Assembly: GCA_025463135.1 (NCBI GenBank)
Contig: JAOAPY010000048.1
Span: 62,001 to 126,000, forward strand
Direction: 5' to 3'
Origin: Acidobacteriota bacterium
Lineage (GTDB): Bacteria; Acidobacteriota; Blastocatellia; Pyrinomonadales; Pyrinomonadaceae
DNA length: 64,000 nucleotides
In this document: positions 1-64,000 of the stretch, piece by piece
Layout of the letters: every line of letters begins with the position of its first letter
Position numbering within the stretch: position 1 is the first letter of the stretch
Position numbers and translations under genes: made by a program
The notes under the pieces: model-generated
Told to the model about the DNA's origin: nothing
The model's database searches: none
What the model saw: the letters and a program-made list of their open reading frames with translations, nothing else

Positions 1-82
1 CGGGCTTTGGCCCGCCGAAAGAACCCGCCGAAAGGCGGTACTCTAACACCTCTGAAATAGGTACCTCCATTCAGCCCCTCGC

Positions 83-110
83 TTGACACGCTTTTTTGCG
101 CACGTATAAT
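83..110 (+). promoter_or_regulatory. sigma70-type promoter of the tRNA-Lys gene
   Basis: A perfect -35 box TTGACA (83-88) and a perfect -10 box TATAAT (105-110) are separated by 16 bp. The expected transcription start is about 117, only a few bases before the tRNA at 123, so the primary transcript would have almost no 5' leader. The upstream stretch 1-60 contains a small CCGCC/GGCGG hairpin with a GAAA loop and no recognisable gene. Confidence 0.85.
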
Positions 111-122
111 TCACTCTCTCGT

Positions 123-198
<76 letters not shown>

Positions 199-214
199 CA
201 ACATCAAGTACGTT

Positions 215-238
215 ACGGACGACTGTCGAGTCGTCCGT
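215..238 (+). terminator. hairpin terminator after tRNA-Lys
   Basis: A perfect 10-bp stem (215-224 with 229-238) with a GTCG loop is followed by a short T-run. It lies 17 nt after the tRNA CCA end. The T-tract is weak, so termination strength is uncertain. The remaining bases up to 316 hold nothing I recognise. Confidence 0.6.
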
Positions 239-316
239 TTGAACTTAAGAAGTAGCTACTAACGGCTACTTGTAGCTGCAGTGATGAAACGCGCGACAGC
301 GATTGCTCACTCATCA

Positions 317-718
317 TTAATCGTAGCGCTGTACATATAACCTGCCTTCGTAATCGACCAAGCCGAGGACGACGCGATCCAGCCAGCCAAAGCGCCCGAG
401 CACGTTACGGCCAATTTCATAATCGAACGGGAAGAACACGATCGTGTCGAATTCATACTCAGCCACGCTCAAGGTAACTTCGTGACCAAAGGCGACAAAA
501 GCTCCCGTGGCCGTACCAAATGATTGTCGCATTCCGCGATCGATATCAAGGCCAAGTTGTTCACCAAGGCGGCGCTCGAAGATACAACAACTCGCTCCGG
601 TATCAACCTTTACCGGAACGTCGAGGATTTGGTCTCTTAGCCTGAGATTAGCGTGAAGAGTGATACCCGGTTCGCCAACGTCATAATTCAGTAGTTTCTC
701 AAACTCCAACTGATACAC
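317..718 (-). CDS. retropepsin-like aspartyl protease, clan AA
   Basis: This is a predicted 133-residue protein with a single aspartyl-protease signature VDTGAS near residues 38-43 (catalytic Asp about 39), followed by a hydrophobic beta-rich stretch. Family members of this size work as homodimers, each chain giving one Asp, as in retroviral proteases. No signal peptide is seen, so it is probably cytoplasmic. It starts with GTG six bases after the stop of the DUF5678 gene (725-1081), so the two are almost certainly co-transcribed. The substrate is unknown. It may act on the DUF5678 partner or a linked protein, which is inference from adjacency only. Confidence 0.75.
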   Translation of the reverse strand: MYQLEFEKLLNYDVGEPGITLHANLRLRDQILDVPVKVDTGASCCIFERRLGEQLGLDIDRGMRQSFGTATGAFVAFGHEVTLSVAEYEFDTIVFFPFDYEIGRNVLGRFGWLDRVVLGLVDYEGRLYVQRYD

Positions 719-724
719 GATTGG

Positions 725-1081
725 CTACCATCCTGCGAATAGGGTTTCGCTCTCGGAGGTTAAGCGCACCAGAAAAGGATTCTCTATGCCCTGGTGCTTA
801 GCTTGTTCGTGAGCCTCGCGAATTGTGGGACCGTGCCCGACCAGGACATCTCCAAGTAACGCCACGTACTGGCCGGCGTACTCTTCGCGATGGGACTTCA
901 GCCACTCGAGCCGCCGTTCGCGCGTCTCCTGGTTGCCATTGTCACTGGGCATCCGTTGGGCGCGGTCCGGCACTTTCACCTGGTCCAATTCGAGGTCAAG
1001 GACCTCTCGAAGTTTTCGCTTTTCTGCGGGCGAGAGCGACCGTGCTTCGTCGATGATCTGTTCCAGTGTTGCCATACTCAT
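725..1081 (-). CDS. DUF5678 domain protein
   Basis: This is a 118-residue soluble protein. The N-terminal 55 residues are charged and helical. The C-terminal half (about residues 65-110) has the DUF5678 pattern, in which an EYAGQYVAL stretch is followed by GD.LVGHGPT and a PFLVRL end. DUF5678 has no known biochemical role. An ATG at 1081 and another two codons in (1075) are both possible starts, and the ribosome-binding site is weak for both. It is the first gene of a two-gene minus-strand unit with the aspartyl protease. The 194 bp to the next gene downstream of 1082 hold no recognisable feature. Confidence 0.72.
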   Translation of the reverse strand: MSMATLEQIIDEARSLSPAEKRKLREVLDLELDQVKVPDRAQRMPSDNGNQETRERRLEWLKSHREEYAGQYVALLGDVLVGHGPTIREAHEQAKHQGIENPFLVRLTSESETLFAGW

Positions 1082-1275
1082 CTTATGCGGTTAGCCTGAG
1101 AGCAGTTTACCATCTCGGCCGCTTCTTAGTTTCTACTATTCGATTTCCAGGGCATTTGATTCTTCCCCTTTTGTCGCTCAGTTTACCATCTCAGCCAGCC
1201 CCCTGTAACATTTGTGCTCTAATAACGCATGAAACCCAAGGCTTCGTTACTGCTGACCACCCTTCCCGGTGCCCT

Positions 1276-4200
1276 CTACTTCGCGGGTCGTTTGCTCAGG
1301 AAAACATCCGTTCGTCTCGGAGTGAAGTCGAACAGAGATGGTTGTTGATATCGCTTACCCTGCGTGATCGCAAACGCGTTAACGGCTTTTAGTTTTCCAT
1401 TCTGCGCCTCGCGGTTGAGTTGCGGCACTCGTCCCACCGCGTATCTCAGCCATTCCTTCAGAGTCAATTGATTGTTCTTTGGTTTGTAGTCCGCCAAACC
1501 ACTTTCCAATCCATCATGGACCAGGGCATAGCTGAGCAGACCCTGCTGGATCACACCTCCGGTTTCGATGGCTGCTTCTGACGCCTGGGTGGCCGCCAGG
1601 ACCAGCATCCCTTTGTCAAAGGCCAGTTGCCCCAGGCCGCGACTGCCCATCGGTCCCGGCTTGAAACCGGCACCGGTGAAAGCGGCGGCGTGACAGGCAT
1701 CGATAATCAACGCCATGTCGCCGGCGTCCACGTCGCGCAACCATAGCGAAAGTTCGTCGGACGAAACTGCTGTCTGCCAGTCGGGCAGATTGTCCTTCCC
1801 CGCCCGAATGTCATAGGGCAAAAGATAAAAACCGCCATTGCGATCGGCATAGCCGTGACAAGAGAAGGAGATCAAGACCAGATCGTCGGGAGTTGCTTTG
1901 CGAAGCTGCGCTCCGTTCGGTAAGAGTTTTCTAATCTCTTCGCCGATAGGTTTCCCGGCCAGTATATCCAGGACGGCATGAATCTTCGCTTTGGTCGCAT
2001 CGCGTACTTCAATGGTCTGACCATTGCGCACTTCGTCATCGGCAATCAAAGGCACCGGCACGATGTCATAATAGAATGCTTGCCGCGCAAAGCGACGCAG
2101 GGATTCGTCGGTATAGATGCTTTCGTCAACATCAGACTGGCTGGTTTGATTCAGATGGGCAGTGACGACGCGTTGGAATTCACGCGCGTCGTTGGCGGCG
2201 TACTTAAGCTGCCACTGCGGTTCATAAGAAGTATTAACGCCCACCGAAATGATGTAAGCGCGGCGTTGTGTCGGCGCCTCCTTTAAAGCGGCGGCTTGTT
2301 TCTGCGCCTTGGCCCAGCGCACGGTTTCACTCTTAACGCGGTCCGCGTTGTATGCATAGGCAGCCAGGTCCAGATCGCGGTACGAATCCTGAAAGTTAGG
2401 CAAGGGCACCGCGAAAGTGAAAGTTTGTTTGCCATCCGGACTCAACCTTATTTCCGTCGCGGTCCGCCACTGCTGCAGCTCTTCATCTGAAGACGTGGAC
2501 GCGTTGTTCGATCCTGCCTTCGCATCGTTTGCTGGGCTGTAACCAACCAGCTGATTATCGCGAAACAGCCGCAGGTCATAGACACCCGTGGCGCGCGCAG
2601 ACTGGCCACCACCCTGCTGAATCGTCGCTGCTGTTTTTCCGACTTCGATGGTCACATTGACAACCCTCGGTTCCGTGGCCGGTGTCACTTTAGTGATCTT
2701 GACCTCGGGCAGGACCCGGTTGAGCGTCGCCAGATCGCGCAACGGCTTGAACTCGGTCGCGCAATTCTTCTCTGCTTCGCAACGCAGCAGGCGCGATAAG
2801 AGTTGCGGCTCGTAATAATCTCGCATATAGATTTCGAGTGGCTGCGGGCTGAGCGGGGCGTCAGACAATATCCAATGCAGGCCCTGAATTTTGTTTAGAT
2901 TGTTTGTATCAAAGCGCCCGTCAGGAGTCACTACCACCCACCGTTCACCCTCGACGGGATCGTCGTTGAATGAAATCAGACGGCATACTTCCCTGCCTGC
3001 TTCCAGCGACCAAAGTCGCACGGTGGCATCATCACTGGCGCTGATCAAATGACGCTTGTCGGCGGCAAATTTGACGGAGTTGACGCCGTCCGCATGGCCT
3101 TCGAAGCGTTTCAACTCCTGACCCGTGGTCGTCGACCACAAACGGATCGTTCGATCGTTGCTGGACGTCGCGAGGGTTTGCCCATCTAAAGCAAAAGCAA
3201 GCGAATTGAACTGCGCGGCAAAGCCAGTCAAACCGGAATCAGCTTTGAGCGTTAAAGTTTCCTTGCCCGTGACCGTATCCCAAAGCAGGACCACTGCTTC
3301 GTTTTGGGCGTTGTGATGTGCCGTAGCCGCCAGGCTTCCGTCCGGAGAAAGAGCGATGGCATCGGCGCGCATATCACTCGAATTCTGGGGCGCAAGCCGA
3401 TAAAGTTCGCGGCCGCTTTTCAGATCCCACAACCGTGCCGGATCGTTAACCTCGCTTCCGCTCAAGCTGACCATGGTCAGCAGAAATCGCCCGTCCTGAG
3501 AAAGCGCGACCTTCTTGACCGTGCTGGTATGCGCCTCGAACTTACGATCGGCTTTGCCGCTATCGAGCCAATACCAGCGGGCCGCATGATCGGTGGTGTC
3601 GCTCCCCAAAATTTCGCCCTTGCCGGCCATTACTAATTTCCCGTCGCCGGAAATAGCGATCGTACCTGTGCCACCGGCGTTAATGCGCTTTGTCCTATTA
3701 CCGGTTTCAGCATCCCACATTTGAATGCCGCCACCCTGGTGCGACAGTATGTCGTCGCGTTCGGCAGTCAAGAGAGATTTGCCGTCAGGCGTAAAGATAG
3801 TCGAGTTGATGATAAAGCTGCGGCCCGCGTTCTCTGCAAAGCCTTCGTTGATTGATTGCACAGTTCCGCTTTGCAGGTTCCATAAATGACAACTGCCGTC
3901 GCCGGCCAAGGTCACCAGATAGTTCGAGTCGGAAGAAATTTCAGCTTCGATCACACCCGTGGCGTAACCCTGAAAGCGGCGCACGAGCTCGCCGGTCTCG
4001 GTGGACCATAAAGTCGCCGGGGCGCCAGGGTCATTGGTACTAGAGACGAATGCTAGTTTCCCATCGGCAGACAAAGTCGCGCGATGTGTGCCCGAAAAAC
4101 TGCGCGCTTCTGTGCCGGTCTTGATTTCCCAGAGATGCACCTTGGTATCAGGATACTTGCTGCCGCTTAAGACATAGCGATTGTCCGGCGAGATTGAAAC

Positions 4201-5010
4201 CGAGCGTGGGGACGATGGCGTGTTTATTTTCTTGAGCTCGCGTGCGGTATCGGCCTCAAAAATCTGGACCACCTGATCGCTGTTGCCGACCGCGATCAAA
4301 GTGCTGTCCGGTGAAAACGCTATTGAGACAACCGGCGCGTGCGGCTCTTTCAGTTCGTGCAACAACTTGCCGTCCGGGCTCCAGATGCGCACCGTCTTGT
4401 CCCAGCTTCCGGTCGCGATTAAGTTGCCGTTGTTTGCATACGCGGCCGCGGGAATGCCTCTGCCATGTCCTTCCAAAGTATGAATCGTTTTGCCGGTCGC
4501 TAAGTCCCAGAGGTAGCCCAGGCCGCCTTTGTCGAACAGATCTGAGGACGTTGTGGTTAGAAGATTATTTCCATCGGGTGAAAACGCGACCGTCAGAACT
4601 TCCAGCGGATGATCGAACCGGCGCACTTCTTCGCCCGTCTCCACATTCCAGACGCGTGCGGTCTTATCATTACCCGCTGAAGCGGCGGAACGACTGTCTC
4701 GAGAGAACGTGAGGGCGCGAATGCCCGCGGTGTGATTAGAGAATCGTCGAATCTCGCGGCCGGTTTGAACTTCCCAGAGACAGACCGAAAAATCCTGGCT
4801 CGAAACAGTGTTCTCTTCAGCAGTCAAAGCCAGTTGGCCGTTAGGGGATAGAGCCACCAGCCCCACCCCACCCAGGTTTCCCAACTGCACCACCAACCGC
4901 GGTGTAGTTTTCGGGGATGGTGTGGGCGACGGTGAAGGCGTTTGCGCGGATGCGAACAACGCGATCGCGAAGATTAGTAAAGCGCGCGCCGGAAACAAAG
5001 TAAGCTTCAT
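1276..5010 (-). CDS. secreted WD40-repeat caspase-like protease (C14, subfamily I)
   Basis: The 1,244-residue protein has a signal peptide (residues 1-22) and a Pro/Ser/Thr linker (24-38). About 14 WD40 blades follow (about 40-680, enough for two seven-bladed propellers), then the linker motif WVVVTPDGRFD. A beta-rich spacer of about 200 residues leads to a C14 domain starting near residue 916 (RRAYIISVGVN). The catalytic dyad is intact: His about 1052 in FSCHGYADRNG and Cys about 1106 in IIDACHAAA. A AAGGCG element upstream of the ATG supports the start. Its closest relative in the window is 39073-42531, which shares the SRGLGQLA and SLFDF motifs. C14 enzymes of this type usually cleave after Arg or Lys; that specificity is family knowledge and not shown here. 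It should act outside the cytoplasm. Confidence 0.9.
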   Translation of the reverse strand: MKLTLFPARALLIFAIALFASAQTPSPSPTPSPKTTPRLVVQLGNLGGVGLVALSPNGQLALTAEENTVSSQDFSVCLWEVQTGREIRRFSNHTAGIRALTFSRDSRSAASAGNDKTARVWNVETGEEVRRFDHPLEVLTVAFSPDGNNLLTTTSSDLFDKGGLGYLWDLATGKTIHTLEGHGRGIPAAAYANNGNLIATGSWDKTVRIWSPDGKLLHELKEPHAPVVSIAFSPDSTLIAVGNSDQVVQIFEADTARELKKINTPSSPRSVSISPDNRYVLSGSKYPDTKVHLWEIKTGTEARSFSGTHRATLSADGKLAFVSSTNDPGAPATLWSTETGELVRRFQGYATGVIEAEISSDSNYLVTLAGDGSCHLWNLQSGTVQSINEGFAENAGRSFIINSTIFTPDGKSLLTAERDDILSHQGGGIQMWDAETGNRTKRINAGGTGTIAISGDGKLVMAGKGEILGSDTTDHAARWYWLDSGKADRKFEAHTSTVKKVALSQDGRFLLTMVSLSGSEVNDPARLWDLKSGRELYRLAPQNSSDMRADAIALSPDGSLAATAHHNAQNEAVVLLWDTVTGKETLTLKADSGLTGFAAQFNSLAFALDGQTLATSSNDRTIRLWSTTTGQELKRFEGHADGVNSVKFAADKRHLISASDDATVRLWSLEAGREVCRLISFNDDPVEGERWVVVTPDGRFDTNNLNKIQGLHWILSDAPLSPQPLEIYMRDYYEPQLLSRLLRCEAEKNCATEFKPLRDLATLNRVLPEVKITKVTPATEPRVVNVTIEVGKTAATIQQGGGQSARATGVYDLRLFRDNQLVGYSPANDAKAGSNNASTSSDEELQQWRTATEIRLSPDGKQTFTFAVPLPNFQDSYRDLDLAAYAYNADRVKSETVRWAKAQKQAAALKEAPTQRRAYIISVGVNTSYEPQWQLKYAANDAREFQRVVTAHLNQTSQSDVDESIYTDESLRRFARQAFYYDIVPVPLIADDEVRNGQTIEVRDATKAKIHAVLDILAGKPIGEEIRKLLPNGAQLRKATPDDLVLISFSCHGYADRNGGFYLLPYDIRAGKDNLPDWQTAVSSDELSLWLRDVDAGDMALIIDACHAAAFTGAGFKPGPMGSRGLGQLAFDKGMLVLAATQASEAAIETGGVIQQGLLSYALVHDGLESGLADYKPKNNQLTLKEWLRYAVGRVPQLNREAQNGKLKAVNAFAITQGKRYQQPSLFDFTPRRTDVFLSKRPAK

Positions 5011-5231
5011 TTATCGCCTTCGTCTCCGCGCTCGCCGCTTATCGTTATCCTAATTCTCTCTAACGTTTTGAAGTCCTGAAGAATTACTTTCCATCATTCC
5101 TAAAAGAAAAAATCGCCTGGATGGGCCGGAAGGATTTATCCTACCCTACTCTGCTCGATCAGTGATCACTCTTCTTGCGGATAAATATGAAGTCGCCGCT
5201 TTCGTGGCCGGAATTTCGAATGGGGCTGTAT

Positions 5232-5312
5232 TCAGGGGTCTGGTCTGATTTTCCGCTTACCTCCGATCAAAATAAACGGCGCCCAGAAGAGGAGCAGGAG
5301 GGAAACGTACAT
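5232..5312 (-). pseudogene. possible remnant of a CHAT-gene C-terminus
   Basis: In the 368-bp gap between the WD40-C14 gene and the TPR-CHAT gene, a 26-codon minus-strand reading frame encodes FWAPFILIGG before a short basic tail and stop. The TPR-CHAT protein upstream ends with the nearly identical YYWAPFILIGN. This is best read as the decayed 3' end of a second CHAT gene, or a duplicated tail. The match is only about 10 residues, so chance cannot be excluded. Nothing else is recognised between 5011 and 5378. Confidence 0.35.
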
Positions 5313-5378
5313 GCATATTCGGTACGTCATAAACATCAAACTATTGATCAGCTTCTTAGCGGCAAGATGATTTGTTCA

Positions 5379-8300
5379 TCACTTCCAATTACCAATCAAT
5401 ATGAACGGCGCCCAGTAATAAGGATGCGCAAATGGCTTTGCCGGATTTCTAATGTATGGCTTAAAGGGGTCCCGGGACTTTTCCCCAACGATATGAGCGC
5501 GTTTCGTGCCGGCAGGTTCGTCTTTGATGGTGCCGTTAAGCAGCGCCCATTGGGCCCTCTGAAAAGCTTCAGCTTTCGATAATCCGCTCTGGTGCAGGCG
5601 GTAGAATTCCGGCATGAGGAGTTGGGTGCCAACGTCATCTACGGACCACAAGCTGGCAATGACCGCCATCGCCCCCAACTGCTGCGTCAAATAAGCAAAC
5701 CCTTCGACATCTTTCCCGTCCCCATCTCCGACCGCAGTATCACACGCAGATAACGTCACCAGGTCCATCTTCCCAAACAGGTTTGTCAGATCCTGCATTT
5801 TCCGTACTTCCAGATGACCACCCTTTCCCAGAAGCAAAAACGATTTCTCTGGCTGGGCCGGCTGATAACTGAAATGGCTGGCAATGTGGAGAACGTTATA
5901 ACCCTCGCTGAGATTTGAAAGTAGAACTTGTTCCTGAAACTCGTCGTCCCATTTAATTGTGCCAGGGAGTATGCCATTAGTTCGTTTCTGTTCATCATGC
6001 ACGATAGCCGAGAGTTCCTGAGGGACTTTGGGGAGTGCGGGAAAGGTTTCATATTGGCCGGAGACTCCCAGAGCCAATGCCCTCCATTCGCGGTTCGTTG
6101 AATGAACCAGGCCGGCCTGGCTTGCTGTCGTGAAGACCACATTCCGATATCTTTCGACCAAATATTTCTCGCCGTCGCGCAGTGCAGCCATGGGCACATA
6201 GCGCAGCACGCCATCCAGCGACCACATCAGCGTTTTGGTCTTCTCATTTTGCAGGTATGCCTGCAAATCCGCGGCGAGTGTGCTCCCATCTTGCTGCTGT
6301 TTCTCAAAGATCATGCGGTAGAGTTTCCGTCCCAAAGGTTGCGGATCGTAGAAATCGGATTTCATGACCTCGCGAAAGTCGGCCACCGTATCATTCAAAT
6401 CAGTGACATCCATCTCATAAGCTTTTTTTAACCCACGATCACCCGCGGGCGCTTCAAGGATGACCCATCCCTTAACAACCTTACCTTTCTCGGTCGATAT
6501 CACTGTGTAAAGCCCCACTGTACCGGTGCCAAATTTTTTACCTAGTTCCTTCAAATAGCGGATAAACGCCTGCGCTTCTTTTACCTCCGCTGTCTTTATT
6601 TTTGTATCTGGCGCTTCCTTCTCAATCGCCTCGAGCGCTCGACGAAAATCCGCGGCCGCCCGCGGCAGGAGAGTGTTTTCAATTAGATCGAGCCGCTGCC
6701 GGTCAGTCTCATTCAGCTTATTGTTGTCCTTAAGAGTACGCAGTTCATTAGCCTCTCGCCCAAGTACGCCGAGTTGAGTAAGCGTATTGACTGCCGCTGC
6801 TTCTGCAGTTGAGTAACCCACAATTGAGCGTGGTCCGTCACGCCGAGTCATCGGGGCGAACTCTTCCTGCTTAAGTAAGGCCAGAACCTGCTCGGCCTCC
6901 GGAAGACGTCCGGAATTGATTAGCAATGTCGCGAGGTTGCGGTAGCTGTCCTCTTTTGAATGCAGAAAGCTGTTTTGTGATTCTCGGCCGAGTCCGCCGG
7001 CGTTGGCGCGCAGTTGTTGAAAGATATTGACTGCCTGTTTGCCGCAGAAGATGGCCAGAACCTTATCTCCCTGGGCCTGATAGGCCAGCATCAGATTATG
7101 AAGTGTTGTCCCACTACCCGGAAGATCCAACGTTTCTCGTTCGATAACCAGAGCTTGTTCAAAAAATCCAATCGCCTGCCGGTAGTCTTTTTGAAGCAGG
7201 TATGCACTTCCAATATTGCTCAAGGTGTCCGCCTCTCCCAAACGGTCCCTGATGCGTCGACGAATCGCGAGCGCGCTGGTGAAGTGTTCCAGTGCGTCTT
7301 TGCTTCGTTTCAGCGAAAGACATACCGAGCCAAGATTGTTCAGGACTACGCCCTCTCCCCTCGGATCTTTTAATTCGCGCATTACGTCGAGTGCCTGCGT
7401 GAGGGTCTTCAGCGCCTCTTCGTGATGTCCATTGGCCTCGTATAGACCGGCCAAATTATTGAGCGTGAGGCCAACGCCGACGCGATTCTTAGCGCGCTGC
7501 ATGTCAACCAGGTTTTGCTGATAATAAGGCAGAGCCTTTTCGTACTGGGCGAGGGTTTTGTAGACCAAAGCGAGATTGTTGGAAATGACTTCGTTCAGTG
7601 ACGCGTCCCATTCGCGATTTGCAAGTGCTCTTTCGTATTCCTTTATCGCAAGTTCGTAGTTTCCACTCGAATAATAGGCGAGGCCCAGGTTGTTAAAAAT
7701 TACGTTGATGTTAAGCATAAGCCGAGGTGCCTTCACGTCAGGCTCTAGCGCATAAGCGAATACGGCATCGTTGGTATCAATGAGTTCGCGTGGATGCACA
7801 TATCTTTGGATTGAATCGTAGCCGGAGCCGACTATTAGATCAGGCGCCTCGTCGGGCCGGTAGCTATAACTGAATAGTGTCGGCTCTGCTTCCTTGATCG
7901 CGTCTTGATAACTCACAATTGCTTCGCGCAATCTCCCACTCGAGCGATACAACTCCCCAAGATTGTTAAGCGCGAAAGGCAGTAGCGATCGATTACCGAG
8001 CTTTGCCCTCGCGACCGCCAATTCCAACCGCGAGGTCGCATCAACTAACCGATTGAGTTGCAGGTATGCTTTGCCAAGGTCTATTAACGAAACGATTTGT
8101 ATCTGATCGTAAAACTTTGTCTCGATACTGAGGAGCTGTTCATAGGACTGCGCCGCCTCGTCATATTTGGCGGATGCCAAATAAGTCCTTGCTCGCTTAA
8201 ACCGGATTGCGATTTCACCCTCGCTGTCATTCGCTAATCGCTTTGCGTTTGCAGCCTCGCTCCAATAAGTTTGGGCCTTTCCTGTCTGATCGGAAGAATC

Positions 8301-9980
8301 GTAAGAATCTCCAAGTCTGTCGAGCGTGCCGCCTTCACGCATCTGGTCACCTACGGCCCGCCAAATCACCAGGGCCTTTTCAAGGCTTTCAATGCCTTTC
8401 CCTTCCTGCCCGGCGTCGAGGTAAGCCGTTCCGAGCCTCTCCAGCACATCAGCTTTCTCTACTGGCCTATTTCCTGCTTCTATTATTTGCAACAGACTCA
8501 GGTAAGCGTCGATGGCCGCCCTGCTTTCGTATCTGCCGCACTGATCAGCCGTCGCACGGAAAGTCGCTTCCAGTTTTCCAAGCGAGGCCAGCCTGGTAGC
8601 CTCGTCAGGATTCTTTTGAGCGGCAGCAAATGCTTTTTGATATGCCGCGAGTGGCAGGCCGCAATCGGAGCTGGTGAGACTGTAGACCCACCCCAAATCC
8701 AAATACAGGCTCGCCTCAAGCGCGGCGTCTTTTTCGATCACATTGCTCTTCAAAGCCTGATTCAGAAATTTGATGGCTTGATCGGTGGCGAACAAATCGT
8801 CATCAACCTGTTTGATTAAGTTTCGACGGCTCCAGAGCGTTTTCAGAAACTCGCCGGCTTGCTCGGTAGCGAACAAATTGTGGTCAACCTGTTTGACTAA
8901 GTTTCGACGGCTCAACGGCGTTTTCAGAAACTCGCCGGCTTGATCGGCAGCGAACAACTTGTCATCACCTTGTCTGATCAAAGTACGGGCGGTCTCCAGC
9001 ATTTGTTGATAATGATCTACGGCAAGCCGCTGCTGTCCCAAATTCCATTCGGCCAGGGCAATGTCTTGCTGGGTGCGGAAGGCCATCGACTTGTCGCCAA
9101 GTAAACCCGCAATCTTGAACGCGGACTCAAATGAAGTTAACGCCCGCTGATATTCCTTTTTTTCAAAGTAGTACCTTCCAAGACTGGCTAGCGAGCGATA
9201 CTCGCCCGCCGGATCGCGGGCCAGTCTATACAGCGCCATTGCTTCATTGTTCGCTCGCAAAAACTCTGAGGTCTTGTGATGTGCAGCATAGAGGTTGGCA
9301 ATCGCACTAAGCGCGAACGCTTGCCAATATGGATCGCCGACTTTCTGCCACAACTCGCGAGCGTGCTCATACATCTTTCGAGCTTTCTTGTAGTCGTCGC
9401 TGCGCTGCGACCGAAGAACCAGTTGAGCTTCTCCGAGCGCCTTTTCAGCTTCAATTCGTAGACTATCTGCGGACTCGGGTGCTGCATGAACAATCAAACT
9501 AATATCGTAATGCCCTGGGGGCCCCGCGTACTTGACGGGGGCCACTCCCAGAAACAAATCTCCTTCATTCCCAATAACCAGAGAGGTCGATTCCGGACCC
9601 CAGGCGCCGTTTGCCGCGTCAACGGTGAGCGGCTCGTTCCGGCCCGGTGCGATCAGCTTCAGACGGACATCAATTCCACGCTGGTTAACGTTTAGGTGCA
9701 GATATTGTCCGGCCCTCACGGCGATTCTATAGACATGATTTTCAGTGGAGCCAAGATCGCGTTGCAGGGTTTGCCCCGGCAAAAGCACAACGGCGTTCTG
9801 TACATCTCCGATCTGATAGCGGAGCCTGTCCTGCTCAGCTCTCTTTTCCAGGTAAGGATCAGGTGACGGGGCCGGCGTCTGTCCCAGGGCCCCGGGCGAA
9901 GCAAAAACAAGCAGGAACGCGCACCAAAACCACGGATCCTTTTTCGCCGACACACGATTTCTTGAATATGAGGCGTTCAT
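5379..9980 (-). CDS. secreted TPR-CHAT protease-like protein
   Basis: The protein has 1,533 residues if it starts at the ATG at 9980, which places a signal peptide (FLLVFASPGALG) near the N-terminus. The longer frame from 10076 lacks a signal and was not chosen. After a Pro-rich stretch comes a beta domain (about 45-165) containing a GIDVRLKLIAP segment. It resembles the N-terminal domain of the caspase gene 34835-38983. A long array of TPR helices follows (about 180-1060), then a helical linker and a C-terminal CHAT domain. The CHAT dyad is present: His about 1369 in HIASHFS and Cys about 1413 in LSACDTA. CHAT enzymes are separase/caspase relatives. A recent 81-bp in-frame tandem duplication lies inside the TPR region (8760-8990). 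A Type III-E CRISPR role is unlikely, since no Cas gene is near and the protein is exported. Confidence 0.88.
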   Translation of the reverse strand: MNASYSRNRVSAKKDPWFWCAFLLVFASPGALGQTPAPSPDPYLEKRAEQDRLRYQIGDVQNAVVLLPGQTLQRDLGSTENHVYRIAVRAGQYLHLNVNQRGIDVRLKLIAPGRNEPLTVDAANGAWGPESTSLVIGNEGDLFLGVAPVKYAGPPGHYDISLIVHAAPESADSLRIEAEKALGEAQLVLRSQRSDDYKKARKMYEHARELWQKVGDPYWQAFALSAIANLYAAHHKTSEFLRANNEAMALYRLARDPAGEYRSLASLGRYYFEKKEYQRALTSFESAFKIAGLLGDKSMAFRTQQDIALAEWNLGQQRLAVDHYQQMLETARTLIRQGDDKLFAADQAGEFLKTPLSRRNLVKQVDHNLFATEQAGEFLKTLWSRRNLIKQVDDDLFATDQAIKFLNQALKSNVIEKDAALEASLYLDLGWVYSLTSSDCGLPLAAYQKAFAAAQKNPDEATRLASLGKLEATFRATADQCGRYESRAAIDAYLSLLQIIEAGNRPVEKADVLERLGTAYLDAGQEGKGIESLEKALVIWRAVGDQMREGGTLDRLGDSYDSSDQTGKAQTYWSEAANAKRLANDSEGEIAIRFKRARTYLASAKYDEAAQSYEQLLSIETKFYDQIQIVSLIDLGKAYLQLNRLVDATSRLELAVARAKLGNRSLLPFALNNLGELYRSSGRLREAIVSYQDAIKEAEPTLFSYSYRPDEAPDLIVGSGYDSIQRYVHPRELIDTNDAVFAYALEPDVKAPRLMLNINVIFNNLGLAYYSSGNYELAIKEYERALANREWDASLNEVISNNLALVYKTLAQYEKALPYYQQNLVDMQRAKNRVGVGLTLNNLAGLYEANGHHEEALKTLTQALDVMRELKDPRGEGVVLNNLGSVCLSLKRSKDALEHFTSALAIRRRIRDRLGEADTLSNIGSAYLLQKDYRQAIGFFEQALVIERETLDLPGSGTTLHNLMLAYQAQGDKVLAIFCGKQAVNIFQQLRANAGGLGRESQNSFLHSKEDSYRNLATLLINSGRLPEAEQVLALLKQEEFAPMTRRDGPRSIVGYSTAEAAAVNTLTQLGVLGREANELRTLKDNNKLNETDRQRLDLIENTLLPRAAADFRRALEAIEKEAPDTKIKTAEVKEAQAFIRYLKELGKKFGTGTVGLYTVISTEKGKVVKGWVILEAPAGDRGLKKAYEMDVTDLNDTVADFREVMKSDFYDPQPLGRKLYRMIFEKQQQDGSTLAADLQAYLQNEKTKTLMWSLDGVLRYVPMAALRDGEKYLVERYRNVVFTTASQAGLVHSTNREWRALALGVSGQYETFPALPKVPQELSAIVHDEQKRTNGILPGTIKWDDEFQEQVLLSNLSEGYNVLHIASHFSYQPAQPEKSFLLLGKGGHLEVRKMQDLTNLFGKMDLVTLSACDTAVGDGDGKDVEGFAYLTQQLGAMAVIASLWSVDDVGTQLLMPEFYRLHQSGLSKAEAFQRAQWALLNGTIKDEPAGTKRAHIVGEKSRDPFKPYIRNPAKPFAHPYYWAPFILIGNWK
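8760..8990. repeat. 81-bp in-frame tandem repeat, about 2.8 copies
   Basis: Copies begin near 8760, 8841 and 8922, with the same 81-bp period seen at several anchor words. Each encodes a 27-residue unit (F.A.DQAGEFLKT..SRRNL pattern) inside the TPR-CHAT gene. The two downstream copies on the plus strand are nearly identical and the outer one has diverged. Because 81 is divisible by 3, the frame is kept. The period is shorter than a 34-residue TPR. Confidence 0.85.
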
Positions 9981-10112
9981 GAAAAGTTTGCAGCCGAATC
10001 TGCTTTGTACCTGCGTACCCGGTACGATCGTGAATATCAACCGGGAAATCAGGACGGTCCGAAGCGTCCATAGCACTCAGTTCGTATTAAGTGCGGGCCC
10101 ATCAATACTGCG

Positions 10113-12965
10113 TCATGGCTTTTTCGTTTCTGGTTTTTTCGCGATAAAGACAAAGTCGCTGCCTGGCTCATTCGCGCCCCATTCACCCTGGCGCGGCTCA
10201 GGCGTTACCCGTTCGACGTATGAAAGAACTCCCGTGATGGTGAGGATACCTTGTTTCCCGCCATAGCCTCTTAGAGCTTCCAATAATTTCCGGGCAAAGG
10301 GCGAGTGTTGCCCCGGCCGTCCGTCCGGCACATAGACCTTGTCACCAGAGGTGATGAAGCGACGGGTTTCAAATTTCATCTTTCTCTCGATAAACTCCGG
10401 GTTCGTGACGTCGTCATATTCGGGATCGCCACCACGTCTGGCGATTTTCTCGTCAAAGGTCCCACTGAAACAGGCATCCAACACGAGAAAGATGTGTTTA
10501 CAAGGTATGTAGTCAATGACCTTGCGCAAGATCGAGTGTGAAAGATAAGTGTCGCCCATCAGATCCTGAGCCTGAGAATCTTTGGCGATGATATAGCCTT
10601 CCTTGAACTCCTCGCTGAAAGAGCCATGTCCCGCAAAGAATATGAACAGTTGGTCATCATCAGCATAGGTTTTATCGCGCTTGTACTTTAGCAAGGCATT
10701 GACGATCTCCTGCTTCGTCGGATTCTTCAAAACTTCCGTTTCAAACCCATAGAAGTTCTTCAGTTCATCGGCTATGGCTTCCGCATCGGTTACCGGATTG
10801 TCCAGATGCGGCCAGCGTTCGTAGTCATTAATCGCTATCAGCAGAGCGTAATCCTTGCCCTTTCTGGCCGCTAACGCCGTTGACCGCTGCGGTCCAGGAA
10901 GGCCGACAATCGTGGCCCTTTTCGGAGATGGCTCTTGCTGTCTTTCAATCAGATATGTCGCCGAGTCAGCCCTGCTTCTGGTGTGATCAAAAAACGCATT
11001 AAGCCCGTTGCTCGGCGCGGCAGACTCGGTCTTCGCAAAATATGGAGTTGCGAATGAATCTCGAAGTGATGCATTCACAAAGCCGGCCTGCCTGCCGTTG
11101 ATCGACCCCTGGGTTGCGGGTTGTATTCCGGACGCATCGCCGAGTGGAAAATCGGCTCCCACTTCATAGCTCTTGATTTTGAAGTTGGTCATTTGGTTTG
11201 GCGCGGGACCAGGAGTTCGCAACAGGGGCAGATTGCTTATTTTGAGTCTCTCCGGCGCACCAAATTCTTTAGCGGCGATGTCTTCAGCGTAATGTAAGAG
11301 CTTTTTCGCGGTGATCTCTTTTTGTTCGTCCACCGCAACGGCCAGTCCCTGCAAGAGCGTGTAAGTCAAGGCCCCATTACCTTTCTTCAACAGCTCGTAA
11401 CTCCCCGCGGCGTTGGCCAGGATCACCATATCTCTTTGCAGCAGCCCCTCCAGAAGCCTATTCTCCTCGTCAAGGTGGGCTACGAAGGTATCGAAACCGC
11501 GCTCTGAGTGATCAGTATCCAGGACGATTAGTTGGTGACTGGATTGGATCTTAGTAAACCATGACTGCAGGAGAGCTGCCGAGATACCTCTCTCGGCGAG
11601 CTCATAGTCAGATGGTATGGTGTACAGCTTAGTATCGGTCGGTAACAACCAGAGTTGTGAAGGCGTAGCTCCTTTCGCGACCGTGGTTCGGTTTAGCCCT
11701 GCATAAAAGAAAACGAAAGTGTCCTGCGGTGCAGCTTCATGAATGATGTCATTGAAAGCAGCTGTGATGGAGGCTCTGGTGGCTTCGCGATCGAGAACCA
11801 GTTTCGTATTGATCTTCCCGAACCTGCTTCTTCCAACTTTCTCCAGCGCTGCTGCAAAGTCGCGCGCATCCTTCACTGCTAACTTCAGATCGTAATTAGA
11901 TCCGTAGTTTTTTGGATAATGATCGATGCCTACGGAAAGAATATGCAAAGTGGACTTTGGCGCGTCCGTTTCGGTGATCGCTACGGCCGCTGTCCCGCCG
12001 GTCGGGCCCACTTGGAAAGTGAGGCTCGCTGTTCCCCAGTCACTGGTACCAAACGGTTTTGCATCCGAAACACTCTGGCCCTCGAGAAGTCTGCCAAAGG
12101 GATTGGCGTTTCCTCGGATGGCGCCCTCGCGACCGACAAAGGCGTTAGCGTCGACCGGTTCCTTGGTAGCGATGAGTTTGAAAGTCTCGAGGCCGTATGG
12201 AGGTATGCTTCTGAAGAGATAATTCGGGGGCAACCGATGCCACACTCCATCCGCCATTATCCGGTTGTCGGTCGCACCAAGTGCCGAATTGGGGAAGAGC
12301 TGCTGGATAGATCCATCGGGCGTCAGGTCGAGAATGTTGACAAACGCGTCTGCCGTGCCGATGTTCCTCATTTCAAATGTAAACAGATCGCCTCCGGACA
12401 AATGCTTGTCTGTTTGAGTTGGTCCGTTCGGCTTCGCCGGCAGGTCGCGCACTTCTTCAACCGCACCGCTCGGGGCTGCTTTGCTGACCAGGACCTGGAC
12501 CAGACGAATTTCGATGCGAATCGTCGAATTTCGGCTGTTGTTTTCCAGGGACCTGATCATGCGCCATCTTGCTTCGCGTTCCAGCGCGGATGAAACCCTG
12601 GCAACCAGATCAGGATCAGTAATAGGTATCGTTGCGATGATGGCCCCGGCCTCGCGTTCAACTACGATTCTCGAGGCATCAAGTGCGTCGGGTCGAATGC
12701 GTGCCTGCCACTTTCCCTCCACTGCCGGCTCTTTGCTTACGTAGGGTAGCTGGCTGATCTTGCGCCTAACCTCCCTGGCTATTGACAAGTTCTCAATGAG
12801 GCTCGTATCGACGTAGATGACAACCGGTTTATCCCCTTCGTCAGCAGCACGAGGCGTGATTGTTGCGCCAGTACGGTAGTTGAGAGCGCCGACGCTTCCG
12901 CCCTGCAAGAGGGTGCCAAGCAGAAGCAGGCTGCACAACAATCGCGGTGCGGGAAAGTAACGCAT
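10113..12965 (-). CDS. secreted tandem caspase-like protein: dead C14 plus intact C14, with DUF4384
   Basis: The protein has 950 residues from the ATG at 12965, supported by GGAGAGGAG just upstream and by a signal peptide (residues 1-28); the longer frame to 13028 has neither. Residues about 45-320 match the C-terminal half of the C14-DUF4384 proteins 13602-15746 and 42820-45042 (REARWR and SLEN motifs, then the DUF4384 core). A first C14-like domain (about 338-545) begins LHILSVGIDHY. Its catalytic His is replaced by Leu424 (FYAGLN) and its Cys by Asp485 (LDTDHS). A second C14 domain (about 702-950) is intact, with His780 in FAGHGSF and Cys832 in LDACFSGT. The second domain is close to the stand-alone protein 19079-20032. 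This looks like a composite gene carrying a pseudo-protease and an active one. Confidence 0.88.
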   Translation of the reverse strand: MRYFPAPRLLCSLLLLGTLLQGGSVGALNYRTGATITPRAADEGDKPVVIYVDTSLIENLSIAREVRRKISQLPYVSKEPAVEGKWQARIRPDALDASRIVVEREAGAIIATIPITDPDLVARVSSALEREARWRMIRSLENNSRNSTIRIEIRLVQVLVSKAAPSGAVEEVRDLPAKPNGPTQTDKHLSGGDLFTFEMRNIGTADAFVNILDLTPDGSIQQLFPNSALGATDNRIMADGVWHRLPPNYLFRSIPPYGLETFKLIATKEPVDANAFVGREGAIRGNANPFGRLLEGQSVSDAKPFGTSDWGTASLTFQVGPTGGTAAVAITETDAPKSTLHILSVGIDHYPKNYGSNYDLKLAVKDARDFAAALEKVGRSRFGKINTKLVLDREATRASITAAFNDIIHEAAPQDTFVFFYAGLNRTTVAKGATPSQLWLLPTDTKLYTIPSDYELAERGISAALLQSWFTKIQSSHQLIVLDTDHSERGFDTFVAHLDEENRLLEGLLQRDMVILANAAGSYELLKKGNGALTYTLLQGLAVAVDEQKEITAKKLLHYAEDIAAKEFGAPERLKISNLPLLRTPGPAPNQMTNFKIKSYEVGADFPLGDASGIQPATQGSINGRQAGFVNASLRDSFATPYFAKTESAAPSNGLNAFFDHTRSRADSATYLIERQQEPSPKRATIVGLPGPQRSTALAARKGKDYALLIAINDYERWPHLDNPVTDAEAIADELKNFYGFETEVLKNPTKQEIVNALLKYKRDKTYADDDQLFIFFAGHGSFSEEFKEGYIIAKDSQAQDLMGDTYLSHSILRKVIDYIPCKHIFLVLDACFSGTFDEKIARRGGDPEYDDVTNPEFIERKMKFETRRFITSGDKVYVPDGRPGQHSPFARKLLEALRGYGGKQGILTITGVLSYVERVTPEPRQGEWGANEPGSDFVFIAKKPETKKP

Positions 12966-13104
12966 AGTGTCTCCTCTCCGGTGTGCGTTGGCTCCAAAGG
13001 TTTGAGGTGCGACAGGCATCCCCTGCAAACAGTGCGCGGCTGGTCAACGCGACCATTTAGAGAACAAGCAAGCAAAGCGGCGCGGTTGCTGGTTTGATTG
13101 CTTG

Positions 13105-13373
13105 CTACTCTTTATGATTGGCAACGAAGAAAAAGTTGCTGCCCGGATCCCAACGTCCAAAATTATCGCCGATGGGCCCGGGTTTACTGCGCTCGACCGA
13201 CTTGTAAATATCCTCGAATGTCAGGTAGCCATCCTTACCACCGTAACTTTCAAGCACGTCGATAAAATACCTGGCAAAGGGAGAATGTTCATGCGTTGAC
13301 CGGCACTGCTGGATCTCGAGAAAGACAGCGCCAACAAGAAGATGCCGAAGAACAAGCACAAAAACTTTTTCAT
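13105..13373 (-). pseudogene. C14 (subfamily IV) deletion remnant
   Basis: A strong ribosome-binding site (AAAGGAG) precedes the ATG at 13373. The frame that opens there encodes a clear signal peptide (KKFLCLFFGIFLLAL, then SSSAG). Near 13290-13305 the coding frame switches, and the rest encodes only the last ~60 residues of a subfamily IV caspase domain (HSPFARYF, ending FFFVANHKE). The whole catalytic core of roughly 170 residues is missing. The ancestral protein would have resembled 19079-20032. The most likely history is one internal, frame-breaking deletion. The gene lies about 140 bp upstream of the tandem C14 gene, in the same direction. Confidence 0.75.
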
Positions 13374-13456
13374 TTGGAACTCCTTTAAAGAAACATTCGC
13401 CTTGCCGCGCGGTCCACACTTTACGATTGAGCCGCTCGCATGCACACCTTGGACGA

Positions 13457-13521
13457 CAGGCTGCCAGCCAGTCGAGGTCTGGGTGGCATGCTGCGCGCGG
13501 GATCTGCAGGCTGGCAGCCTG
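13457..13521. repeat. REP-like inverted repeat
   Basis: A perfect 13-bp inverted repeat, CAGGCTGCCAGCC at 13457-13469 and its complement at 13509-13521, has a 39-bp loop. The sequence resembles the short GC-rich palindromes scattered between genes in many soil bacteria. It lies in the 228-bp gap between the caspase remnant and the next C14 gene, which contains no gene. Confidence 0.6.
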
Positions 13522-13601
13522 CAGTACAACCCTTTTCGACGATCCGTGGAGCGTTGCCCACGGATATTGAGTTTCACAAACGTAAAGAAACAGTGCGTGC
13601 T

Positions 13602-15746
13602 TTAGTTAGGCTTTGCTCCGACGATGGTGTAGGTCACGGTGGCGGTAGCCCACGATGGCGGTACGGCCATGTTGATACCCGAGCGCTTGCCTTTCTGGGC
13701 TGACTTCAAAATTCGTCCCAGCGGTGAGCGAGCCGCGTTACCGCCTCTCTCGTCTAACGGTCCGCCCCGCGTTAAGAGCTCTGAATCAATTAAAGGTGTG
13801 TAGTCCGTCGGTTCACGAGTGGCGATGGCCCGGAAGCTCTCCTGACCCAGAGGCTCTTCGATGCGGAAAACATACGGCTCGGGAATAGGCAGGACCCCTC
13901 CCTGCTTGAGGAAATTAACATCATCAGGTTGTTTCACCCCCTTGATTTGTTGAGGCCACCCTGGCCCGACTTTACCGTCGCTGCGCAGGTTGAGTACCGT
14001 AACGAAAACATCTTCTTCACCGACGTTGCGAACTTCCAGCATCACGTGATCACCGACAGCCAATTCAATTTGACTGCCGCCCGTTCGATGCAGCGGTTTT
14101 ACACCCAGCACTTTCGTTACAAAGCCGTCGTGATCCAACTCAACCTCAACCGGAATGAGTCGCAACTCGACTCTGAGATTTGCATCGGTGTTCTCGAGCG
14201 ACTTGACTGTTTGCCAGCGGACTTCGGCTTCGAGTGCCTGCTTGACTCCATTGGCCAGGTCAGGCCCTTCGGGAACGGTCCCGAGTATCGAGCCGTCGTT
14301 GCGCTCAAGCACTGCGCCGCGAAAGTTTTCATCGACCAGCTTGTGCTCGATGTCAAAACCAATCGGCCGTCGAATCAATACATTCCAAGGCTTCTTGCCC
14401 GCGGGATCGTTCTCAATCAGCTCGAGGGATTTGATCTGAGCCAGAGCTTCAGGGCCGCCTTTCAAAGCTTCGACTCCCTGAGTCACAACTGTTAAAAGCT
14501 TATCGTCGTATTTGTGTTCTGTTTCAAAGGCGCGCGCCGTTCTCAGTTTTTCCCAATCCACAAGACCGTCGACCGACATCACGGCGGTCGTCAGGTCCAC
14601 TCGACTTAACACCGCGTCGCCGAGCTTGCCTCCGTCTTTGGGATCTTTCGTCCCCGAGGGATAGACACCGAACCGCGAGCCTTCGGTCATTCCCTGGAGC
14701 TTGCCTGCCTGCATCACCACCACCTTGGCGTTCCTGCGCATCTCGACCTTGACTCCCATGTAGCGTTGTGGCGGAAGTGCTGTTCCTTCCATCAGCACCT
14801 TGTCCAGTTCGCCCTCGAGCTGCGGATTCTGATCATGTTGGCGGCGCGTAACCGTGTCGTTGAGCCTCTCAAAGAGATCACGATATGTCGTCCTGGGACC
14901 AGAAGCGTCCAGCGCTTTGACCAGCGAATAAGTGTACAAACCCATGGGTTCATTGACGTCGTTATAGTCCTGTTTGGCTGTTTGTGCAGGGCTTGTCGCT
15001 GAGAGAAAAACGTAACCGGGGAATGGCTTCTCACCACGATTTAGCAGCCCGCTGGGGCTGGTATCCTCTCCCCGGATCTTTTCTTTGGCGACCGGCTTCC
15101 CCTTCCAGGGACCGCCACGCGAACGCAGCTTCAATTCTCCCCGCGTGGCTGTGCCTGAGAAACAACTATCCAAAGATATCGTGACGTTGCTCGGTTCGTG
15201 GAGCTTTAGTTCATCCAGCAGCTTGCCGATTTCGTCGTCGCGGATGTTCATTGATCCGTCTTTCTGTGAAACGTAATCCGAAGGAACCAGCGATTCATCG
15301 TAGCCGTCAACCTCGTCGTTGCCATCGTCGGGAATCTGCTGCCCATGACCGGAGTAGTGAAAGAAAACGATGTCACCCTTCTTTGTCGGCTTGATCAGAA
15401 ACTCGCGGAAAGCATCAATAATGTCTTTGTGTTTGGTCCGATCCGGCGAGTCGAGCACCAAAATGTCGTTCTTATCGAACTGAAACTTTTTGATAAGTAC
15501 CTCTTTAAGCAACGCAACGTCCTGGCTGGTGTTCAGATCCCACCAGTCGTAATTCGCCTCCTTACTGCGACGATCATACTTCTCAATGCCGACCAGCAAG
15601 GCGCGCTTGCGTGCGGAGGGAGAGGACTCAGCCGCAGGCTTCGAAGCACTGTCCTGACTATTCCGGGACTGCGCTTGATTTGCACTCAGGTTCAGACCAA
15701 CAACAGCGAAGCCGGCAATTACCACTATGCATTTCATCAGGTTCAT
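13602..15746 (-). CDS. secreted metacaspase-like C14 protease with DUF4384 (subfamily V)
   Basis: The protein has 714 residues. The ATG at 15746 is chosen because AGGAGG sits 9 bases upstream and a signal peptide follows (residues 1-26); the longer frame to 15905 starts with unrelated sequence. The C14 domain (about 46-320) begins RKRALLVGIEKYD. It has His134 in HYSGHGQQ and Cys195 in LDSCFSGT, with the Asp-rich EVDGYDESLVPSD loop typical of metacaspase-like enzymes between them. A middle domain follows (about 325-500), then a region ending in a DUF4384-type beta domain (about 545-700, NLRSDGKVGP). Its nearest relative is 42820-45042 on the other strand. DUF4384 is found in secreted proteins, but its ligand is unknown. 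Confidence 0.9.
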   Translation of the reverse strand: MNLMKCIVVIAGFAVVGLNLSANQAQSRNSQDSASKPAAESSPSARKRALLVGIEKYDRRSKEANYDWWDLNTSQDVALLKEVLIKKFQFDKNDILVLDSPDRTKHKDIIDAFREFLIKPTKKGDIVFFHYSGHGQQIPDDGNDEVDGYDESLVPSDYVSQKDGSMNIRDDEIGKLLDELKLHEPSNVTISLDSCFSGTATRGELKLRSRGGPWKGKPVAKEKIRGEDTSPSGLLNRGEKPFPGYVFLSATSPAQTAKQDYNDVNEPMGLYTYSLVKALDASGPRTTYRDLFERLNDTVTRRQHDQNPQLEGELDKVLMEGTALPPQRYMGVKVEMRRNAKVVVMQAGKLQGMTEGSRFGVYPSGTKDPKDGGKLGDAVLSRVDLTTAVMSVDGLVDWEKLRTARAFETEHKYDDKLLTVVTQGVEALKGGPEALAQIKSLELIENDPAGKKPWNVLIRRPIGFDIEHKLVDENFRGAVLERNDGSILGTVPEGPDLANGVKQALEAEVRWQTVKSLENTDANLRVELRLIPVEVELDHDGFVTKVLGVKPLHRTGGSQIELAVGDHVMLEVRNVGEEDVFVTVLNLRSDGKVGPGWPQQIKGVKQPDDVNFLKQGGVLPIPEPYVFRIEEPLGQESFRAIATREPTDYTPLIDSELLTRGGPLDERGGNAARSPLGRILKSAQKGKRSGINMAVPPSWATATVTYTIVGAKPN

Positions 15747-16070
15747 ATGATCAAGCCTCCTGGAAGGGCGGCCTAAAAAGGTGCGACGGTGATCGCGGTA
15801 GCCCGGGCTTCTGACATTTTTTTCCATCCGAAGCAGAAACACCCGAGCAAACCATATGTCCGGAATCTCTGTTCTATTTCCGGGCTGCGGCCGCGCTCCA
15901 GGCAAGCAACCGTCGCGGCTAAAGCAGGATCTTGAGATCTCTTTGAGGCGTCGTGGAGGTCACTCAACCGGGCAATGTTGCCCTGGGAACCCGGTGTGTG
16001 TGCAAAGCTAAGTTTCGTACGCCGCGAACTCTAGATGAACCGCTTTCACGTTGTCAACGGATATCGCCGC

Positions 16071-16319
16071 CGAGTAGCGCTCCGTTAGCGTGTTGCTGAG
16101 AAAGAAAGGACTGCCCGGCGAGTTACTGCGAGGCAGTGAGGTCAGTACCACCTGCGGTAGCGGGCGGGTTTTCGTTGGAGCAGCAATAACGCCGAGAGGA
16201 TCTGGTTTGCCCAGCGATCTTGTTCGGGAGCAGACCCACCCGCTACCCGCACGTGGTACTGACCTCATTGCCTTCGCACCGTCCCCTTTTTTAGCAACAC
16301 CTTAATGGAGCACTACCCG
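16071..16319. mobile_element. MITE-like palindromic element, about 249 bp
   Basis: The sequence from GAGTAGCGCTCCGTTAG (16071) to its imperfect complement ending near 16319 is one long inverted repeat. An inner pair of arms at 16128-16169 and 16234-16277 is nearly perfect (shared GAGGTCAGTACCAC and GCGGGTAGCGGG words). The outer arms pair through GTGTTGCT and CTCC words. The central ~64 bp are unpaired. It carries no reading frame of note. It has the size and symmetry of a non-autonomous transposable element, but no target-site duplication could be confirmed by eye. It lies in the 959-bp divergent gap at 15747-16705; the flanks 15747-16070 and 16434-16705 hold no gene that I can support. Confidence 0.6.
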
Positions 16320-16331
16320 CCGCCGGCGGAA

Positions 16332-16386
16332 GTGGCACGGGCGTCCCGCCCGTGATCCACGCGCAGGATGCGCCTGCCACAATCGA
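16332..16386. repeat. dispersed intergenic repeat, copy 1
   Basis: A GC-rich stretch with internal symmetry (CACGGGCG/CGCCCGTG, and GTGGCA with TGCCAC) contains the word GATCCACGCGCAGGATG. It is repeated with few changes at 50465-50520, 34 kb away. It directly follows the MITE-like element. No coding potential is seen. Confidence 0.6.
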
Positions 16387-16403
16387 AGCCCTGAAAATCA
16401 AAG

Positions 16404-16433
16404 CTGACAGATTGCGCGATGCTGGACTATACT
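16404..16433 (+). promoter_or_regulatory. putative promoter for the subtilase gene
   Basis: CTGACA (16404-16409) and TATACT (16428-16433) are separated by 18 bp. The 15-bp word spanning the -10 box (16423-16437) recurs exactly in a second candidate promoter at 42531-42560 with the same 18-bp spacing. It would give a leader of about 265 nt before the ATG at 16706. Confidence 0.5.
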
Positions 16434-16705
16434 ACGCGCCCGTAACTTCAGGGCGTTCGCGATTCTTAATGCCCATTTCGCATAACGCAGCACAGTCTTC
16501 AAAATTCGTAGTCGACGCACTCAGAAACATTTCCGTCTGCACTAAACAGGCCGGGCAGCAGAACGCGCGAAAGGTTCTTGCTCATTCGCTCATTAACCAC
16601 GGTAATTACGGCGAGTGGGCAATGAACGCTTTGGTTTTTCACCTTTGTCAGCCAATCGGTACGATCCGCATCAGCAGCTAAATTTCAGCGAGCTAAGCAA
16701 AAACA

Positions 16706-18928
16706 ATGAAACTCTACAGCTACCGGAAACTAATCGTCGTCTTGATTGCACTCAGCCTCTGTGCCGCTTCGCCGGCACAAACCGCCGGCAAAAAACGTCA
16801 ACAGTCGCCCCGGGTTCGTTATCCGAACGTGAAGCTGGGACGTGGTCTCAAGACGCGCGGCGGCGGCACCGAAAAGCTCTCGGCGGAGTTACGGATCCTG
16901 AACGATCAGTTCGCCACAACCAGAGGCAGTGCGGAACCGGATCCGTTGGCCTTCTCTAACCAGGAACTACAAAGTGTTTTTGCCATCGCACCCAATGATC
17001 CCAATCCCCTGGTCGCCGTCGCCATTAAGTCTGCGCCTGCACTGACCGCAAAGGAACTGCGCGGGAACGGCGCAAAAATATACCTGCACCAGGGCGATAC
17101 ATTCTATGCAGACATTCCAGTGTCGTCGCTGGATACTCTCGCCCGAACGAAGTCGATTCTTACGATCGGCGCCGTTAAAGCGGCGAGCGTGCCGCCATCT
17201 CCCAGCGAGAGCGCGCCACCTGCCAGGCGGCCGGTTACCTTAAGACAAAGAGGAATTATGTCCATCGTCACTCCTCCGCCTGCGAAAGAAAGCGCTAACG
17301 CGGCGAAGTCAGAGCTGACGGGCAAAGGAGTGATCGTTGGTGTAGTCGATACAGGCATCGATTGGCGGCACCCGGACTTTATTCGGCCCGATGGATCTTC
17401 GCGGATCCTTTACCTCTGGGACATGTACGACAATTCCTATCAGACCTCCGGCGGCAAAATCGGCAACCCGGGTCCAACACTCGAAGCGGGTGGTGACGTA
17501 CTACCGGGCACGGTTTATACCAATGCGCAGATCGATGCCGCTTTGGGAGGAACGGGCACCGTCAACTCCATGGACTACTTCGGACACGGAACGGCGGTGG
17601 CCGGTACAGCTGCCGGCAATGGACGCGCGACAGCAAATGGTCTGCCGGCCGGCACCTATACGGGTGTCGCTCCGGAAGCCGACCTGATTATTGTCAAGGC
17701 TTCGAACTGTGGAGGCTTTGCCTCGATAGCTCACCTGGGCACTTTCTGGATTGCACAGGCCGCGAAAAATCTGGGACGTCCGGTGGTTATCAATCATAGC
17801 TACGGAGGTCACTATTCCGCGCACGATGGTCAGGAAGAACAAGAGCAATTTTTTAATAGCATAGTGGGCCCGGGAAAACCGGGCGTGGCGGCGACCGTAT
17901 CGGCGGGCAATGAGGGTCGATATAGCCTGCATGCCGGCGGCCGTTTTGGGCCGCGCCGCGCAGGCCAGGCGGATGTCGGCGGGACCTCGATCAAATTGTC
18001 AGTGACGGCTAATCAGGCGATCCCGGAGGTCAAGTTGATCGGGACCTTCAGCACCGACGATGAATGGGGATTGGGTATTGTGGGCTCGGGAAAATTCATG
18101 GCGGATGAGAACGGCAAATCGCAGGTCGTTTACGTGTACAAAATTGATGGCGTCGTCAAGGTCGGGTTTGAGGAGGGGGCCACCGAACCGAAAGACCTCC
18201 CGGCCTTTGCACAGGCTGTGCTCAACGCATCTGTTATTTCAACCAGGGCGGGCGGGCACGACCAGGTCGTCGTTCCACTACCCCCGGATAATTATTGGGT
18301 TTGGGGCCTGGGAATAACTGAGAAGGTCCGGAACGGCAGGTTTGATCTCTACCTGCCTTATTTTAACTATTCCAACTTTACGTACGGTGCGGACAAGGAC
18401 TTGATGGTGGGATCGCCCGGCAATGCCTCAAACGTAATCACCGTCGCTGCCTATGATTTCCAGGACCAGTGGACCAATCAGAATGGCTCGCAAACCGCAT
18501 ACAACCTGGCCCTGTCCAGCATCTCCGACTATTCGAGTCCTGGTGGTCGCCGTCCCGATGGAGTCTTTAAGCCGGACATCGCCGCGCCTGCAACCTACAC
18601 TATCTCTTCCCTGTCGAAAGGCGCAGTGGCTACTCCTCTTATTTGCAGCGATGGCAATCTGGCGAGCGGTCTGGGCGAAAAGTCAGTTACGCGCGACAGC
18701 TATCACATAGCCTGGTCGGGGACCAGCGCGGCCTCGCCATTCGCGGCCGGCGTCATCGCCTTGATGCTGCAAAAAAATCCGACTCTCGACTCCAAGCAGA
18801 TTAGGGACATCCTGGTGCAGACCGCAATCAAAGGCGACAAGTACGTCGGCGCGGTTCCCAATCCCGCCTGGGGCTACGGCAAGATCAATCCCGCCGCGGC
18901 GATTGCCAAGACGCCGCTGCCGAAGTAA
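16706..18928 (+). CDS. secreted subtilisin-like serine protease (S8)
   Basis: The 740-residue protein has a signal peptide (about residues 1-25) and a long propeptide-like region (26-200). The S8 catalytic domain follows, with Asp215 in VVDTGIDWRHPD, His294 in FGHGTAVAG and Ser674 in SGTSAASP, so the triad is complete. The ~380 residues between His and Ser include a large insertion, as in S8 enzymes with an inserted beta domain. It ends soon after the Ser helix without a sorting tail. The ribosome-binding site is weak. It sits at the divergence point between the two arms of the caspase island and is the only non-clan-CD protease in it. Cleavage of its neighbours' zymogens is a reasonable inference, not shown. 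Confidence 0.92.
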   Translation: MKLYSYRKLIVVLIALSLCAASPAQTAGKKRQQSPRVRYPNVKLGRGLKTRGGGTEKLSAELRILNDQFATTRGSAEPDPLAFSNQELQSVFAIAPNDPNPLVAVAIKSAPALTAKELRGNGAKIYLHQGDTFYADIPVSSLDTLARTKSILTIGAVKAASVPPSPSESAPPARRPVTLRQRGIMSIVTPPPAKESANAAKSELTGKGVIVGVVDTGIDWRHPDFIRPDGSSRILYLWDMYDNSYQTSGGKIGNPGPTLEAGGDVLPGTVYTNAQIDAALGGTGTVNSMDYFGHGTAVAGTAAGNGRATANGLPAGTYTGVAPEADLIIVKASNCGGFASIAHLGTFWIAQAAKNLGRPVVINHSYGGHYSAHDGQEEQEQFFNSIVGPGKPGVAATVSAGNEGRYSLHAGGRFGPRRAGQADVGGTSIKLSVTANQAIPEVKLIGTFSTDDEWGLGIVGSGKFMADENGKSQVVYVYKIDGVVKVGFEEGATEPKDLPAFAQAVLNASVISTRAGGHDQVVVPLPPDNYWVWGLGITEKVRNGRFDLYLPYFNYSNFTYGADKDLMVGSPGNASNVITVAAYDFQDQWTNQNGSQTAYNLALSSISDYSSPGGRRPDGVFKPDIAAPATYTISSLSKGAVATPLICSDGNLASGLGEKSVTRDSYHIAWSGTSAASPFAAGVIALMLQKNPTLDSKQIRDILVQTAIKGDKYVGAVPNPAWGYGKINPAAAIAKTPLPK

Positions 18929-19078
18929 AGATAGCAGCGGGTTAATTCAAAAGTATAGAACCCCGCCCGTATACAATTGCTCGGCATCGCGATGTTGATA
19001 ACAGGTGCGACCGAACTCTGGTCGCAGTTTATCGAGCTTCTCTAACAGTGCAGCCTTCCGACCACTAAGAGTCCCAGG

Positions 19079-20032
19079 ATGGCCAGCCGGTTCAGATCAT
19101 GGGGAACGTCCACGCTGGTGCTTGTCATCCTGGTCGTCCTCTGTCTCGGCGTAACCACACCGGGTCGAGCCACTCACGGTCCGCGAAATCATCCCAGCAA
19201 ATATTATCAAGACCCGGATCCCAAAAGAGGGGCTCGGGTCGTGGGCGCAACCAACCCGCAGAAAGCCGGGGCGCCGTTCACTCGCAATGGCAAGGATTAC
19301 GCCCTCCTCGTCGCCACGGATGACTACGATAATTGGTCTCATCTGAATAATCCCCGCGATGATGCGCGCGCCGTCGCTTATGAATTGAAAAATTATTATG
19401 GCTTTGAAACTGAGGTCATTGAGAACCCAACGAAGGAAGCGATACTTACAACCCTGTTGCGGTACAAACGTGAAAGAAAATATTCAAATGAAGATCAGCT
19501 GTTCATTTTCTTTGCGGGTCATGGGACCTTCATTGATGAGTTCAAGGAAGGCTATATCATCGCCAAAGATTCAAAAGCGAACGATGAACTGGGAGAAACC
19601 TATATCGCCCACTCGCAGTTACGCCGTCTAATTGACTTCATACCATGCCGTCACATTTTTGTTGTCCTCGACGTCTGTTTTAGCGGCACGATTGACGAAT
19701 TCATCGCGCGGAGAAGAGGTCCCGATGAGTACGGGGATACTTCAAACTACGAGTTCATCGAGCGCAAACTGCAATTCCAAACACGACAGTTTCTTACTTC
19801 GGGGGGCAAAGAGTATGTCCCCGATGGCCGACCCGGCCAACACTCACCATTCGTAAGAAAGATCCTCGAAGCCCTGCGCAGCTACGGCGGCCAGTACGGC
19901 GTGTTGACGATAGGTGGAGTTACTTCTTACGTGGAACGAGTAACACCTGAGCCGCGGCGAGGTGAGTGGGGCACTAACGAGCCCGGCAGTGATTTTGTTT
20001 TCGTTGCCCGGTCGAAGGACAAGTCACCGTAA
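19079..20032 (+). CDS. secreted minimal caspase-like protease (C14, subfamily IV)
   Basis: The 317-residue protein has a signal peptide or anchor (residues 8-30), a short linker rich in Pro, Asp and Lys, and one C14 domain starting about residue 72 (KDYALLVATDDYD). The dyad is intact: His148 in FAGHGTF and Cys200 in LDVCFSGT. It has no WD40, TPR or DUF4384 part, so it is the simplest clan CD protein here. It is strongly similar to the second caspase domain of 10113-12965 and to the remnant 13105-13373 (shared GRPGQHSPF and VERVTPEPR words). It lies 150 bp after the subtilase gene and 89 bp before a WD40-C14 gene, all on the plus strand. Confidence 0.9.
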   Translation: MASRFRSWGTSTLVLVILVVLCLGVTTPGRATHGPRNHPSKYYQDPDPKRGARVVGATNPQKAGAPFTRNGKDYALLVATDDYDNWSHLNNPRDDARAVAYELKNYYGFETEVIENPTKEAILTTLLRYKRERKYSNEDQLFIFFAGHGTFIDEFKEGYIIAKDSKANDELGETYIAHSQLRRLIDFIPCRHIFVVLDVCFSGTIDEFIARRRGPDEYGDTSNYEFIERKLQFQTRQFLTSGGKEYVPDGRPGQHSPFVRKILEALRSYGGQYGVLTIGGVTSYVERVTPEPRRGEWGTNEPGSDFVFVARSKDKSP

Positions 20033-20121
20033 TGACAAAACTGAAACCAGGCAAGACCCTTTGGTATCGCACGTTTTCAACGTACCGGATTGCTTTGGGC
20101 TCTGTACTTTAAGGAATCGAG

Positions 20122-23100
20122 ATGCTTCAACGCCGCCTTGCATGGTTCCTGTTTGTGATCGTCTTCGGATGGCCGAGCGCTCAGGCTCAGCGACCGCAAT
20201 TGGTCATTCAGACGGGCCATACGGATGAAGTGCGAGCAGTGGCCTTTAGCCCGAACAGCAGATTGTTGGCGAGTGGCAGCGCCGATAACACTATCAAACT
20301 CTGGGATACGACCGCCGCCATCGAGGTGGGCACGCTCCGCGGTCATCAGGGAGAAGTGTATTCAGTGGCCTTCAGCCCGGATGGCAAGTCCCTCGCCTCC
20401 GCTGGAGCAGATCGCACGATCAGAGTATGGGACCTCATTTCAGGCAACGAGTTGCGCCGCTTAACGGGTCACTCCGGGGCAATTGTTTCGATCGCCTTTA
20501 GTCCGGACGGGAAGAGGCTTGCGAGTGCCGGCCTGGATCGAACCATCGGTATCTGGGACGTTGTCACCGGGCAGCAAATCATGACGTTGAGCGGACACAC
20601 CAGCGAGGTGATCTCCATTGCGTTTAGTCCCGATGGGCGAACCCTTGCGAGTGGCAGCAATGATCACCTGGTCAAATTATGGGATGTCTCAACGGGCAAA
20701 GAGGTAGGAACGCTTAGAGGACATTCCGCTGAGGTCTATTCAGTCGCCTTTAGTCCCGATGGAAAAACACTGGCAAGTGGGAGCGCTGACCGGACGATCG
20801 CCCTGTGGGATATGCGCAACTTTACGCGCCTGGCCATATTGCAGGGTCACACGGGGCTCGTAAAGTCGATTGCCTTCAGTCCTGACGGTAAGACGCTGAT
20901 GAGTGGCGCTACCGATTCAACCATCCGGTCGTGGGATCTAAAAAACTACAAAGTAGCTTTGAAGCTGGCCGGCGCCTCGGACATCGCGGCCATCGCCATT
21001 AGCCCTGATGGCACAACTGTGGCCAGCGCGAATAGAGATCAAACGATAGTCTTGCGTGAGCTTTCCGGTGGCAACGTACGGATCCTCCGAGGGCATTCAG
21101 TGGTAGTAAACTCGATTGCCTTCAGCGGCAACGGGAGGCTGTTGGCAATTGGTAATCGCGATGCAACAATCAAGATTCTGAACCTCGCCGCCGGCGCGGA
21201 GCTTCGTACGCTGGAAGAAAAGTTTGGCACTGTTCTCTCAATCGCGTTCAGTCCCGATGGCAACATCCTTGCCACTGGCAGTAGCGATCAGACCATTAAG
21301 CTGTGGGATGTCAACGCCGGTGAGCCAAGAATGACACTGGTTGGGCACTCAGCTCTTGTGAGGTCGATTGCCTTTAGTCCTGACGGCAAAGTACTGGCTA
21401 GCGGTAGCGCGGATCGTACGGTGAAACTTTGGGACGTCAGTTCCGGTCAGGAGTTGCGCAACATTAGTGGACACTTAGCCGCAGTCAACTCCGTAGCCTT
21501 CAGTCCTGACGGCAAAGTCCTGGCGTCCGGGAGTTCGGACCATACGATCAAGATTTGGAGCCTTGCGACGGGTGCAGAATTGATCACCCTTAAGGGACAT
21601 TCACACGCAGTTACGTCAGTAGCATTTAGTATCGATGGAAAACTCTTAGCGACAGGATCCGATGATGCGACAATAAAGCTCTGGGATTTTGGAAGTGGTC
21701 AACTTTTGTCCTCACTCGCAGGGCACGCCGATAGTGTCTCTGCCCTGGCGTTCAGTCCCGATGGTCGACTACTGGCAAGTGGCAGTCACGATCACACCGT
21801 CAAACTTTGGGATGTACCTACACGCCAGGAATCAGCGACGCTCACGAGATACGGTGCCATCAATTCAGTGGCGTTTAGCCGGGACGGTCATATTCTGGCC
21901 AGCGGCGGTGCCGACGCGGTCACCAGGCTTTGGGACGTGGCGCGCCGCGAGGAAATCGCCACTGTTTTGCCGAGTGGCCCGGGAAACTGGCTGATCGCTA
22001 CCCCGGACGGTCTTTTCGATGGCTCGCCCGCCGCGTGGAGCCAGATTCATTGGAGCTTCGGACTAAACGTCCTCGACGTCGCTCCGGTTGAAACATTCTT
22101 TAATGAGTTCTTTTATCCCGGCCTGCTTGCGGATATTTTTGCCGGCAAGCAGCCCCGGGCTGTGAAGGAGATCTCACAGAAAGATCGCCGCGCCCCTCGC
22201 TTGCAATTGACCGCCGAGCCGCCCACCGATCCTAACTCGCGTTTCGTTCTAATAAATATACATGTCAGCGAAGCTCCGCCCGATACGACGCATAGCAAGG
22301 GAAGCGGCGCGCGGGATTTGCGCCTGTTTCGCAACGGCTCGCGCATAAAATTTTGGGCCGGTGACTTACTAAAAGGACAGGCAACAGTCTCGCTAAAGGC
22401 TTTGGTGCCGATAGGTCCGGGTGAAAATCGATTTTCTGCTTATGCTTTCAATCCTGACAACATTAAGAGCAGCGATGTTTCGTTGACAATTATGGCGCCG
22501 GAGAACATCAGGCGCGCAGGCACTCTATCTGTGCTGGCAATCGGCATCTCAAAATACGAAAACCCTCAATACAATCTATCTTATGCCGCCGGCGATGCCG
22601 AGGCTCTTGCGAGGGAACTGGAGCGCCAGCAGCAAAAGCTGCGACTCTACAGTTCCGTAAAGGTAGTACCTTTATTAAATGCCGAGGCCACCAAAGCAAA
22701 CATCCTGCTCGCACTGAACAGATTCGCCGGCGAAGAATCAGCGTTACCAGCCGGCGTTCCGTCATCGCTGAGGCAGATCAAACCCGTGTTGCTCGAGGAC
22801 GCTGTGATTGTCATTTTTGTGGGTCATGGCACCGCCCAGAAGGACCACTTTTACTTCCTTCCGCACGACCTCGGATTCAGTGGGCCACGCTTGAGATTAA
22901 GCCAGGACGGCTTGGAATCAATTCTGGCCCACAGCATTTCAGAAACGGAACTGGAGTCTGCATTTGAAAAAGTCAATGCGGGTCATCTCTTATTCGTCCT
23001 GGATGCACCCTCCGGAGGACAAGCGCTTGAATCTGATGAGACCCGAATAGGACCAATGAATTCGAAGGGTCTGGCCCAACTGGCATATGAAAAAGGGATG

Positions 23101-23442
23101 TACATTCTGGCCGCTTCACAGCGGACCCAGGGCACAACCGAGTCAGCGCAGCTGGGTCACGGTTTATTGACCTTTGCACTGTTGGAAGGACTGGCAACGG
23201 ACAAAGCAGATTTGGATCGAGACAGGCAAGTGACCGCCTTTGAGTGGTTGAATTATGCAGTGCAGCGTGTTCCCGAATTGCAACTGGAGCCCTTAAGAGA
23301 ATCGCGGCATCATGCCGCCGCGTCTCATTTTTCTGTCAATACATCACCAGAGATAGATTTGGAGAGAAGTCACATACAGCGGCCGCGAATCTTCTATCGA
23401 CGAGAGTTGGAACCTCAACCGCTGATCGTGGCTCGGTATTAG
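20122..23442 (+). CDS. secreted WD40 pseudo-caspase (C14, subfamily II, catalytic Cys lost)
   Basis: The 1,106-residue protein starts at an ATG preceded by AAGGA and has a signal peptide (residues 1-23). Fourteen regular WD40 blades can be counted (about 30-620), enough for two seven-bladed propellers. The linker motif WLIATPDGLFD and a beta spacer lead to a C14 domain from about residue 798. The His is kept (about 902, FVGHGTA), but the catalytic Cys position reads LDAPSGGQAL, so Cys has become Pro (about 963). The paralogue 30746-34639 has IDACQSGQAL at this place. Everything around it, including the GPMNSKGLAQLAY block and the RPRIFYRRELE tail, is well kept, so this is not a decaying gene. 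It is probably a pseudo-protease scaffold or decoy. Confidence 0.9.
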   Translation: MLQRRLAWFLFVIVFGWPSAQAQRPQLVIQTGHTDEVRAVAFSPNSRLLASGSADNTIKLWDTTAAIEVGTLRGHQGEVYSVAFSPDGKSLASAGADRTIRVWDLISGNELRRLTGHSGAIVSIAFSPDGKRLASAGLDRTIGIWDVVTGQQIMTLSGHTSEVISIAFSPDGRTLASGSNDHLVKLWDVSTGKEVGTLRGHSAEVYSVAFSPDGKTLASGSADRTIALWDMRNFTRLAILQGHTGLVKSIAFSPDGKTLMSGATDSTIRSWDLKNYKVALKLAGASDIAAIAISPDGTTVASANRDQTIVLRELSGGNVRILRGHSVVVNSIAFSGNGRLLAIGNRDATIKILNLAAGAELRTLEEKFGTVLSIAFSPDGNILATGSSDQTIKLWDVNAGEPRMTLVGHSALVRSIAFSPDGKVLASGSADRTVKLWDVSSGQELRNISGHLAAVNSVAFSPDGKVLASGSSDHTIKIWSLATGAELITLKGHSHAVTSVAFSIDGKLLATGSDDATIKLWDFGSGQLLSSLAGHADSVSALAFSPDGRLLASGSHDHTVKLWDVPTRQESATLTRYGAINSVAFSRDGHILASGGADAVTRLWDVARREEIATVLPSGPGNWLIATPDGLFDGSPAAWSQIHWSFGLNVLDVAPVETFFNEFFYPGLLADIFAGKQPRAVKEISQKDRRAPRLQLTAEPPTDPNSRFVLINIHVSEAPPDTTHSKGSGARDLRLFRNGSRIKFWAGDLLKGQATVSLKALVPIGPGENRFSAYAFNPDNIKSSDVSLTIMAPENIRRAGTLSVLAIGISKYENPQYNLSYAAGDAEALARELERQQQKLRLYSSVKVVPLLNAEATKANILLALNRFAGEESALPAGVPSSLRQIKPVLLEDAVIVIFVGHGTAQKDHFYFLPHDLGFSGPRLRLSQDGLESILAHSISETELESAFEKVNAGHLLFVLDAPSGGQALESDETRIGPMNSKGLAQLAYEKGMYILAASQRTQGTTESAQLGHGLLTFALLEGLATDKADLDRDRQVTAFEWLNYAVQRVPELQLEPLRESRHHAAASHFSVNTSPEIDLERSHIQRPRIFYRRELEPQPLIVARY

Positions 23443-23493
23443 TTAGTGTTGTATTTCTCGCGCTTCAAAAAACCCAGATTCCGAACCCGAACC

Positions 23494-24459
23494 TTAAGGA
23501 ACCTGTGTTCCCGCGGGTAGACGATCCGTCAACTCGCGCGCGCGAGGATAATTACCAACCACGCGTTGGGCGACGATGGTCCTTATTAAGAGTTCCCGAC
23601 TTTCGGGCGCCTGGGCCAATGCGGCTTCGTACTCCGCCGCGGCCTGGGGGAACATTCCATAACGCGTGAAGACTTCGGCGCGGCCCAAACGTCGCGTCAG
23701 GCTGCCTGCTTCCCTTTGCCAGCGAGCAAGTTCACGTCTTAAAAGTTTCTCGTCTGCGATGGCGAGTACAGAGAAACCCAACTTCGTTTCATTGCCGCAG
23801 CTGTCAGTGAGGATCAAAGTCAACGATCCTCCGTCTGACTTGCTACGACTTTTCCGCAGCGCTTGCCGAGCAGCGTCCGTGACCAGGAAACCAAGGCGTC
23901 CTTTGAGGTGTACTACTCGCCAAATCGGATCAGCATTTGTATCCTGAATCACGAAAGAAGTTTCGCACTCTTTTGTGAACGGTACCCAACTGATGCTGAA
24001 TGTATCCGGGCTGATCGTGCTGCCGTCAGACGGCGAAAACACTATGACCGCGGGAACCTTGCCGCCCCGGTCGCGGCCACCGCGTCGTCCATATTCCTCC
24101 AGGACTTTTTGTAAGGGATCGGTTTGACCGAAGCCGGCGCGCGGAATCGTAAACCAGCTTGATGGTCCATTGATGTCTCGCAGTCTGCCTGCGACACGCA
24201 AACGCAGGAACCCACCTGGCTCGCAACGTACCTGCTCGCCGGGATATAAGCGGCGCGCGACATCCGTATTCGGATCCAGTTTGATTGGCTTCGCGCCGGC
24301 ATCATGTCTTATGAAAGCGCCGCCGCTGACTTTCTCGACCAGGGCGGTACTTCCCGACTGTCCAGCCGCACTTCCCAGTCCAGCCAGTACCAACAGGATC
24401 ATGCCGGGCACGATGCAGATTTTTTCAAGGTTCAGCAGAGACCAAAAACTTTTCGTCAC
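23494..24459 (-). CDS. secreted FecR-like protein with C-terminal helical region
   Basis: The protein has about 321 residues. I choose the GTG at 24459 because AAGGAG lies five bases upstream; the GTG two codons earlier would overlap that site. A hydrophobic export signal covers about residues 17-35. Residues about 40-100 look like a FecR-type beta domain (LYPGEQVRCEPGGFLRLRV, then GRLRDINGPSSWF). A second beta region follows, and the C-terminal 80 residues are helical and TPR-like (YGMFPQAAAEYEAALAQAP). FecR domains elsewhere receive periplasmic signals, but there is no sigma factor here. It lies downstream of the CHASE2 gene on the same strand, convergent with the pseudo-caspase gene. Confidence 0.7.
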   Translation of the reverse strand: MTKSFWSLLNLEKICIVPGMILLVLAGLGSAAGQSGSTALVEKVSGGAFIRHDAGAKPIKLDPNTDVARRLYPGEQVRCEPGGFLRLRVAGRLRDINGPSSWFTIPRAGFGQTDPLQKVLEEYGRRGGRDRGGKVPAVIVFSPSDGSTISPDTFSISWVPFTKECETSFVIQDTNADPIWRVVHLKGRLGFLVTDAARQALRKSRSKSDGGSLTLILTDSCGNETKLGFSVLAIADEKLLRRELARWQREAGSLTRRLGRAEVFTRYGMFPQAAAEYEAALAQAPESRELLIRTIVAQRVVGNYPRARELTDRLPAGTQVP

Positions 24460-24491
24460 TGTCACTCCTTATGACGTGTGGGATGACGCGT

Positions 24492-24508
24492 GGGTAGTGC
24501 TCCGTTAG
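24492..24508. repeat. fragment of the MITE-like element end
   Basis: GGGTAGTGCTCCGTTAG matches the terminal sequence of the palindromic element at 16071-16319. No second arm is seen nearby, so it is a solitary end or a decayed copy. It lies in the 245-bp gap between the FecR-like and CHASE2 genes. Confidence 0.5.
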
Positions 24509-24704
24509 TTCGTTCCCGAGAGGTCGCATTGTCGCCAAAGTCTCAAGAAAAGATCGCCATACAACAGTCGCAAACGTTTCGCTCCGTAGGAGCCGGATGT
24601 TTATCGGGTCCATCGTCTATAAACATTTCGTCCCCACGGGACTGAGAACGTTTTACAGCAAGCGTTTTGTTGCCACGGACAAAGTGCAGCACACCGACAG
24701 ATCA

Positions 24705-26189
24705 CTACCGACGCATGAAGCGATGCCTCGACGAAAGTGGCAGATGCTCCTTGATCCACTCCCCCGCCCCTGCGACATGCTGCTCAATCGAGGGATGAAA
24801 GATAAGCATCGCAAAAGCCAGAAAAAAGTCGTCCCACATCACGCGCGTAGTGCGAACAAACAGAACGCCGCATACTATGCCCGCTACAACAACAAGCAAA
24901 GTAAGCACACCCTCCAAACGATGAACATTTATCCGCACGCGTTGCTTGTGCCGCTGACTTAAGCGAATCAAAACAATGGTCAGCAGGATCGCTCCTGAGA
25001 GGACCAGATCGATCACTGTACGTCCCCGCGCAGTCACCTCGTAAAGGGGCTCTTTTATCAACGTATCGGCCGCGGCGGCGTGCAGAAATACTCCCGGATA
25101 TGGTTGGTCGCGCGCGGGAACCACAAAGGTATCCGTGGCTTTACTCAAAGTAGCATCGCCCAACAAGACGATCTTTCCCTGAAAGCGCCCACGCTGGTTC
25201 GGATCACGCAGCACCGCGGCATCGATGGTAGGAAGTGTTTCGATTGATTCCAGCGAGCCAAAGTCAATCAGGAAGTCCTCGAGAGAGAGACCCGGCGCCA
25301 GACGCTTCTCCGAAAACTTTTCAATTATTCCCGACGTGTTGAGACCGCTAATAATAAAGCCGCGAAATCTTGAGAGCCTGGTAGTCGCTTGATTCGAATC
25401 ACTCCCGTAGGCCTCGGCCAGGACGAGACTCATAGACTTGCTCGGTCTTGATTCTGTATTCGGGGCCGCGGGTTTGGTTTCATCTCCCACGCGAACAAGG
25501 CGCAGCATGCGACGGCTATCCTTGGGGACCAGAATGCTGCCGGCCAGGTCCTGGTATTTTTCGTTGCCCAACCACTCGGACGGCGCTTTGGCGATCGTTC
25601 GCTTCACCCCCAGGACGACGGGAATTCCGTTTTGTTCGCGCAGGTTGAGACAGAACTGAAAGAAATCCGGATCGCGCGGATAGACATAGCCATTTTCGTC
25701 GGGCGCAAAATCGATGTCGATCCCAATGGCCCTGGGCTTCTGTTCGGCCAGGGCAGAGATCATTTCCTGCAGAGCGATTCGCGGCGTCGCGATTCCGGTG
25801 AGGCCATCGATGTCATACTCTTCGGGAGCAAGATCAGAAATATCAACAATGGTGACCGGCGTCGAACGAGAAGTCAGCTGCAACTGCAAAAGGTTGTAGC
25901 TCATTAACTCTAGTTGTTTGCCGAAAGTTGTGTGCTCGATGCCGAACTTAATCACGAATACCAGCGCGATGAACAACAGACCTTTAACGAAATCGAGCGC
26001 TGCTTGCCTGCCTCCATAACGCTCTTCTGCCGTCTTACTAGGCGAGGATGCGGCAGCTGATTGAGGTACTGATTCGTGGCCGGCCGGCACCGATTGTTTC
26101 GGCGCAGATTTATCCGTCTCACCGACTGCCTGCTCTGGCGCGGATTTACGCTTTGTGGGTTTCTTCTTTGGCGAACGATGCCGACTCAT
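24705..26189 (-). CDS. CHASE2-domain membrane protein without an output domain
   Basis: The 494-residue protein has an N-terminal Lys/Ser/Pro-rich cytoplasmic tail (about 1-60) and one transmembrane helix (about 64-86). A large extracytoplasmic CHASE2 sensor domain follows (about 90-385, with VTIVDISD, AIGIDIDFAP and a KIVLLGD segment near its end). Three more transmembrane helices (about 395-480) and a short basic C-terminus complete it. CHASE2 usually sits in front of a kinase, cyclase or GGDEF module, and here none follows. AAGGAG lies 11 bases before the ATG. With the FecR-like gene downstream it forms a two-gene minus-strand unit inside the plus-strand caspase row. A link to the adjacent proteases is inference. 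Confidence 0.85.
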   Translation of the reverse strand: MSRHRSPKKKPTKRKSAPEQAVGETDKSAPKQSVPAGHESVPQSAAASSPSKTAEERYGGRQAALDFVKGLLFIALVFVIKFGIEHTTFGKQLELMSYNLLQLQLTSRSTPVTIVDISDLAPEEYDIDGLTGIATPRIALQEMISALAEQKPRAIGIDIDFAPDENGYVYPRDPDFFQFCLNLREQNGIPVVLGVKRTIAKAPSEWLGNEKYQDLAGSILVPKDSRRMLRLVRVGDETKPAAPNTESRPSKSMSLVLAEAYGSDSNQATTRLSRFRGFIISGLNTSGIIEKFSEKRLAPGLSLEDFLIDFGSLESIETLPTIDAAVLRDPNQRGRFQGKIVLLGDATLSKATDTFVVPARDQPYPGVFLHAAAADTLIKEPLYEVTARGRTVIDLVLSGAILLTIVLIRLSQRHKQRVRINVHRLEGVLTLLVVVAGIVCGVLFVRTTRVMWDDFFLAFAMLIFHPSIEQHVAGAGEWIKEHLPLSSRHRFMRR

Positions 26190-26356
26190 TTCCAGGTCGA
26201 CTCCTTAATCGTGAAGGCCGGCGAATAATACCAGACCAGCGTTTCGCGTCGGAAAGATTTCAGCCGGCAGAGCGGGCGACAGCGCCCTGGTGCAAGCACT
26301 AGAATCCTTGTAGCGCAAGACTTGATGCAAGTGAGTCAAGTTTTGAATCGGACTTT

Positions 26357-26444
26357 CTTTGCGTGCTTTGCGCCTTTGCGGGGAAATTCTTTGTCGCCAT
26401 TGAAGAGCCTCCCGCAAAGACGCAAAGACGCAAAGCACGCAAAG
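26357..26444. repeat. GCAAAGACGC-type inverted repeat
   Basis: The left arm (26357-26382) carries CTTTGCG words. The right arm (26411-26444) is its complement with one extra unit (CGCAAAGACGCAAAGACGCAAAG). A related hairpin lies at 47803-47856. It sits in the 790-bp gap at 26190-26979 between the CHASE2 and WD40-C14 starts; apart from this repeat and the one at 26702-26794 I see nothing there, and its reading frames look spurious. Confidence 0.65.
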
Positions 26445-26701
26445 GAATCTTGTCGGCTTTACTCTGGCACCCGCTACACGGGTTGAAGAGACTGCTCTTC
26501 TTAACTTATTCAGAGCTTGCTCCACTATGTCATCGCCTATATTTGAACTGCCGATCCTTGAGCACGCCGGCGCGGCTACCGAGCTATGGAAAAGGTTGAC
26601 TAGCTGAAGGACAGAGTATACAAATGCGCCATTGTTATCCGGAAGATTACAGACTCTCAAAGTTGTGATGCTGCCTGGAAGCAACCTGGTCGTATACGTT
26701 T

Positions 26702-26794
26702 CGTTTAGAAAACGGACTTGTCCGCCGCGCGTGAGTCAGAAAATCTTTACGTGCTCTCCAACCCACGGCGCCACACAGGTGTGGTTTCTAAACG
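26702..26794. repeat. palindromic repeat with CGTTTAGAAA ends, copy 1
   Basis: CGTTTAGAAAACGG at the left and GTGGTTTCTAAACG at the right form terminal inverted repeats around about 65 bp. An internal CGGACTTGTCCG palindrome follows the left end. Copies with the same ends are at 54499-54650 and, as a half copy, 61597-61620. It may be a small non-autonomous mobile element. Confidence 0.55.
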
Positions 26795-26979
26795 GGTGAA
26801 GTGATTTACATTTCGCGCCCTGGGCGCTGAAGGTTGAAGTATCCACACTGCCTCTCTTCATGCCGACAACGGCAGCATCTTGATGACGACGGACCTGTTT
26901 TTACGCGTTCGAACCAGCGGTATCCTGGTTTCGTGCTGACCTCAAACCATTCGCCTCTGCCGTGGTGTCAGGAGTTCAA

Positions 26980-29900
26980 ATGATCAAAGCAGACAGACCA
27001 TCGGCCTTCATTCGTTGGCTTTGTGCCGGCATTTTCCTACTCTCACCCGCTGCTTTTCAGGCCCAGAAACCAGAGTTAGTAGTCGAGACCGGACATTCCA
27101 GCTGGGTCAGCTCCGTGATGTTTAGTCCCGACGGAAAAACTCTGGTCAGTGGTGGCCAGGATGACCGCGTTGTTCTGTGGGACGTGGCGACAGGCAAAGA
27201 ACTTCGCGCGTTCTCACATAACCAAATTGTGGAATCGGTCTGTTTCAGTCCCGATGGAAAAACCGTGGCCAGCGGCAGCGCCGACAACACGATCAAGCTG
27301 TGGAATTTTTCCGATGGTACGCTGCGTCGCAGTTTGTCGGCCAATGTCAGGGTATTGTCAGTCACATTTAGCCCTGATGGAGCAACGCTGGCCAGCTCAG
27401 GCGCCGATCACTTGATCCAGTTATGGGACGTAGACAACGGCACCTTGCGAACCAGGCTTTCCGGTCACTCAGGTTGGGTCGGAGCGGTGGGGTTCAGTCG
27501 CGACGGGCACACTCTGGCCAGCGGCAGCGATGACGGCACCATAAGACTCTGGGACCTGAAGCATCTCGAGAATCCAGCGAAAGTGATCCCGCTTCCCTCC
27601 AAAGCTCACGTTAAAACAGTTGCTTTCAGCCCGGACGGATTAACGCTGGCCAGCGGCAGCGACGACGGGGCCGTCAATCTTTGGGACGTTGCATCGCGCA
27701 CTGTCAAACTTTCGTTATCAGGCCAGCCGCCAATGGCTTTCGCTCCGGATGGGAAGTCGATAGCGGCAACAGTCAGTGAGAAGACGATCAAGGTTTGGGA
27801 TTCCTCCAACGGCGCGTTGCTTGCCACCCTTCCGGGAAATTCAGACGCGCTCCTCTCACTAGCATTCAGCCCTGATGGCCAGACCATTTCGAGTGGCGGC
27901 AAAGACAAAACGATAAGGCTGTGGGATGTTGGCAGACAAGTAGAAAGGCTGGCACTAATACCACACGCGCGCCGGGTTCATTCAATCGCCCTTAGCAGCG
28001 ATGGTCAGACACTCGTCAGCGGAGGCAGCGATGCCACCATCAAGGTCTGGGATTTATCCAGTAGCGGCGGGCTTCGTTCGTTCAAGGGCCACTCAAACTA
28101 CGTTTTGTCAGTGGCCCTGAGTGCTGACGGAAAAACAGTGGCCAGCGGCAGCGACGACAATACCATCAGGTTATGGGACGCGCAGACAGGAGCGGTACGC
28201 CAATCACTTCCCGGTCGTCCTCCCGTGGCGTTCAGTCCCGACGGCAAAGTCCTGGCATACTTGCGCCTTGATGGAATGATCAGACTGATTGATGCCGCCA
28301 GCCTTAACGAACTCAACCTGCTGGATGCTACCCCTGGGCCAGTGCGGGACCTGGTCTTCAGCTCCGATGGCGCCAATCTCGCCAGTGCCGGCGATACCGT
28401 GCCAATAAAACTTTGGGACCTCTCTACTGGCAAGGTCCGATACTCACTGTCAGGAAATTCTCCGATTTCCTTTAGCCGTGACAGCAAGATACTGGCTAGC
28501 GCCACCGCCGGATCCGATATCAAGTTGTGGGATGTGCCGAGCGGTACAGAATTGTTCACGCTGAAGGACAATGCCAGTCGAGTCACCGCGCTTGCTTTTG
28601 CTGCCGATGGCAAGTTGCTGGCCGGTGGCAGTGAGGACGCAACCATAAAGCTCTGGGACGTCACCGCGCGATCAGTGCGGCAAACGTTGACCGGTCATCA
28701 ACGCACGATCAGTTCACTGGTGTTTGGGCCGGAAGATCGAACTCTCGTCAGCGCCAGTTGGGACTCAAGCATCAAGCTCTGGCAGACGGCCGGTGGACAT
28801 GAAACTGCAACCCTCAGTGCCCTCGACGACAAAGACTGGGCGGTGGTTGATAGCGAGGGACGGTTTGATGCCTCCGCGGGTGGAATGGAGATAATGCATT
28901 GGGTCGTGCGGAATGAACCGATAGATCTTAGTCAGTTAAAAGCGCGCTACTATGAACCACATCTATTGACCAAGCTCACTGGTTTCAATAAGGAGCCGCG
29001 GCGCGACATCAGCAACTTCCAGGACGTCAAGCTCTTTCCCGCGGTCGAGTATGACGAACTCGCTCCCAACAGGAAGAAGCTTTCGCTAACTCTCATTAAT
29101 CGGGACGGCGGCATCGGCAAGGTCCAGATCTTCGTCAACGGCAGAGAAGTTGTCGCCGACGCTCGCGGTGCCAATCCCGATCCGAATCTGAGGAAAGAGA
29201 AACGCGAGATCGACCTCGATCAGTTCAAGCGTTTCATGGTGCCCGGCGAAGAAAACGTAATCGAGGTCGTCACCCACAACGCCGAGGGTTATCTCGCCAG
29301 TCGAGGTGCAAAGTTGGTCTTCTCACCGCCGGCGGAAGCGAAGGTCGAACCAAGTCTATTTGCCCTCGTAGTCGGTGTTTCAACTTATCGCAAGGGTGGC
29401 AATCTGCATGATCTTACCTTCGCTGCTAAAGACGCCGGAGCGATGGCCGTCGCTCTGGAGACGGCCGGCAATCGGCTCTTTCCCGCGCGCACGACCATTA
29501 CCCAACTCTCTACTGCCGGCGATAAGCCTGAGCGTCAGCCAAGCAAACAGAACATTATCGCTGCACTCAAAGAGTTTGCCGGCAAGGCCAAGTCGACTGA
29601 TATTCTTTTGTTGTACTTTGCCGGACACGGAGTCAGCTTTGGTGGACAGGACGGCGACTTCTACTTTCTAACCAGTGACGCTTCGACCGCGGATCTTAAA
29701 GACATTGAACTGCGTGACAGCACCGCATTCTCCAGCCAGGAACTGGCCAAATTAATACTCAGCATTCCCGCCAATAAACAGGTGATGATTTTGGATACCT
29801 GCGCGTCAGGTCGTTTGATCGAAGAGCTAACTAAATCACGCAGCGTCGATTCCAGCACTATCCGGGCCTGGGACCGCATGAAGGACCGTACGGGTTTATG

Positions 29901-30573
29901 GATCCTGGCGGGCAGCGCCGCCGACGCCGTGAGTTATGAATCCAGCCGCTACGGCGAAGGCGTCCTCACCTACAGCTTGCTCAAGGGGATGAAAGTGGAT
30001 TTCGACAAGGCGATGCGAAAAGCTGAAGGCGACAGCGCGCCGGAGTATGTTGATGTCAGCGCGCTCTTTAATTATTCGGCGGACGTAGTCCCGCTGTTGG
30101 CCCAGGGCATCGGCGGCATCCAAAAGCCCCTGATTGCTTCCAAACGCGACGCCCGCAGTTTTGATATCGGGCGCATCAACGCCACCGACCGCGCTATCAT
30201 TCCTTACACTATTGAGAAGCCCGTCTTCCTGCGTGCGGACTTTCAGCTCGAAGGTCGTCCGCGCGATACACTGGACCTCGGTGGCAAAGTTGACGCGCAG
30301 CTGCGCGAGAAATCAGCGCGCGGTCTGGACGCGCCGCTGGTCTTCTGGGACTTGCCGCAACATCCGGGCGCTTACCGCATTGCCGGACGATACGTGGTAA
30401 ACGGCACACACGTTTCCGTCAAAGTCTTTGTCTCCACTTTCCTCCAGTCGGGAGTGAACGTCGAAGAAAAAGATGTGGGCCAACCATTCACCATCGAAGG
30501 CGACATCGCCGACGTTAATGCACTGGTCACCCGTATTCTCGAGCAGACCGATAAACTGGTAGCCGTGAAGTAA
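26980..30573 (+). CDS. secreted WD40 caspase-like protease (C14, subfamily III)
   Basis: The protein has 1,197 residues from the ATG at 26980, which has AGGAG six bases upstream; the GTG 18 bases earlier is less likely. A signal peptide (about 1-29) is followed by about 13-14 WD40 blades (35-630), the linker motif WAVVDSEGRFD and a beta spacer. The C14 domain runs from about 792 (SLFALVVGVSTY) with His883 in FAGHGVSFGG and Cys941 in LDTCASG, both intact. A further domain of about 110 residues after the caspase (about 1080-1190) is shared with 34835-38983. Its pattern, with a V.G..V.V strand pair and a D...LV..I end, resembles TolB-N/FlgO-type domains. It begins the second half of the plus-strand row. 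Confidence 0.9.
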   Translation: MIKADRPSAFIRWLCAGIFLLSPAAFQAQKPELVVETGHSSWVSSVMFSPDGKTLVSGGQDDRVVLWDVATGKELRAFSHNQIVESVCFSPDGKTVASGSADNTIKLWNFSDGTLRRSLSANVRVLSVTFSPDGATLASSGADHLIQLWDVDNGTLRTRLSGHSGWVGAVGFSRDGHTLASGSDDGTIRLWDLKHLENPAKVIPLPSKAHVKTVAFSPDGLTLASGSDDGAVNLWDVASRTVKLSLSGQPPMAFAPDGKSIAATVSEKTIKVWDSSNGALLATLPGNSDALLSLAFSPDGQTISSGGKDKTIRLWDVGRQVERLALIPHARRVHSIALSSDGQTLVSGGSDATIKVWDLSSSGGLRSFKGHSNYVLSVALSADGKTVASGSDDNTIRLWDAQTGAVRQSLPGRPPVAFSPDGKVLAYLRLDGMIRLIDAASLNELNLLDATPGPVRDLVFSSDGANLASAGDTVPIKLWDLSTGKVRYSLSGNSPISFSRDSKILASATAGSDIKLWDVPSGTELFTLKDNASRVTALAFAADGKLLAGGSEDATIKLWDVTARSVRQTLTGHQRTISSLVFGPEDRTLVSASWDSSIKLWQTAGGHETATLSALDDKDWAVVDSEGRFDASAGGMEIMHWVVRNEPIDLSQLKARYYEPHLLTKLTGFNKEPRRDISNFQDVKLFPAVEYDELAPNRKKLSLTLINRDGGIGKVQIFVNGREVVADARGANPDPNLRKEKREIDLDQFKRFMVPGEENVIEVVTHNAEGYLASRGAKLVFSPPAEAKVEPSLFALVVGVSTYRKGGNLHDLTFAAKDAGAMAVALETAGNRLFPARTTITQLSTAGDKPERQPSKQNIIAALKEFAGKAKSTDILLLYFAGHGVSFGGQDGDFYFLTSDASTADLKDIELRDSTAFSSQELAKLILSIPANKQVMILDTCASGRLIEELTKSRSVDSSTIRAWDRMKDRTGLWILAGSAADAVSYESSRYGEGVLTYSLLKGMKVDFDKAMRKAEGDSAPEYVDVSALFNYSADVVPLLAQGIGGIQKPLIASKRDARSFDIGRINATDRAIIPYTIEKPVFLRADFQLEGRPRDTLDLGGKVDAQLREKSARGLDAPLVFWDLPQHPGAYRIAGRYVVNGTHVSVKVFVSTFLQSGVNVEEKDVGQPFTIEGDIADVNALVTRILEQTDKLVAVK

Positions 30574-30745
30574 TGAGATTGAGTTAGGGCGACTGGCCTT
30601 CGCAGCTGATACATGTTGGTCGCCTGAAAAAACTGGCGCGCCAGGCCGCACCTCTACCATCCCCGGCACGCTGAAATGCATCCTTTAATTGGCGCGTCAA
30701 TCATCAACCATGTACATGGGCCCGGGAGTTCTCAGCAACGATAGA

Positions 30746-33700
30746 ATGATGAGGCAGTTCCTTCAGTTCCTGACTTGTGTTTGCCTGGTCATGATTGTCC
30801 AGGTCGAAGTTCGGTCGCAAAAGGCCGAACTCATTGTTCAGGAGGGGCACACGGAAAAGGGCCTGACCGGTAAATTTGCCCTCGCCGGAAAACTAATTGT
30901 TACAGCGGGACAGGACCACGCGCTAAAGCTCTGGAGCACCGAAACCGGCACCTTGTTAAAGACCTTTACCGGACTCAATCCAGCCGGCGTCGATACAGAA
31001 TATTCTGTGCGAATTAGTCCAGATGGGAAGCGTGCCGCTGCGGTTGATTTTAGTAACAGGATCAGAATATTGAATCTTGAAACAGGCAGCGAGTTACAAC
31101 CTCTGGCAGCGACCCTCGAGGCAGAGAGGGGACCAAAAGCCTCCTTAGCTCCCAACGCCGGAGCGATTCATGATTTGATCTTCAGCTCCGACGGGCAGCA
31201 TGTCTACGCCCTCGTCAGTGTCTTGAGCAAGGGTCAGGCTTCTTATGCAATTCACGGATGGGATTTAGATAGCGGAAAGAGCGTTGGGCATGCGCTTGAA
31301 AGCGGAGATGTTGAACCCACCTTCTTCAGCCCTGATGCAAATCTACTCCTTGGTTATAGTATTTGTTCCGGCGAATCAAAACTTACCGTAATCAATACAT
31401 GGGATACAGCTAGCGGGCGAACGGCCTTCAGGCGATCCTATCCCGGTTGTTCGGATGTCAAAATCAACCCGGACGGGAAGCTGCTGGTGCTGCATGGCCA
31501 TGAAAAGATAACGCTGTTGAATGCCCGGACAGGACAAGCACTTTCGACTATTGATGTCATTGGCAAATTGGGAGATGTAGCTATCAGCCATGACGGCAAA
31601 CTCCTGAGCGGCAAGGTTGAAATCGGTCAGGGTAAAACGTCTCTCACTCAGCTTGTTATCTGGGAAGTTGCATCTGGCGGCATCACTCGGCAATTGTCCC
31701 TGGGCACCGGTTACCTCAACGACATCTCGTTCGTCTGGAGCCCTGACAATTCCATGATTGCCTGCAAGATGCAGACCGACGGCATGTCTTCCAGCGGAGT
31801 AGTACAGGTGTGGAATGTTCCGAGTGGTAATAGGGTCCGGGAATTTCAGCTCTCGAAAGACGAACTCGGACGGTTCCTGGGTCCTCCCCTGGACTGGTCG
31901 CCCGATGGAAAATATCTGGTCACGTTTGGAGATGATGGGGCAACTTATCTGTGGGACCCGGAAACCGGCAAGAAGGTCCACACTCTCGCCGGGCAAAGCC
32001 GGTCAACCGACCTCGTGGCATATAGTCCCGACGGAAATTATTTTGTTAGCGAGAAAGAATCCCGTCGTCAAAGCGAAGACTTGCGAGCCGGCCTTTCAAT
32101 CTGGGATTTGAAAGGCGGCGCGCTGTTATCCAGGATCAAGGGACAATTCAAGACGTTCAGCCGCGACAGCAAATTCGTCGTGACTGAAACTAAAGTGCAG
32201 GACCGAGGATTTACCGCAACCAGCATGTACGCCGATGTTCAGGCTAAGGAAGACGAAACGAATCTCTGGACCCTCAACGGCGGCACCGCAGTCGCAACCT
32301 TGCCCGGCCGATTTCTTTTTCTGAGCGCGGATAACCAGAGGATGATCACACGCTCCAGAGACAAAGGTGTCATTCTCTGGGACACGGAAAAGAAAGTTCC
32401 GATCAATACGCTGACTACGTTTCACGACGATACAAGCTTTGCCGTCGTCAGCGAGGATGGCGCTTATCTGGCCAGCGGCTGGAATAACGGACAAACGATC
32501 AACTTGATAGATGTTTCGTCCGGTCGCACTCTAAGGAGCCTGACCGGCTTTCCCACCCAAGAGGACGACCCGACAGAATACGATACTCCCGGTTATTCCG
32601 CGGTTTTTAGCCATGACAACAAATTGCTTGCTTGCCGTCGCGGCTGGCTCGAAAACGGCGAGACCTTGCTTATCTGGGATGTGACGACCGGGGCCTTACT
32701 CAATAAGTTCAAAGCAGGACGCGGACTGTCACCGAGCCTCACATTCAGCCCTGACAATCGCACGCTGGTCAGCATGGCGGACGACGTTACATTCTTTGAT
32801 GTGCAAACCGGCAAAGAGCGGAAGAATCTTCTGAACGTCGCCGACTCGTTCTACGAAGTGATGAAGACGGTCGATATGAACACTAAATCGTTCTATAGCC
32901 CGGACGGCTCCTTCTTTGTTACGGTGACAATCGGCGATGACCTGGATGTGCAAGTCTTTGACCTCCGAAACAATCGAGGTCTTCCTTATCTAAGCGACCG
33001 CAGCTTCCGCGCCGCGGCCTTTAGTCCCGATAACAAGACTATGGCTCTGGTTGGACAGGACAATTCCATCCAGTTTTGGGACCTGCATGCCGGGCGATTG
33101 CTTATTACCGCGCTGGATCTGGACCAGGACGGTTGGCTAACCATAGCTCCTGATGGCAGATTCGACGGAACCGCCGGTGCATGGCAAAAAATCTTCTGGC
33201 GGTTCACTGCAAACATCATGGACATCCTGCCGGTGGAAGTTTTTTTCGGAGACTTCTATTACCCGAGTTTGCTGTCCGATATTTTGAGCGGCAGAAGCAC
33301 CTCGTTCACGCAAAACCTCTCGGCGAAGGATCGGCGGCAGCCGCAGCTGAAATTAACTCTGGCTGATGCTCAAACTGATACGACGCTGAATGCGCGTACT
33401 GTGACTGCTAAGATTTATGTCACACAAGCTCCTGCCGGAGCGCAGGACGTGCGGCTGTTTCGCAACGGCTCACTGGTGCGGGTCTGGCGCGGCGATGTCC
33501 TGGGGGGACAAAGTCAGGTCACGCTTGAAGCGACGGTTCAGATTGTAGCGGGAGAAAACAGACTCACCGCCTACGCTTTTAACCACGACAACATCAAGAG
33601 CGCGGATGCGTCGATCATCATCAATGGTGCTGACGGCTTGAAGCACGCGGGCACACTCTATGTTCTGGGCATTGGCAGCAATAAGTACCAGAACCCAGCC

Positions 33701-34639
33701 TATGATCTTCAGTTTGCTTTGGCTGATGTCGATGAAATCAGCCGCCAGGTCAAAACCTGCCAGGACGGGCTTCGCAACTATGCTCGCACTGAAATCATTT
33801 CCCTCACCGATCAGGAAGCCACAAAAGCGAACATCATGCTGGCGCTGCGAGGTTTTGCCGATCGCTCGCCAATGAAATTGCCGCCCGGCATTTCATGGGC
33901 CCTGAAACAACAACTGGAGAAGATCAAAGACATCGAACCTGAAGACGGCCTGGTCATCTACTATGCAGGCCACGGCACAGCCATCGGTGAACACTTTTAT
34001 TTGCTGCCGCACGATTTCATCGCCAAAAACGAAGCACTACTAGAGGCCAGCAGTATCTCCGATCTTGAATTGGATGAAGCGCTGGCGCGAGTGGACGCAA
34101 GTAAGCTGTTAATGATTATTGACGCGTGCCAGAGTGGTCAGGCTCTGGGCGGAGAGAAAGAAGGGCGCGGGCCAATGAACTCAAAGGGTCTGGCGCAACT
34201 GGCTTACGACAAAGGCATGTACATCCTGACGGCGGCGCAGAGTTATCAAGCTGCCAGAGAAGTATCGCGCACGCAAACCGGGAAACAGATCCAGCACGGG
34301 CTTTTGACTTTCGCTTTACTGGAAGGACTGACAAAGGCAAAGAAGGACAACGATGGCAAAATTAGCGAGCGCGAATGGATGAACTACGCCGTCGAGCAAG
34401 TGCCGCTGATGCAAATTGAAGAAATGAAAAAGCGCAGCGTGGTGATCGAGCAGGGCGGCCGTCCAAAGTCACCCTCAGCAGCTTCACGGAAAGGCGCACC
34501 GGGCCAACGCGGCGCCCAGTTGGTATTTATTGACGGCGATAACGCCAGGGCAGATCCCGAAAAGCGCAACGTACAACGCCCTCGCGTCTTCTACCGCCGC
34601 GAACTCGAGGCGCAGCCACTGATTGTCGCCAGGCCCTGA
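30746..34639 (+). CDS. secreted WD40 caspase-like protease (C14, subfamily II)
   Basis: The protein has 1,297 residues from the ATG at 30746, chosen because a signal peptide (MMRQFLQFL, then CLVMIV) begins there; a TTG 57 bases upstream opens the longer frame. The WD40 region (about 25-780) is longer and less regular than in its paralogue 20122-23442. The linker motif is WLTIAPDGRFD. The C14 domain starts near 968 with His1076 in YAGHGTAIG and Cys1128 in IDACQSGQALG, so this member is catalytically intact. The tail RPRVFYRRELEAQPLIVAR matches the paralogue almost exactly. No good ribosome-binding site is seen. The gene is 173 bp after the subfamily III gene, so one operon with it is plausible. 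Confidence 0.9.
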   Translation: MMRQFLQFLTCVCLVMIVQVEVRSQKAELIVQEGHTEKGLTGKFALAGKLIVTAGQDHALKLWSTETGTLLKTFTGLNPAGVDTEYSVRISPDGKRAAAVDFSNRIRILNLETGSELQPLAATLEAERGPKASLAPNAGAIHDLIFSSDGQHVYALVSVLSKGQASYAIHGWDLDSGKSVGHALESGDVEPTFFSPDANLLLGYSICSGESKLTVINTWDTASGRTAFRRSYPGCSDVKINPDGKLLVLHGHEKITLLNARTGQALSTIDVIGKLGDVAISHDGKLLSGKVEIGQGKTSLTQLVIWEVASGGITRQLSLGTGYLNDISFVWSPDNSMIACKMQTDGMSSSGVVQVWNVPSGNRVREFQLSKDELGRFLGPPLDWSPDGKYLVTFGDDGATYLWDPETGKKVHTLAGQSRSTDLVAYSPDGNYFVSEKESRRQSEDLRAGLSIWDLKGGALLSRIKGQFKTFSRDSKFVVTETKVQDRGFTATSMYADVQAKEDETNLWTLNGGTAVATLPGRFLFLSADNQRMITRSRDKGVILWDTEKKVPINTLTTFHDDTSFAVVSEDGAYLASGWNNGQTINLIDVSSGRTLRSLTGFPTQEDDPTEYDTPGYSAVFSHDNKLLACRRGWLENGETLLIWDVTTGALLNKFKAGRGLSPSLTFSPDNRTLVSMADDVTFFDVQTGKERKNLLNVADSFYEVMKTVDMNTKSFYSPDGSFFVTVTIGDDLDVQVFDLRNNRGLPYLSDRSFRAAAFSPDNKTMALVGQDNSIQFWDLHAGRLLITALDLDQDGWLTIAPDGRFDGTAGAWQKIFWRFTANIMDILPVEVFFGDFYYPSLLSDILSGRSTSFTQNLSAKDRRQPQLKLTLADAQTDTTLNARTVTAKIYVTQAPAGAQDVRLFRNGSLVRVWRGDVLGGQSQVTLEATVQIVAGENRLTAYAFNHDNIKSADASIIINGADGLKHAGTLYVLGIGSNKYQNPAYDLQFALADVDEISRQVKTCQDGLRNYARTEIISLTDQEATKANIMLALRGFADRSPMKLPPGISWALKQQLEKIKDIEPEDGLVIYYAGHGTAIGEHFYLLPHDFIAKNEALLEASSISDLELDEALARVDASKLLMIIDACQSGQALGGEKEGRGPMNSKGLAQLAYDKGMYILTAAQSYQAAREVSRTQTGKQIQHGLLTFALLEGLTKAKKDNDGKISEREWMNYAVEQVPLMQIEEMKKRSVVIEQGGRPKSPSAASRKGAPGQRGAQLVFIDGDNARADPEKRNVQRPRVFYRRELEAQPLIVARP

Positions 34640-34834
34640 CACACTTGCCTCGAGCACGGATGATTACGCGATTGGAGATCTTGAAGGAAATGAAGACGAG
34701 CCCGCCAGGAGTTCCTGTTGTTCATAGATGCTTTGCTTGTCCATTTGGTCGCGATCAACGGAAGCTGGTCCATCACTCCAGCTCAAAAAGCGCCAAATTC
34801 GCAACCGAAATTCAGATGAGTTCGAGGTAAACCA

Positions 34835-37800
34835 ATGACCGCGCCAAGATTCTGCTTATTGACCGCAGGGGTAATTTGCCTGCTGTCCCAATCCTTGCCG
34901 ATTTTGGCGGCACAAGCTCCTTCCGCTCAATCGAAGCACGAGCCTGCCACTCTACTTACCCTTGGGCAATCGACCGAGCGCGAGCTCGCCGGTGATGGCT
35001 TACACGAGTATCAACTCAAGCTTGCTGCCGGTGAGTTTGTACAAGTTCGCGTCGAACAGAAGGGTATTGATGTCCTTATCACTGCTTATTCAGCCGCCGG
35101 CAAGATGCTCGCCACGATGGATAGTCCGAATGGCCAAGGCGGCCTTGAGATTCTTTCATGGATAGCGGCAAGCGCTGGTACTTATCGACTGGAAGTGCGA
35201 CCACTCGCGGGCGATGCAGGGCTGGGAAAATATCGTATAGCGCTGACAGTGAGACACGCGGCGAAGGCGGCAGACCGAACCCTGATCGAGGCAGAGCGTC
35301 TCTTCGCGGAAGCAAGCACTCTGCGAGGCTCGGATAGGGACGCCTCGAGAGCGGAGGCACTCAAGAAATATGAGGTCGCCTTGCCAAAATTTCGTGAGTT
35401 CCAGGACGACTACAGGGCAAGGCTGACAGAGGACATTATTAGTGCGATTAAGAAAAATGACGCGAAAGCACGGCGCAAAGCCAAAGGCGAAGCCAACGGG
35501 AATGTCCCACAACTCGTCATGGCCACTGGGCATTCAAATCTCGTGAGCTCAGTTGCCTTCAGTCCCGCAGGCAAATTACTTGCCAGTGCTTCCCATGATG
35601 CCACAATCAAACTGTGGGATATCGGCAGCGGCAAGGAATTGAACACCCTTGTAGGGCATTCAGGCTTTGTCTGGTCAGTCGCATTCAGTCCAGACGGGAG
35701 AATCCTTGCAAGTTGCAGTATGGATGTCTTCGGTGCCAAGGCCGATAATTCGATCAAGCTTTGGGACGTCCGTACGGGCACGGAGCTGAAGACTCTTGCA
35801 AGGCACTCAGCTGGTTTCCAAGCTGTCGCTTTCAATTCGACTGGCACGATATTGGCCAGCGCCGGCGGATCGACGGTCACGTTGTGGAATGTCGAGCGCG
35901 GCGAGGAAGTGCGTACCCTCACCATGCCGTCTTCAAACTTCCAGTCGGTGGTCTTCAGCCCAAATGGAAAGATGCTCGCGGGTGGCGGCGACAAGGCAAT
36001 CATCATTTGGGACGCCCTGACCGGGGTTCAATTGAAGAGCTTTGCCGGGCATGTGGGTTGGGTGGGGTCAGTCGCGTTCAATGCGAAAGGAACGATCCTC
36101 GCAAGTGGAAATTCAGACAACACCGCCAAGCTTTGGGACGTTGCCAGCGGACAGGGGTTGGGAACACTCGCGCATTCGGATCTGGTTACCTCGGTTGCCT
36201 TCAGCCCTGACGGAAAGGTCGTAGCCAGTGCGAGCAGTGACGGTATCATCAAATTGTGGGACGTCGCGACCCGCAAGGAATTGCGGTCGGTAGCGGGGCA
36301 TTCGTCAGAAATCGACGCTCTAGCTTTCAGTGCTGACGGAACAATGCTCGCCGGTGGCGGTAGTGATACCACGGTGAAGCTTTGGGATCCGGCGACAGGA
36401 AAAGAGTTGCGGACGTTGGCGGCGCATTCTGCGAGTGTTGATTCAGTCGAATTCAGTCCGGACAGAAAGGTCCTGGCGAGCAGGAACAATGACCACACAG
36501 TCAGACTGTGGGACATAGCGAGTGGCAATGTAAAGGCCCTGGCCGGACACTCCTCTTTTGTCTTCTCTGCCGCGTTCAACCCAAGCGGGAAGATTATCGC
36601 AACTGGAAGTTGGGACAACACGATCAAACTGTGGGAGGTTTCAACGGGAACAGAATTGCGCACTCTTAAAGGGCATTCTGATCATATCAACACGGTCGCC
36701 TTCAGTCCTGATGGCAAAACCCTCGCCAGCGGAGGTTGGGATCGGACGATCAGGTTGTGGGATGTAGAGACAGGCAAACAGATAAGGGTACTTGCCGACA
36801 CCCGTTCCGCTGCGGGCTTCTTCGTCGTTAATTCAGTTAAGTTCAGTCCCGACGGAAACACTCTAGCCAGCGGCAGCCAGGCCGGCGCGGTACACCTCTG
36901 GGACGTAACTGGCCTCAATCCAAAACCAAGACTCCTGGGTGAACACGAACTTGTCAGGTCAGTAGCGTTCGGCTCGGACGGCAAGGTGCTTATGAGCGCC
37001 GGCGGTTGGAATTCATCGACATTCAAACTCTGGGATCTGAGGACTGGAAATGAACTGACATCTCCGGAAGATTGGGCCCACTGGGACGGCAAGTTTAGCG
37101 ATCGGGTCGCAACCTTCAATGGAAGAGACATCAGGGCTGAAGCCGATGGGAACAAGATTCTTCTGATTGACACCACGACGGAAGATGAGTTGGCGACGCT
37201 AATTGCCGTTGACAAGAATGAGTGGACCGTGGTTGATCCCGACGGGCGCTTTGATGCCTCAAGGGGCGCTGAGCGACTGATGTACTACGTGCTAAACACG
37301 CCGGAGGTTGATTACGAGGTAATCGATTTTAATCAACTAAAGTTGCGTTACTACGAGCCCGGCCTGCTTCAAAAACTTTTCAAAGGCGAACCGTTGCGAG
37401 ATGTGAGTGCGTTTCGCGACGTGCGGCTGTGGCCGGCGGTGCAGGAGCTCGACTCGTCGAGCCGGAATCCGGCCAGCACAAAACGCACCATCAAGCTCCT
37501 CAATCGCGGCGGCGGTATTGGGCGCGTGCAGGTCTTTGTCAATGAACGCGAGTTTATCGCCGACGCGCGGGACCAGAAACTCAAACAATACCCTGACGTT
37601 AAAGAAGCGCTGGTGACTTTTGATCTGACCGGCGCGCCCATTATCGCGGGAGAACGGCCACAGGTCCGAGTCGTCGCCTGGAACTATGATTCGCAGGCGA
37701 AGGATGAATACAAAGGCTACATCTCCAGTCGCGGCACCGAGTTGGCCTTTGCGCCTTTGGCTGAAAAACCTGCTAAAAGGCCTGAGCTTTACGCCATCAT

Positions 37801-38983
37801 CGGCGGCATTTCGGATTACGCCGGCGATAAGCTGGATCTGCGTTTTGCGGCCAAAGACGCTGAAGACATCTTCAAGGCCATCAACGTCGGCGGTAAGAAC
37901 CTGTTCGGGGTGGAGCGCGTACACGTCACCTTGTTGGCTACAGGAGACAATCCGCGGTCCCGGGCGCCGACAAAGGAGAACTTCCGCAAGGCGTTTGCCG
38001 ATTACTCTCAGCAAGCCAAACCCGAAGATATCTTCTTTGTTTATCTTTCCGGACACGGCATTACGCTGGGCCACGGTTCCGATACTTATCTTTACCTCAC
38101 CAAAGACGCCAATACTACTGACGTGGACCAGCTGAAGAAAGATAGCGACCTGCTCAGTCGTGCCACCCTCAACAGCGAAGAGTTGCAGGACTGGTTCAAG
38201 TCAGTCCGTGCTTTGAAGCAGGTCCTGATATTGGATACCTGCGCCGCGGGAGCCCTGGTTATGAATCTCTCTTCACAGGCGAAGGACATACAGACTGAAG
38301 CAATCAGGGCCATTGATCAGATGCAGGACGTAACGGGTTTTCACGTTCTGATGGGCAGCGCCGCTGATGCTGTGTCCTACGAAGCGACGCAATACGGTCA
38401 GGGGCTGCTGACCTATTCGCTACTGCAGGGAATCAAAAGCGGCGAGGCCCTGGAAGAAGGCGGGCGCATCGATGTCTCGCGGCTGTTTCAATACGCGGCC
38501 AATAAGGTCCCGCAACTGGCCCGCAACATCGGCGGCATACAACGACCGGAAATACGTTCGCCATCCGGCGACAGCAAGAGCTTTGCGTTCGGTCTAATCA
38601 GCAGTGTTGCCGACAAAAAAGAAATACCTCTCGAAACACCCAAGCCTTTGATCCTGCGTCCGGTCCTGCAAAATCAGAAGCTCGGGTACGACAACTTAAA
38701 ACTGACGCCACTATTGCGCGACGCGTTGCGCGAAGAGAGTTACGCAACTGTGCGCGGGCGCGACGCGGCGCCGCTGGTGTTTGTCGACGCCGAAGAAATG
38801 CCAGACGCAATCATTCCCAGCGGCAACTACACCATCGAAGGCGACACGATCCGTGTCATACTCAATCTCATCCGCAATGACGAAGTATTCAAAAGCGTAA
38901 CCATCGAAGGCCGGCGCACCGACCTTCCCGGTTTGGTGAAAAAGCTTGTCACACAGTTCACCGCCAACGCAGGGGCCAGGTAG
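34835..38983 (+). CDS. secreted PPC-like/WD40/caspase-like protease (C14, subfamily III)
   Basis: The 1,382-residue protein starts at an ATG with GAGG eight bases upstream and has a signal peptide (about 1-25). A beta domain (about 40-145, KGIDVLITAYSAAGK) resembles the N-terminal domain of the TPR-CHAT protein 5379-9980, and both look like bacterial pre-peptidase C-terminal (PPC) folds. A charged helical segment (150-215), about 14 WD40 blades (225-810) and the motif WTVVDPDGRFD follow. The C14 domain starts near 984 with His1074 in LSGHGITLG and Cys1136 in LDTCAAG. The C-terminal domain (about 1285-1378, GNYTIEGDTIRV) is shared with 26980-30573 and looks TolB-N-like. It is the paralogue of that gene with an extra N-terminal domain. 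Confidence 0.9.
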   Translation: MTAPRFCLLTAGVICLLSQSLPILAAQAPSAQSKHEPATLLTLGQSTERELAGDGLHEYQLKLAAGEFVQVRVEQKGIDVLITAYSAAGKMLATMDSPNGQGGLEILSWIAASAGTYRLEVRPLAGDAGLGKYRIALTVRHAAKAADRTLIEAERLFAEASTLRGSDRDASRAEALKKYEVALPKFREFQDDYRARLTEDIISAIKKNDAKARRKAKGEANGNVPQLVMATGHSNLVSSVAFSPAGKLLASASHDATIKLWDIGSGKELNTLVGHSGFVWSVAFSPDGRILASCSMDVFGAKADNSIKLWDVRTGTELKTLARHSAGFQAVAFNSTGTILASAGGSTVTLWNVERGEEVRTLTMPSSNFQSVVFSPNGKMLAGGGDKAIIIWDALTGVQLKSFAGHVGWVGSVAFNAKGTILASGNSDNTAKLWDVASGQGLGTLAHSDLVTSVAFSPDGKVVASASSDGIIKLWDVATRKELRSVAGHSSEIDALAFSADGTMLAGGGSDTTVKLWDPATGKELRTLAAHSASVDSVEFSPDRKVLASRNNDHTVRLWDIASGNVKALAGHSSFVFSAAFNPSGKIIATGSWDNTIKLWEVSTGTELRTLKGHSDHINTVAFSPDGKTLASGGWDRTIRLWDVETGKQIRVLADTRSAAGFFVVNSVKFSPDGNTLASGSQAGAVHLWDVTGLNPKPRLLGEHELVRSVAFGSDGKVLMSAGGWNSSTFKLWDLRTGNELTSPEDWAHWDGKFSDRVATFNGRDIRAEADGNKILLIDTTTEDELATLIAVDKNEWTVVDPDGRFDASRGAERLMYYVLNTPEVDYEVIDFNQLKLRYYEPGLLQKLFKGEPLRDVSAFRDVRLWPAVQELDSSSRNPASTKRTIKLLNRGGGIGRVQVFVNEREFIADARDQKLKQYPDVKEALVTFDLTGAPIIAGERPQVRVVAWNYDSQAKDEYKGYISSRGTELAFAPLAEKPAKRPELYAIIGGISDYAGDKLDLRFAAKDAEDIFKAINVGGKNLFGVERVHVTLLATGDNPRSRAPTKENFRKAFADYSQQAKPEDIFFVYLSGHGITLGHGSDTYLYLTKDANTTDVDQLKKDSDLLSRATLNSEELQDWFKSVRALKQVLILDTCAAGALVMNLSSQAKDIQTEAIRAIDQMQDVTGFHVLMGSAADAVSYEATQYGQGLLTYSLLQGIKSGEALEEGGRIDVSRLFQYAANKVPQLARNIGGIQRPEIRSPSGDSKSFAFGLISSVADKKEIPLETPKPLILRPVLQNQKLGYDNLKLTPLLRDALREESYATVRGRDAAPLVFVDAEEMPDAIIPSGNYTIEGDTIRVILNLIRNDEVFKSVTIEGRRTDLPGLVKKLVTQFTANAGAR

Positions 38984-39072
38984 CGCTGAAGTTTGAATTG
39001 GTCAGCTTTGATTTCGTTTCGTACCTGAGAGAAGTTGACTCGCTTTCAGTTTTTCCGTGACGCGAAGACACG

Positions 39073-42000
39073 ATGAAGACACAGATACTCAGAATCATTC
39101 TTGGCACCTCTCTGGCGTTATTCGCCTTGACGCCAATCAGCACAAAAGCTCAGAAAGCCGAACTCGTCGTGCAGACAGGACACTCTTCGGGAGTCATGAC
39201 GGTTGCATTCAGCCCGGATGGGAAGATCCTGGCATCGGGAAGTATGGACAACACAATAAATTTATGGGAGGTAGAAAGCGGAAAAGAGCTGAGAATGCTG
39301 CGGGGGCATTCTACTGAGATCCGGGAACTCTCATTCAGCGAAGACGGAAAATTTCTGGCCTCGAGAAGCCTGGCAGATACAGTCAAGATCTGGAACACAG
39401 CGAGTGGCAAAGAATTAACAACTTTTGAGGAGCGCGGCGTCTGGTCAATCACACTCAGTCCGGATGGAAAGACTGTAGCTCTCGGCAACACTGATGGCAC
39501 AATCAAACTCCGCGACGCAGCAAGTGGAAAAGAACTAAGAACTCTCAAAGGACATCCGTTTAGGAATTATATCCAAAAGGACATCACCAATACCCACAGC
39601 CAGAAATATTTTGTTCCCAGTGCTGTCTGGTCACTCGCATTCAGCCCCGATGGAAAGACCCTGGCGTCGGGAGCTGCTGACCAGACCATCAAGATTTGGA
39701 ACGCAGATAGTGGAAAGGAATTGAGCACTCTCACCGGACATTCTGACATCGTCGGATCAGTCGCGTTCAGCCGGGATGGAAAGATCCTGGCATCGGGAAG
39801 CTATGATCAGACAATTCGGATTTGGAGTCTGGGAAATGGAACAGTACTGAGAACTCTTACCGGACATACTTCTCAAGTCGGGCCTGTCGCTTTTGCTCCG
39901 GATGGAAAGACTCTGGCATCGAGCGATGAAAAGACAATTCGGATTTGGGACGTGGAGAGTGGAAAGGCGTTAAGAACTCTGACTTTGCATTCCGATTCTG
40001 TCGGGTCGGTCGCTTTCAGCCCGGACGGAAAAACGCTGGCTTCAATAAGCGATGCGACAATCAAAATCTGGAACATAGAAAATGAAAAGGAGCTGAATAC
40101 ACTCAGAGGCCTTTCTCTTCCCGTCACCTCGGTCGCGTTTAGCCGCGACGGGAAGAACCTGGAGGCAGGGAGCACTGACGAGAAGCTATGGGTTTGGAAC
40201 ATGGAAGGCGAGCAGGAACCAGGAGCTCGCATCTCGCATTCTGATTCTTTATGGACAGCTGATTTAGGAACTCTCACAGGGAATGATGCTTACGGGTCAG
40301 TCGCATTCAGCCCGGATCGAAGGACATTTGCGGTAACCGCCGAAAATGAGGACGGAACAATCCATATTTGGAGTAGGAAAAGTAGAAAGGAATTAAGAAG
40401 CTTCATAGGGCAGTTTGATGTTGTCGTAGCACTGGCGTTCAGCCCTGATGGAAAGATGTTAGCGTCTGGAAGCATGGAGCAGACAGTCAAGATTTGGAAT
40501 CCAGACACTGGAGAGGAGTTGCGAACTTTCACCGGGCATTCTTCTACTGTTTCGTCAATTGCGTTCAGCTCGGACGGGAAGACGCTGGCATCCGGAAGCC
40601 TGGACACAACAATTAAGCTGTGGGATTTGGAAAGTGGAAAAGAATTAAGGACTCTCACAGGGCATTCTGCTGATGTCGTGTCGGTGGTATTTAGTCCCGA
40701 TCGAAGGTTCCTGGCATCGGGAAGCAATGACGGAAAAGCAAAGCTCTGGGATGTCGCGACGGGCAAAGAAATCTGTAGCCTAATCGCTCTCGACAATGGC
40801 GATTGGGTCGTCACTACGCCCGAAGGGCGGTTCGACACCAACAATATCGAAGACTCTAAAGGACTTCACTGGGTAGTTTCAGATGACCCGTTCAAACCCA
40901 TTCCGCTTGAGATCTTCATGCGCGATTACTACGAGCCGCAGCTCCTGCCGCGGCTTATCAAATGCAACCGAGCCCACAACTGCGATGAAGAGTTCAAGAC
41001 AGTGCGAGATATCTCGAAACTAAATCGCGTCCAGCCACCGGTTGAAATAAAGAACGTATCGCTGCCTGATGCGGATGGCTATGTCGACGTGACGGTCGAA
41101 GTCGGAAAAGGCCAAGCCAGGTTTGCCCAGGAGGATAAAGAGGTAAGCCGCACAAGTGACGTCTATGATCTCCGCCTGTTTCGCAATGGTCAGATGGTTG
41201 CCTATTGGCCCTACGACGGCGCGCAAAAATTGCTGGACCAAACTGCGAGCGATTTGAAGGTCGATGCGAACCTGGGCGATAAGGCCCAAGTCGAGAAGGA
41301 AGGGCGGGACTGGCAAAAAGCGACAAGGGTAGAACTCGACGCGGATGGCAGAAAGACTCTGACAACCCGAGTCCGCTTGCCCAGGGGCAAGGACCTCGGA
41401 AAGACCGAGCTCACGGCATATGGTTTTAACGAAGATCGAGTCAAGAGCCGGACCGGAAAATGGGTCTGGCCGGCAGAGGTAATTGCGAAGTTGCCAAAGG
41501 CCCATGCAATCAAGCCGCGCGCTTATGTGATCACAATCGGTGTCAATGCCTCCCAGAATCCTAACTGGAGTTTGAAGTACGCAGTTAATGACGCGTTGAA
41601 GATGCGCGACACTCTCTCTGCCAAGCTAAAGCAACTCAAACAAAGCGACGGCTCGAGCGCCCGGTACGACGTAGTGGCCTTCCCGCTGGTATCGGATTAC
41701 AACGGTGATTCAGCAACGCTAAAATCAAATGACGCCACCAAGCAAAAGATCCGGGCGGTTTTTGACTTGCTCGCGGGACGGAAGGTTGAGGAAAACTTGC
41801 TGGCGGAGTTACTGGCGAACGTGCCGCAAGTTTCCCAGTTGCGGAAGGCAGAACCTGACGACTTGATTTTGATTTCATTCTCCTCGCACGGTTATACCGA
41901 TCGGAATGGCAACTTCTTCATACTCCCTTATGACATAGGCTCGTCATCCGGAATCACTCCTGATCTGTTGGCACGTTGTATTTCGAGCGAGGAACTAAGT

Positions 42001-42531
42001 TTTTGGCTGCGAGATGTCGATGCCGGTGACATGGTGATAGTGATTGATGCTTGCCACGCAGCGGCGGTTACGGGAAAAGGATTCAAGCCCGGACCGATGG
42101 CCAGCCGGGGATTGGGCCAACTTGCATACGACAAGGGCATGCGCATCCTGACGGCGACGCAGGCGAACGACTTTGCGCTGGAAAGCGGCTCGTTGGGCCA
42201 GGGTCTTTTGAGCTATGCCCTGGTTGAAAACGGCTTGAAGGAAGGTCGCGCAGATTTCAAGCCGCGGCCGGACGGGAAGATAACGATGAATGAGTGGCTC
42301 GAATATGGCGCCGCACAAGTGCCTGCGCTGTATGATCAGGTCAAGCGGCGGAACTTGAAGGCAGTAGGACGTGGAGCCAGAGCGGTAATCATAGGAAAAA
42401 AGCAGCGCGGAGGTTACCAGCAGCGACCCTCACTCTTTGATTTCGCCCGCAAGCGCGCCGACATCACCATTAGCGTCAAGCCGGCCGCCAATCTGTCGGG
42501 GCGGACAAGAAGGAAGCACCGGATCATTTAA
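39073..42531 (+). CDS. secreted WD40 caspase-like protease (C14, subfamily I)
   Basis: The 1,152-residue protein has a signal peptide (about 1-26). About 13-14 WD40 blades (30-590) include a loop insertion near residue 160. The linker motif WVVTTPEGRFD, a beta spacer and a C14 domain from about 816 (RAYVITIGVNAS) follow. His939 in FSSHGYTDRNG and Cys994 in VIDACHAAA are present. The domain is closely similar to 1276-5010 (shared LRDVDAGDM and GFKPGPM.SRGLGQLA words), although the two lie 34 kb apart on opposite strands. The C-terminus is basic (RTRRKHRII). The ribosome-binding site is weak. Its stop codon overlaps the -35 box of the candidate promoter for the next gene. Confidence 0.9.
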   Translation: MKTQILRIILGTSLALFALTPISTKAQKAELVVQTGHSSGVMTVAFSPDGKILASGSMDNTINLWEVESGKELRMLRGHSTEIRELSFSEDGKFLASRSLADTVKIWNTASGKELTTFEERGVWSITLSPDGKTVALGNTDGTIKLRDAASGKELRTLKGHPFRNYIQKDITNTHSQKYFVPSAVWSLAFSPDGKTLASGAADQTIKIWNADSGKELSTLTGHSDIVGSVAFSRDGKILASGSYDQTIRIWSLGNGTVLRTLTGHTSQVGPVAFAPDGKTLASSDEKTIRIWDVESGKALRTLTLHSDSVGSVAFSPDGKTLASISDATIKIWNIENEKELNTLRGLSLPVTSVAFSRDGKNLEAGSTDEKLWVWNMEGEQEPGARISHSDSLWTADLGTLTGNDAYGSVAFSPDRRTFAVTAENEDGTIHIWSRKSRKELRSFIGQFDVVVALAFSPDGKMLASGSMEQTVKIWNPDTGEELRTFTGHSSTVSSIAFSSDGKTLASGSLDTTIKLWDLESGKELRTLTGHSADVVSVVFSPDRRFLASGSNDGKAKLWDVATGKEICSLIALDNGDWVVTTPEGRFDTNNIEDSKGLHWVVSDDPFKPIPLEIFMRDYYEPQLLPRLIKCNRAHNCDEEFKTVRDISKLNRVQPPVEIKNVSLPDADGYVDVTVEVGKGQARFAQEDKEVSRTSDVYDLRLFRNGQMVAYWPYDGAQKLLDQTASDLKVDANLGDKAQVEKEGRDWQKATRVELDADGRKTLTTRVRLPRGKDLGKTELTAYGFNEDRVKSRTGKWVWPAEVIAKLPKAHAIKPRAYVITIGVNASQNPNWSLKYAVNDALKMRDTLSAKLKQLKQSDGSSARYDVVAFPLVSDYNGDSATLKSNDATKQKIRAVFDLLAGRKVEENLLAELLANVPQVSQLRKAEPDDLILISFSSHGYTDRNGNFFILPYDIGSSSGITPDLLARCISSEELSFWLRDVDAGDMVIVIDACHAAAVTGKGFKPGPMASRGLGQLAYDKGMRILTATQANDFALESGSLGQGLLSYALVENGLKEGRADFKPRPDGKITMNEWLEYGAAQVPALYDQVKRRNLKAVGRGARAVIIGKKQRGGYQQRPSLFDFARKRADITISVKPAANLSGRTRRKHRII

Positions 42532-42560
42532 TGACATCGCTGGAAAAATTGGACTATACT
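42531..42560 (+). promoter_or_regulatory. putative promoter for the metacaspase-like gene
   Basis: ATGACA (42531-42536) and TATACT (42555-42560) are separated by 18 bp. The 15-bp word around the -10 box (42550-42564) is identical to that at 16423-16437 upstream of the subtilase. The leader to the ATG at 42820 would be about 250 nt. The rest of the gap 42561-42819 holds nothing recognised. Confidence 0.5.
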
Positions 42561-42819
42561 ACGCCGCCCTTAAGATTCGAATTCGTTACGGGACTGTCTC
42601 AGTAAATCTGTCGGTTAGCCTTACTCAGGGTTTACACCACCCAGGGTAATCTTCTGAGTTCCGTTTTCCCGTCTCTCTCCGGTAAACAAGAAATGCTTTC
42701 CCTGATCTAAACATATCAGGCAGCAGGTCTCTTCAATAGAATCAGGCTGGAATAGCGTGAAGTAAGGGCTATTGACCTTCAGCTATTTCAGCCGTTTTGG
42801 ACCAAGAGGAATAATTCGA

Positions 42820-45042
42820 ATGCGCAAACTGGCCCTCCCGTTAATGCTCGCGATGTTGTTGGCCATTGGTGTGTTCTCGCTGCACACCACAAAAGCCGGG
42901 AATGCGATCTTAGCCAACGCCGGCAACACGTTGGTTCCCGCCCAGCGCAAACGCGCGTTGCTGGTTGGAATTTCGGATTATTGTCCCGCGGATGCAAAAC
43001 CGGCTGATTGCGCTCCCGGCGGCAGGTACTGGTGGAATCTGAATTCGGCCCCGGACGTCGAGGCGCTGAAGAGCGCCCTGATGAAAGACTTTGGCTTTCA
43101 AGCTTCAGACATAAAGACTCTCACGAGCAAAGAAGAGACTACTCACAAGAATATTGTCGACACTTTCAAGTCCTTTTTGATCAAGGACACCAATAGCGGC
43201 GATATTGTTTACTTCCATTATTCGGGACACGGCGGGCAGGTGCCGGATGACACCTTGCATGGACCAAACCCTATCGTCGGCGACGAACTTGACGGGTTGG
43301 ACGAAACGCTTATCCCTTCTGACTATAAATCTCAGGAAGACGGTTCAAACAATATTCGCGACGACGAAATCGGGATGTTGCTCTCGGATTTGAAAGACAA
43401 ACATCCGGACAGTATTACCATGACAATGGACAGCTGTTTTTCCGGCAGCAATACACGGGGAGGAGAGCACCTGGTGCGTGGCAGCAGCTGGACTGGTCCA
43501 GTGCCCAAGGTGGATAAGGCGAAAGCCGTGGAGAAAAGCGCCAGCGGCCTCTTAACACGTGGGGCGGCGACGCAGCTGGGATATGTGATCATGTCGGCCA
43601 CAAACGACCGGCAGGTTGCCGGCGAAACAAATTGTGACGGTAAAGAGATGGGTCTCTTCACTTGTGCGCTGGTCACGGCTTTCAACGGCGCGAGTGAAAA
43701 TACGACTTACCGCGATGTCTTTGAGAAAGTAAATGATCAGGTAGTGCGCAGTACGCGAAACCAGAACCCGCAGCTCGAGGGAGCCCGAGATCAACGAGTG
43801 ATGAAACTCGGCGCCGCCCCGCCGCAGCCCTACGTTACGGTGGAGACAACCGGCAGCAGAACCATTCTGCAGGCAGGTCGATTACAGGGTATGACCGTCG
43901 GCTCTCGTTTTGACATACATCCCAAGGGAGCTGACCCGAAGGATACGCAGCGAATTGCGCAAGCGGAAATCACCAGAATCGATCTGACCACCTCGATCTT
44001 GAGTTTGACCTCTTCCGGCGTGCCGCCCACGCCCGATGATCTGCAACTGTCGCGAGCGGTCGAAACGCTGCACAACTTTGGTGACCAGCGTTTGCGAGTT
44101 GCTGCCAATGACCTGGGACAGAGCGCCAACGGCACGGCAGCGTTGAAAACCATTACAGATATGAAACTTGTTAACGCAGCCCTCAAGCCCACCGAGGCGC
44201 CTCAGGTCCGCATCTGTCACGGGGTTTGTAAGAACGAGCTGCCCGGCGACTCCGCGCACGCTGTTGGCAATGGCTTTACCCTAATGCGGGAAGACGGCTC
44301 AATCATCAAGCGGCTTCCCGACGACGCCAGCCTGGGCGAAGGAATTCGCCGGTCGTTGGAGGGCGAAGCGCGCTGGCGCTATGTCAAGGAAGTGCTGACG
44401 AATGATGATAGACACATCAACCTCAAGTTTCGTCTGGTACCGGTCGAAATGAATCCAAACAAATGCCAGGCCAATGATCCCGATTGCAATCCGACCAGCG
44501 ACAAGGCAACGCCGGAGTTTGTTGAAGGGGGACGTATGGTCTTGCATGATGAAGACCTGGTGCAGATTGAATTTCTCAATACCGGTTCCCTGCCTGTATA
44601 TGTAACCGTACTTGATCTGCGCAGCGACGGAACCATCGGCCCGCTTTGGCCCAACCCCGAAGTTCCTTTTGGCAACGCCGAAGAGAACCTGATTAAGGTC
44701 AGCGGTGATAAAAAATGGCAGAGACTGCCGTGGCAATTTACGATCAAGATTACCGAGCCCTTCGGACCCGAAATGTTCAAGGCAATCGCCACTCGGAACC
44801 CGGCCGACTTCAGCGCCCTCGTTGATCCGCCAACAGCCGCGCGTAGTATTCGTGGCGGCATGCGCGGACAAGAGCGCGGCGCGGCCGAAGCTAAAACAGA
44901 AATCGGCCAGTTGTTGCTTTCAGCCGCGGGGCCACAACTCACTCGGGGCGATCTCCCTTTTATGAACCTCGGTTCAATTGCGGTAAGTCCCATGAATTGG
45001 GCAACCACGGAAATCACTTTTGAGGCGCGGCCGAAGCAATAG
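42820..45042 (+). CDS. secreted metacaspase-like C14 protease with DUF4384 (subfamily V)
   Basis: The protein has 740 residues from the ATG at 42820 (GAGGA upstream, signal peptide residues 1-27); the longer frame from 42772 opens with TTG and is not preferred. The C14 domain (about 44-330) has His137 in HYSGHGGQ and Cys206 in MDSCFSGS, with the acidic GDELDGLDETLIPSD loop between them. A middle region (about 340-480) and a DUF4384-type end (about 540-735, DLRSDGTIGPLWPN) follow, as in the paralogue 13602-15746. Extra Cys residues (CPADAKPADC and others) could form disulfides, in keeping with export. The CHAT gene follows after 34 bp, so the two probably share a transcript. Confidence 0.9.
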   Translation: MRKLALPLMLAMLLAIGVFSLHTTKAGNAILANAGNTLVPAQRKRALLVGISDYCPADAKPADCAPGGRYWWNLNSAPDVEALKSALMKDFGFQASDIKTLTSKEETTHKNIVDTFKSFLIKDTNSGDIVYFHYSGHGGQVPDDTLHGPNPIVGDELDGLDETLIPSDYKSQEDGSNNIRDDEIGMLLSDLKDKHPDSITMTMDSCFSGSNTRGGEHLVRGSSWTGPVPKVDKAKAVEKSASGLLTRGAATQLGYVIMSATNDRQVAGETNCDGKEMGLFTCALVTAFNGASENTTYRDVFEKVNDQVVRSTRNQNPQLEGARDQRVMKLGAAPPQPYVTVETTGSRTILQAGRLQGMTVGSRFDIHPKGADPKDTQRIAQAEITRIDLTTSILSLTSSGVPPTPDDLQLSRAVETLHNFGDQRLRVAANDLGQSANGTAALKTITDMKLVNAALKPTEAPQVRICHGVCKNELPGDSAHAVGNGFTLMREDGSIIKRLPDDASLGEGIRRSLEGEARWRYVKEVLTNDDRHINLKFRLVPVEMNPNKCQANDPDCNPTSDKATPEFVEGGRMVLHDEDLVQIEFLNTGSLPVYVTVLDLRSDGTIGPLWPNPEVPFGNAEENLIKVSGDKKWQRLPWQFTIKITEPFGPEMFKAIATRNPADFSALVDPPTAARSIRGGMRGQERGAAEAKTEIGQLLLSAAGPQLTRGDLPFMNLGSIAVSPMNWATTEITFEARPKQ

Positions 45043-45076
45043 CCGGCTGACCGCTCTCGATCAAAAGGAAACAGCA

Positions 45077-46411
45077 GTGCAGCTTCTCACCACACGGAAA
45101 CTGAATCCGACGGCAATCATCCTCAGTGTTGCCCTGACTATTTTTTGCACGTTTCGTTGTGCGCGGGCGCAGGACCTCCGCGCGTCCGAATTCGACCACG
45201 CTGCTGAGAAACACAGGGTTGAAGTGGAAACTCTGCTGACAAACAAAGAAGCGCCGCGGCCAGCCTTCCCGACGGGTAGCGCCGATCATGAAACGGTTCC
45301 TGCCGCACTCAGGAATTTTCCTGCTGCTACGGCACTGCTGTTTTACGATTACGGGGAGCGCGACGGAAAGCTCCAGATCTGGTTACTAAAGTCGAGCGGC
45401 ATCCGGCAGTCGGTCGTGCTCGAGAAGCAGCGCGGTGATCTGGAAAAAGCCATAGCCTCTTTGCGTCAGGCGCTTGGTGTCGAAGCCTTGCAGTTGACGA
45501 GGTCCCCGCGACGAACACGCGCCGCACTTGCCATCTCTACCCCATCCGCTGTGTTGCCCGTGATGTTCTCCGAGGCGAGCGACGGTCTTGCCGGCATGTT
45601 GATGCCGCCAAAGTTTAGACCGGAGCTGGAAAGCGTCAAGCACATCATCATTGTGGCCACCGGGGCAATAGGCACGGTTCCGTTTAGCGTGCTGCAGCCT
45701 TTTGCCAAAGGTGAATACCTGATTGACCGCATGTCAATTTCCTATGCGCCGAGTCTTTATGAACTCGCTCGCAACGTTCAACCCTGGAAAGTCGGCTTGT
45801 TGCCGGCGGTCATCGTTGGAGATCCGGATCTCAAGTCCATGGATGGCTGGGAGTTTCCCGAGCTGAAGGGAGCGAAAGGGGAAGCGACAGCCGTAGCGGA
45901 GCTTATTAAAACTAAAGCTTTGCTCGGTAAGGAAGCCACCCTCTCAGCTATCTCGCCTCAGTTGCGTGAAGCAAGACTTCTCTATTTCGCCACCCATGGC
46001 GTAGCCGATGCTGAGGCTTCCCTGGACCACAGTTTTTTAGCCCTGGCCGCGAAACAAGGTGACGAGGGCATGTGGACCATGAGAAAAATCGAGGAGACTT
46101 ATTACGAGAACACGCAGCTCGCTGTCCTCAGTGCTTGTCAGACCGGCCTGGGACAAGTTTACGATGGCGGCATTATGCATCTGGCCAGGACGTTTCAAGT
46201 ATCGGGAGTGCCGCGCGTGGTAATGAGTCTGTGGCGCGTAGACGATGAAGCAACCGCTGATTTGATGGTCAGCTTCATCCGCCAGCTACAGAAAGGAGAT
46301 CCGAATGTAATGCCTGCAGAGGCGTTGCGTCGGGCGATGGTCGAGGTCAAGGGCCGCCGACCGGAGCCCCGCCAGTGGGCTTCATTTGTTCTGTTCGGGA
46401 CGCCTCGCTAA
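45077..46411 (+). CDS. secreted CHAT-domain protease-like protein
   Basis: The protein has 444 residues. The GTG at 45077 is chosen because AAAAGGA lies seven bases upstream; the longer frame from a TTG at 45020 would overlap the previous gene. A signal peptide (about 12-31) and a short helical region (35-70) precede the CHAT domain (about 90-444). His307 in YFATHGVAD and Cys354 in LSACQTGLG are present. It has none of the TPR repeats that normally precede CHAT and is much shorter than 5379-9980. It follows the metacaspase-like gene by 34 bp and is followed 95 bp later by an unknown secreted protein on the same strand. Confidence 0.88.
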   Translation: MQLLTTRKLNPTAIILSVALTIFCTFRCARAQDLRASEFDHAAEKHRVEVETLLTNKEAPRPAFPTGSADHETVPAALRNFPAATALLFYDYGERDGKLQIWLLKSSGIRQSVVLEKQRGDLEKAIASLRQALGVEALQLTRSPRRTRAALAISTPSAVLPVMFSEASDGLAGMLMPPKFRPELESVKHIIIVATGAIGTVPFSVLQPFAKGEYLIDRMSISYAPSLYELARNVQPWKVGLLPAVIVGDPDLKSMDGWEFPELKGAKGEATAVAELIKTKALLGKEATLSAISPQLREARLLYFATHGVADAEASLDHSFLALAAKQGDEGMWTMRKIEETYYENTQLAVLSACQTGLGQVYDGGIMHLARTFQVSGVPRVVMSLWRVDDEATADLMVSFIRQLQKGDPNVMPAEALRRAMVEVKGRRPEPRQWASFVLFGTPR

Positions 46412-46506
46412 AGACGGCGGACCATCACCAAATTGGATCATGATTACCTGATTCGCATTACAGAATTAACCGCAGGAGCTCAAAAACTAACGTTAAGGTG
46501 ACCACA

Positions 46507-47784
46507 ATGCTATCCAAAATCATTCTCTGCTTATTTTGTCTTTTCCTTTTTGCCGGTGGCTCGCTAAGCGCGCGTAGTCAGGAGCCAAGCGCTCAAGCAA
46601 CCCCGACACCTGATCCCGAATTGCTCAAGGCCCGAAGAGAGCTGGATTTGCAAAAGCTCCGTACTGAGGCCGCCGAGCAAAAAAAGAAGGAGCGCGCCGC
46701 CAACCTGCCTGACGCGAGCAACGATCCGGCCAACAAGACCCTGGAAGGCAAAATTACCGTCGAGGATAAATCCAACACTTTCGAGATCGAGAGTGTTGCG
46801 CTCAGCTATGAATCACTGTCCATTATCGCCAGGGAGATCAGCGGTCAAGTACAAAACGGCATAGGGGACTTCAACCAGCTCGTGATCTATAGCGATACCG
46901 ACTTTCCAAACCTGGTCCAATACCGGTTTTTTGAAAGTCAAGCCATCCCAGCCCTGGACGCTTACGATTACTTGCTTAATAAAGATCACGTCAAGAAGGG
47001 CAGGGGGATGGGCAGCGAGATCCTGTCGATGCCGACAATCGGTACTTCATTTGTGAAATCGGCTATAGATCTCATTTCACTGTTCCGCACAGACACGACC
47101 ATCAGTAACCGAAAGGTTGTGATTGATGAGACTGCCCTGGGGGCGCTGGTCGCCAGGGAATTGAGATCGGCGCGTCCGAACTACAAAGTGTATTTTCCTA
47201 AAGCCTACCTGCCGGTTTACAACTGGGATCCGTCGGATGAGAATTCAGTGCTGACTCAGATGACGAAACTCTATTCCTATCAGGAAGTCGTCAAAGTTGT
47301 ACTGGAGGATTATAAGGACACGGCCGCCGCGGAAAAGGATAAGCATGTCTACCACAAACAAATACCCGCGCTGACGGCGCTGAATGAACAGGTGAATCAT
47401 TTGCTCGCAAACTACCGGACTAAAGAAGGCGACCCCGACACCAATCGTCCGGCTGAGTCCGCTGCCAATCATTCGGGCGAGTCCGCTAGTGGTCGTTCGG
47501 GCGAGTACGCTACCAGTCCGATTGGAAGTCTCTTACGGGCTGAAGCACTTAACCAGATGCTGAATAGCGATCCGAAGACCGGTGTGTTGCAACTAAAGGT
47601 CCTGGCGGCGGGAGGCACTGAGCAAACTACACGTAACCTAATCCTCGGCAGCAAGATCAGACACAGCGGCAGTGCGATTATTGAGTATTTGCTCTTTGAC
47701 CAAAACGGAGTGCTGCATTCTTCGGAAGTGCTCTACCATCACACCGGCTTTCAAAAAATGCAAACCGCTCGCACTCCCAGGTAG
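46507..47784 (+). CDS. secreted protein of unknown function
   Basis: The protein has 425 residues from the ATG at 46507 (AAGGTG six bases upstream; a GTG three codons earlier is the alternative). It has a strong signal peptide (about 1-25). A charged helical segment of about 60 residues follows, then an alpha/beta body without a family I recognise. Residues about 317-337 contain short near-identical repeats (SGESASGRSGE pattern) coded by a 24-bp tandem repeat. No transmembrane helix or catalytic motif is visible. It is third in a likely unit of metacaspase-like, CHAT and unknown protein, so it may be a partner or substrate of that unit. Downstream, 47803-47856 holds a hairpin. Confidence 0.65.
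   Translation: MLSKIILCLFCLFLFAGGSLSARSQEPSAQATPTPDPELLKARRELDLQKLRTEAAEQKKKERAANLPDASNDPANKTLEGKITVEDKSNTFEIESVALSYESLSIIAREISGQVQNGIGDFNQLVIYSDTDFPNLVQYRFFESQAIPALDAYDYLLNKDHVKKGRGMGSEILSMPTIGTSFVKSAIDLISLFRTDTTISNRKVVIDETALGALVARELRSARPNYKVYFPKAYLPVYNWDPSDENSVLTQMTKLYSYQEVVKVVLEDYKDTAAAEKDKHVYHKQIPALTALNEQVNHLLANYRTKEGDPDTNRPAESAANHSGESASGRSGEYATSPIGSLLRAEALNQMLNSDPKTGVLQLKVLAAGGTEQTTRNLILGSKIRHSGSAIIEYLLFDQNGVLHSSEVLYHHTGFQKMQTARTPR
47455..47520. repeat. 24-bp in-frame tandem repeat
   Basis: Nearly three copies of a 24-bp unit that begins GAGTCCGCT and ends TCGGGC code for eight-residue Ser/Gly/Glu-rich repeats in the unknown secreted protein 46507-47784. It is likely a flexible linker. 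Confidence 0.7.
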
Positions 47785-47802
47785 CTTCACCTTGCGTACA
47801 TT

Positions 47803-47856
47803 GCGTCTTTGCGGGAGGTTCTTCAAGGGCGACCGGGAATTTCCCGCAAAAGACGC
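47803..47856. repeat. GCGTCTTTGCGGGA-type hairpin repeat
   Basis: GCGTCTTTGCGGGA (47803-47816) pairs with TCCCGCAAAAGACGC (47842-47856), with one bulged base. It is related to the repeat at 26357-26444. It lies between two convergent genes and may also serve as a terminator. Confidence 0.6.
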
Positions 47857-47875
47857 AGAGTAAGAGGCCGTGACC

Positions 47876-48466
47876 TCAAAACGGCCAGCGCCATATTTTG
47901 TCGTAGCTGGCAGCAGCCCTGCCAATTTCTCCGCCCGACGTACTGTCGCTATCGGTTTGATTTGCATCCTCCGCACTGTCGGCATAAACATCCGCCAGAA
48001 CTGAAAGTTTGCACCGCAACGCATGCCACGATTCCAAAGTGTCCCGAGACAAATGAGTGCGCGAGAGAAAGTCGTCCAGATCGTTACCAAGCTGCAGGAG
48101 CCGTCCAGCCTCTTCGGTGCTGTTGTCTACACTCCGTCCGCTTGCATACCGCGAGTGCAGAGTTTCAGCTGCGCCGCGAAAGTTAACGCTCAGTTGGTTG
48201 GCGCGACGTTCCCGCGAGCTGCCGTCAAGGTAACTGCGATTGAGATCGCTCTCCAGCTGCCACTGGAAAAGCATGCTCTGATAAGCAAGCTGACGCACTA
48301 TTACATCCAGAGCGTACTTTGACGTGTAACCAACACTCTTGGAACTATCCGAGTACCGGCCACTCTGCCCGGAGGAATCCGTTCCCGCCAATGCACTAGT
48401 CGAGGCCAGCAGCACGAGAAGAGTGATGGCGCCCAATGAAATTAACTTTCTGCCTGTGTGTGTCAT
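47876..48466 (-). CDS. small secreted helical protein, unknown function
   Basis: The 196-residue protein starts at an ATG with a strong AAAGGAGG site. It has a clean signal peptide (about 1-28, LLVLLASTSALAG). The mature part is mostly helical, polar, rich in Ser and Arg, with one Cys near residue 150, and ends WRWPF. I recognise no family. It is divergent from the kinase gene, with 170 bp between the starts, so the two may share control. Release as a soluble periplasmic protein is expected from the signal peptide. Confidence 0.7.
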   Translation of the reverse strand: MTHTGRKLISLGAITLLVLLASTSALAGTDSSGQSGRYSDSSKSVGYTSKYALDVIVRQLAYQSMLFQWQLESDLNRSYLDGSSRERRANQLSVNFRGAAETLHSRYASGRSVDNSTEEAGRLLQLGNDLDDFLSRTHLSRDTLESWHALRCKLSVLADVYADSAEDANQTDSDSTSGGEIGRAAASYDKIWRWPF

Positions 48467-48636
48467 CGAAGACCTCCTTTGGGATTTGCTGAAGCCGGCG
48501 CTTCACCCATCCAAAGAACGTGCGAAAGCTGCAAACTTGCTTTTCCTTCGCCGTCGAAATTCAGCTGCTTCCCGCCAAGTCAGAATCGCAGCAAAAGTCT
48601 TGGCACCAATGGAGGATTCGAGTAACCTGTGCCACC

Positions 48637-50430
48637 ATGACAACAGACGAAAACCCTCCGGCAACCCAGCCGGGTGCTGACTCAGGCGCGACCGCCCTGG
48701 ATCCAACCAAAGTAACCTCCAAAGGCGAATTAATCGGGGAACTCCTCAACGGGCGCTACGTCATTCAGCATGAGCTGAAGCGTGGCGGAATGGGCGTGGT
48801 CTACCTGGCAAAGGATCAGCAATTACACTCAAGGCCGGTGGTCGTAAAACTGCTCCTCGACGACGCCTACCAGAGCGAGTACGTGGTGCAAAAGTTTCAC
48901 CAGGAGGTTGAAGCTCTCAGTCGTATCGACCACCCTGGAATCGTGGGAATCATCGATGCCGGCGAGCTGCGGGACGGCAAGCCCTTCATCGTCATGCAAT
49001 ATGTCGAGGGAGTCACACTGCGTTCGGCGATGAGCCCGGAAGGCATGAGTCTGGAACGCACGGGAGATCTGTTCAGGCAAATTGGGCGCGCCCTGAGCGC
49101 CGCACACAGTCGCGGCATCTTTCACCGCGATCTGAAACCCGACAACATCATGCTCCAGGATCTGGGGCGCGGCGAAGAGCAAGTAAAGATCATCGACTTT
49201 GGCATCGCCAAAGTAAAAGACTCGGTGATCGCTCCCAGCACAAGTCTCAACCTTTCTCCGGGAACTGTGGCCTACATGGCGCCCGAGCAATTGAATGGCA
49301 GGACCATCACCTCGGCAACGGACATATTTGCGCTGGGCGCGATCGCTTATGAAGTTGTGACTGGCCGCAAGCCTTTCAATCCCGAGACCGGGTTCGAACT
49401 CCTGCAAATGCAGCAGGCGGGCGTTCGCGTGAAACCCAGCGATTTGCGACCGAGCCTGCCACTTGAGGCTCAGGAAGTGATCCTTAAAGCCCTCTCCTTT
49501 AATCCGAGCGATCGCTACAGCGACCCGCGGGAGTTCGGCGATCAGCTGGCGCGAGCATTGGCGCAAGAAGTAAAGGAGACCAGCCTCTCGCCCCACCCAG
49601 CGGTTCAATTACCGCCGACTCAGCTCTCGAGCGAAGAGACACCACTTGCCAAAGCTGCGGCCGGCTCGCCTGCCCAAACTATTAATGTGCCCTTCCAAGC
49701 CGCCCCTCCGATCACGTCCGGCGCAAACGTCGGTGTCGCTAAATCATCTCGATCCAAGACCTGGCTTGGTCCATTGCTGGCCGTTATTGGTCTCGGCATC
49801 CTGTGTTATGCCGGGTACGTTATCTGGTACGTGGTCCATGCTCCAATTGCAACCAGGGTAATGGATGGCGGAAAGACCTCATCGGGGGTAGAACGCACAC
49901 TGAACTATGGCCTCACTGTGCAAAAGATGCGCAGCGGCCAACCATATCAGGATGTGTTTGAATCTTCCGGCCAGGAAATTTTCGAAAATGGTTGGAAGTT
50001 TCGCATGAATGTAACCAGCCCGCAGGAGGGTTATCTTTATCTGCTGAACGAAGGGCCCACCGCCGATGGCGCGACGACCTACAACGTCCTCTTCCCCGAA
50101 GCAAAGACAAATGGCGGCTCGGCGCGCGTGCGTGCGGACCAACGACTGCAAACCTCCTGGATGCGTTTCGATGAACATCAGGGTACCGAGAAATTCTGGA
50201 TTGTGTGGTCGGCCTCGCCGGTCAAAGATCTCGAGGCGGTCAAAACCGCGGTCAATGAGCAAGATCAGGGTGAAATCAAAGACCCGGCACAAGGACGGGC
50301 GGTGCGGGACTTCTTGAACAAACACTCTTCACCTAAGCCCGACGTCATCAAGGATTCGGCGAAGAAGCAAACAATCATCAAAGGCAAAGGCGACGTACTC
50401 GCGAGCTTTATTGAGCTGGAACATCATTAA
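48637..50430 (+). CDS. transmembrane Ser/Thr kinase with DUF4384-like ectodomain
   Basis: The protein has 597 residues from the ATG at 48637; the open frame extends upstream, but that part has no homology-like character. The kinase domain (about 40-312) has the Gly loop GGMGVVYLA, Lys71, HRDLKPDN with Asp165, IDFG with Asp187 and MAPEQ, so it should be active. A Pro/Ala-rich juxtamembrane stretch (313-373) is followed by one transmembrane helix (about 376-400). The extracytoplasmic part (about 415-545) carries a DUF4384-like motif (SPQEGYLYLLNEG, LFPEAKTNGG). The same motif is found in the secreted protein 53473-54447, so both may see a similar ligand. Targets are unknown. The FHA-ABC protein 55471-58647 is a natural candidate reader of its phosphorylations. 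Confidence 0.9.
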   Translation: MTTDENPPATQPGADSGATALDPTKVTSKGELIGELLNGRYVIQHELKRGGMGVVYLAKDQQLHSRPVVVKLLLDDAYQSEYVVQKFHQEVEALSRIDHPGIVGIIDAGELRDGKPFIVMQYVEGVTLRSAMSPEGMSLERTGDLFRQIGRALSAAHSRGIFHRDLKPDNIMLQDLGRGEEQVKIIDFGIAKVKDSVIAPSTSLNLSPGTVAYMAPEQLNGRTITSATDIFALGAIAYEVVTGRKPFNPETGFELLQMQQAGVRVKPSDLRPSLPLEAQEVILKALSFNPSDRYSDPREFGDQLARALAQEVKETSLSPHPAVQLPPTQLSSEETPLAKAAAGSPAQTINVPFQAAPPITSGANVGVAKSSRSKTWLGPLLAVIGLGILCYAGYVIWYVVHAPIATRVMDGGKTSSGVERTLNYGLTVQKMRSGQPYQDVFESSGQEIFENGWKFRMNVTSPQEGYLYLLNEGPTADGATTYNVLFPEAKTNGGSARVRADQRLQTSWMRFDEHQGTEKFWIVWSASPVKDLEAVKTAVNEQDQGEIKDPAQGRAVRDFLNKHSSPKPDVIKDSAKKQTIIKGKGDVLASFIELEHH

Positions 50431-50464
50431 GGCGCGAGGCGGTCGTGGGCCAGTTTGAAGACCT

Positions 50465-50520
50465 GACACGGGCGTCTCGCCAGTGATCCACGCGCAGGAT
50501 GTGCGTGCCACAATCAAACT
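50465..50520. repeat. dispersed intergenic repeat, copy 2
   Basis: It contains the GATCCACGCGCAGGATG word and flanking sequence of the copy at 16332-16386 with a few substitutions. It lies between the kinase and TPR-C14 genes. A further 8-bp inverted repeat (AGGTGGCA with TGCCACCT, 50577-50602) follows. Nothing else is seen in 50431-50668. Confidence 0.6.
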
Positions 50521-50668
50521 GATCCGCTACGGCGCGCTGCAGAACCATTGACAACCATGGGCCTTGGCCCTAGCCTAGGTGGCATTAAGCCGAGTGCCAC
50601 CTGCGTTTCCGCACTGAGTTTCCTTAATGCGTTCGGCCCTGCCTAGTTGGAACAGCCTGGAGGTTCAT

Positions 50669-53314
50669 ATGAAAGTTTCGTCTCCCATTTCGAAAACAGC
50701 TCTGCTGTTAGTCATTTCTGCTTTTCTACTTGTCATGATTGGTCCGGTACCGCCGGGAACGTACGCTCAGAAGCGTGGCAAGGCAGCGCAAAAGTCCAGT
50801 AGTCGTGCCGCCGGTTTGGCGGCAGAAGGCGATAAGCTGGCCGAAGATGGCAAGTGGCCTGAGGCAATCGATGTGTACAAACTCGCTATTCGGCTCGATG
50901 CCGCTTACGCACCGGCTTATGGCGCTTTGGGAGATGCATACTTGAATAGCGGCAACTGGGAACAGGCTTTAATTAATTACAAAGAGCAGGTGCGCCTGGC
51001 GCCCAACGATGCCCAGGCCCAATATGATCTTGGTTATGCCTATAACACCATGGGTCGTCACGGCGAGGCGTTCGCCCCACTAGTCAAAGCCATCAGTCTC
51101 GATCCCAGTTTCGCCGAAGCGCAATACGGGATCGGCTATGCCTATCTGCGGGGCACTGATTTTGAAAAGTCGATCAGTTTTTTGAAAGGTGCGATCCGGC
51201 TCAAGCCGGATTACGCGGAAGCATACTACGGTTTGGGACAGGCTTATGCGCGATTGGGCAAGGCTGATTTGGCCAATGAGCAGCTTAAGAAACTGGCGTC
51301 GCTTGACGCAAAGCTTTCACGGAAGTTGGAGAAGGAAATTCCCGCGTTGTTGGCCGGGACCCCAACTACGAATCAACCGCCCGCACTGAGAGAAATAACT
51401 GTACAGGCAGCGCCGGCGCAAACAACCGTCGCCGATTCAACTACAGTCACAGCGTCGACGGCTATGTCACCAGCTCCGCCGGTCACTGTCGCGCCGGTCC
51501 CGCAACCAGAAACAGCAACCCAAAAGGCACCTGCACCTGATACCGCGCCGGCTAAGTCGCAGGCAATAGCGGAAACGCAGCCGCCGGCTCAGCAACCCTT
51601 GGCGCAAGCGCAGAAAACGGACAAGCCGGCCGAGGTGGTGTCACGACAACTGGAGCAACTTCCCGCAGCTCCGCAAAAAGAAACAACCGAAACGACTGCG
51701 GCGCCCGTAACTTCATCGCCGGCCAGTTCCGTCATGAACACGGTCAAAGATTTTCCGGTGAGGACCAAGCGTTGGGCGCTGGTCATTGGCGTCGATAAGT
51801 ACACCGATCCGCAAATCAGTCCCCTAAAAGGTTCGGACAATGACGCGCGCTTGATAGCGGACGCGTTGGTTCGTTATGCAGGATTTCCGGCGGACCAGGT
51901 GATTCTGCTCTCGACCGAACAGCCGCTCGAGCGACAACCAACGCGCGTCAATATCCTGCGTCGCTTGTCGAACCTCAGCACAGCGGTACCAAAGGATGGC
52001 TTGTTGCTGGTCTCGTTTGCGGGTCATGGCATGGAAAGGGCCGGACAGGCTTTTCTATTGCCTGCCGATGCCCAGATCAGCGATCAGATTTCTTTTCTTG
52101 AAGAAACCGCGATCAGTATCAATCGCGTGAAGGAAAGGATCAAAGAGACCGGAGTAGGACAGGTCGTGGTGTTGCTTGATGCGTGCCGGAACGATCCCGG
52201 CGGGCGCGCCGACGCGCCGAATCCGCTAAGCTCTGCATACACCAACGGTTTCAATTTTGATGTGCGCAATCGCGAGGTCCAGGCTTTTGCCACAGTTTAT
52301 GCCACGGGTATCGGACAACGGGCTTATGAGTACACGGAAAAGAAGCAGGGCTATTTCAGTTGGGCAGTGGTCGAAGGATTGAAAGGAGGCGCAGCGAACG
52401 ACAAAGGTGAAATCACGCTTTCACAACTCGTAAAGTATGTGCAGGAGACCGTGCCCAAGCGACTCGCCATCGATCTCGGCTCGACCAAGCAGCAAAGGCC
52501 CTTTGCGATCATCGAAGGCTATCGCGCCGACGAACTGGTGGTCGCAGTCAATAGCAACGCTTCAAACGTCGCCAACACGAATACTCCGTCCGTGGCGATG
52601 GTGGATCCCGCGGCCATCGAGTTGTCATATTGGGACACGATCAAAAGCAGCACCAATCCCGACGACTTCAAAGGCTATCTGGAAAAGTATCCTGACGGCC
52701 AGTTTGCTTCTCTCGCCAAGTCGCGGGCCCAGCTGACAAAACCCGCCTCAAATACAGGCTCCGGGGAAATGAACTCCCTCGAGATGACGTACTGGAACGC
52801 GATCAAGGACAGCCGGAACCCCGCGGACTTCCAGGCCTATGTGAACAAGTTTCCCAACGGACTTTTCGTTGAGATAGCCAAGGGCCGCGTTGAGATGTTT
52901 GCATCCGAAGCCCGCGAACGAGAGCGGACCAAGGCGGCTTCCGAAGCGACAGACCGAGCGCGGAACTCGCACATTTTTGACGTGACTGACGCTTCGCGTA
53001 CAACTGGTTTATTAACGGTGACTCCCGGCACCCTTGCCTTTGAACCTAAGAAACTGGAAAAAATGGATAAGAAGCGTGTGGTCATTCAGTGCCCGGAGAT
53101 CAGACGGATTGAACAGGGACAATCAGCTTTCCAGCTTCCCCATATCAATCTGATTCTTACGCCGGTCAACGGCAAAGAAAGACAAGTTACGTTTTTCACC
53201 GGCACTGCAGCGACGGGCGGCATCTTCGCACCCGTAAAACCCGGGACGAACATAACCCCCCAAGTTATGAGTGCAATCATTGAAGCCTGTCAGATGGCGC
53301 GCATCAACAATTGA
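50669..53314 (+). CDS. secreted TPR caspase-like protease (C14)
   Basis: The protein has 881 residues from the ATG at 50669 (GGAGG six bases upstream, signal peptide about 1-33); the longer frame to 50627 is not preferred. About five TPR units (45-225) are followed by a Pro/Ala/Thr-rich linker (228-358) and a C14 domain (about 366-620). His453 in FAGHGMERAG and Cys506 in LLDACRNDP form an intact dyad. Two repeats of a YWDTIK..TNPDDF-type unit (about 665-755), which resemble linkers in other C14 proteins, and a charged C-terminal beta domain complete it. It is the only TPR-type C14 in the island. It lies between the kinase gene and the secreted DUF4384 protein gene on the same strand. Confidence 0.9.
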   Translation: MKVSSPISKTALLLVISAFLLVMIGPVPPGTYAQKRGKAAQKSSSRAAGLAAEGDKLAEDGKWPEAIDVYKLAIRLDAAYAPAYGALGDAYLNSGNWEQALINYKEQVRLAPNDAQAQYDLGYAYNTMGRHGEAFAPLVKAISLDPSFAEAQYGIGYAYLRGTDFEKSISFLKGAIRLKPDYAEAYYGLGQAYARLGKADLANEQLKKLASLDAKLSRKLEKEIPALLAGTPTTNQPPALREITVQAAPAQTTVADSTTVTASTAMSPAPPVTVAPVPQPETATQKAPAPDTAPAKSQAIAETQPPAQQPLAQAQKTDKPAEVVSRQLEQLPAAPQKETTETTAAPVTSSPASSVMNTVKDFPVRTKRWALVIGVDKYTDPQISPLKGSDNDARLIADALVRYAGFPADQVILLSTEQPLERQPTRVNILRRLSNLSTAVPKDGLLLVSFAGHGMERAGQAFLLPADAQISDQISFLEETAISINRVKERIKETGVGQVVVLLDACRNDPGGRADAPNPLSSAYTNGFNFDVRNREVQAFATVYATGIGQRAYEYTEKKQGYFSWAVVEGLKGGAANDKGEITLSQLVKYVQETVPKRLAIDLGSTKQQRPFAIIEGYRADELVVAVNSNASNVANTNTPSVAMVDPAAIELSYWDTIKSSTNPDDFKGYLEKYPDGQFASLAKSRAQLTKPASNTGSGEMNSLEMTYWNAIKDSRNPADFQAYVNKFPNGLFVEIAKGRVEMFASEARERERTKAASEATDRARNSHIFDVTDASRTTGLLTVTPGTLAFEPKKLEKMDKKRVVIQCPEIRRIEQGQSAFQLPHINLILTPVNGKERQVTFFTGTAATGGIFAPVKPGTNITPQVMSAIIEACQMARINN

Positions 53315-53472
53315 GATCCCGGAATGGATTCTTACTCGGCAGGAACGAAATCAACGTTCATAACAGGCGTATAGAGTACAACCTTTAGCTTGCATCGACC
53401 CGAGATAGCAACTTGAAGGTTGTACTCTGAACGCTGTAGTCAACCGGCTCGCCGCAGCGGCGGAGTACGTCC

Positions 53473-54447
53473 ATGACTCGCATATTCAAATCAGCTAATC
53501 CCCTGCTGTGGGTCTTGACAGCGGCCCTCGCGGTCCTCTGCATTCCTTCACTCCCGTCCACAGCGCACGCCCAGTCAGATGAACCAGCTTCCAGACAAAT
53601 CGTGCTCGATGAATTCACACGCGCTCGCCCACCGGCGGCGCTTCCTAGACCGCAGGCAACGGTAAGGCCTGGACCGCGCCGCGTACCCGTAACAGCGGCC
53701 CTCAAAGCGCGCTACATGCGCAAGACTCCCGCCCTGCTCCTCGCTATGAAGCCCGGCTTTGAGACTATGGAAATCGGGGTCACCATCTGGCGCCTCCGTC
53801 CCGCTTCTGGAAATGATGGCAGTGCGCGCGTGCTGGTAATGGAGGACGCGCGTACCACGCAATGGACGCCGCAGCGCATCGAGGCTGACACCCCTTTACC
53901 TGTCGGTGAACGCGTTCGGCTGAGCATCGAATCTCCGCGGTCTGGATATCTGTATGTTATTGATCGCGAACAGTACGCCGACGGATCGCTAGGCGATCCC
54001 TATCTGATCTTTCCCACCCGGCGCACGCGCGGAGGCGATAACGAGGTACGGCCGGGCAGGTTGATTGACATACCCGCGCAGGAAGACAGTCCCAGTTACT
54101 TCACACTCGTTCCCAGTCCCAGCCGCAGCGATCAGGTGGCAGAAATTCTAAGCGTTGTCGTTTCACCGGAACGCCTCGCGGGTCTGCCGATAACCGACAA
54201 GCCCTTAAAACTCTCAAAGTCCGACGTGGCAAAATGGGAAAGGACGTGGTCCAGCGAAGTAGAACGCTTTGAAATGGTGGATGGCGCCGGAAAACATTGG
54301 ACCAGGGTTGAGCAGGAAGCCAGCGCGACGGCTTCGTCACGATTGCTGACGCAAGAGGAGCCTGCGCCGCAAACGATCTATCGTATCGGCAGCAGAAACA
54401 AAAACGCCTTCCTGGTAACCGTGCCCTTGCGTTACGGCAAACCATAG
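53473..54447 (+). CDS. secreted DUF4384-like protein
   Basis: The 324-residue protein starts at an ATG with GGAG about nine bases upstream and has a signal peptide (about 1-35). A Pro/Arg-rich region (36-90) precedes a beta-rich domain with the motif SPRSGYLYVIDRE, then LIFPTRRTRGG (about 155-200). This is shared with the ectodomain of the Ser/Thr kinase 48637-50430 and typical of DUF4384. The C-terminal part is alpha/beta without a catalytic motif. It lies 158 bp after the TPR-C14 gene. It is probably a soluble ligand-binding relative of the kinase sensor domain; the ligand is unknown. Confidence 0.75.
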   Translation: MTRIFKSANPLLWVLTAALAVLCIPSLPSTAHAQSDEPASRQIVLDEFTRARPPAALPRPQATVRPGPRRVPVTAALKARYMRKTPALLLAMKPGFETMEIGVTIWRLRPASGNDGSARVLVMEDARTTQWTPQRIEADTPLPVGERVRLSIESPRSGYLYVIDREQYADGSLGDPYLIFPTRRTRGGDNEVRPGRLIDIPAQEDSPSYFTLVPSPSRSDQVAEILSVVVSPERLAGLPITDKPLKLSKSDVAKWERTWSSEVERFEMVDGAGKHWTRVEQEASATASSRLLTQEEPAPQTIYRIGSRNKNAFLVTVPLRYGKP

Positions 54448-54498
54448 CGCGGCCGAAGCGGTGACCTTTGGACTCGGTTGCGAAGTAGTGTACTGCAC

Positions 54499-54650
54499 CG
54501 TTTAGAAACGCACCTGTCCGCCTCGCTTCGGGCGCAAACTCTTTCTGGAACGCAAGATCGCACCCTTTTTCTGATGGACCATTGCAGCGATTGATCAGCG
54601 CTTCCCTTTCTTGCCAAAGTTGACTGGCGGACAAGTCCGGTTTCTAAACT
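54499..54650. repeat. palindromic repeat with CGTTTAGAAA ends, copy 2
   Basis: CGTTTAGAAACGCACCTGT at the left and GGACAAGTCCGGTTTCTAAA at the right form terminal inverted repeats, with GTCCGCC and GGCGGAC next to them. The element is about 150 bp and has no gene. It is the same family as 26702-26794. Confidence 0.6.
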
Positions 54651-54689
54651 GCGAAGATCGCCTGGACGCGGGCCGTCATGAACCGTGGT

Positions 54690-55301
54690 TCACCGCACGG
54701 GATTGTTTATTGAGGTCTGTAATTCCACGGGAACGGCGCGCTTGAATTTAAGCAAATATTTTTTGAAATGCCCGCAGACGTAAATGCGTCCCGTCACTTC
54801 CCAGACCGGTTTGGAATTCAACAATTCGTCGAGGGTCCGCAGCACTGCCTGTGGCGTGCTCACGAAAATACGCAGCGGCGGGGCCAGCGATAATGGCTCC
54901 TTGTTTGGAAGCGCAAATGGGTGAACGTAATCGTCGAGAGTGACGGGCAAATCATTGACGGTCATTGCTTCGAACACCAGCCGGTCGATATCGCCCTGCT
55001 GCTTTACAGCGGCCAGAACTACAGGCACTTCAAAGGTCACCCCGAGCGGCGTCGCGGAAACGAGTTGGGCCTCTCCCAGACGAATTAGCAACGGCTCGTT
55101 CTCGTCATACTCGTCCTTCTTGTCGGATTTTTTCTTATCGGACTTTTTTAACTCTACCTGAGCACGATGCAGCTTGTATCCGCGCACCTCTTTAGGCTGA
55201 GAATCGCTTTTGCCGTTTGCGACAGACCGCTGTGCTGCCACCCCAAGCGACGACACAAGGACAATCAGACAAAGCAGACAGAGCCAGGGATCTCGATTCA
55301 T
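54690..55301 (-). CDS. small secreted protein, unknown function
   Basis: The protein has 203 residues from the ATG at 55301 (signal peptide about 1-25, LCLLCLIVLVSSLG); a longer frame to 55358 adds a charged leader without a signal. After a basic KSDKKKSDKK stretch (about 50-60) comes a beta-rich body (65-200) with alternating hydrophobic residues. I recognise no family. It lies downstream of the FHA-ABC exporter gene on the same strand, separated by an inverted repeat, so it may be its cargo or partner; that is inference only. Confidence 0.65.
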   Translation of the reverse strand: MNRDPWLCLLCLIVLVSSLGVAAQRSVANGKSDSQPKEVRGYKLHRAQVELKKSDKKKSDKKDEYDENEPLLIRLGEAQLVSATPLGVTFEVPVVLAAVKQQGDIDRLVFEAMTVNDLPVTLDDYVHPFALPNKEPLSLAPPLRIFVSTPQAVLRTLDELLNSKPVWEVTGRIYVCGHFKKYLLKFKRAVPVELQTSINNPVR

Positions 55302-55346
55302 TAACTTCTCGGACACTCCGATCAAATATTTCGACCCTTTTGTACT

Positions 55347-55469
55347 CTGGGACCGCACGCATCCTGCGTGCTATACGTACGGCGGCAAGTACGTCGCATT
55401 CAGTACTAATCCTCTCACCCAAAGAGACAGCCACCGTGACCGGAGCACGCAGAATGCGTGCGGTCCCAG
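55347..55469. repeat. 26-bp inverted repeat flanking about 71 bp
   Basis: The arms at 55347-55372 and 55444-55469 (GGGACCGCACGCAT, then CTGCGTGCT) match as complements with one mismatch over 26 bp. It lies between two minus-strand genes. It may be a REP/BIME-type repeat or act as a processing or terminating structure. Confidence 0.7.
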
Positions 55470-55470
55470 G

Positions 55471-58400
55471 TCAGCCGATGTCCTGCGAGCGCAACGCGAT
55501 AATCGTCCCGCCGGTCAACCCTATGAACATCATTAGTAACACCAGGGCGTTAAGCCACTTGTCACCCCAGGGATGCAAAAAGTCCACGTAGGCGCTTAGA
55601 TCATCCGGCATCGGCACCACTTCCACTTTCGGGGGCACTGGATCGAGAGTTGGCTTGGGAGGTTTTTTCGGTTCCTGACCCTGTCGACCTCCCATGTTCC
55701 ACTTCTCCATGTCCTTTTGATACTGGTTCATCTCTTTATCAAAGTCATCGAATTTATCCGCCGACTTTGTTTTGTAATCCTCCATCTCTTTCTGCTTCTG
55801 CTCTATCAGTTGATCGTTGCGGTACTTGATGTCCTTATTAAGACCGCGCCCCTCATTTTGGGCGGCAGGCATTGCTTCCTCGTCTTTACCGCGCAACACT
55901 CCCAGGTCCGAGGACAAACGCTTCATCTCGTCAAAGGCCCAGCCGGCCGGCATGATCGCGCCCACATATTTAGCAGGTCCCTTGGGTACACCTACCAGGC
56001 CTGAGAACAGGATCTGCGGAATCAAAATGAGCGGTACAAAGCTGGTCGCCATCTCTGAGGTTTTGACGATGGAAGAGATAAACAGACCAAGTGCGATGCC
56101 GACGATGCCGGTCAGGATCATCACCAACAGTTGCGGAATGCCGTAGTAATCACCGGGTACCTTCATCAGACCAGCCACATGAAGAACTCGCAGCGATCCA
56201 AAAAGCATCAGGCACTGAAGTCCCACAATCAACGACAACACCACGAGTTTCGAGCCCACGTAAGGAACTAGTCCCAGGTTGACCATTCGCTCACGATTAT
56301 AGACGGCCCGCTCCTTGATGATTTCGCGCGCTGCGATCGAAGTCCCAAACCAGACCGCAACCAGGGCCAGCACAAAATAGGGGAAGTCGCGCGGACTGTC
56401 GTTGTCGACTACCAGCCACGTGAGCAGAGCAACAATGGGGGCCTGACCAAACAGAATCAACAGATTGAACTTATCGTGTCGCAGGACCTCCATGTAGCGC
56501 TGGGCCAGTGTTTTCCATTGACCCAGAGCGTCCGTCACGGTCGGGCGCCGGCGGGCCGGAGCGACCGGCGGCACGTTGCCCTTAAGGCCGCCAAGATGCT
56601 GCTGAATGTTTTCCTTATATTGCCGGGTTGTCAGGAAACGTTGTTTCCAGTCTTCAGCGACGGCTTCGGTGATATGTTCTCTCTGCAGTTTGTAATCACG
56701 CTTCTGCGCGGCAGATGCATTTGCGGGCAGCGGGGGAAGTTTGCTGATACCGGCTTCAATTGGCGCTTCGAGTTTGTCATAAAGATCCTTGAAACTGTCG
56801 GCGTGAATGTGGGCGAGCGCTTCCTGTGGCGCGCCATAGAAGACCAACTTGCCTCGCATCATGACTACGATCTTGTCAAAGAGTTTCACGTTCTCCATCG
56901 CGTGAGTTGTCAGAATCACCGTACGTCCGGACTCAGCTATCTGGCGAAACAACTTCATGATCTTCTCTTCGGTCGCCGGGTCCAGACCGGAAGTTGGCTC
57001 GTCCAGAAAAATGATGGAAGGTTTTGTAACCAGCTCTACGGCAATGGATACGCGCTTGCGCTGGCCCCCCGATAACTGGCCAACGGCAACATCGCGGCGC
57101 TCAGAGAGGCCGGTCACGTCCATCACTTCGTTCACGATCTGCTCAATCTCAGCCGTTGACACATCGCGTGATAAACGCAGGCGGGCGACGTAGTAAAGTG
57201 TCCGATAGACCGTCAGCTCGCGGTGAATGATGTCGTCCTGGGGGACGTAGCCAATCGATTGCTTCAGCGAATCAAGATGCTGATAGAGATCCTGGTTATT
57301 AATTAATACCTGCCCTTCGGTAGCGGGGCGCATGCCATTGAGGGAATCCATCAAAGTCGATTTGCCGGCGCCCGACGGTCCCAGCAGTCCGACAAATTCG
57401 TTGGGTTGAATTACCAGATCGACGTCATCCAACAGCTTGACGGTGCCGCCTCCAGCACGGTTGGGAACAATCTTGGTGATATCCACTGCGTCGATGCGCG
57501 TTTTTGAGCGAGTATCGAGGATATCCAGGCCGCGCTCAGGATCAAGTTGAATGAGGAAAGGGCCGATCTGCACGGTGTCACTACTGCGAACGGTCGTCTT
57601 GCCTGTGATACGCGTGCCGTTGACGTACACACCGTTGGTCGAACCAACATCCTCGATCACCACGTTCTGTTGGATCAACGTTACACGCGCATGATGGTTG
57701 GAAATCTGTAACCCGTCGAGCTTGATATCGTTGTCGACAGCGCGGCCGATTGTTACCGGCGCACCGCCTGCGAGTGAGCGGTGGAGAGATAGCAGCTGTT
57801 GGCCACTCGAATCAGGGAGCGCGCGTCGATCCGATTGAACCGAACCTGACAGGGAGTGAATTGTGGGTTGTGATTGCCCGCCCGCCCCCTCGGAAAACGC
57901 CAGCCCGTGGAAGCGAAACACAGGGCCGCCCATTCCCAGTTGAATGTGATCGCCGTCGCGCAGCACTGCAGGCGCGATGAGGCGGCGTTGATTAAGAAGG
58001 GTGCCGTTGAAACTTTCCTGATCGATCAACTTGAACTGGCCGGCGCGGTGCTCAATCGCAGCATGGTGTCGCGAAACCACTGCGACATCCGCGTCGATTC
58101 TTACATCCATATCCAGCCCGCGGCCCAGACGCGTGATCTCTTTATCAAGCTGACAGCGTTTGAACTCTCCAGTCACCTCGCTAACCAAATCCAAAAAGGC
58201 AGACGGCCGCTTAGAAAAAGCGGAAGCCGCTGCCCTGGGTTCCGGCTTTTCCGGAAGAACGGGTTCCGGGGTGTAGGCCGGCTGGCGCAGTTCGTTAATG
58301 AAAGGCGGAATATCTATTTGTGGCGAAGATGATTGCTCGAGCCGGACGACGTACAAGGTCGGTCCGCCGGCGCCAAATTGTACTCGCGATCCAACCTGAA

Positions 58401-58647
58401 CTTGCGCCACCTCGGTTATCTGCCGGCCATCCAGAAAGGTGCCGAAGCGCGATTTGTTGTCGACTAGCAGACACCGCCCAGCCTGCAACCGAAATTCTGC
58501 ATGCCTGCGTGATACCATCGGCCACTTTTCATTATCGAATACGATTTGACATACGCTTCTATCGCGACCGACTTCTACAATTGCAGAGTCGAATGCACGG
58601 TCAGCATTACGCTGACCGTTCTGCTCTTCAGCCAACACGATTCTCAT
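55471..58647 (-). CDS. triple-FHA ABC-2 type exporter (ATPase fused to permease)
   Basis: The 1,058-residue protein has three FHA domains in a row (about 24-92, 173-240 and 298-364). Each has the phospho-Thr-binding pattern (VSRRHAE; VSRHHA; ISNHHAR then STNGVYVNG). The ABC ATPase (about 400-640) has Walker A GPSGAGKST (423-431), signature LSGGQRKR (525-532) and Walker B IIFLDEP (545-551). An ABC-2 permease with six helices (from about 730) has a charged, partly coiled-coil insertion of about 130 residues before the last helix. The layout is like ABCG-type half transporters with FHA control. FHA domains bind phosphothreonine, so control by a Ser/Thr kinase such as 48637-50430 is likely. Substrate is unknown. 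The 302 bp upstream (58648-58949) show no feature that I recognise. Confidence 0.9.
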   Translation of the reverse strand: MRIVLAEEQNGQRNADRAFDSAIVEVGRDRSVCQIVFDNEKWPMVSRRHAEFRLQAGRCLLVDNKSRFGTFLDGRQITEVAQVQVGSRVQFGAGGPTLYVVRLEQSSSPQIDIPPFINELRQPAYTPEPVLPEKPEPRAAASAFSKRPSAFLDLVSEVTGEFKRCQLDKEITRLGRGLDMDVRIDADVAVVSRHHAAIEHRAGQFKLIDQESFNGTLLNQRRLIAPAVLRDGDHIQLGMGGPVFRFHGLAFSEGAGGQSQPTIHSLSGSVQSDRRALPDSSGQQLLSLHRSLAGGAPVTIGRAVDNDIKLDGLQISNHHARVTLIQQNVVIEDVGSTNGVYVNGTRITGKTTVRSSDTVQIGPFLIQLDPERGLDILDTRSKTRIDAVDITKIVPNRAGGGTVKLLDDVDLVIQPNEFVGLLGPSGAGKSTLMDSLNGMRPATEGQVLINNQDLYQHLDSLKQSIGYVPQDDIIHRELTVYRTLYYVARLRLSRDVSTAEIEQIVNEVMDVTGLSERRDVAVGQLSGGQRKRVSIAVELVTKPSIIFLDEPTSGLDPATEEKIMKLFRQIAESGRTVILTTHAMENVKLFDKIVVMMRGKLVFYGAPQEALAHIHADSFKDLYDKLEAPIEAGISKLPPLPANASAAQKRDYKLQREHITEAVAEDWKQRFLTTRQYKENIQQHLGGLKGNVPPVAPARRRPTVTDALGQWKTLAQRYMEVLRHDKFNLLILFGQAPIVALLTWLVVDNDSPRDFPYFVLALVAVWFGTSIAAREIIKERAVYNRERMVNLGLVPYVGSKLVVLSLIVGLQCLMLFGSLRVLHVAGLMKVPGDYYGIPQLLVMILTGIVGIALGLFISSIVKTSEMATSFVPLILIPQILFSGLVGVPKGPAKYVGAIMPAGWAFDEMKRLSSDLGVLRGKDEEAMPAAQNEGRGLNKDIKYRNDQLIEQKQKEMEDYKTKSADKFDDFDKEMNQYQKDMEKWNMGGRQGQEPKKPPKPTLDPVPPKVEVVPMPDDLSAYVDFLHPWGDKWLNALVLLMMFIGLTGGTIIALRSQDIG

Positions 58648-58949
58648 ATGTCACCAGATACTTGTTTGCGGCTTTGGTACCACAGGTCCTGCGGTAAATC
58701 CCCGAATGCGTACCAGCCAGCTAAGAAATGAAATGGACCAAAGGGCCGGTGGTCCAGGAAGTGGTGCCGCGTTTGCAAAAACGCATCGGCATAGTAGACC
58801 GTTGTTGTTATTCGGCACCGAGATGCGGGGAAGTTTTACAGTCTTTTGCGCTCAGGATCAACAATATTTGGGGAAAGGTGATGCTCCGCCAGTGTGTTAT
58901 TGAGTATCATAGCTTTTCATCTCATTCCATAAATCAGCAGGAGCGGTCT

Positions 58950-59150
58950 ATGACAGAAGAAAAGCGAACATCCGATGACCCGACATCGAGCGAGATCAGT
59001 GACCGTGAAATTGACGAGGCGCTGATTGAATCCTTTCCCGCGAGCGATCCGCCGTCCTGGACTCTGGGCACCGATCATCATGCGCCTCCGAAAGAAACCC
59101 AAAACACCACGGTCGGCAAAAAAGACTCGGGCTCGGCAGATGACAAATGA
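58950..59150 (+). CDS. small acidic protein with FPASDPPSW motif
   Basis: The 66-residue protein starts at an ATG with AGGAG seven bases upstream; the open frame upstream is not coding-like. It is rich in Asp, Glu and Ser, with ALIESFPASDPPSW near residues 29-42. This motif recurs in many small uncharacterised bacterial proteins. No signal peptide or transmembrane helix is seen. Its end overlaps the start of the oxidoreductase gene by 11 bases, so the two are translationally linked. No function can be given. Confidence 0.7.
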   Translation: MTEEKRTSDDPTSSEISDREIDEALIESFPASDPPSWTLGTDHHAPPKETQNTTVGKKDSGSADDK

Positions 59151-60192
59151 AATCCGAGTGGGACTGATCGGTTACGGCATGTCAGGGCGCGTCTTTCATG
59201 CGCCAATAATTCAGTCAGTTCCCCACCTCAAGCTCAAAACTGTGGTACAGCGCCGCGCGGACGATTCGCGCGATAGGTATCCTTCGGTTGCGGTGGTGCA
59301 AGACGCGGCGGCGGTCTTTGCAGATCCGGATATCGATTTGGTTGTCATTACCACGCCGAACAACTCTCACTTCGATCTGGCACGAAAGGCCTTACTGGCG
59401 AACAAACATGTCGTGGTAGAGAAGCCTTTTACGAACACGGTAAACGAAGCGAGGCAGCTGATCGAAATAGCGCGCCAACAGAACAGGATTGTCAGCGCCT
59501 TTCAGAATCGCAGATGGGATGGCGACTTTCTGACGGTCAAGCAAATATTGAACGGAGAGTTATTGGGACGGCTGGTCGAGTACGAATCTCATTTTGATCG
59601 CTACCGGAATCTCAGACAGCCGACCTGGCGCGAAGAAGCCGGCCCGGGAAGCGGAATTCTTTTTGACCTGGGTTCGCACTTAATCGATCAGGCCCAGGTC
59701 CTGTTTGGTCTACCGCAACTGATTACGGCGGACATCAGTGCTCAACGAGAGACGTCGCAGATCACCGACAACTTTGAGTTGATACTTCACTACGACCGTT
59801 TGAAAGTAACCTTGAAGGCAGGAATGCTGGTGCGGGAACCGGGCGCTCGATTTACTCTTCACGGCACCGCGGGATCGTTCGTTAAGTTCGGACTTGATCC
59901 GCAGGAAGGTGATCTGAAAAAAGGTTTGACTCCTTCCGTGGCCAACTGGGGTGAAGAGTCCGAAGACGATTGGGGAAAACTTAATACAGAAATAGGCGGG
60001 CTGAATATTCAAGGACGAATAAAAACAATTGCCGGTTGCTATCAGGCTTATTACCAAAACATCGCGGCGGCGATCGCCGGGCAGGCTGAACTTGCCGTGA
60101 AGCCGGAAGAAGCGCGGAACACGATACGCATAATCGAGTTAGCAATGCAGAGCGCCGAACAACGACGCACGATTCCCTTCTCTTTGAACTAG
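59140..60192 (+). CDS. Gfo/Idh/MocA-family NAD(P)-dependent oxidoreductase
   Basis: The protein has 350 residues. The ATG at 59140 begins just before the Rossmann motif GLIGYGMSG (about 8-16); the longer frame from 59026 overlaps the small acidic protein and is not chosen. The conserved EKPF motif is at about 94-97, and the C-terminal half is the mixed beta domain of the family. The GYGMSGRVFHAP start is like the YvaA/IolW (scyllo-inositol dehydrogenase) branch. The reaction is probably oxidation or reduction of a sugar or inositol derivative in the cytoplasm; the substrate cannot be fixed from sequence. It is followed after 43 bp by the monooxygenase gene. Confidence 0.88.
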   Translation: MTNEIRVGLIGYGMSGRVFHAPIIQSVPHLKLKTVVQRRADDSRDRYPSVAVVQDAAAVFADPDIDLVVITTPNNSHFDLARKALLANKHVVVEKPFTNTVNEARQLIEIARQQNRIVSAFQNRRWDGDFLTVKQILNGELLGRLVEYESHFDRYRNLRQPTWREEAGPGSGILFDLGSHLIDQAQVLFGLPQLITADISAQRETSQITDNFELILHYDRLKVTLKAGMLVREPGARFTLHGTAGSFVKFGLDPQEGDLKKGLTPSVANWGEESEDDWGKLNTEIGGLNIQGRIKTIAGCYQAYYQNIAAAIAGQAELAVKPEEARNTIRIIELAMQSAEQRRTIPFSLN

Positions 60193-60235
60193 ATCACCGC
60201 TTGACCGTCGTCCATTATCTAAGGAGTTGAACCGA

Positions 60236-60592
60236 ATGATAACTGTTGCCAATCGCCTCTACGTCAAACCGGAGTACGCCGACGCTTTCGAAAAGGTCTT
60301 TCGAGAACGGGCCGGGCTGGTGGATAAGATGGAAGGATTCATCTCGAACCAGGTGCTGCGACCAGTCAACGAAGGAGATCCGTACGTTGTCTTCACTTTC
60401 TGGAATACGCGCCAGGACTTTCTGAATTGGGTGCGCTCGGACGCATTTGTGAAAGGACACGCCCAATCAGCCACGTTACCGAGAGACGCCTACTACCAGA
60501 CCAACGTCCTGGAACTGCATGAAGTCCTTCAGGATTCCTCTCGTCCCGACCTCGCCCCTGAGCCGCACGGGGGTCCCTTCAATATGCATTAA
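60236..60592 (+). CDS. IsdG/HmoB-type heme-degrading monooxygenase (ABM fold)
   Basis: The protein has 118 residues from the ATG at 60236 (AAGGAG about nine bases upstream). It has an antibiotic-biosynthesis-monooxygenase fold. Asn6, Trp65 and His75 are placed like the catalytic Asn/Trp/His triad of IsdG-type heme oxygenases (Trp to His spacing of 10). Those enzymes open heme and release iron in the cytoplasm. The length fits the family. It is the last gene of a unit with the small acidic protein and the oxidoreductase. ExbD downstream is on the other strand, so a joint iron-uptake role is only a suggestion. Confidence 0.8.
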   Translation: MITVANRLYVKPEYADAFEKVFRERAGLVDKMEGFISNQVLRPVNEGDPYVVFTFWNTRQDFLNWVRSDAFVKGHAQSATLPRDAYYQTNVLELHEVLQDSSRPDLAPEPHGGPFNMH

Positions 60593-60892
60593 AAATAATT
60601 TGCAGAGACCAGATCATAAGAGGACAGAATTCCCCACACTGTTTTCGAGTTCCAGAGGGAAACTTTCTTGTCGCTACGTCCCGTAGCAAAAGATTTTCCA
60701 GACGCTTCAAAGGCAGCTTGCACTTGAACTTATTATGGTAGGGTCAACGGTTCATTGTGGCGACCCGGGGAACGATGTTTTTTGCAGTTGACAGCCACCA
60801 CAATTCCTTTAGAATGAGCCGCACTAGGGCGAATGGTTGCTGGGGTGAGGACAGTGACTGAAGAGGCTGAACGTCTCCGCCCAACCTTGAGA

Positions 60893-60923
60893 GGCCGGTC
60901 CAAAAACCGGCCTTTCGGTTTTT
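60893..60923 (+). terminator. rho-independent terminator-like hairpin
   Basis: GGCCGGT (60893-60899) pairs with ACCGGCC (60906-60912) and is followed by TTTCGGTTTTT. It lies about 300 bp after the monooxygenase stop in the 400-bp convergent gap 60593-60992, which otherwise holds no recognised feature. Confidence 0.55.
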
Positions 60924-60992
60924 CAGCGGAAGGTTCGCTGTCGCGATCGAGGCCCAACACCGATCGCTTGGCGGTTCTGTAGTACCGCGAAT

Positions 60993-61487
60993 CTAATTCA
61001 AGTCGTCCAGTTGCAAGCCAATCGGCGTAGCGCCCGCTACCTTGATTCCATCGATCACCTTAACCACATCGCCATAGTTCATTGAGCGGGGCGCCTTGAT
61101 AAAAACTGTCTTTTGAATGCGAAGTACATCAGGCAAATCCGTTCGATACAACATCTCATAGCTGTAGGCGCGATTCTGCGTACGCAGAGCGAAGACTTCG
61201 CTTAACTTTGCGCTGAGTTTTCCGGTGTCCTCAACAGTTCCCATATCGCCGAGGGAGTTGAGCTTGAGCGTGTGGTCGGCAGCGATAATTACCACCAGTG
61301 CGTTGTCGGATGGGGGCAAGGGTCGTTCGTCTTTGTCTCGTTCAGCGGGAATCTGTGCGGCGAACCGTGCCTGCTTTAGTGGCGAGACCACCATAAAGAT
61401 GATCAGCAACACGAGCAGAACATCAATCAGCGGCGTCACGTTAATGAACGGCTTTGGTCTGTCTGCGACCTGTATCTTTACGGACAT
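60993..61487 (-). CDS. exbD: ExbD/TolR-family biopolymer transport protein
   Basis: The protein has 164 residues from the ATG at 61487 (GAGGAG upstream); the longer frame to 61604 is not used. A short N-terminus leads into one transmembrane helix (about 18-37) with the conserved Asp22 in TPLIDVLL, the proton-path residue of the family. The rest is periplasmic. ExbD works with ExbB and TonB to energise outer-membrane uptake. No ExbB or TonB gene lies in this window, so partners must be elsewhere. TolR function cannot be excluded. Confidence 0.88.
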   Translation of the reverse strand: MSVKIQVADRPKPFINVTPLIDVLLVLLIIFMVVSPLKQARFAAQIPAERDKDERPLPPSDNALVVIIAADHTLKLNSLGDMGTVEDTGKLSAKLSEVFALRTQNRAYSYEMLYRTDLPDVLRIQKTVFIKAPRSMNYGDVVKVIDGIKVAGATPIGLQLDDLN

Positions 61488-61596
61488 GGCGTTTCTCCTC
61501 ATTTCAGTTTGGAATGCGAACTTCGCTTGAATAGCGACGGACTTGATTAATCTCGCTCCAAATTTCTTTTGAAACTGCATCAGTACCGCCAGGGCC

Positions 61597-61620
61597 GGGC
61601 ACAAGTGCCCTTTCTAAACT
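61597..61620. repeat. half copy of the CGTTTAGAAA palindromic repeat
   Basis: GGGCACAAGTGCCCTTTCTAAACT is the right-hand end of the repeat family at 26702-26794 and 54499-54650. No matching left end is seen. It lies in the 291-bp gap upstream of exbD, which contains no other feature I recognise. Confidence 0.5.
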
Positions 61621-61778
61621 GACGGCTATTCTCACTTGTCATCAATTCGTAGGCTTAGACAACCACGAAGGTAGAAAGTTCCGGAGCGCGGGCTGCGTTC
61701 CGATCGCATGAAGGTACGGAGAGTTTGCCGCCGATAGCGCGAACATACGCGCATTAGAAAAATGACTGGACTTGGCTT

Positions 61779-62726
61779 CTACTCAGCGCGAAAGATTGTC
61801 CACGCAAGCAAACCACAGAGCGAAAATCCCAGTGCATTTATCAACCCGTGGGTTAGGGCCATCTGGGGAATATCGATGATGAGCTTTTTAGCCACGATGC
61901 TGTAAGCGTAGATGGAGGCAAGCGTCATCGAAATAAAAGGAGAGATTGATGAGAGTACTAACAGTAGCTGGACCGAGCGACGGGTAATGCCAGGCACAAT
62001 CCAGCCGATAACGAGGATGCCGAGCAAAAGCAGTGCACAGGAAATGATGACTGTGCCCGCCAAACCCAATGACGGCGACAAGGTGATACCCGCGGCCACC
62101 AGCGGAGTGCCCGCGATCACCCCCAGCACGACCAAAGCGAACAGTCGCTGAACGCTGACGGACTGATGCACAAGTACTCGACCGGCAAGTCCACTGAGAA
62201 TCGGGGCCGCGAATCCTGCATAGTGAAAATGGACCGCCGTCAGCAATACGATGGTATCGCCAAAGCCGAGCGGTTGAATCCCCAGCCGTGACATGATTAA
62301 CCAGCCGCTGCCAACCGACAGGTAAATGAGCCCCGCACTGATCGACACCTCCTCAAACACGCGCAGTTTGGGGGACAGCAAACGCGACAGGCCGTGCAAT
62401 GAGAGTAACCCCGCAACAACCAACCAGGCTGAAGAGAAAAGCGCTGCGGCAATTCCCTGCTTTAGAAAAAAGGAAACCACAACAGCGGCGGCCCCAATGG
62501 GCTGGGCAAATATTGCCAGACGAAATAAAAGTGAATTCTCTTCCTCTTGATCCGTCGCGGCCAGGCTTAGACCCAGGGGCACGATGACGAGCACCGCCAG
62601 CAGCAATACTTTGTTGATTAACTCCGTCTCGATCAGCGTCGAGCTGTGCGAGAAGAATCCCAATTCCCAAATAACTGTTCCGGCAAGCGCGCTGGCTCTC
62701 GAGAGTTTTGGCGGACTAATCGGCAT
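61779..62726 (-). CDS. YndJ-like multi-pass membrane protein
   Basis: The protein has 315 residues from the ATG at 62726 (GAAGG upstream); a GTG at 62750 would overlap the preceding gene by 14 bases. About nine hydrophobic helices span nearly the whole length, with HFHYAGFAAP (about 175-185) as in YndJ-family proteins. The function of the family is unknown. It is inserted in the inner membrane. It starts 10 bp after the truncated phytanoyl-CoA dioxygenase remnant and shares its transcript direction. Confidence 0.75.
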   Translation of the reverse strand: MPISPPKLSRASALAGTVIWELGFFSHSSTLIETELINKVLLLAVLVIVPLGLSLAATDQEEENSLLFRLAIFAQPIGAAAVVVSFFLKQGIAAALFSSAWLVVAGLLSLHGLSRLLSPKLRVFEEVSISAGLIYLSVGSGWLIMSRLGIQPLGFGDTIVLLTAVHFHYAGFAAPILSGLAGRVLVHQSVSVQRLFALVVLGVIAGTPLVAAGITLSPSLGLAGTVIISCALLLLGILVIGWIVPGITRRSVQLLLVLSSISPFISMTLASIYAYSIVAKKLIIDIPQMALTHGLINALGFSLCGLLAWTIFRAE

Positions 62727-62736
62727 CTTGTTACCT

Positions 62737-63063
62737 TCAGCGTTCTTCACTTAGCAGAACTGACATGTTTATTTGACGGGAGCGCGGCCAGGCGCCGAGC
62801 GCATGAAAGAGCGTCTTAGCTGGGTCAGTCGATTCGTTCGCATGATACTCGCAAAAGAATTTATTGCCGGGATTTGCCGGGTCAGTAAATTGGTCAAGCC
62901 CTGCTCCCAAGGCTTCAACCTGATCGTCGGTGAAACACCCGTTGGCCTCGTAGAATGCGATTTGCTCGGCACTCAAGCGGTAACGATTCCATTCGCGCGT
63001 GGCTGTGGGTGACGCAAAGGGACTGTCGATGGGCAGGTGATGTTTTGAAAGGTCCTCGATCAT
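62737..63063 (-). pseudogene. truncated phytanoyl-CoA dioxygenase (PhyH) family gene
   Basis: About 108 codons from the ATG at 63063 (a GTG three codons earlier is possible). The N-terminal part looks like the start of a PhyH-type dioxygenase (SAEQIAFYEANG), and the frame runs to HALGAWPRSRQ before ending. Full PhyH proteins have about 250-300 residues and carry an iron-binding HxD...H set, none of which is present. It appears cut after the first third, with its end replaced by the YndJ-like gene start. It is probably non-functional. A short functional variant cannot be excluded. Confidence 0.55.
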
Positions 63064-63267
63064 GAAACCCACTCTCGCGCCCTTAACTGCAAAGCCACAA
63101 GTTTCACTAATTCGCAGCGGGCTGTAGACTCAAGTGGACACCTGAGCTGCCCGGCGTCGCCAACTATAGACGCTTTTATCTTCAAGATGGAGTTTGCATT
63201 TCAAATTCATCTTGAGAACGACCCGGCACGTTGATTGCTGTCGCAGAAGTCCTCTCGCCACTCACTA

Positions 63268-63402
63268 CGGCACCCGGGAGACTTCCCACCCAGAGCAGAC
63301 AACGCTAGTCTTCTCCTGCTGAGGTGCCGGCAACCAAGCGGGCTACAGAGACAACTCGGGCGAGGCGGTTTCGGACGTTGTTGTCTTTAAGAAGATCCGC
63401 TT
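63268..63402 (+). promoter_or_regulatory. possible structured 5' leader
   Basis: Two nested hairpin regions lie in the 357-bp gap before the last gene. The first is closed by CGGCACC/GGTGCCG (63268-63274 with 63323-63329) and holds inner stems GGGA/TCCC and AGCAG/CTGCT. The second is closed by AAGCGG/CCGCTT (63336-63341 with 63397-63402) with an inner AGAGACAAC/GTTGTCTTT stem. They end just before the AGGAGG site. I cannot match it to a riboswitch class. Folding by eye over-predicts, so confidence is low. Confidence 0.3.
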
Positions 63403-63420
63403 ACACCTTAGGAGGACAGC

Positions 63421-63969
63421 ATGCCTACGCGAAAAATAGAGAACACGAAATCACCGGCCGACATCAAGCGTGCGATCGAGACGATCGAGGCCGAGGTTGA
63501 GAAAGAAAAGAAGAAGCGGGAAAAGAGCGGTGAAACGTTCACTTCACTAACACGCGAACAACTCGACGAGAAGTTACGTCGCGCAGAGTCCCCCATGATT
63601 GTCTGGCAGAGTTGGAACAATACCGCGCCCATCGGTGGATTAATCAATTACAGTGTCGGGGTGATGAATCCCGATCCATTTGCCTGGGGAACCCTCGCCG
63701 TTGCGGTGTCGGTCGGAAATCGAAATCCGATCACGAGCTCTGACATCTTCTTGTCCGACTTTGACAGACGCTTTCCCACGCTGGCGCAGCCGGCGACTAT
63801 CGGCTTCTCGCTTGGCCCGGGAGCCTCCACCTCTTTTAGCTTCGCGCTGCGAATCCCGGCCGGCGTGGAAAAGACGGGCTACTTCGGCAACTCAGTACTG
63901 CAGCAGATCAGTTTTCACGATGTCGGAAAGTACCTCGACCGCGGCGTTTTCTTCTTCGGCGTTGTTTGA
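63421..63969 (+). CDS. hypothetical cytoplasmic protein
   Basis: The 182-residue protein starts at an ATG with AGGAGG about six bases upstream. The N-terminal 55 residues are charged and likely coiled coil (a KEKKKREK stretch). The C-terminal part (about 65-182) is beta-rich with NYSVGVMNPDP, a pattern of immunoglobulin-like or jelly-roll folds. No signal peptide or known family is recognised. It is monocistronic as far as the window shows. A structured leader may precede it (63268-63402). Confidence 0.7.
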   Translation: MPTRKIENTKSPADIKRAIETIEAEVEKEKKKREKSGETFTSLTREQLDEKLRRAESPMIVWQSWNNTAPIGGLINYSVGVMNPDPFAWGTLAVAVSVGNRNPITSSDIFLSDFDRRFPTLAQPATIGFSLGPGASTSFSFALRIPAGVEKTGYFGNSVLQQISFHDVGKYLDRGVFFFGVV

Positions 63970-64000
63970 CAACGACGGCAGAAAATCGTCCCGATTAGGG

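Follow-up and report, generated by a model that had tools for sequence, protein, structure and literature searches.

A bacterial C14 protein that joins a dead caspase-fold domain to an intact one: a candidate for pseudoprotease control in cis

Can a dead caspase control a live one in a bacterium? Bacteria are known to encode pseudo-orthocaspases, but most known cases of a dead caspase controlling a live one come from animals. One gene in the window, which is the whole 64,000-nt stretch of DNA analysed here, raises the question for a single chain: the original prediction was that it encodes an inactive and an active homologous caspase domain in one protein. That pairing was borne out and is conserved across three genera. 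The best reading of the first of the two domains (domain 1) is that of a pseudoprotease kept by selection, which would regulate the second (domain 2) or bind substrate for it. We put the chances at about even that the protein is exported as a protease under the control, in cis, of its own pseudoprotease domain.

The tandem gene and its product

The gene occupies positions 10113–12965, as the original prediction had it, and lies on the minus strand with the ATG at 12965 and the stop at 10113. Its product of 950 aa comprises a DUF4384-containing N-terminal region, a dead C14 domain, a linker and an intact C14 domain. The first 28 aa, MRYFPAPRLLCSLLLLGTLLQGGSVGAL (12882–12965, minus strand), were judged by eye to resemble a signal peptide, and this start suggests that the protein, which belongs to a soil-type bacterium, is exported. 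Past this segment, the only cysteines are C822 and C832. The region common to C14-DUF4384 proteins, as defined by alignment, is aa 50–318 (12012–12818, minus strand). It is 35 % identical to the neighbouring C14-DUF4384 protein encoded at 13602–15905, and Pfam places DUF4384 at aa 195–270.

Two stretches of the protein were matched by each of Pfam Peptidase_C14 (best 706–909, E 1e-26), the PADLOC 'caspase' profile (best 340–544, which is domain 1) and NCBIfam caspase_w_EACC1 (NF047832). However, the score for the last, 97.5 bits, is under the curated cut-off of 140 bits, and the protein does not classify as an EACC1-associated caspase.

Domain 1 retains the caspase fold and lacks the catalytic dyad

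In the alignment, domain 1 (aa 337–612; 11130–11957, minus strand) has Leu424 (FFYAGLNRTTV; codon 11694–11696, minus strand) at the position of the catalytic His and Asp485 (IVLDTDHSERG; codon 11511–11513, minus strand) at that of the catalytic Cys, and the residue numbers originally given for both proved exact. With L424, D485 and zero cysteines, domain 1 is without the His/Cys dyad that marks an active Peptidase_C14. It does match the profile and has the caspase (CHF) fold.

The original prediction had made its case depend on this fold and had proposed structure prediction as the check. The AlphaFold2 model of domain 1 alone is a confident caspase fold (pLDDT 83.8, pTM 0.86), and was helped by the active C14 relatives in its alignment of 14 C14 domains, drawn from the window and the homologue in genome G033 (see below). 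The sequences given to structure prediction were those of the window and locus L046 only. Metacaspase-4 was the best structural match to the model (Z 21.0, rmsd 2.7, 218 aligned), MALT1 (Z 20.5) and caspase-7 (Z 19.4) were also found, and Foldseek concurs. Domain 1 gave zero direct sequence matches to solved structures in phmmer searches, and was matched only when a profile was used.

Two aspartates of the acidic pocket, D366 and D483, are kept in domain 1. They are invariant across the 14 aligned C14 domains and correspond in the alignment to Asp95 and Asp211 of TbMC2, which, according to PMC6426788, accommodate basic substrate residues in Trypanosoma brucei MC2. Domain 1 is thus a bacterial C14 domain with a substituted dyad and retained acidic pocket Asp residues, the features of a pseudo-orthocaspase. 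The retained pocket residues are also what would be expected if domain 1 were a docking module, binding basic peptides in the pocket and delivering substrates while the catalysis of domain 2 is unchanged. Cyanobacterial pseudo-orthocaspases retain the acidic pocket residues too (PMC6426788), and for the inactive caspase domains on vWA proteins, a role as peptide-binding domains or as dominant-negative regulators has been proposed (PMC7159879). Nevertheless, we consider docking rather unlikely as the whole explanation. In the window copy, Asn replaces the Gly that follows the His position (AGLN), a change that may affect the groove, and docking alone would leave unexplained the recurrence, described below, of the same active lineage as partner.

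Domain 2 and the linker

Domain 2 (aa 701–946; 10128–10865, minus strand), identified as C14 by Pfam and by alignment, has an intact dyad in the standard context, namely His780 (IFFAGHGSFSE) and Cys832 (LVLDACFSGTF), again as first proposed. The dyad together with the profile match at 706–909 predicts an active Peptidase_C14.

The linker between the domains (aa 613–700; 10866–11129, minus strand) was modelled with low confidence and is probably disordered for the most part. In the model of the tandem protein (pTM 0.48), the linker and the contacts between the domains are not placed, and the C-terminal part of domain 2 has a pLDDT <50. An RSR at aa 663–665 (10971–10979, minus strand) aligns with an RSR in the linker of the G033 protein, and is a possible self-cleavage site. 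If domain 2, which likely cuts after Arg or Lys, cleaved the linker at this or another site, the protein would be a polyprotein whose halves act apart. The unplaced linker would be consistent with this, as would the alignment of RSR between the window and G033 in a linker that is otherwise variable, and the genes at 19079 and 20122 (see below) are separate, indicating that fusion is not obligatory. However, the RSR match is short and confined to two sequences, with no evident counterpart in the third tandem protein, that of genome G072, and we regard a polyprotein as improbable.

Occurrence and conservation of the fusion

The fusion is present in two further genera of the family, represented by G033 and G072. 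In G033 (JACCVY010000218.1, a Blastocatellia MAG), the tandem frame is 896 aa with a TPR N-terminus, and the dyad sites are Gln/Arg in the first domain and His/Cys in the second. The G072 frame is 645 aa, lacks an N-terminal module, and has Asn/Cys in the first domain and His/Cys in the second. As the Cys is kept there, inactivity of the G072 first domain depends on loss of the His alone. The tandem layout is rare: across 162 class genomes it was found in three proteins. When 396 genomes from the phylum were searched twice, no additional full-length tandem was recovered, and wider contig scans returned just the G033 contig again and one single-domain C14 protein. A class-wide search with PF00656, which misses dead domains, listed no ORF with two matches. 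Among plasmid relatives, 12 records matched, and the best 10 of the 12 align with domain 2 only, at approximately 27–33 % identity.

Between the window and G033, identities at codon positions 1, 2 and 3 are 0.55, 0.67 and 0.33 for domain 1 (45 % amino acid identity), and 0.80, 0.83 and 0.35 for domain 2 (70 % amino acid identity). As the first two positions are far above the third, domain 1 is constrained as a protein, though less so than domain 2. The third positions are saturated, and hence no dN/dS ratio can be obtained for this comparison. Domain 1 could in principle be what remains of a fused protease, decaying and now without function, and its faster divergence (45 % against 70 % identity for domain 2) would be consistent with that. 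So would a degraded C14 gene of the domain-2 type immediately upstream of the tandem gene (13105–13419, minus strand), recognized by eye as a signal-like start followed by the C-terminal end in another frame. However, the window copy folds confidently in the AlphaFold2 model, the frames are open in three genera, codon positions 1 and 2 are far more conserved than the third, and a second, independent dead domain is found at 20122. A relic is therefore a very improbable explanation.

Origin of the two domains

A tree of 67 C14 domains places domain 1 within a clade of WD40-linked C14 domains (support 98/94), where it is grouped with the first domain of the G033 protein (99/99). Domain 2 belongs to a different clade (100/97), which includes the stand-alone protein encoded at 19079–20032 as well as the second domain of each of the G033 and G072 proteins. 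As the two domains are in separate supported clades, a recent internal duplication was ruled out and the tandem gene represents a fusion of two C14 lineages. A single clade for the three tandem first domains was not rejected (p 0.43). The three fusions probably share one ancestor, and in that case are not three independent events.

A second dead and active pair in two adjacent genes

The stand-alone C14 protein encoded at 19079–20032 (plus strand) is of the domain-2 type, with an intact dyad and 67 % identity to domain 2. A WD40-C14 gene (20122–23442, plus strand) begins 89 bp downstream on the same strand, and in its C14 domain the catalytic Cys is replaced by Pro (LDAPSGG; codon 23008–23010). 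A close paralogue of this gene, at 30689–34639, retains His/Cys. In the tree, the 20122 domain is sister to that of 30689 (100/91), away from the tandem first domains, and one origin for it and the three tandem first domains was rejected (p-AU 0.00025). Hence, there were at least two losses of the dyad, and in both cases the adjoining active protease is of one and the same lineage.

A set of 126 C14 domains was assembled from this genome and its relatives, and after removal of two that were truncated, 124 complete, non-redundant domains were compared. The dyad is absent in only four (4/124), the three tandem first domains and that of 20122–23442, and all four share a chain with, or adjoin, a domain-2-type C14 with an intact dyad. 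The chance that two random losses among 122 lineages would hit exactly these two is about 1.4e-4, which is a rough figure, as the pattern was seen before counting (the link of the tandem proteins to 20122 was noticed post hoc), the loci had been collected on the basis of similarity, and two of the dead domains were included in the search profile. That the pairing is found in two other genera, and again in this genome as two neighbouring genes, points to a function of the dead half, most probably control of the live half.

How domain 1 may control domain 2

We tentatively propose, with somewhat less than even confidence, that the dead domain either activates the live one or keeps it inactive, and that this arrangement arose two or more times with partners from a single active lineage, once as a fusion and once as neighbouring genes. 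Domain 1 would have lost the ability to cut and retained a peptide-binding surface, both acidic pocket Asp residues being present. It could act on domain 2 via the long flexible linker, through direct contact, through retention of a substrate or a segment of the linker, or through both, and would set when domain 2 becomes active, through either activation or inhibition. The N-terminal module (DUF4384 here, TPR in G033 and none in G072) may bring the signal or the target. The system offers one exported-looking chain and natural variants, namely three fusions with different dead sites and one two-gene version, and these variants make control of a caspase by a bacterial pseudo-caspase directly testable.

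Comparison with known systems

In c-FLIP(L)/caspase-8, a pseudo-caspase is likewise paired with an active homologue (see also PMC7586951), but these are two chains, joined via death effector domains and a p10-type dimer, whereas the tandem protein is one chain. As the relative position of the domains is not defined in the tandem model, the original comparison with c-FLIP/caspase-8 dimerisation is reasonably kept as an analogy only. In orthocaspases, the p10 part that mediates dimerisation of animal caspases is missing (reviewed in PMC5756287), and dimerisation of the caspase type thus cannot be assumed for the tandem protein.

A closer parallel in layout is mammalian caspase-16 (CASP16), which has a dead caspase-like prodomain before the active domain (PMC12198278, PMC12292325) and which evolved separately. 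In both, one chain carries an N-terminal caspase-fold domain without the Cys/His dyad and an intact C-terminal domain, and the same order is seen in G033 and G072. However, the layout of caspase-16 stems from a duplication of the gene's own exons, whereas the separate clades of domains 1 and 2 do not fit duplication within the gene and the bacterial tandem joined two C14 lineages. Unlike caspase-16, the bacterial protein also appears to be exported, and has DUF4384 or TPR as an additional module. The authors of the caspase-16 review knew of no other caspase with such a prodomain (PMC12198278 / PMC12292325), and the tandem protein is a second, independently evolved case of this layout. If domain 1 does act as a switch, it would be a prokaryotic counterpart, independently reached, of caspase-16 and c-FLIP/caspase-8.

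Bacterial pseudo-orthocaspases resemble domain 1 in that the dyad is substituted and the fold and acidic pocket are kept. According to PMC6426788 and PMC8283722, they are common (858/9,994 bacterial orthocaspases), 90 % are from Alphaproteobacteria and Cyanobacteria, and the cyanobacterial dyad is commonly Tyr/Ser or Tyr/Asn. They are described there as separate proteins, unlike domain 1, and the passages searched mention no pseudo-orthocaspase fused to an active C14. Nor was a bacterial dead/active C14 fusion found described in the literature searched, which included few subscription journals. The vWA-MoxR-VMAP conflict systems also include inactive caspase domains, on the vWA component, and where that component has a caspase-like domain, the VMAP component nearly always has one too (PMC7159879). 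However, that pairing is between proteins of an NTPase system, whereas the tandem protein pairs the domains within one chain. Neither a vWA nor a MoxR domain is among the Pfam matches listed for the window proteins scanned, which were those of the longer ORFs.

Gene neighbourhood

A TPR-CHAT gene (5379–10076, minus strand) lies 36 bp downstream of the tandem gene on the same strand, and a TPR-CHAT gene adjoins the tandem gene in G072 as well. Neither a promoter nor a terminator was found when the stretch between the genes of each pair (tandem/TPR-CHAT and 19079/20122) was scanned. Eight of the 12 Peptidase_C14 matches in the genome are within window positions 1276–53314, many of them in WD40-C14 proteins. 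This region also encodes two CHAT proteins, a subtilase (16706–18928), a CHASE2 protein and a Ser/Thr kinase, and many of its proteins begin with signal-like sequences. The gene set around the G072 tandem gene (locus L112, G072:C430, 1–11301) resembles that of the window, though from another genus. It includes TPR-CHAT, C14-DUF4384 and a WD40-C14-type end, together with an apparent ECF sigma factor and a possible anti-sigma-like membrane protein, both recognized by eye. In a third genome (locus L044, G027:C37, 2227–7519), a C14-DUF4384 frame overlaps a TPR-CHAT frame on the same strand.

Follow-up and report, generated by a model that had tools for sequence, protein, structure and literature searches.

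Sequence and neighbourhood comparisons revealed that the window, that is, the whole 64,000 nt stretch analysed, encodes an output-less CHASE2 membrane protein of 494 aa (24705-26189, minus strand) and an exported partner of 323 aa (23494-24465, minus strand), which together lie within an island (1276-54447) made up of C14, WD40, CHAT and subtilase genes, most of them for exported proteins. Output-less CHASE2 proteins group together in a tree and are found beside genes for clan CD proteins (C14 or CHAT) more often than control CHASE2 proteins. That the relatives are often beside such proteases suggests a receptor that directly controls them; our preferred reading of the pair, which we consider quite possible, if somewhat short of even, is a membrane-anchored periplasmic receptor complex, or a scaffold, for exported clan CD proteins.

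The CHASE2 domain (PF05226) covers residues 82-399 of the 494 aa protein (E 6.7e-22, 78.7 bits, vs. a curated cut-off of 26.3) and is its sole significant Pfam family, with no output domain found over its length. By hydropathy, one hydrophobic segment (62-86) precedes CHASE2 and two (389-413 and 420-452) follow it, with the C-terminus directly behind; both analyses agree with the sequence-only reading, in which the protein lacked an output domain and ended after its last helices. A polar, lysine-rich N-terminal tail of about 60 residues (26010-26189, minus strand) is taken to be cytoplasmic by analogy with CHASE2 proteins in general. The protein is the only CHASE2 match in the genome at E ≤ 0.001, and its presence is patchy, since it was matched in one of 59 other genomes searched. 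Pfam showed no EAD in the CHASE2 protein or its partner, the genome had no match to EAD5, and none of the PADLOC defence families matched either protein at E ≤ 0.001. Structure models of both, built from two-row alignments, reached a pLDDT of about 40 and were too poor for use.

The partner has a predicted signal peptide, indicating an exported or periplasmic location, followed by a weakly FecR-like N-terminal part and a TPR-like C-terminal part (TPR matches below threshold, the best being TPR_19 at E 1.2e-4). It had been read as a secreted FecR-like protein: secretion agrees with the prediction, but the likeness to FecR is faint, as no FecR model (PF04773) matched at E ≤ 0.1 in Pfam or NCBIfam, and when its profile was compared with those of FecR-type partners from other CHASE2 loci, only 50 columns were aligned, with E 8e-4 and a probability of 25%. 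DUF928 (PF06051) gave no Pfam match at E ≤ 0.1 either, and hhalign placed the partner against two DUF928 proteins with E 0.004 and a probability of 8%; a chain from the partner of the relative in genome G023 through the partner at locus L051 to DUF928 (E 0.002 for either pairwise step, against a database of 15 sequences) is suggestive only. The partner from the window and that from G023 are homologues (8.5e-10). The partners of G217 and Rhizobium are alike (1e-6), as are those of G479, G482 and G448; hhalign did not join either group to the partner from the window. The CHASE2 and partner genes of the window are separated by 239 bp, while the corresponding ORFs overlap in G023, G217 and Caballeronia. 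This gap, and the antisense orientation of the pair relative to the protease genes, give no indication of co-transcription.

As first described, the pair lies on the opposite strand among WD40-C14 genes, being flanked by two genes on the plus strand. Convergent with it is a gene (20122-23442) for an exported protein that combines WD40 repeats with a caspase-like domain at its C-terminus, the 3′ end of this gene being 51 bp from the stop codon of the partner; here the caspase model NF047832 matched with E 2.2e-9, under its cut-off, PF00656 gave no hit, and a proline replaces the catalytic cysteine, with DAPSG aligning to the intact DACQSG motif of a paralogue (30689-34639; 44% identity). Divergent from the CHASE2 gene, and starting 772 bp from its start, is a gene for an exported WD40-C14 protein (26962-30573; PF00656 hit G000:C51:91359-91994). 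Beyond the convergent gene as seen from the pair, and also on the plus strand, are genes for an exported stand-alone C14 protein (19079-20032; PF00656, E 1.5e-16) and an exported subtilase (16706-18928; PF00082, E 3e-38). Signal peptides were predicted for 18 of the 21 ORFs of at least 150 aa in the island (two of which are perhaps no genes) vs. 94 of 267 in control loci, using a crude caller that also passes 24 of 267 reversed sequences. The island holds eight of the 12 C14 matches of the genome and two of its 21 CHAT matches; genome-wide, all 12 C14 proteins and 14 of the 19 CHAT proteins examined carry a predicted signal peptide.

The tree was built from 58 of 59 CHASE2 domains, after dropping one of more than 520 residues, and grouped the output-less proteins, including that from the window, in one clan of 13 (support 98/96), apart from the CHASE2 proteins with kinase or cyclase outputs. 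Half of the eight named long-branch rows belong to this clan, so long-branch attraction is a risk; FastTree recovered the clan with 12 of 13 rows in two variants and with 11 of 11 rows in two variants without long branches, this re-run having removed two of the four long-branch members. Because the output-less proteins form a clan of their own, their split from an enzyme does not appear to be recent.

Within the phylum, five of ten readable output-less CHASE2 loci had a C14 or CHAT gene within 10 kb, against two of 28 control CHASE2 proteins (p = 0.008, with loci treated as independent here and in the tests below). Without the window these values become 4/9 vs. 2/28 (p = 0.022), and they become 5/14 vs. 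2/28 (p = 0.031) when G482, G471, G448 and G462, cut too close to judge, are counted as lacking such a gene. The controls came from 20 genomes, which were hand-picked with an eye to the length of the contigs; output domains were checked in 21 of the 28 proteins, of which 19 matched a cyclase, histidine kinase or Ser/Thr kinase query and two had 217-234 unassigned C-terminal residues, while the remaining seven (including the G303 protein) were judged by frame length. In the two control exceptions, G306 and G171, the gene found near CHAT encodes a CHASE2-cyclase whose output domain is complete. Among the output-less loci, G179, G393, G496, G220 and G510 had no C14 or CHAT gene within 10 kb, G220, G510 and G393 being readable on one side only; G220, a TIR-CHASE2 fusion, and G179, unstable in the tree, were retained in this group. 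The loci from G479, G496 and G510:C539 were found with profile A4, made from six CHASE2 proteins picked after their neighbours had been seen and leaving out G179 and G393, which have no clan CD neighbours. Loci cut by contig ends (G151, G161, G401, G371, G397, G289, G241, G409:C58, G271 and G143) were not counted, and G449, in which CHASE2 is followed by a separate histidine kinase gene, was left out of the output-less set. The survey proposed in the sequence-only reading therefore yields a proximity to clan CD genes far above that of the controls, but half of the loci lack it.

That half speaks for a chance association, in which the pair would be an unrelated envelope module landed in an island that collects exported genes. 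Exported clan CD genes have accumulated generally in the island, so one more gene could have arrived there by chance; the density of such genes in this genome gives by itself about a 10% chance of the neighbourhood observed, and the patchy presence of the CHASE2 protein is also consistent with this explanation. However, without the window 0.37 of nine loci would be expected near clan CD genes and four were observed (random-placement P 1.2e-4), some of them in genomes poor in such genes, such as G328 (one C14 and two CHAT matches) and G479 (two CHAT matches). We consider chance unlikely.

The pair recurs in G023, from another genus of the same family, with 31% identity for CHASE2 and 26% for the partner within the alignments; this recurrence, together with a Caballeronia plasmid on which a CHASE2 protein (30.6% identical) is accompanied by a short partner that may be related, indicates that the pair itself is more than chance. 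In the G023 protein, the closest relative found, CHASE2 is fused to EAD5 (residues 7-127), and the operon runs EAD5-trypsin, EAD5-CHASE2, partner; EAD5 has three matches in 396 genomes of the phylum, two of them from this operon. The EAD5 domain occupies a position matching the N-terminal tail of the protein from the window. In G328, the sole C14 match of the genome is in a gene convergent with an output-less CHASE2 gene, with a 4-bp overlap, and in G479 an exported partner, CHASE2 and an exported CHAT gene are consecutive (signal peptides by eye). Other phyla are represented by two plasmid matches, from Rhizobium and Caballeronia (Proteobacteria), both with CHASE2, an exported protein (by eye) and CHAT; the CHAT match from Caballeronia is partial (profile positions 145-258 of 289, E 4.6e-7), in a protein without a signal peptide by eye, and the CHASE2 frame from Rhizobium is short (334 aa, profile positions 11-197 of 257) and has a very long branch in the tree. 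Searching the plasmid collection by tblastn with the CHASE2 proteins of loci L034, L037 and L059 retrieved no further record, and those of L054 and L087 retrieved only themselves. G510 contains a direct CHAT-CHASE2 fusion followed by an exported TPR-PASTA protein.

As unlikely as chance, in our view, is that the pair represents an ordinary envelope sensor of the CHASE2/FecR type, for which the island would be only an address and whose output would be a separate cytoplasmic enzyme acting in trans, docked either on the basic tail at the N-terminus or on the helices at the C-terminus. FecR proteins are commonly found beside CHASE2 kinases and cyclases (as in the excerpted text of PMC5192318), with FecR genes within 5 kb of 11 of our 28 controls, so the exported half of the pair is not caspase-specific; moreover, CHASE2 carries an N-terminal Ser/Thr kinase in six loci (three by Pfam), and the window contains a Ser/Thr kinase gene (48520-50430). 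Nevertheless, no kinase or cyclase was seen adjoining the pair, the nearest among the scanned genes being 22 kb away, and both the enrichment of output-less CHASE2 beside clan CD genes and their separate clan argue against this explanation. Improbable, in turn, is that the pair acts at the membrane as an inhibitor, anchor or self-protection factor, sparing the producing cell damage by the exported proteases: its place inside the island, the paralogue with an intact cysteine, the loss of this residue in the convergent neighbour, which would fit a regulatory subunit rather than an enzyme, and the TPR-like tail of the partner, which might suit protein binding, are consistent with restraint, but PMC8195603 and PMC3501461 (in excerpt) treat CHASE2 as a sensor or receptor domain and, with 23 of the 33 C14 and CHAT matches of the genome outside the window and no other CHASE2 match at E ≤ 0.001, most of these proteins do without such a factor.

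In the receptor complex that we favour, the CHASE2 protein would be anchored at its N-terminus by one helix and at its C-terminus by a bundle of helices, with the sensor domain facing the periplasm, where it would pair with the exported partner in the way supposed for CHASE2 kinases and cyclases and their FecR proteins. The C-terminal enzyme would have been lost, or never present, in this CHASE2 line, and upon binding a putative ligand the signal would be passed to clan CD proteins by contact instead, either activating or restraining them. In this genome it would reach the exported C14 and WD40-C14 proteins; with export predicted for all 12 C14 proteins, the proteases would lie on the same membrane side as the sensor domain and the partner, without any signal having to cross, which makes unnecessary the earlier premise that signalling must pass through a partner. 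In G023, the signal might go via the N-terminal EAD5 adaptor to the cytoplasmic EAD5-trypsin protease. The proposal that the pair is a sensor for the protease set gains from the enrichment, from both plasmid relatives and from the EAD5-protease operon of G023, while sensing itself is something that we infer.

Parts of this arrangement have known counterparts. CHASE2 sensor kinases and cyclases with a FecR partner, such as those of the Burkholderia BiofilmReg operon (PMC5192318), where the excerpt describes a single helix ahead of CHASE2, three behind it and an adjoining gene for an exported FecR-type partner, resemble the pair in their helices and exported partner gene; by contrast, the pair lacks a kinase or cyclase, belongs to a separate clan, has a partner only weakly like FecR and lies beside clan CD genes. 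In passages of PMC3501461, PMC2853523 and PMC8195603, metacaspase-CHASE2 fusions, as the direct one from Trichodesmium (PMC3501461), and EACC2-caspase-CHASE2 fusions tie CHASE2 to a caspase-type peptidase, as is proposed for the window, with the peptidase N-terminal. Conversely, the window has separate genes for receptor and peptidases, and export is predicted for the latter, whereas the same excerpt of PMC3501461 predicts a cytoplasmic metacaspase. The Nostoc cluster excerpted in PMC5587647, with two WD40 genes, a hypothetical gene, CHASE2 and DUF928, likewise has WD40 genes adjoining CHASE2 and a partner, although as described there it includes no C14 gene and nothing on an output domain, and differs in its DUF928 partner. 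In G306 and G127, too, DUF928 genes come after CHASE2-cyclase genes, in the vicinity of exported CHAT genes. As for the EAD conflict systems (PMC8195603, in part), a single operon of the G023 relative carries EAD5 on both CHASE2 and trypsin, following the 'EAD principle', so that at least two proteins of the locus carry an EAD in G023 but, from Pfam for the pair and a genome-wide search for EAD5, not at the window; the description of these systems in that part of the source does not include a CHASE2 receptor as an EAD carrier.

Considered as a whole, the output-less proteins might form an enzyme-free family of bacterial transmembrane receptors akin to animal death receptors, a generalization that we advance with considerable doubt: with a sensor outside and a recruiting tail, they would engage proteases by contact, the EAD5 version recruiting a cytoplasmic protease by like-with-like pairing and the bare version of the window meeting its partner and caspase-type proteins in the periplasm.

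Roles in cell death or defence have been attributed to bacterial caspase-type proteases and, to our knowledge, how they are switched on is for the most part not established. A clan of output-less receptors that recurs beside caspase-type proteases, with one member wired through an EAD adaptor, provides a small, testable candidate for an upstream sensor. Likewise, the predicted export of the C14 proteins of this genome, a point missed in the first reading, means that the circuit may work wholly outside the cytoplasm.

The gene at 24705–26189 (minus strand) encodes a 494-residue protein that matched the CHASE2 family (PF05226, E 6.7e-22) and on which the family search found no output domain. The CHASE2 protein without an output domain proposed in the sequence-only reading is thus borne out, as is its location, with its neighbour, on the opposite strand within a run of C14 (caspase-type) and WD40-C14 genes. 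The domain is flanked by hydrophobic segments (residues 62–86, 389–413, and 420–452), and the N-terminus is a polar, lysine-rich stretch of about 60 residues. There is no second CHASE2 match in the genome (G000) at E ≤ 0.001; its contig C21 holds a weak CHASE2 profile match in a 50-residue frame, near another C14 gene.

The window contains 8 of the 12 C14 matches of the genome. Convergent with the pair, the gene at 20122–23442 encodes a WD40 protein with a caspase-like domain, in which Pro replaces the Cys of its paralogue at 30689–34639 (DAPSG vs. DACQSG; 44% identity over 540 columns) and the His motif is retained; it may be a non-catalytic partner. The search with PF00656 listed neither protein, and their caspase reading is based on a match to NF047832 below cut-off and, for the paralogue, on a caspase match in PADLOC (3.6e-7). 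Additionally, the stand-alone C14 protein at 19079–20032 closely resembles a portion of the 971-aa C14 protein at 10113–13028 (phmmer, 4e-130), perhaps by recent duplication. Elsewhere in the window, a single protein (55471–58647) joins three stretches of FHA domains to an ABC transporter.

CHASE2 was found by family search in 121 of 396 genomes of the phylum, with frames mostly of 600–900 aa among the matches listed. These listed matches, together with a profile search across 162 genomes of the class, supplied the proteins called output-less here, which lack a C-terminal output; the controls were 28 other CHASE2 matches in 20 genomes. A C14 or CHAT gene lies within 10 kb at five of ten readable output-less loci (G000, G023, G217, G328, and G479) and neither at the other five (G179, G496, and, readable on one side only, G393, G220, and G510), vs. 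CHAT at 2/28 controls (G306:C1 and G171:C12, both CHASE2-cyclases) and C14 at none (Fisher p = 0.008). Leaving out the window (4/9) gave p = 0.022, counting four contig-cut loci as negative (5/14) gave p = 0.031, and random placement from genome-wide counts predicted 0.47 loci of ten (P 1.5e-5), or 0.37 of nine without the window (P 1.2e-4), all under independent, uniform placement and with the selection biases of a profile made from members with neighbors already seen and of hand-picked control genomes. The neighbor in G328 is the sole C14 match of that genome, and in G479 one of its two CHAT genes shares 17 bp with the CHASE2 gene. A chance location of the pair, which would sit easily with the five loci devoid of such neighbors and poorly with these counts, appears unlikely.

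In a maximum-likelihood tree built from 58 CHASE2 domains, 13 of the output-less proteins (window, G023, Caballeronia, G217, Rhizobium, G179, G496, G393, G328, G510, G482, G479, and G471) grouped with 98/96 support, and the window, G023, and Caballeronia proteins with 100/100; because the tree was rooted at its midpoint, the larger group is a split and not a dated clade. Using another alignment and FastTree, 12 of the 13 stayed together whether the C-terminal helices were included or left out (0.96 in both cases), and 11 of 11 after removal of five long-branch rows (0.97; 0.84 without helices); the unstable member was that of G179, located between tRNA synthetase genes. For seven of the 13, a C14 or CHAT gene lies no more than 10 kb away; in G471 and G482 CHASE2 is followed by a TPR protein (by eye in G482) cut by the contig end. 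Outside this group fall proteins with N-terminal effectors: TIR in G220, CHAT in G510:C202, and Ser/Thr kinases in six loci (L047, L049, L050, L051, L052, and L053; Pfam for three), in which the kinase comes first and CHASE2 ends the protein, an order inverted with respect to the control CHASE2 enzymes.

Metacaspase-CHASE2 fusions (PMC3501461, PMC2853523) and EACC2-caspase-CHASE2 proteins (PMC8195603) are described in the parts of these papers seen; in titles and opening lines of abstracts listed by searches of the open-access literature, we found no paper on a family of output-less CHASE2 proteins neighboring clan CD peptidases.

The partner gene (23494–24465, minus strand), downstream of the CHASE2 gene, encodes a 323-residue protein. 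Its reading as a secreted FecR-like protein agrees, for secretion, with a predicted signal peptide, and is not confirmed for the family: Pfam and NCBIfam searches placed it in no family over cut-off, FecR and DUF928 included, and the TPR matches at its C-terminus were all sub-threshold. A 239-bp gap (24466–24704) separates the two ORFs, whose counterparts in G023, G217, and Caballeronia overlap. FecR (PF04773) occurs within 5 kb of 11 of the 28 control CHASE2 matches, and a DUF928 gene directly follows a CHASE2-cyclase gene in G306 (L163, 8179–10932) and G127 (L165, 8127–10762), facing a long exported ORF on the opposite strand that in G306 is a TPR-CHAT protein (Pfam). The published text seen also records FecR adjoining CHASE2 kinases (PMC5192318) and a Nostoc cluster in which two WD40 genes and a hypothetical gene accompany CHASE2 and DUF928 (PMC5587647). 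Of the proposed association of such pairs with C14 or CHAT genes, the half concerning output-less CHASE2 stands for five of ten loci; a FecR partner is common beside CHASE2 at large and no specific mark of protease-linked CHASE2. In locus L166 (653–6063), a CHAT-CHASE2 fusion without signal peptide precedes an exported TPR-PASTA protein with an N-terminus FecR-like by eye.

Searching 59 other genomes with the window CHASE2 protein gave one match, in G023, from another genus of the same family. Its operon encodes, at 9574–12466 of L034, an EAD5-trypsin (E 3.5e-19 and 8.4e-19; EAD, effector-associated domain) and EAD5-CHASE2 (EAD5 at E 9e-8), and after them a homolog of the window partner (8.5e-10), amid CHAT, TPR, TPR-CHAT, and clostripain (C11) genes; the two EAD5 proteins account for two of the three EAD5 matches in 396 genomes of the phylum. 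EADs were reportedly defined in a 2020 paper by Kaur. On a Caballeronia plasmid, the CHASE2 ORF overlaps an ORF of 184 residues that begins with a signal-like segment, and a partial CHAT match lies in a gene beyond transposase-like ORFs (named by eye). On a Rhizobium plasmid, CHASE2 (in a short frame of 334 aa), an ORF of 320 residues whose start is also signal-like, and a CHAT gene are arranged in a row.

Signal peptides were predicted in 18 of 21 ORFs of the island around the pair (1276–54447) vs. 94 of 267 control-locus ORFs, with a crude caller that 24 of 267 reversed sequences also pass. Across G000, all 12 C14 matches and 14 of 19 examined CHAT proteins pass (the other two of 21 CHAT matches are weak and within C14 frames); export, as predicted, is therefore a genome-wide trait of these proteins, beyond the CHASE2 neighborhood. 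Among the relatives, signal-like starts were seen by eye on the clan CD neighbors of CHASE2 in G217, G328, G479, and Rhizobium and on the two CHAT proteins of G023, and on none of the Caballeronia CHAT, EAD5-trypsin, and clostripain proteins. Since CHASE2 domains are described, in the portion seen, as extracellular sensors (PMC3501461), the receptor domain, partner, and proteases of the window would share the periplasm.

EADs are proposed, in the part of the source seen, to pair like with like and recruit effectors (PMC8195603; its main text mentions neither "EAD5" nor "FecR"). The G023 operon therefore reads as an enzyme-free receptor whose EAD5 would recruit the EAD5-trypsin. The window protein lacks this adaptor and has its N-terminal tail in that place; its link to proteases is a candidate drawn solely from neighborhood and compartment. 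That the CHASE2 sensor instead works through a cytoplasmic enzyme encoded at a distance would fit the missing output domain and leave the protease neighbors aside, and seems improbable to us. A restraint or self-protection factor is a still more doubtful reading. We tentatively propose that the pair is a membrane-anchored periplasmic receptor or scaffold, which would convey its state through direct contact with clan CD proteins. From the controls, the CHASE2-cyclase loci, and the published cases, it follows that exported partners accompany CHASE2 generally, and that the association with clan CD genes is mainly, though not exclusively, a feature of the output-less kind.
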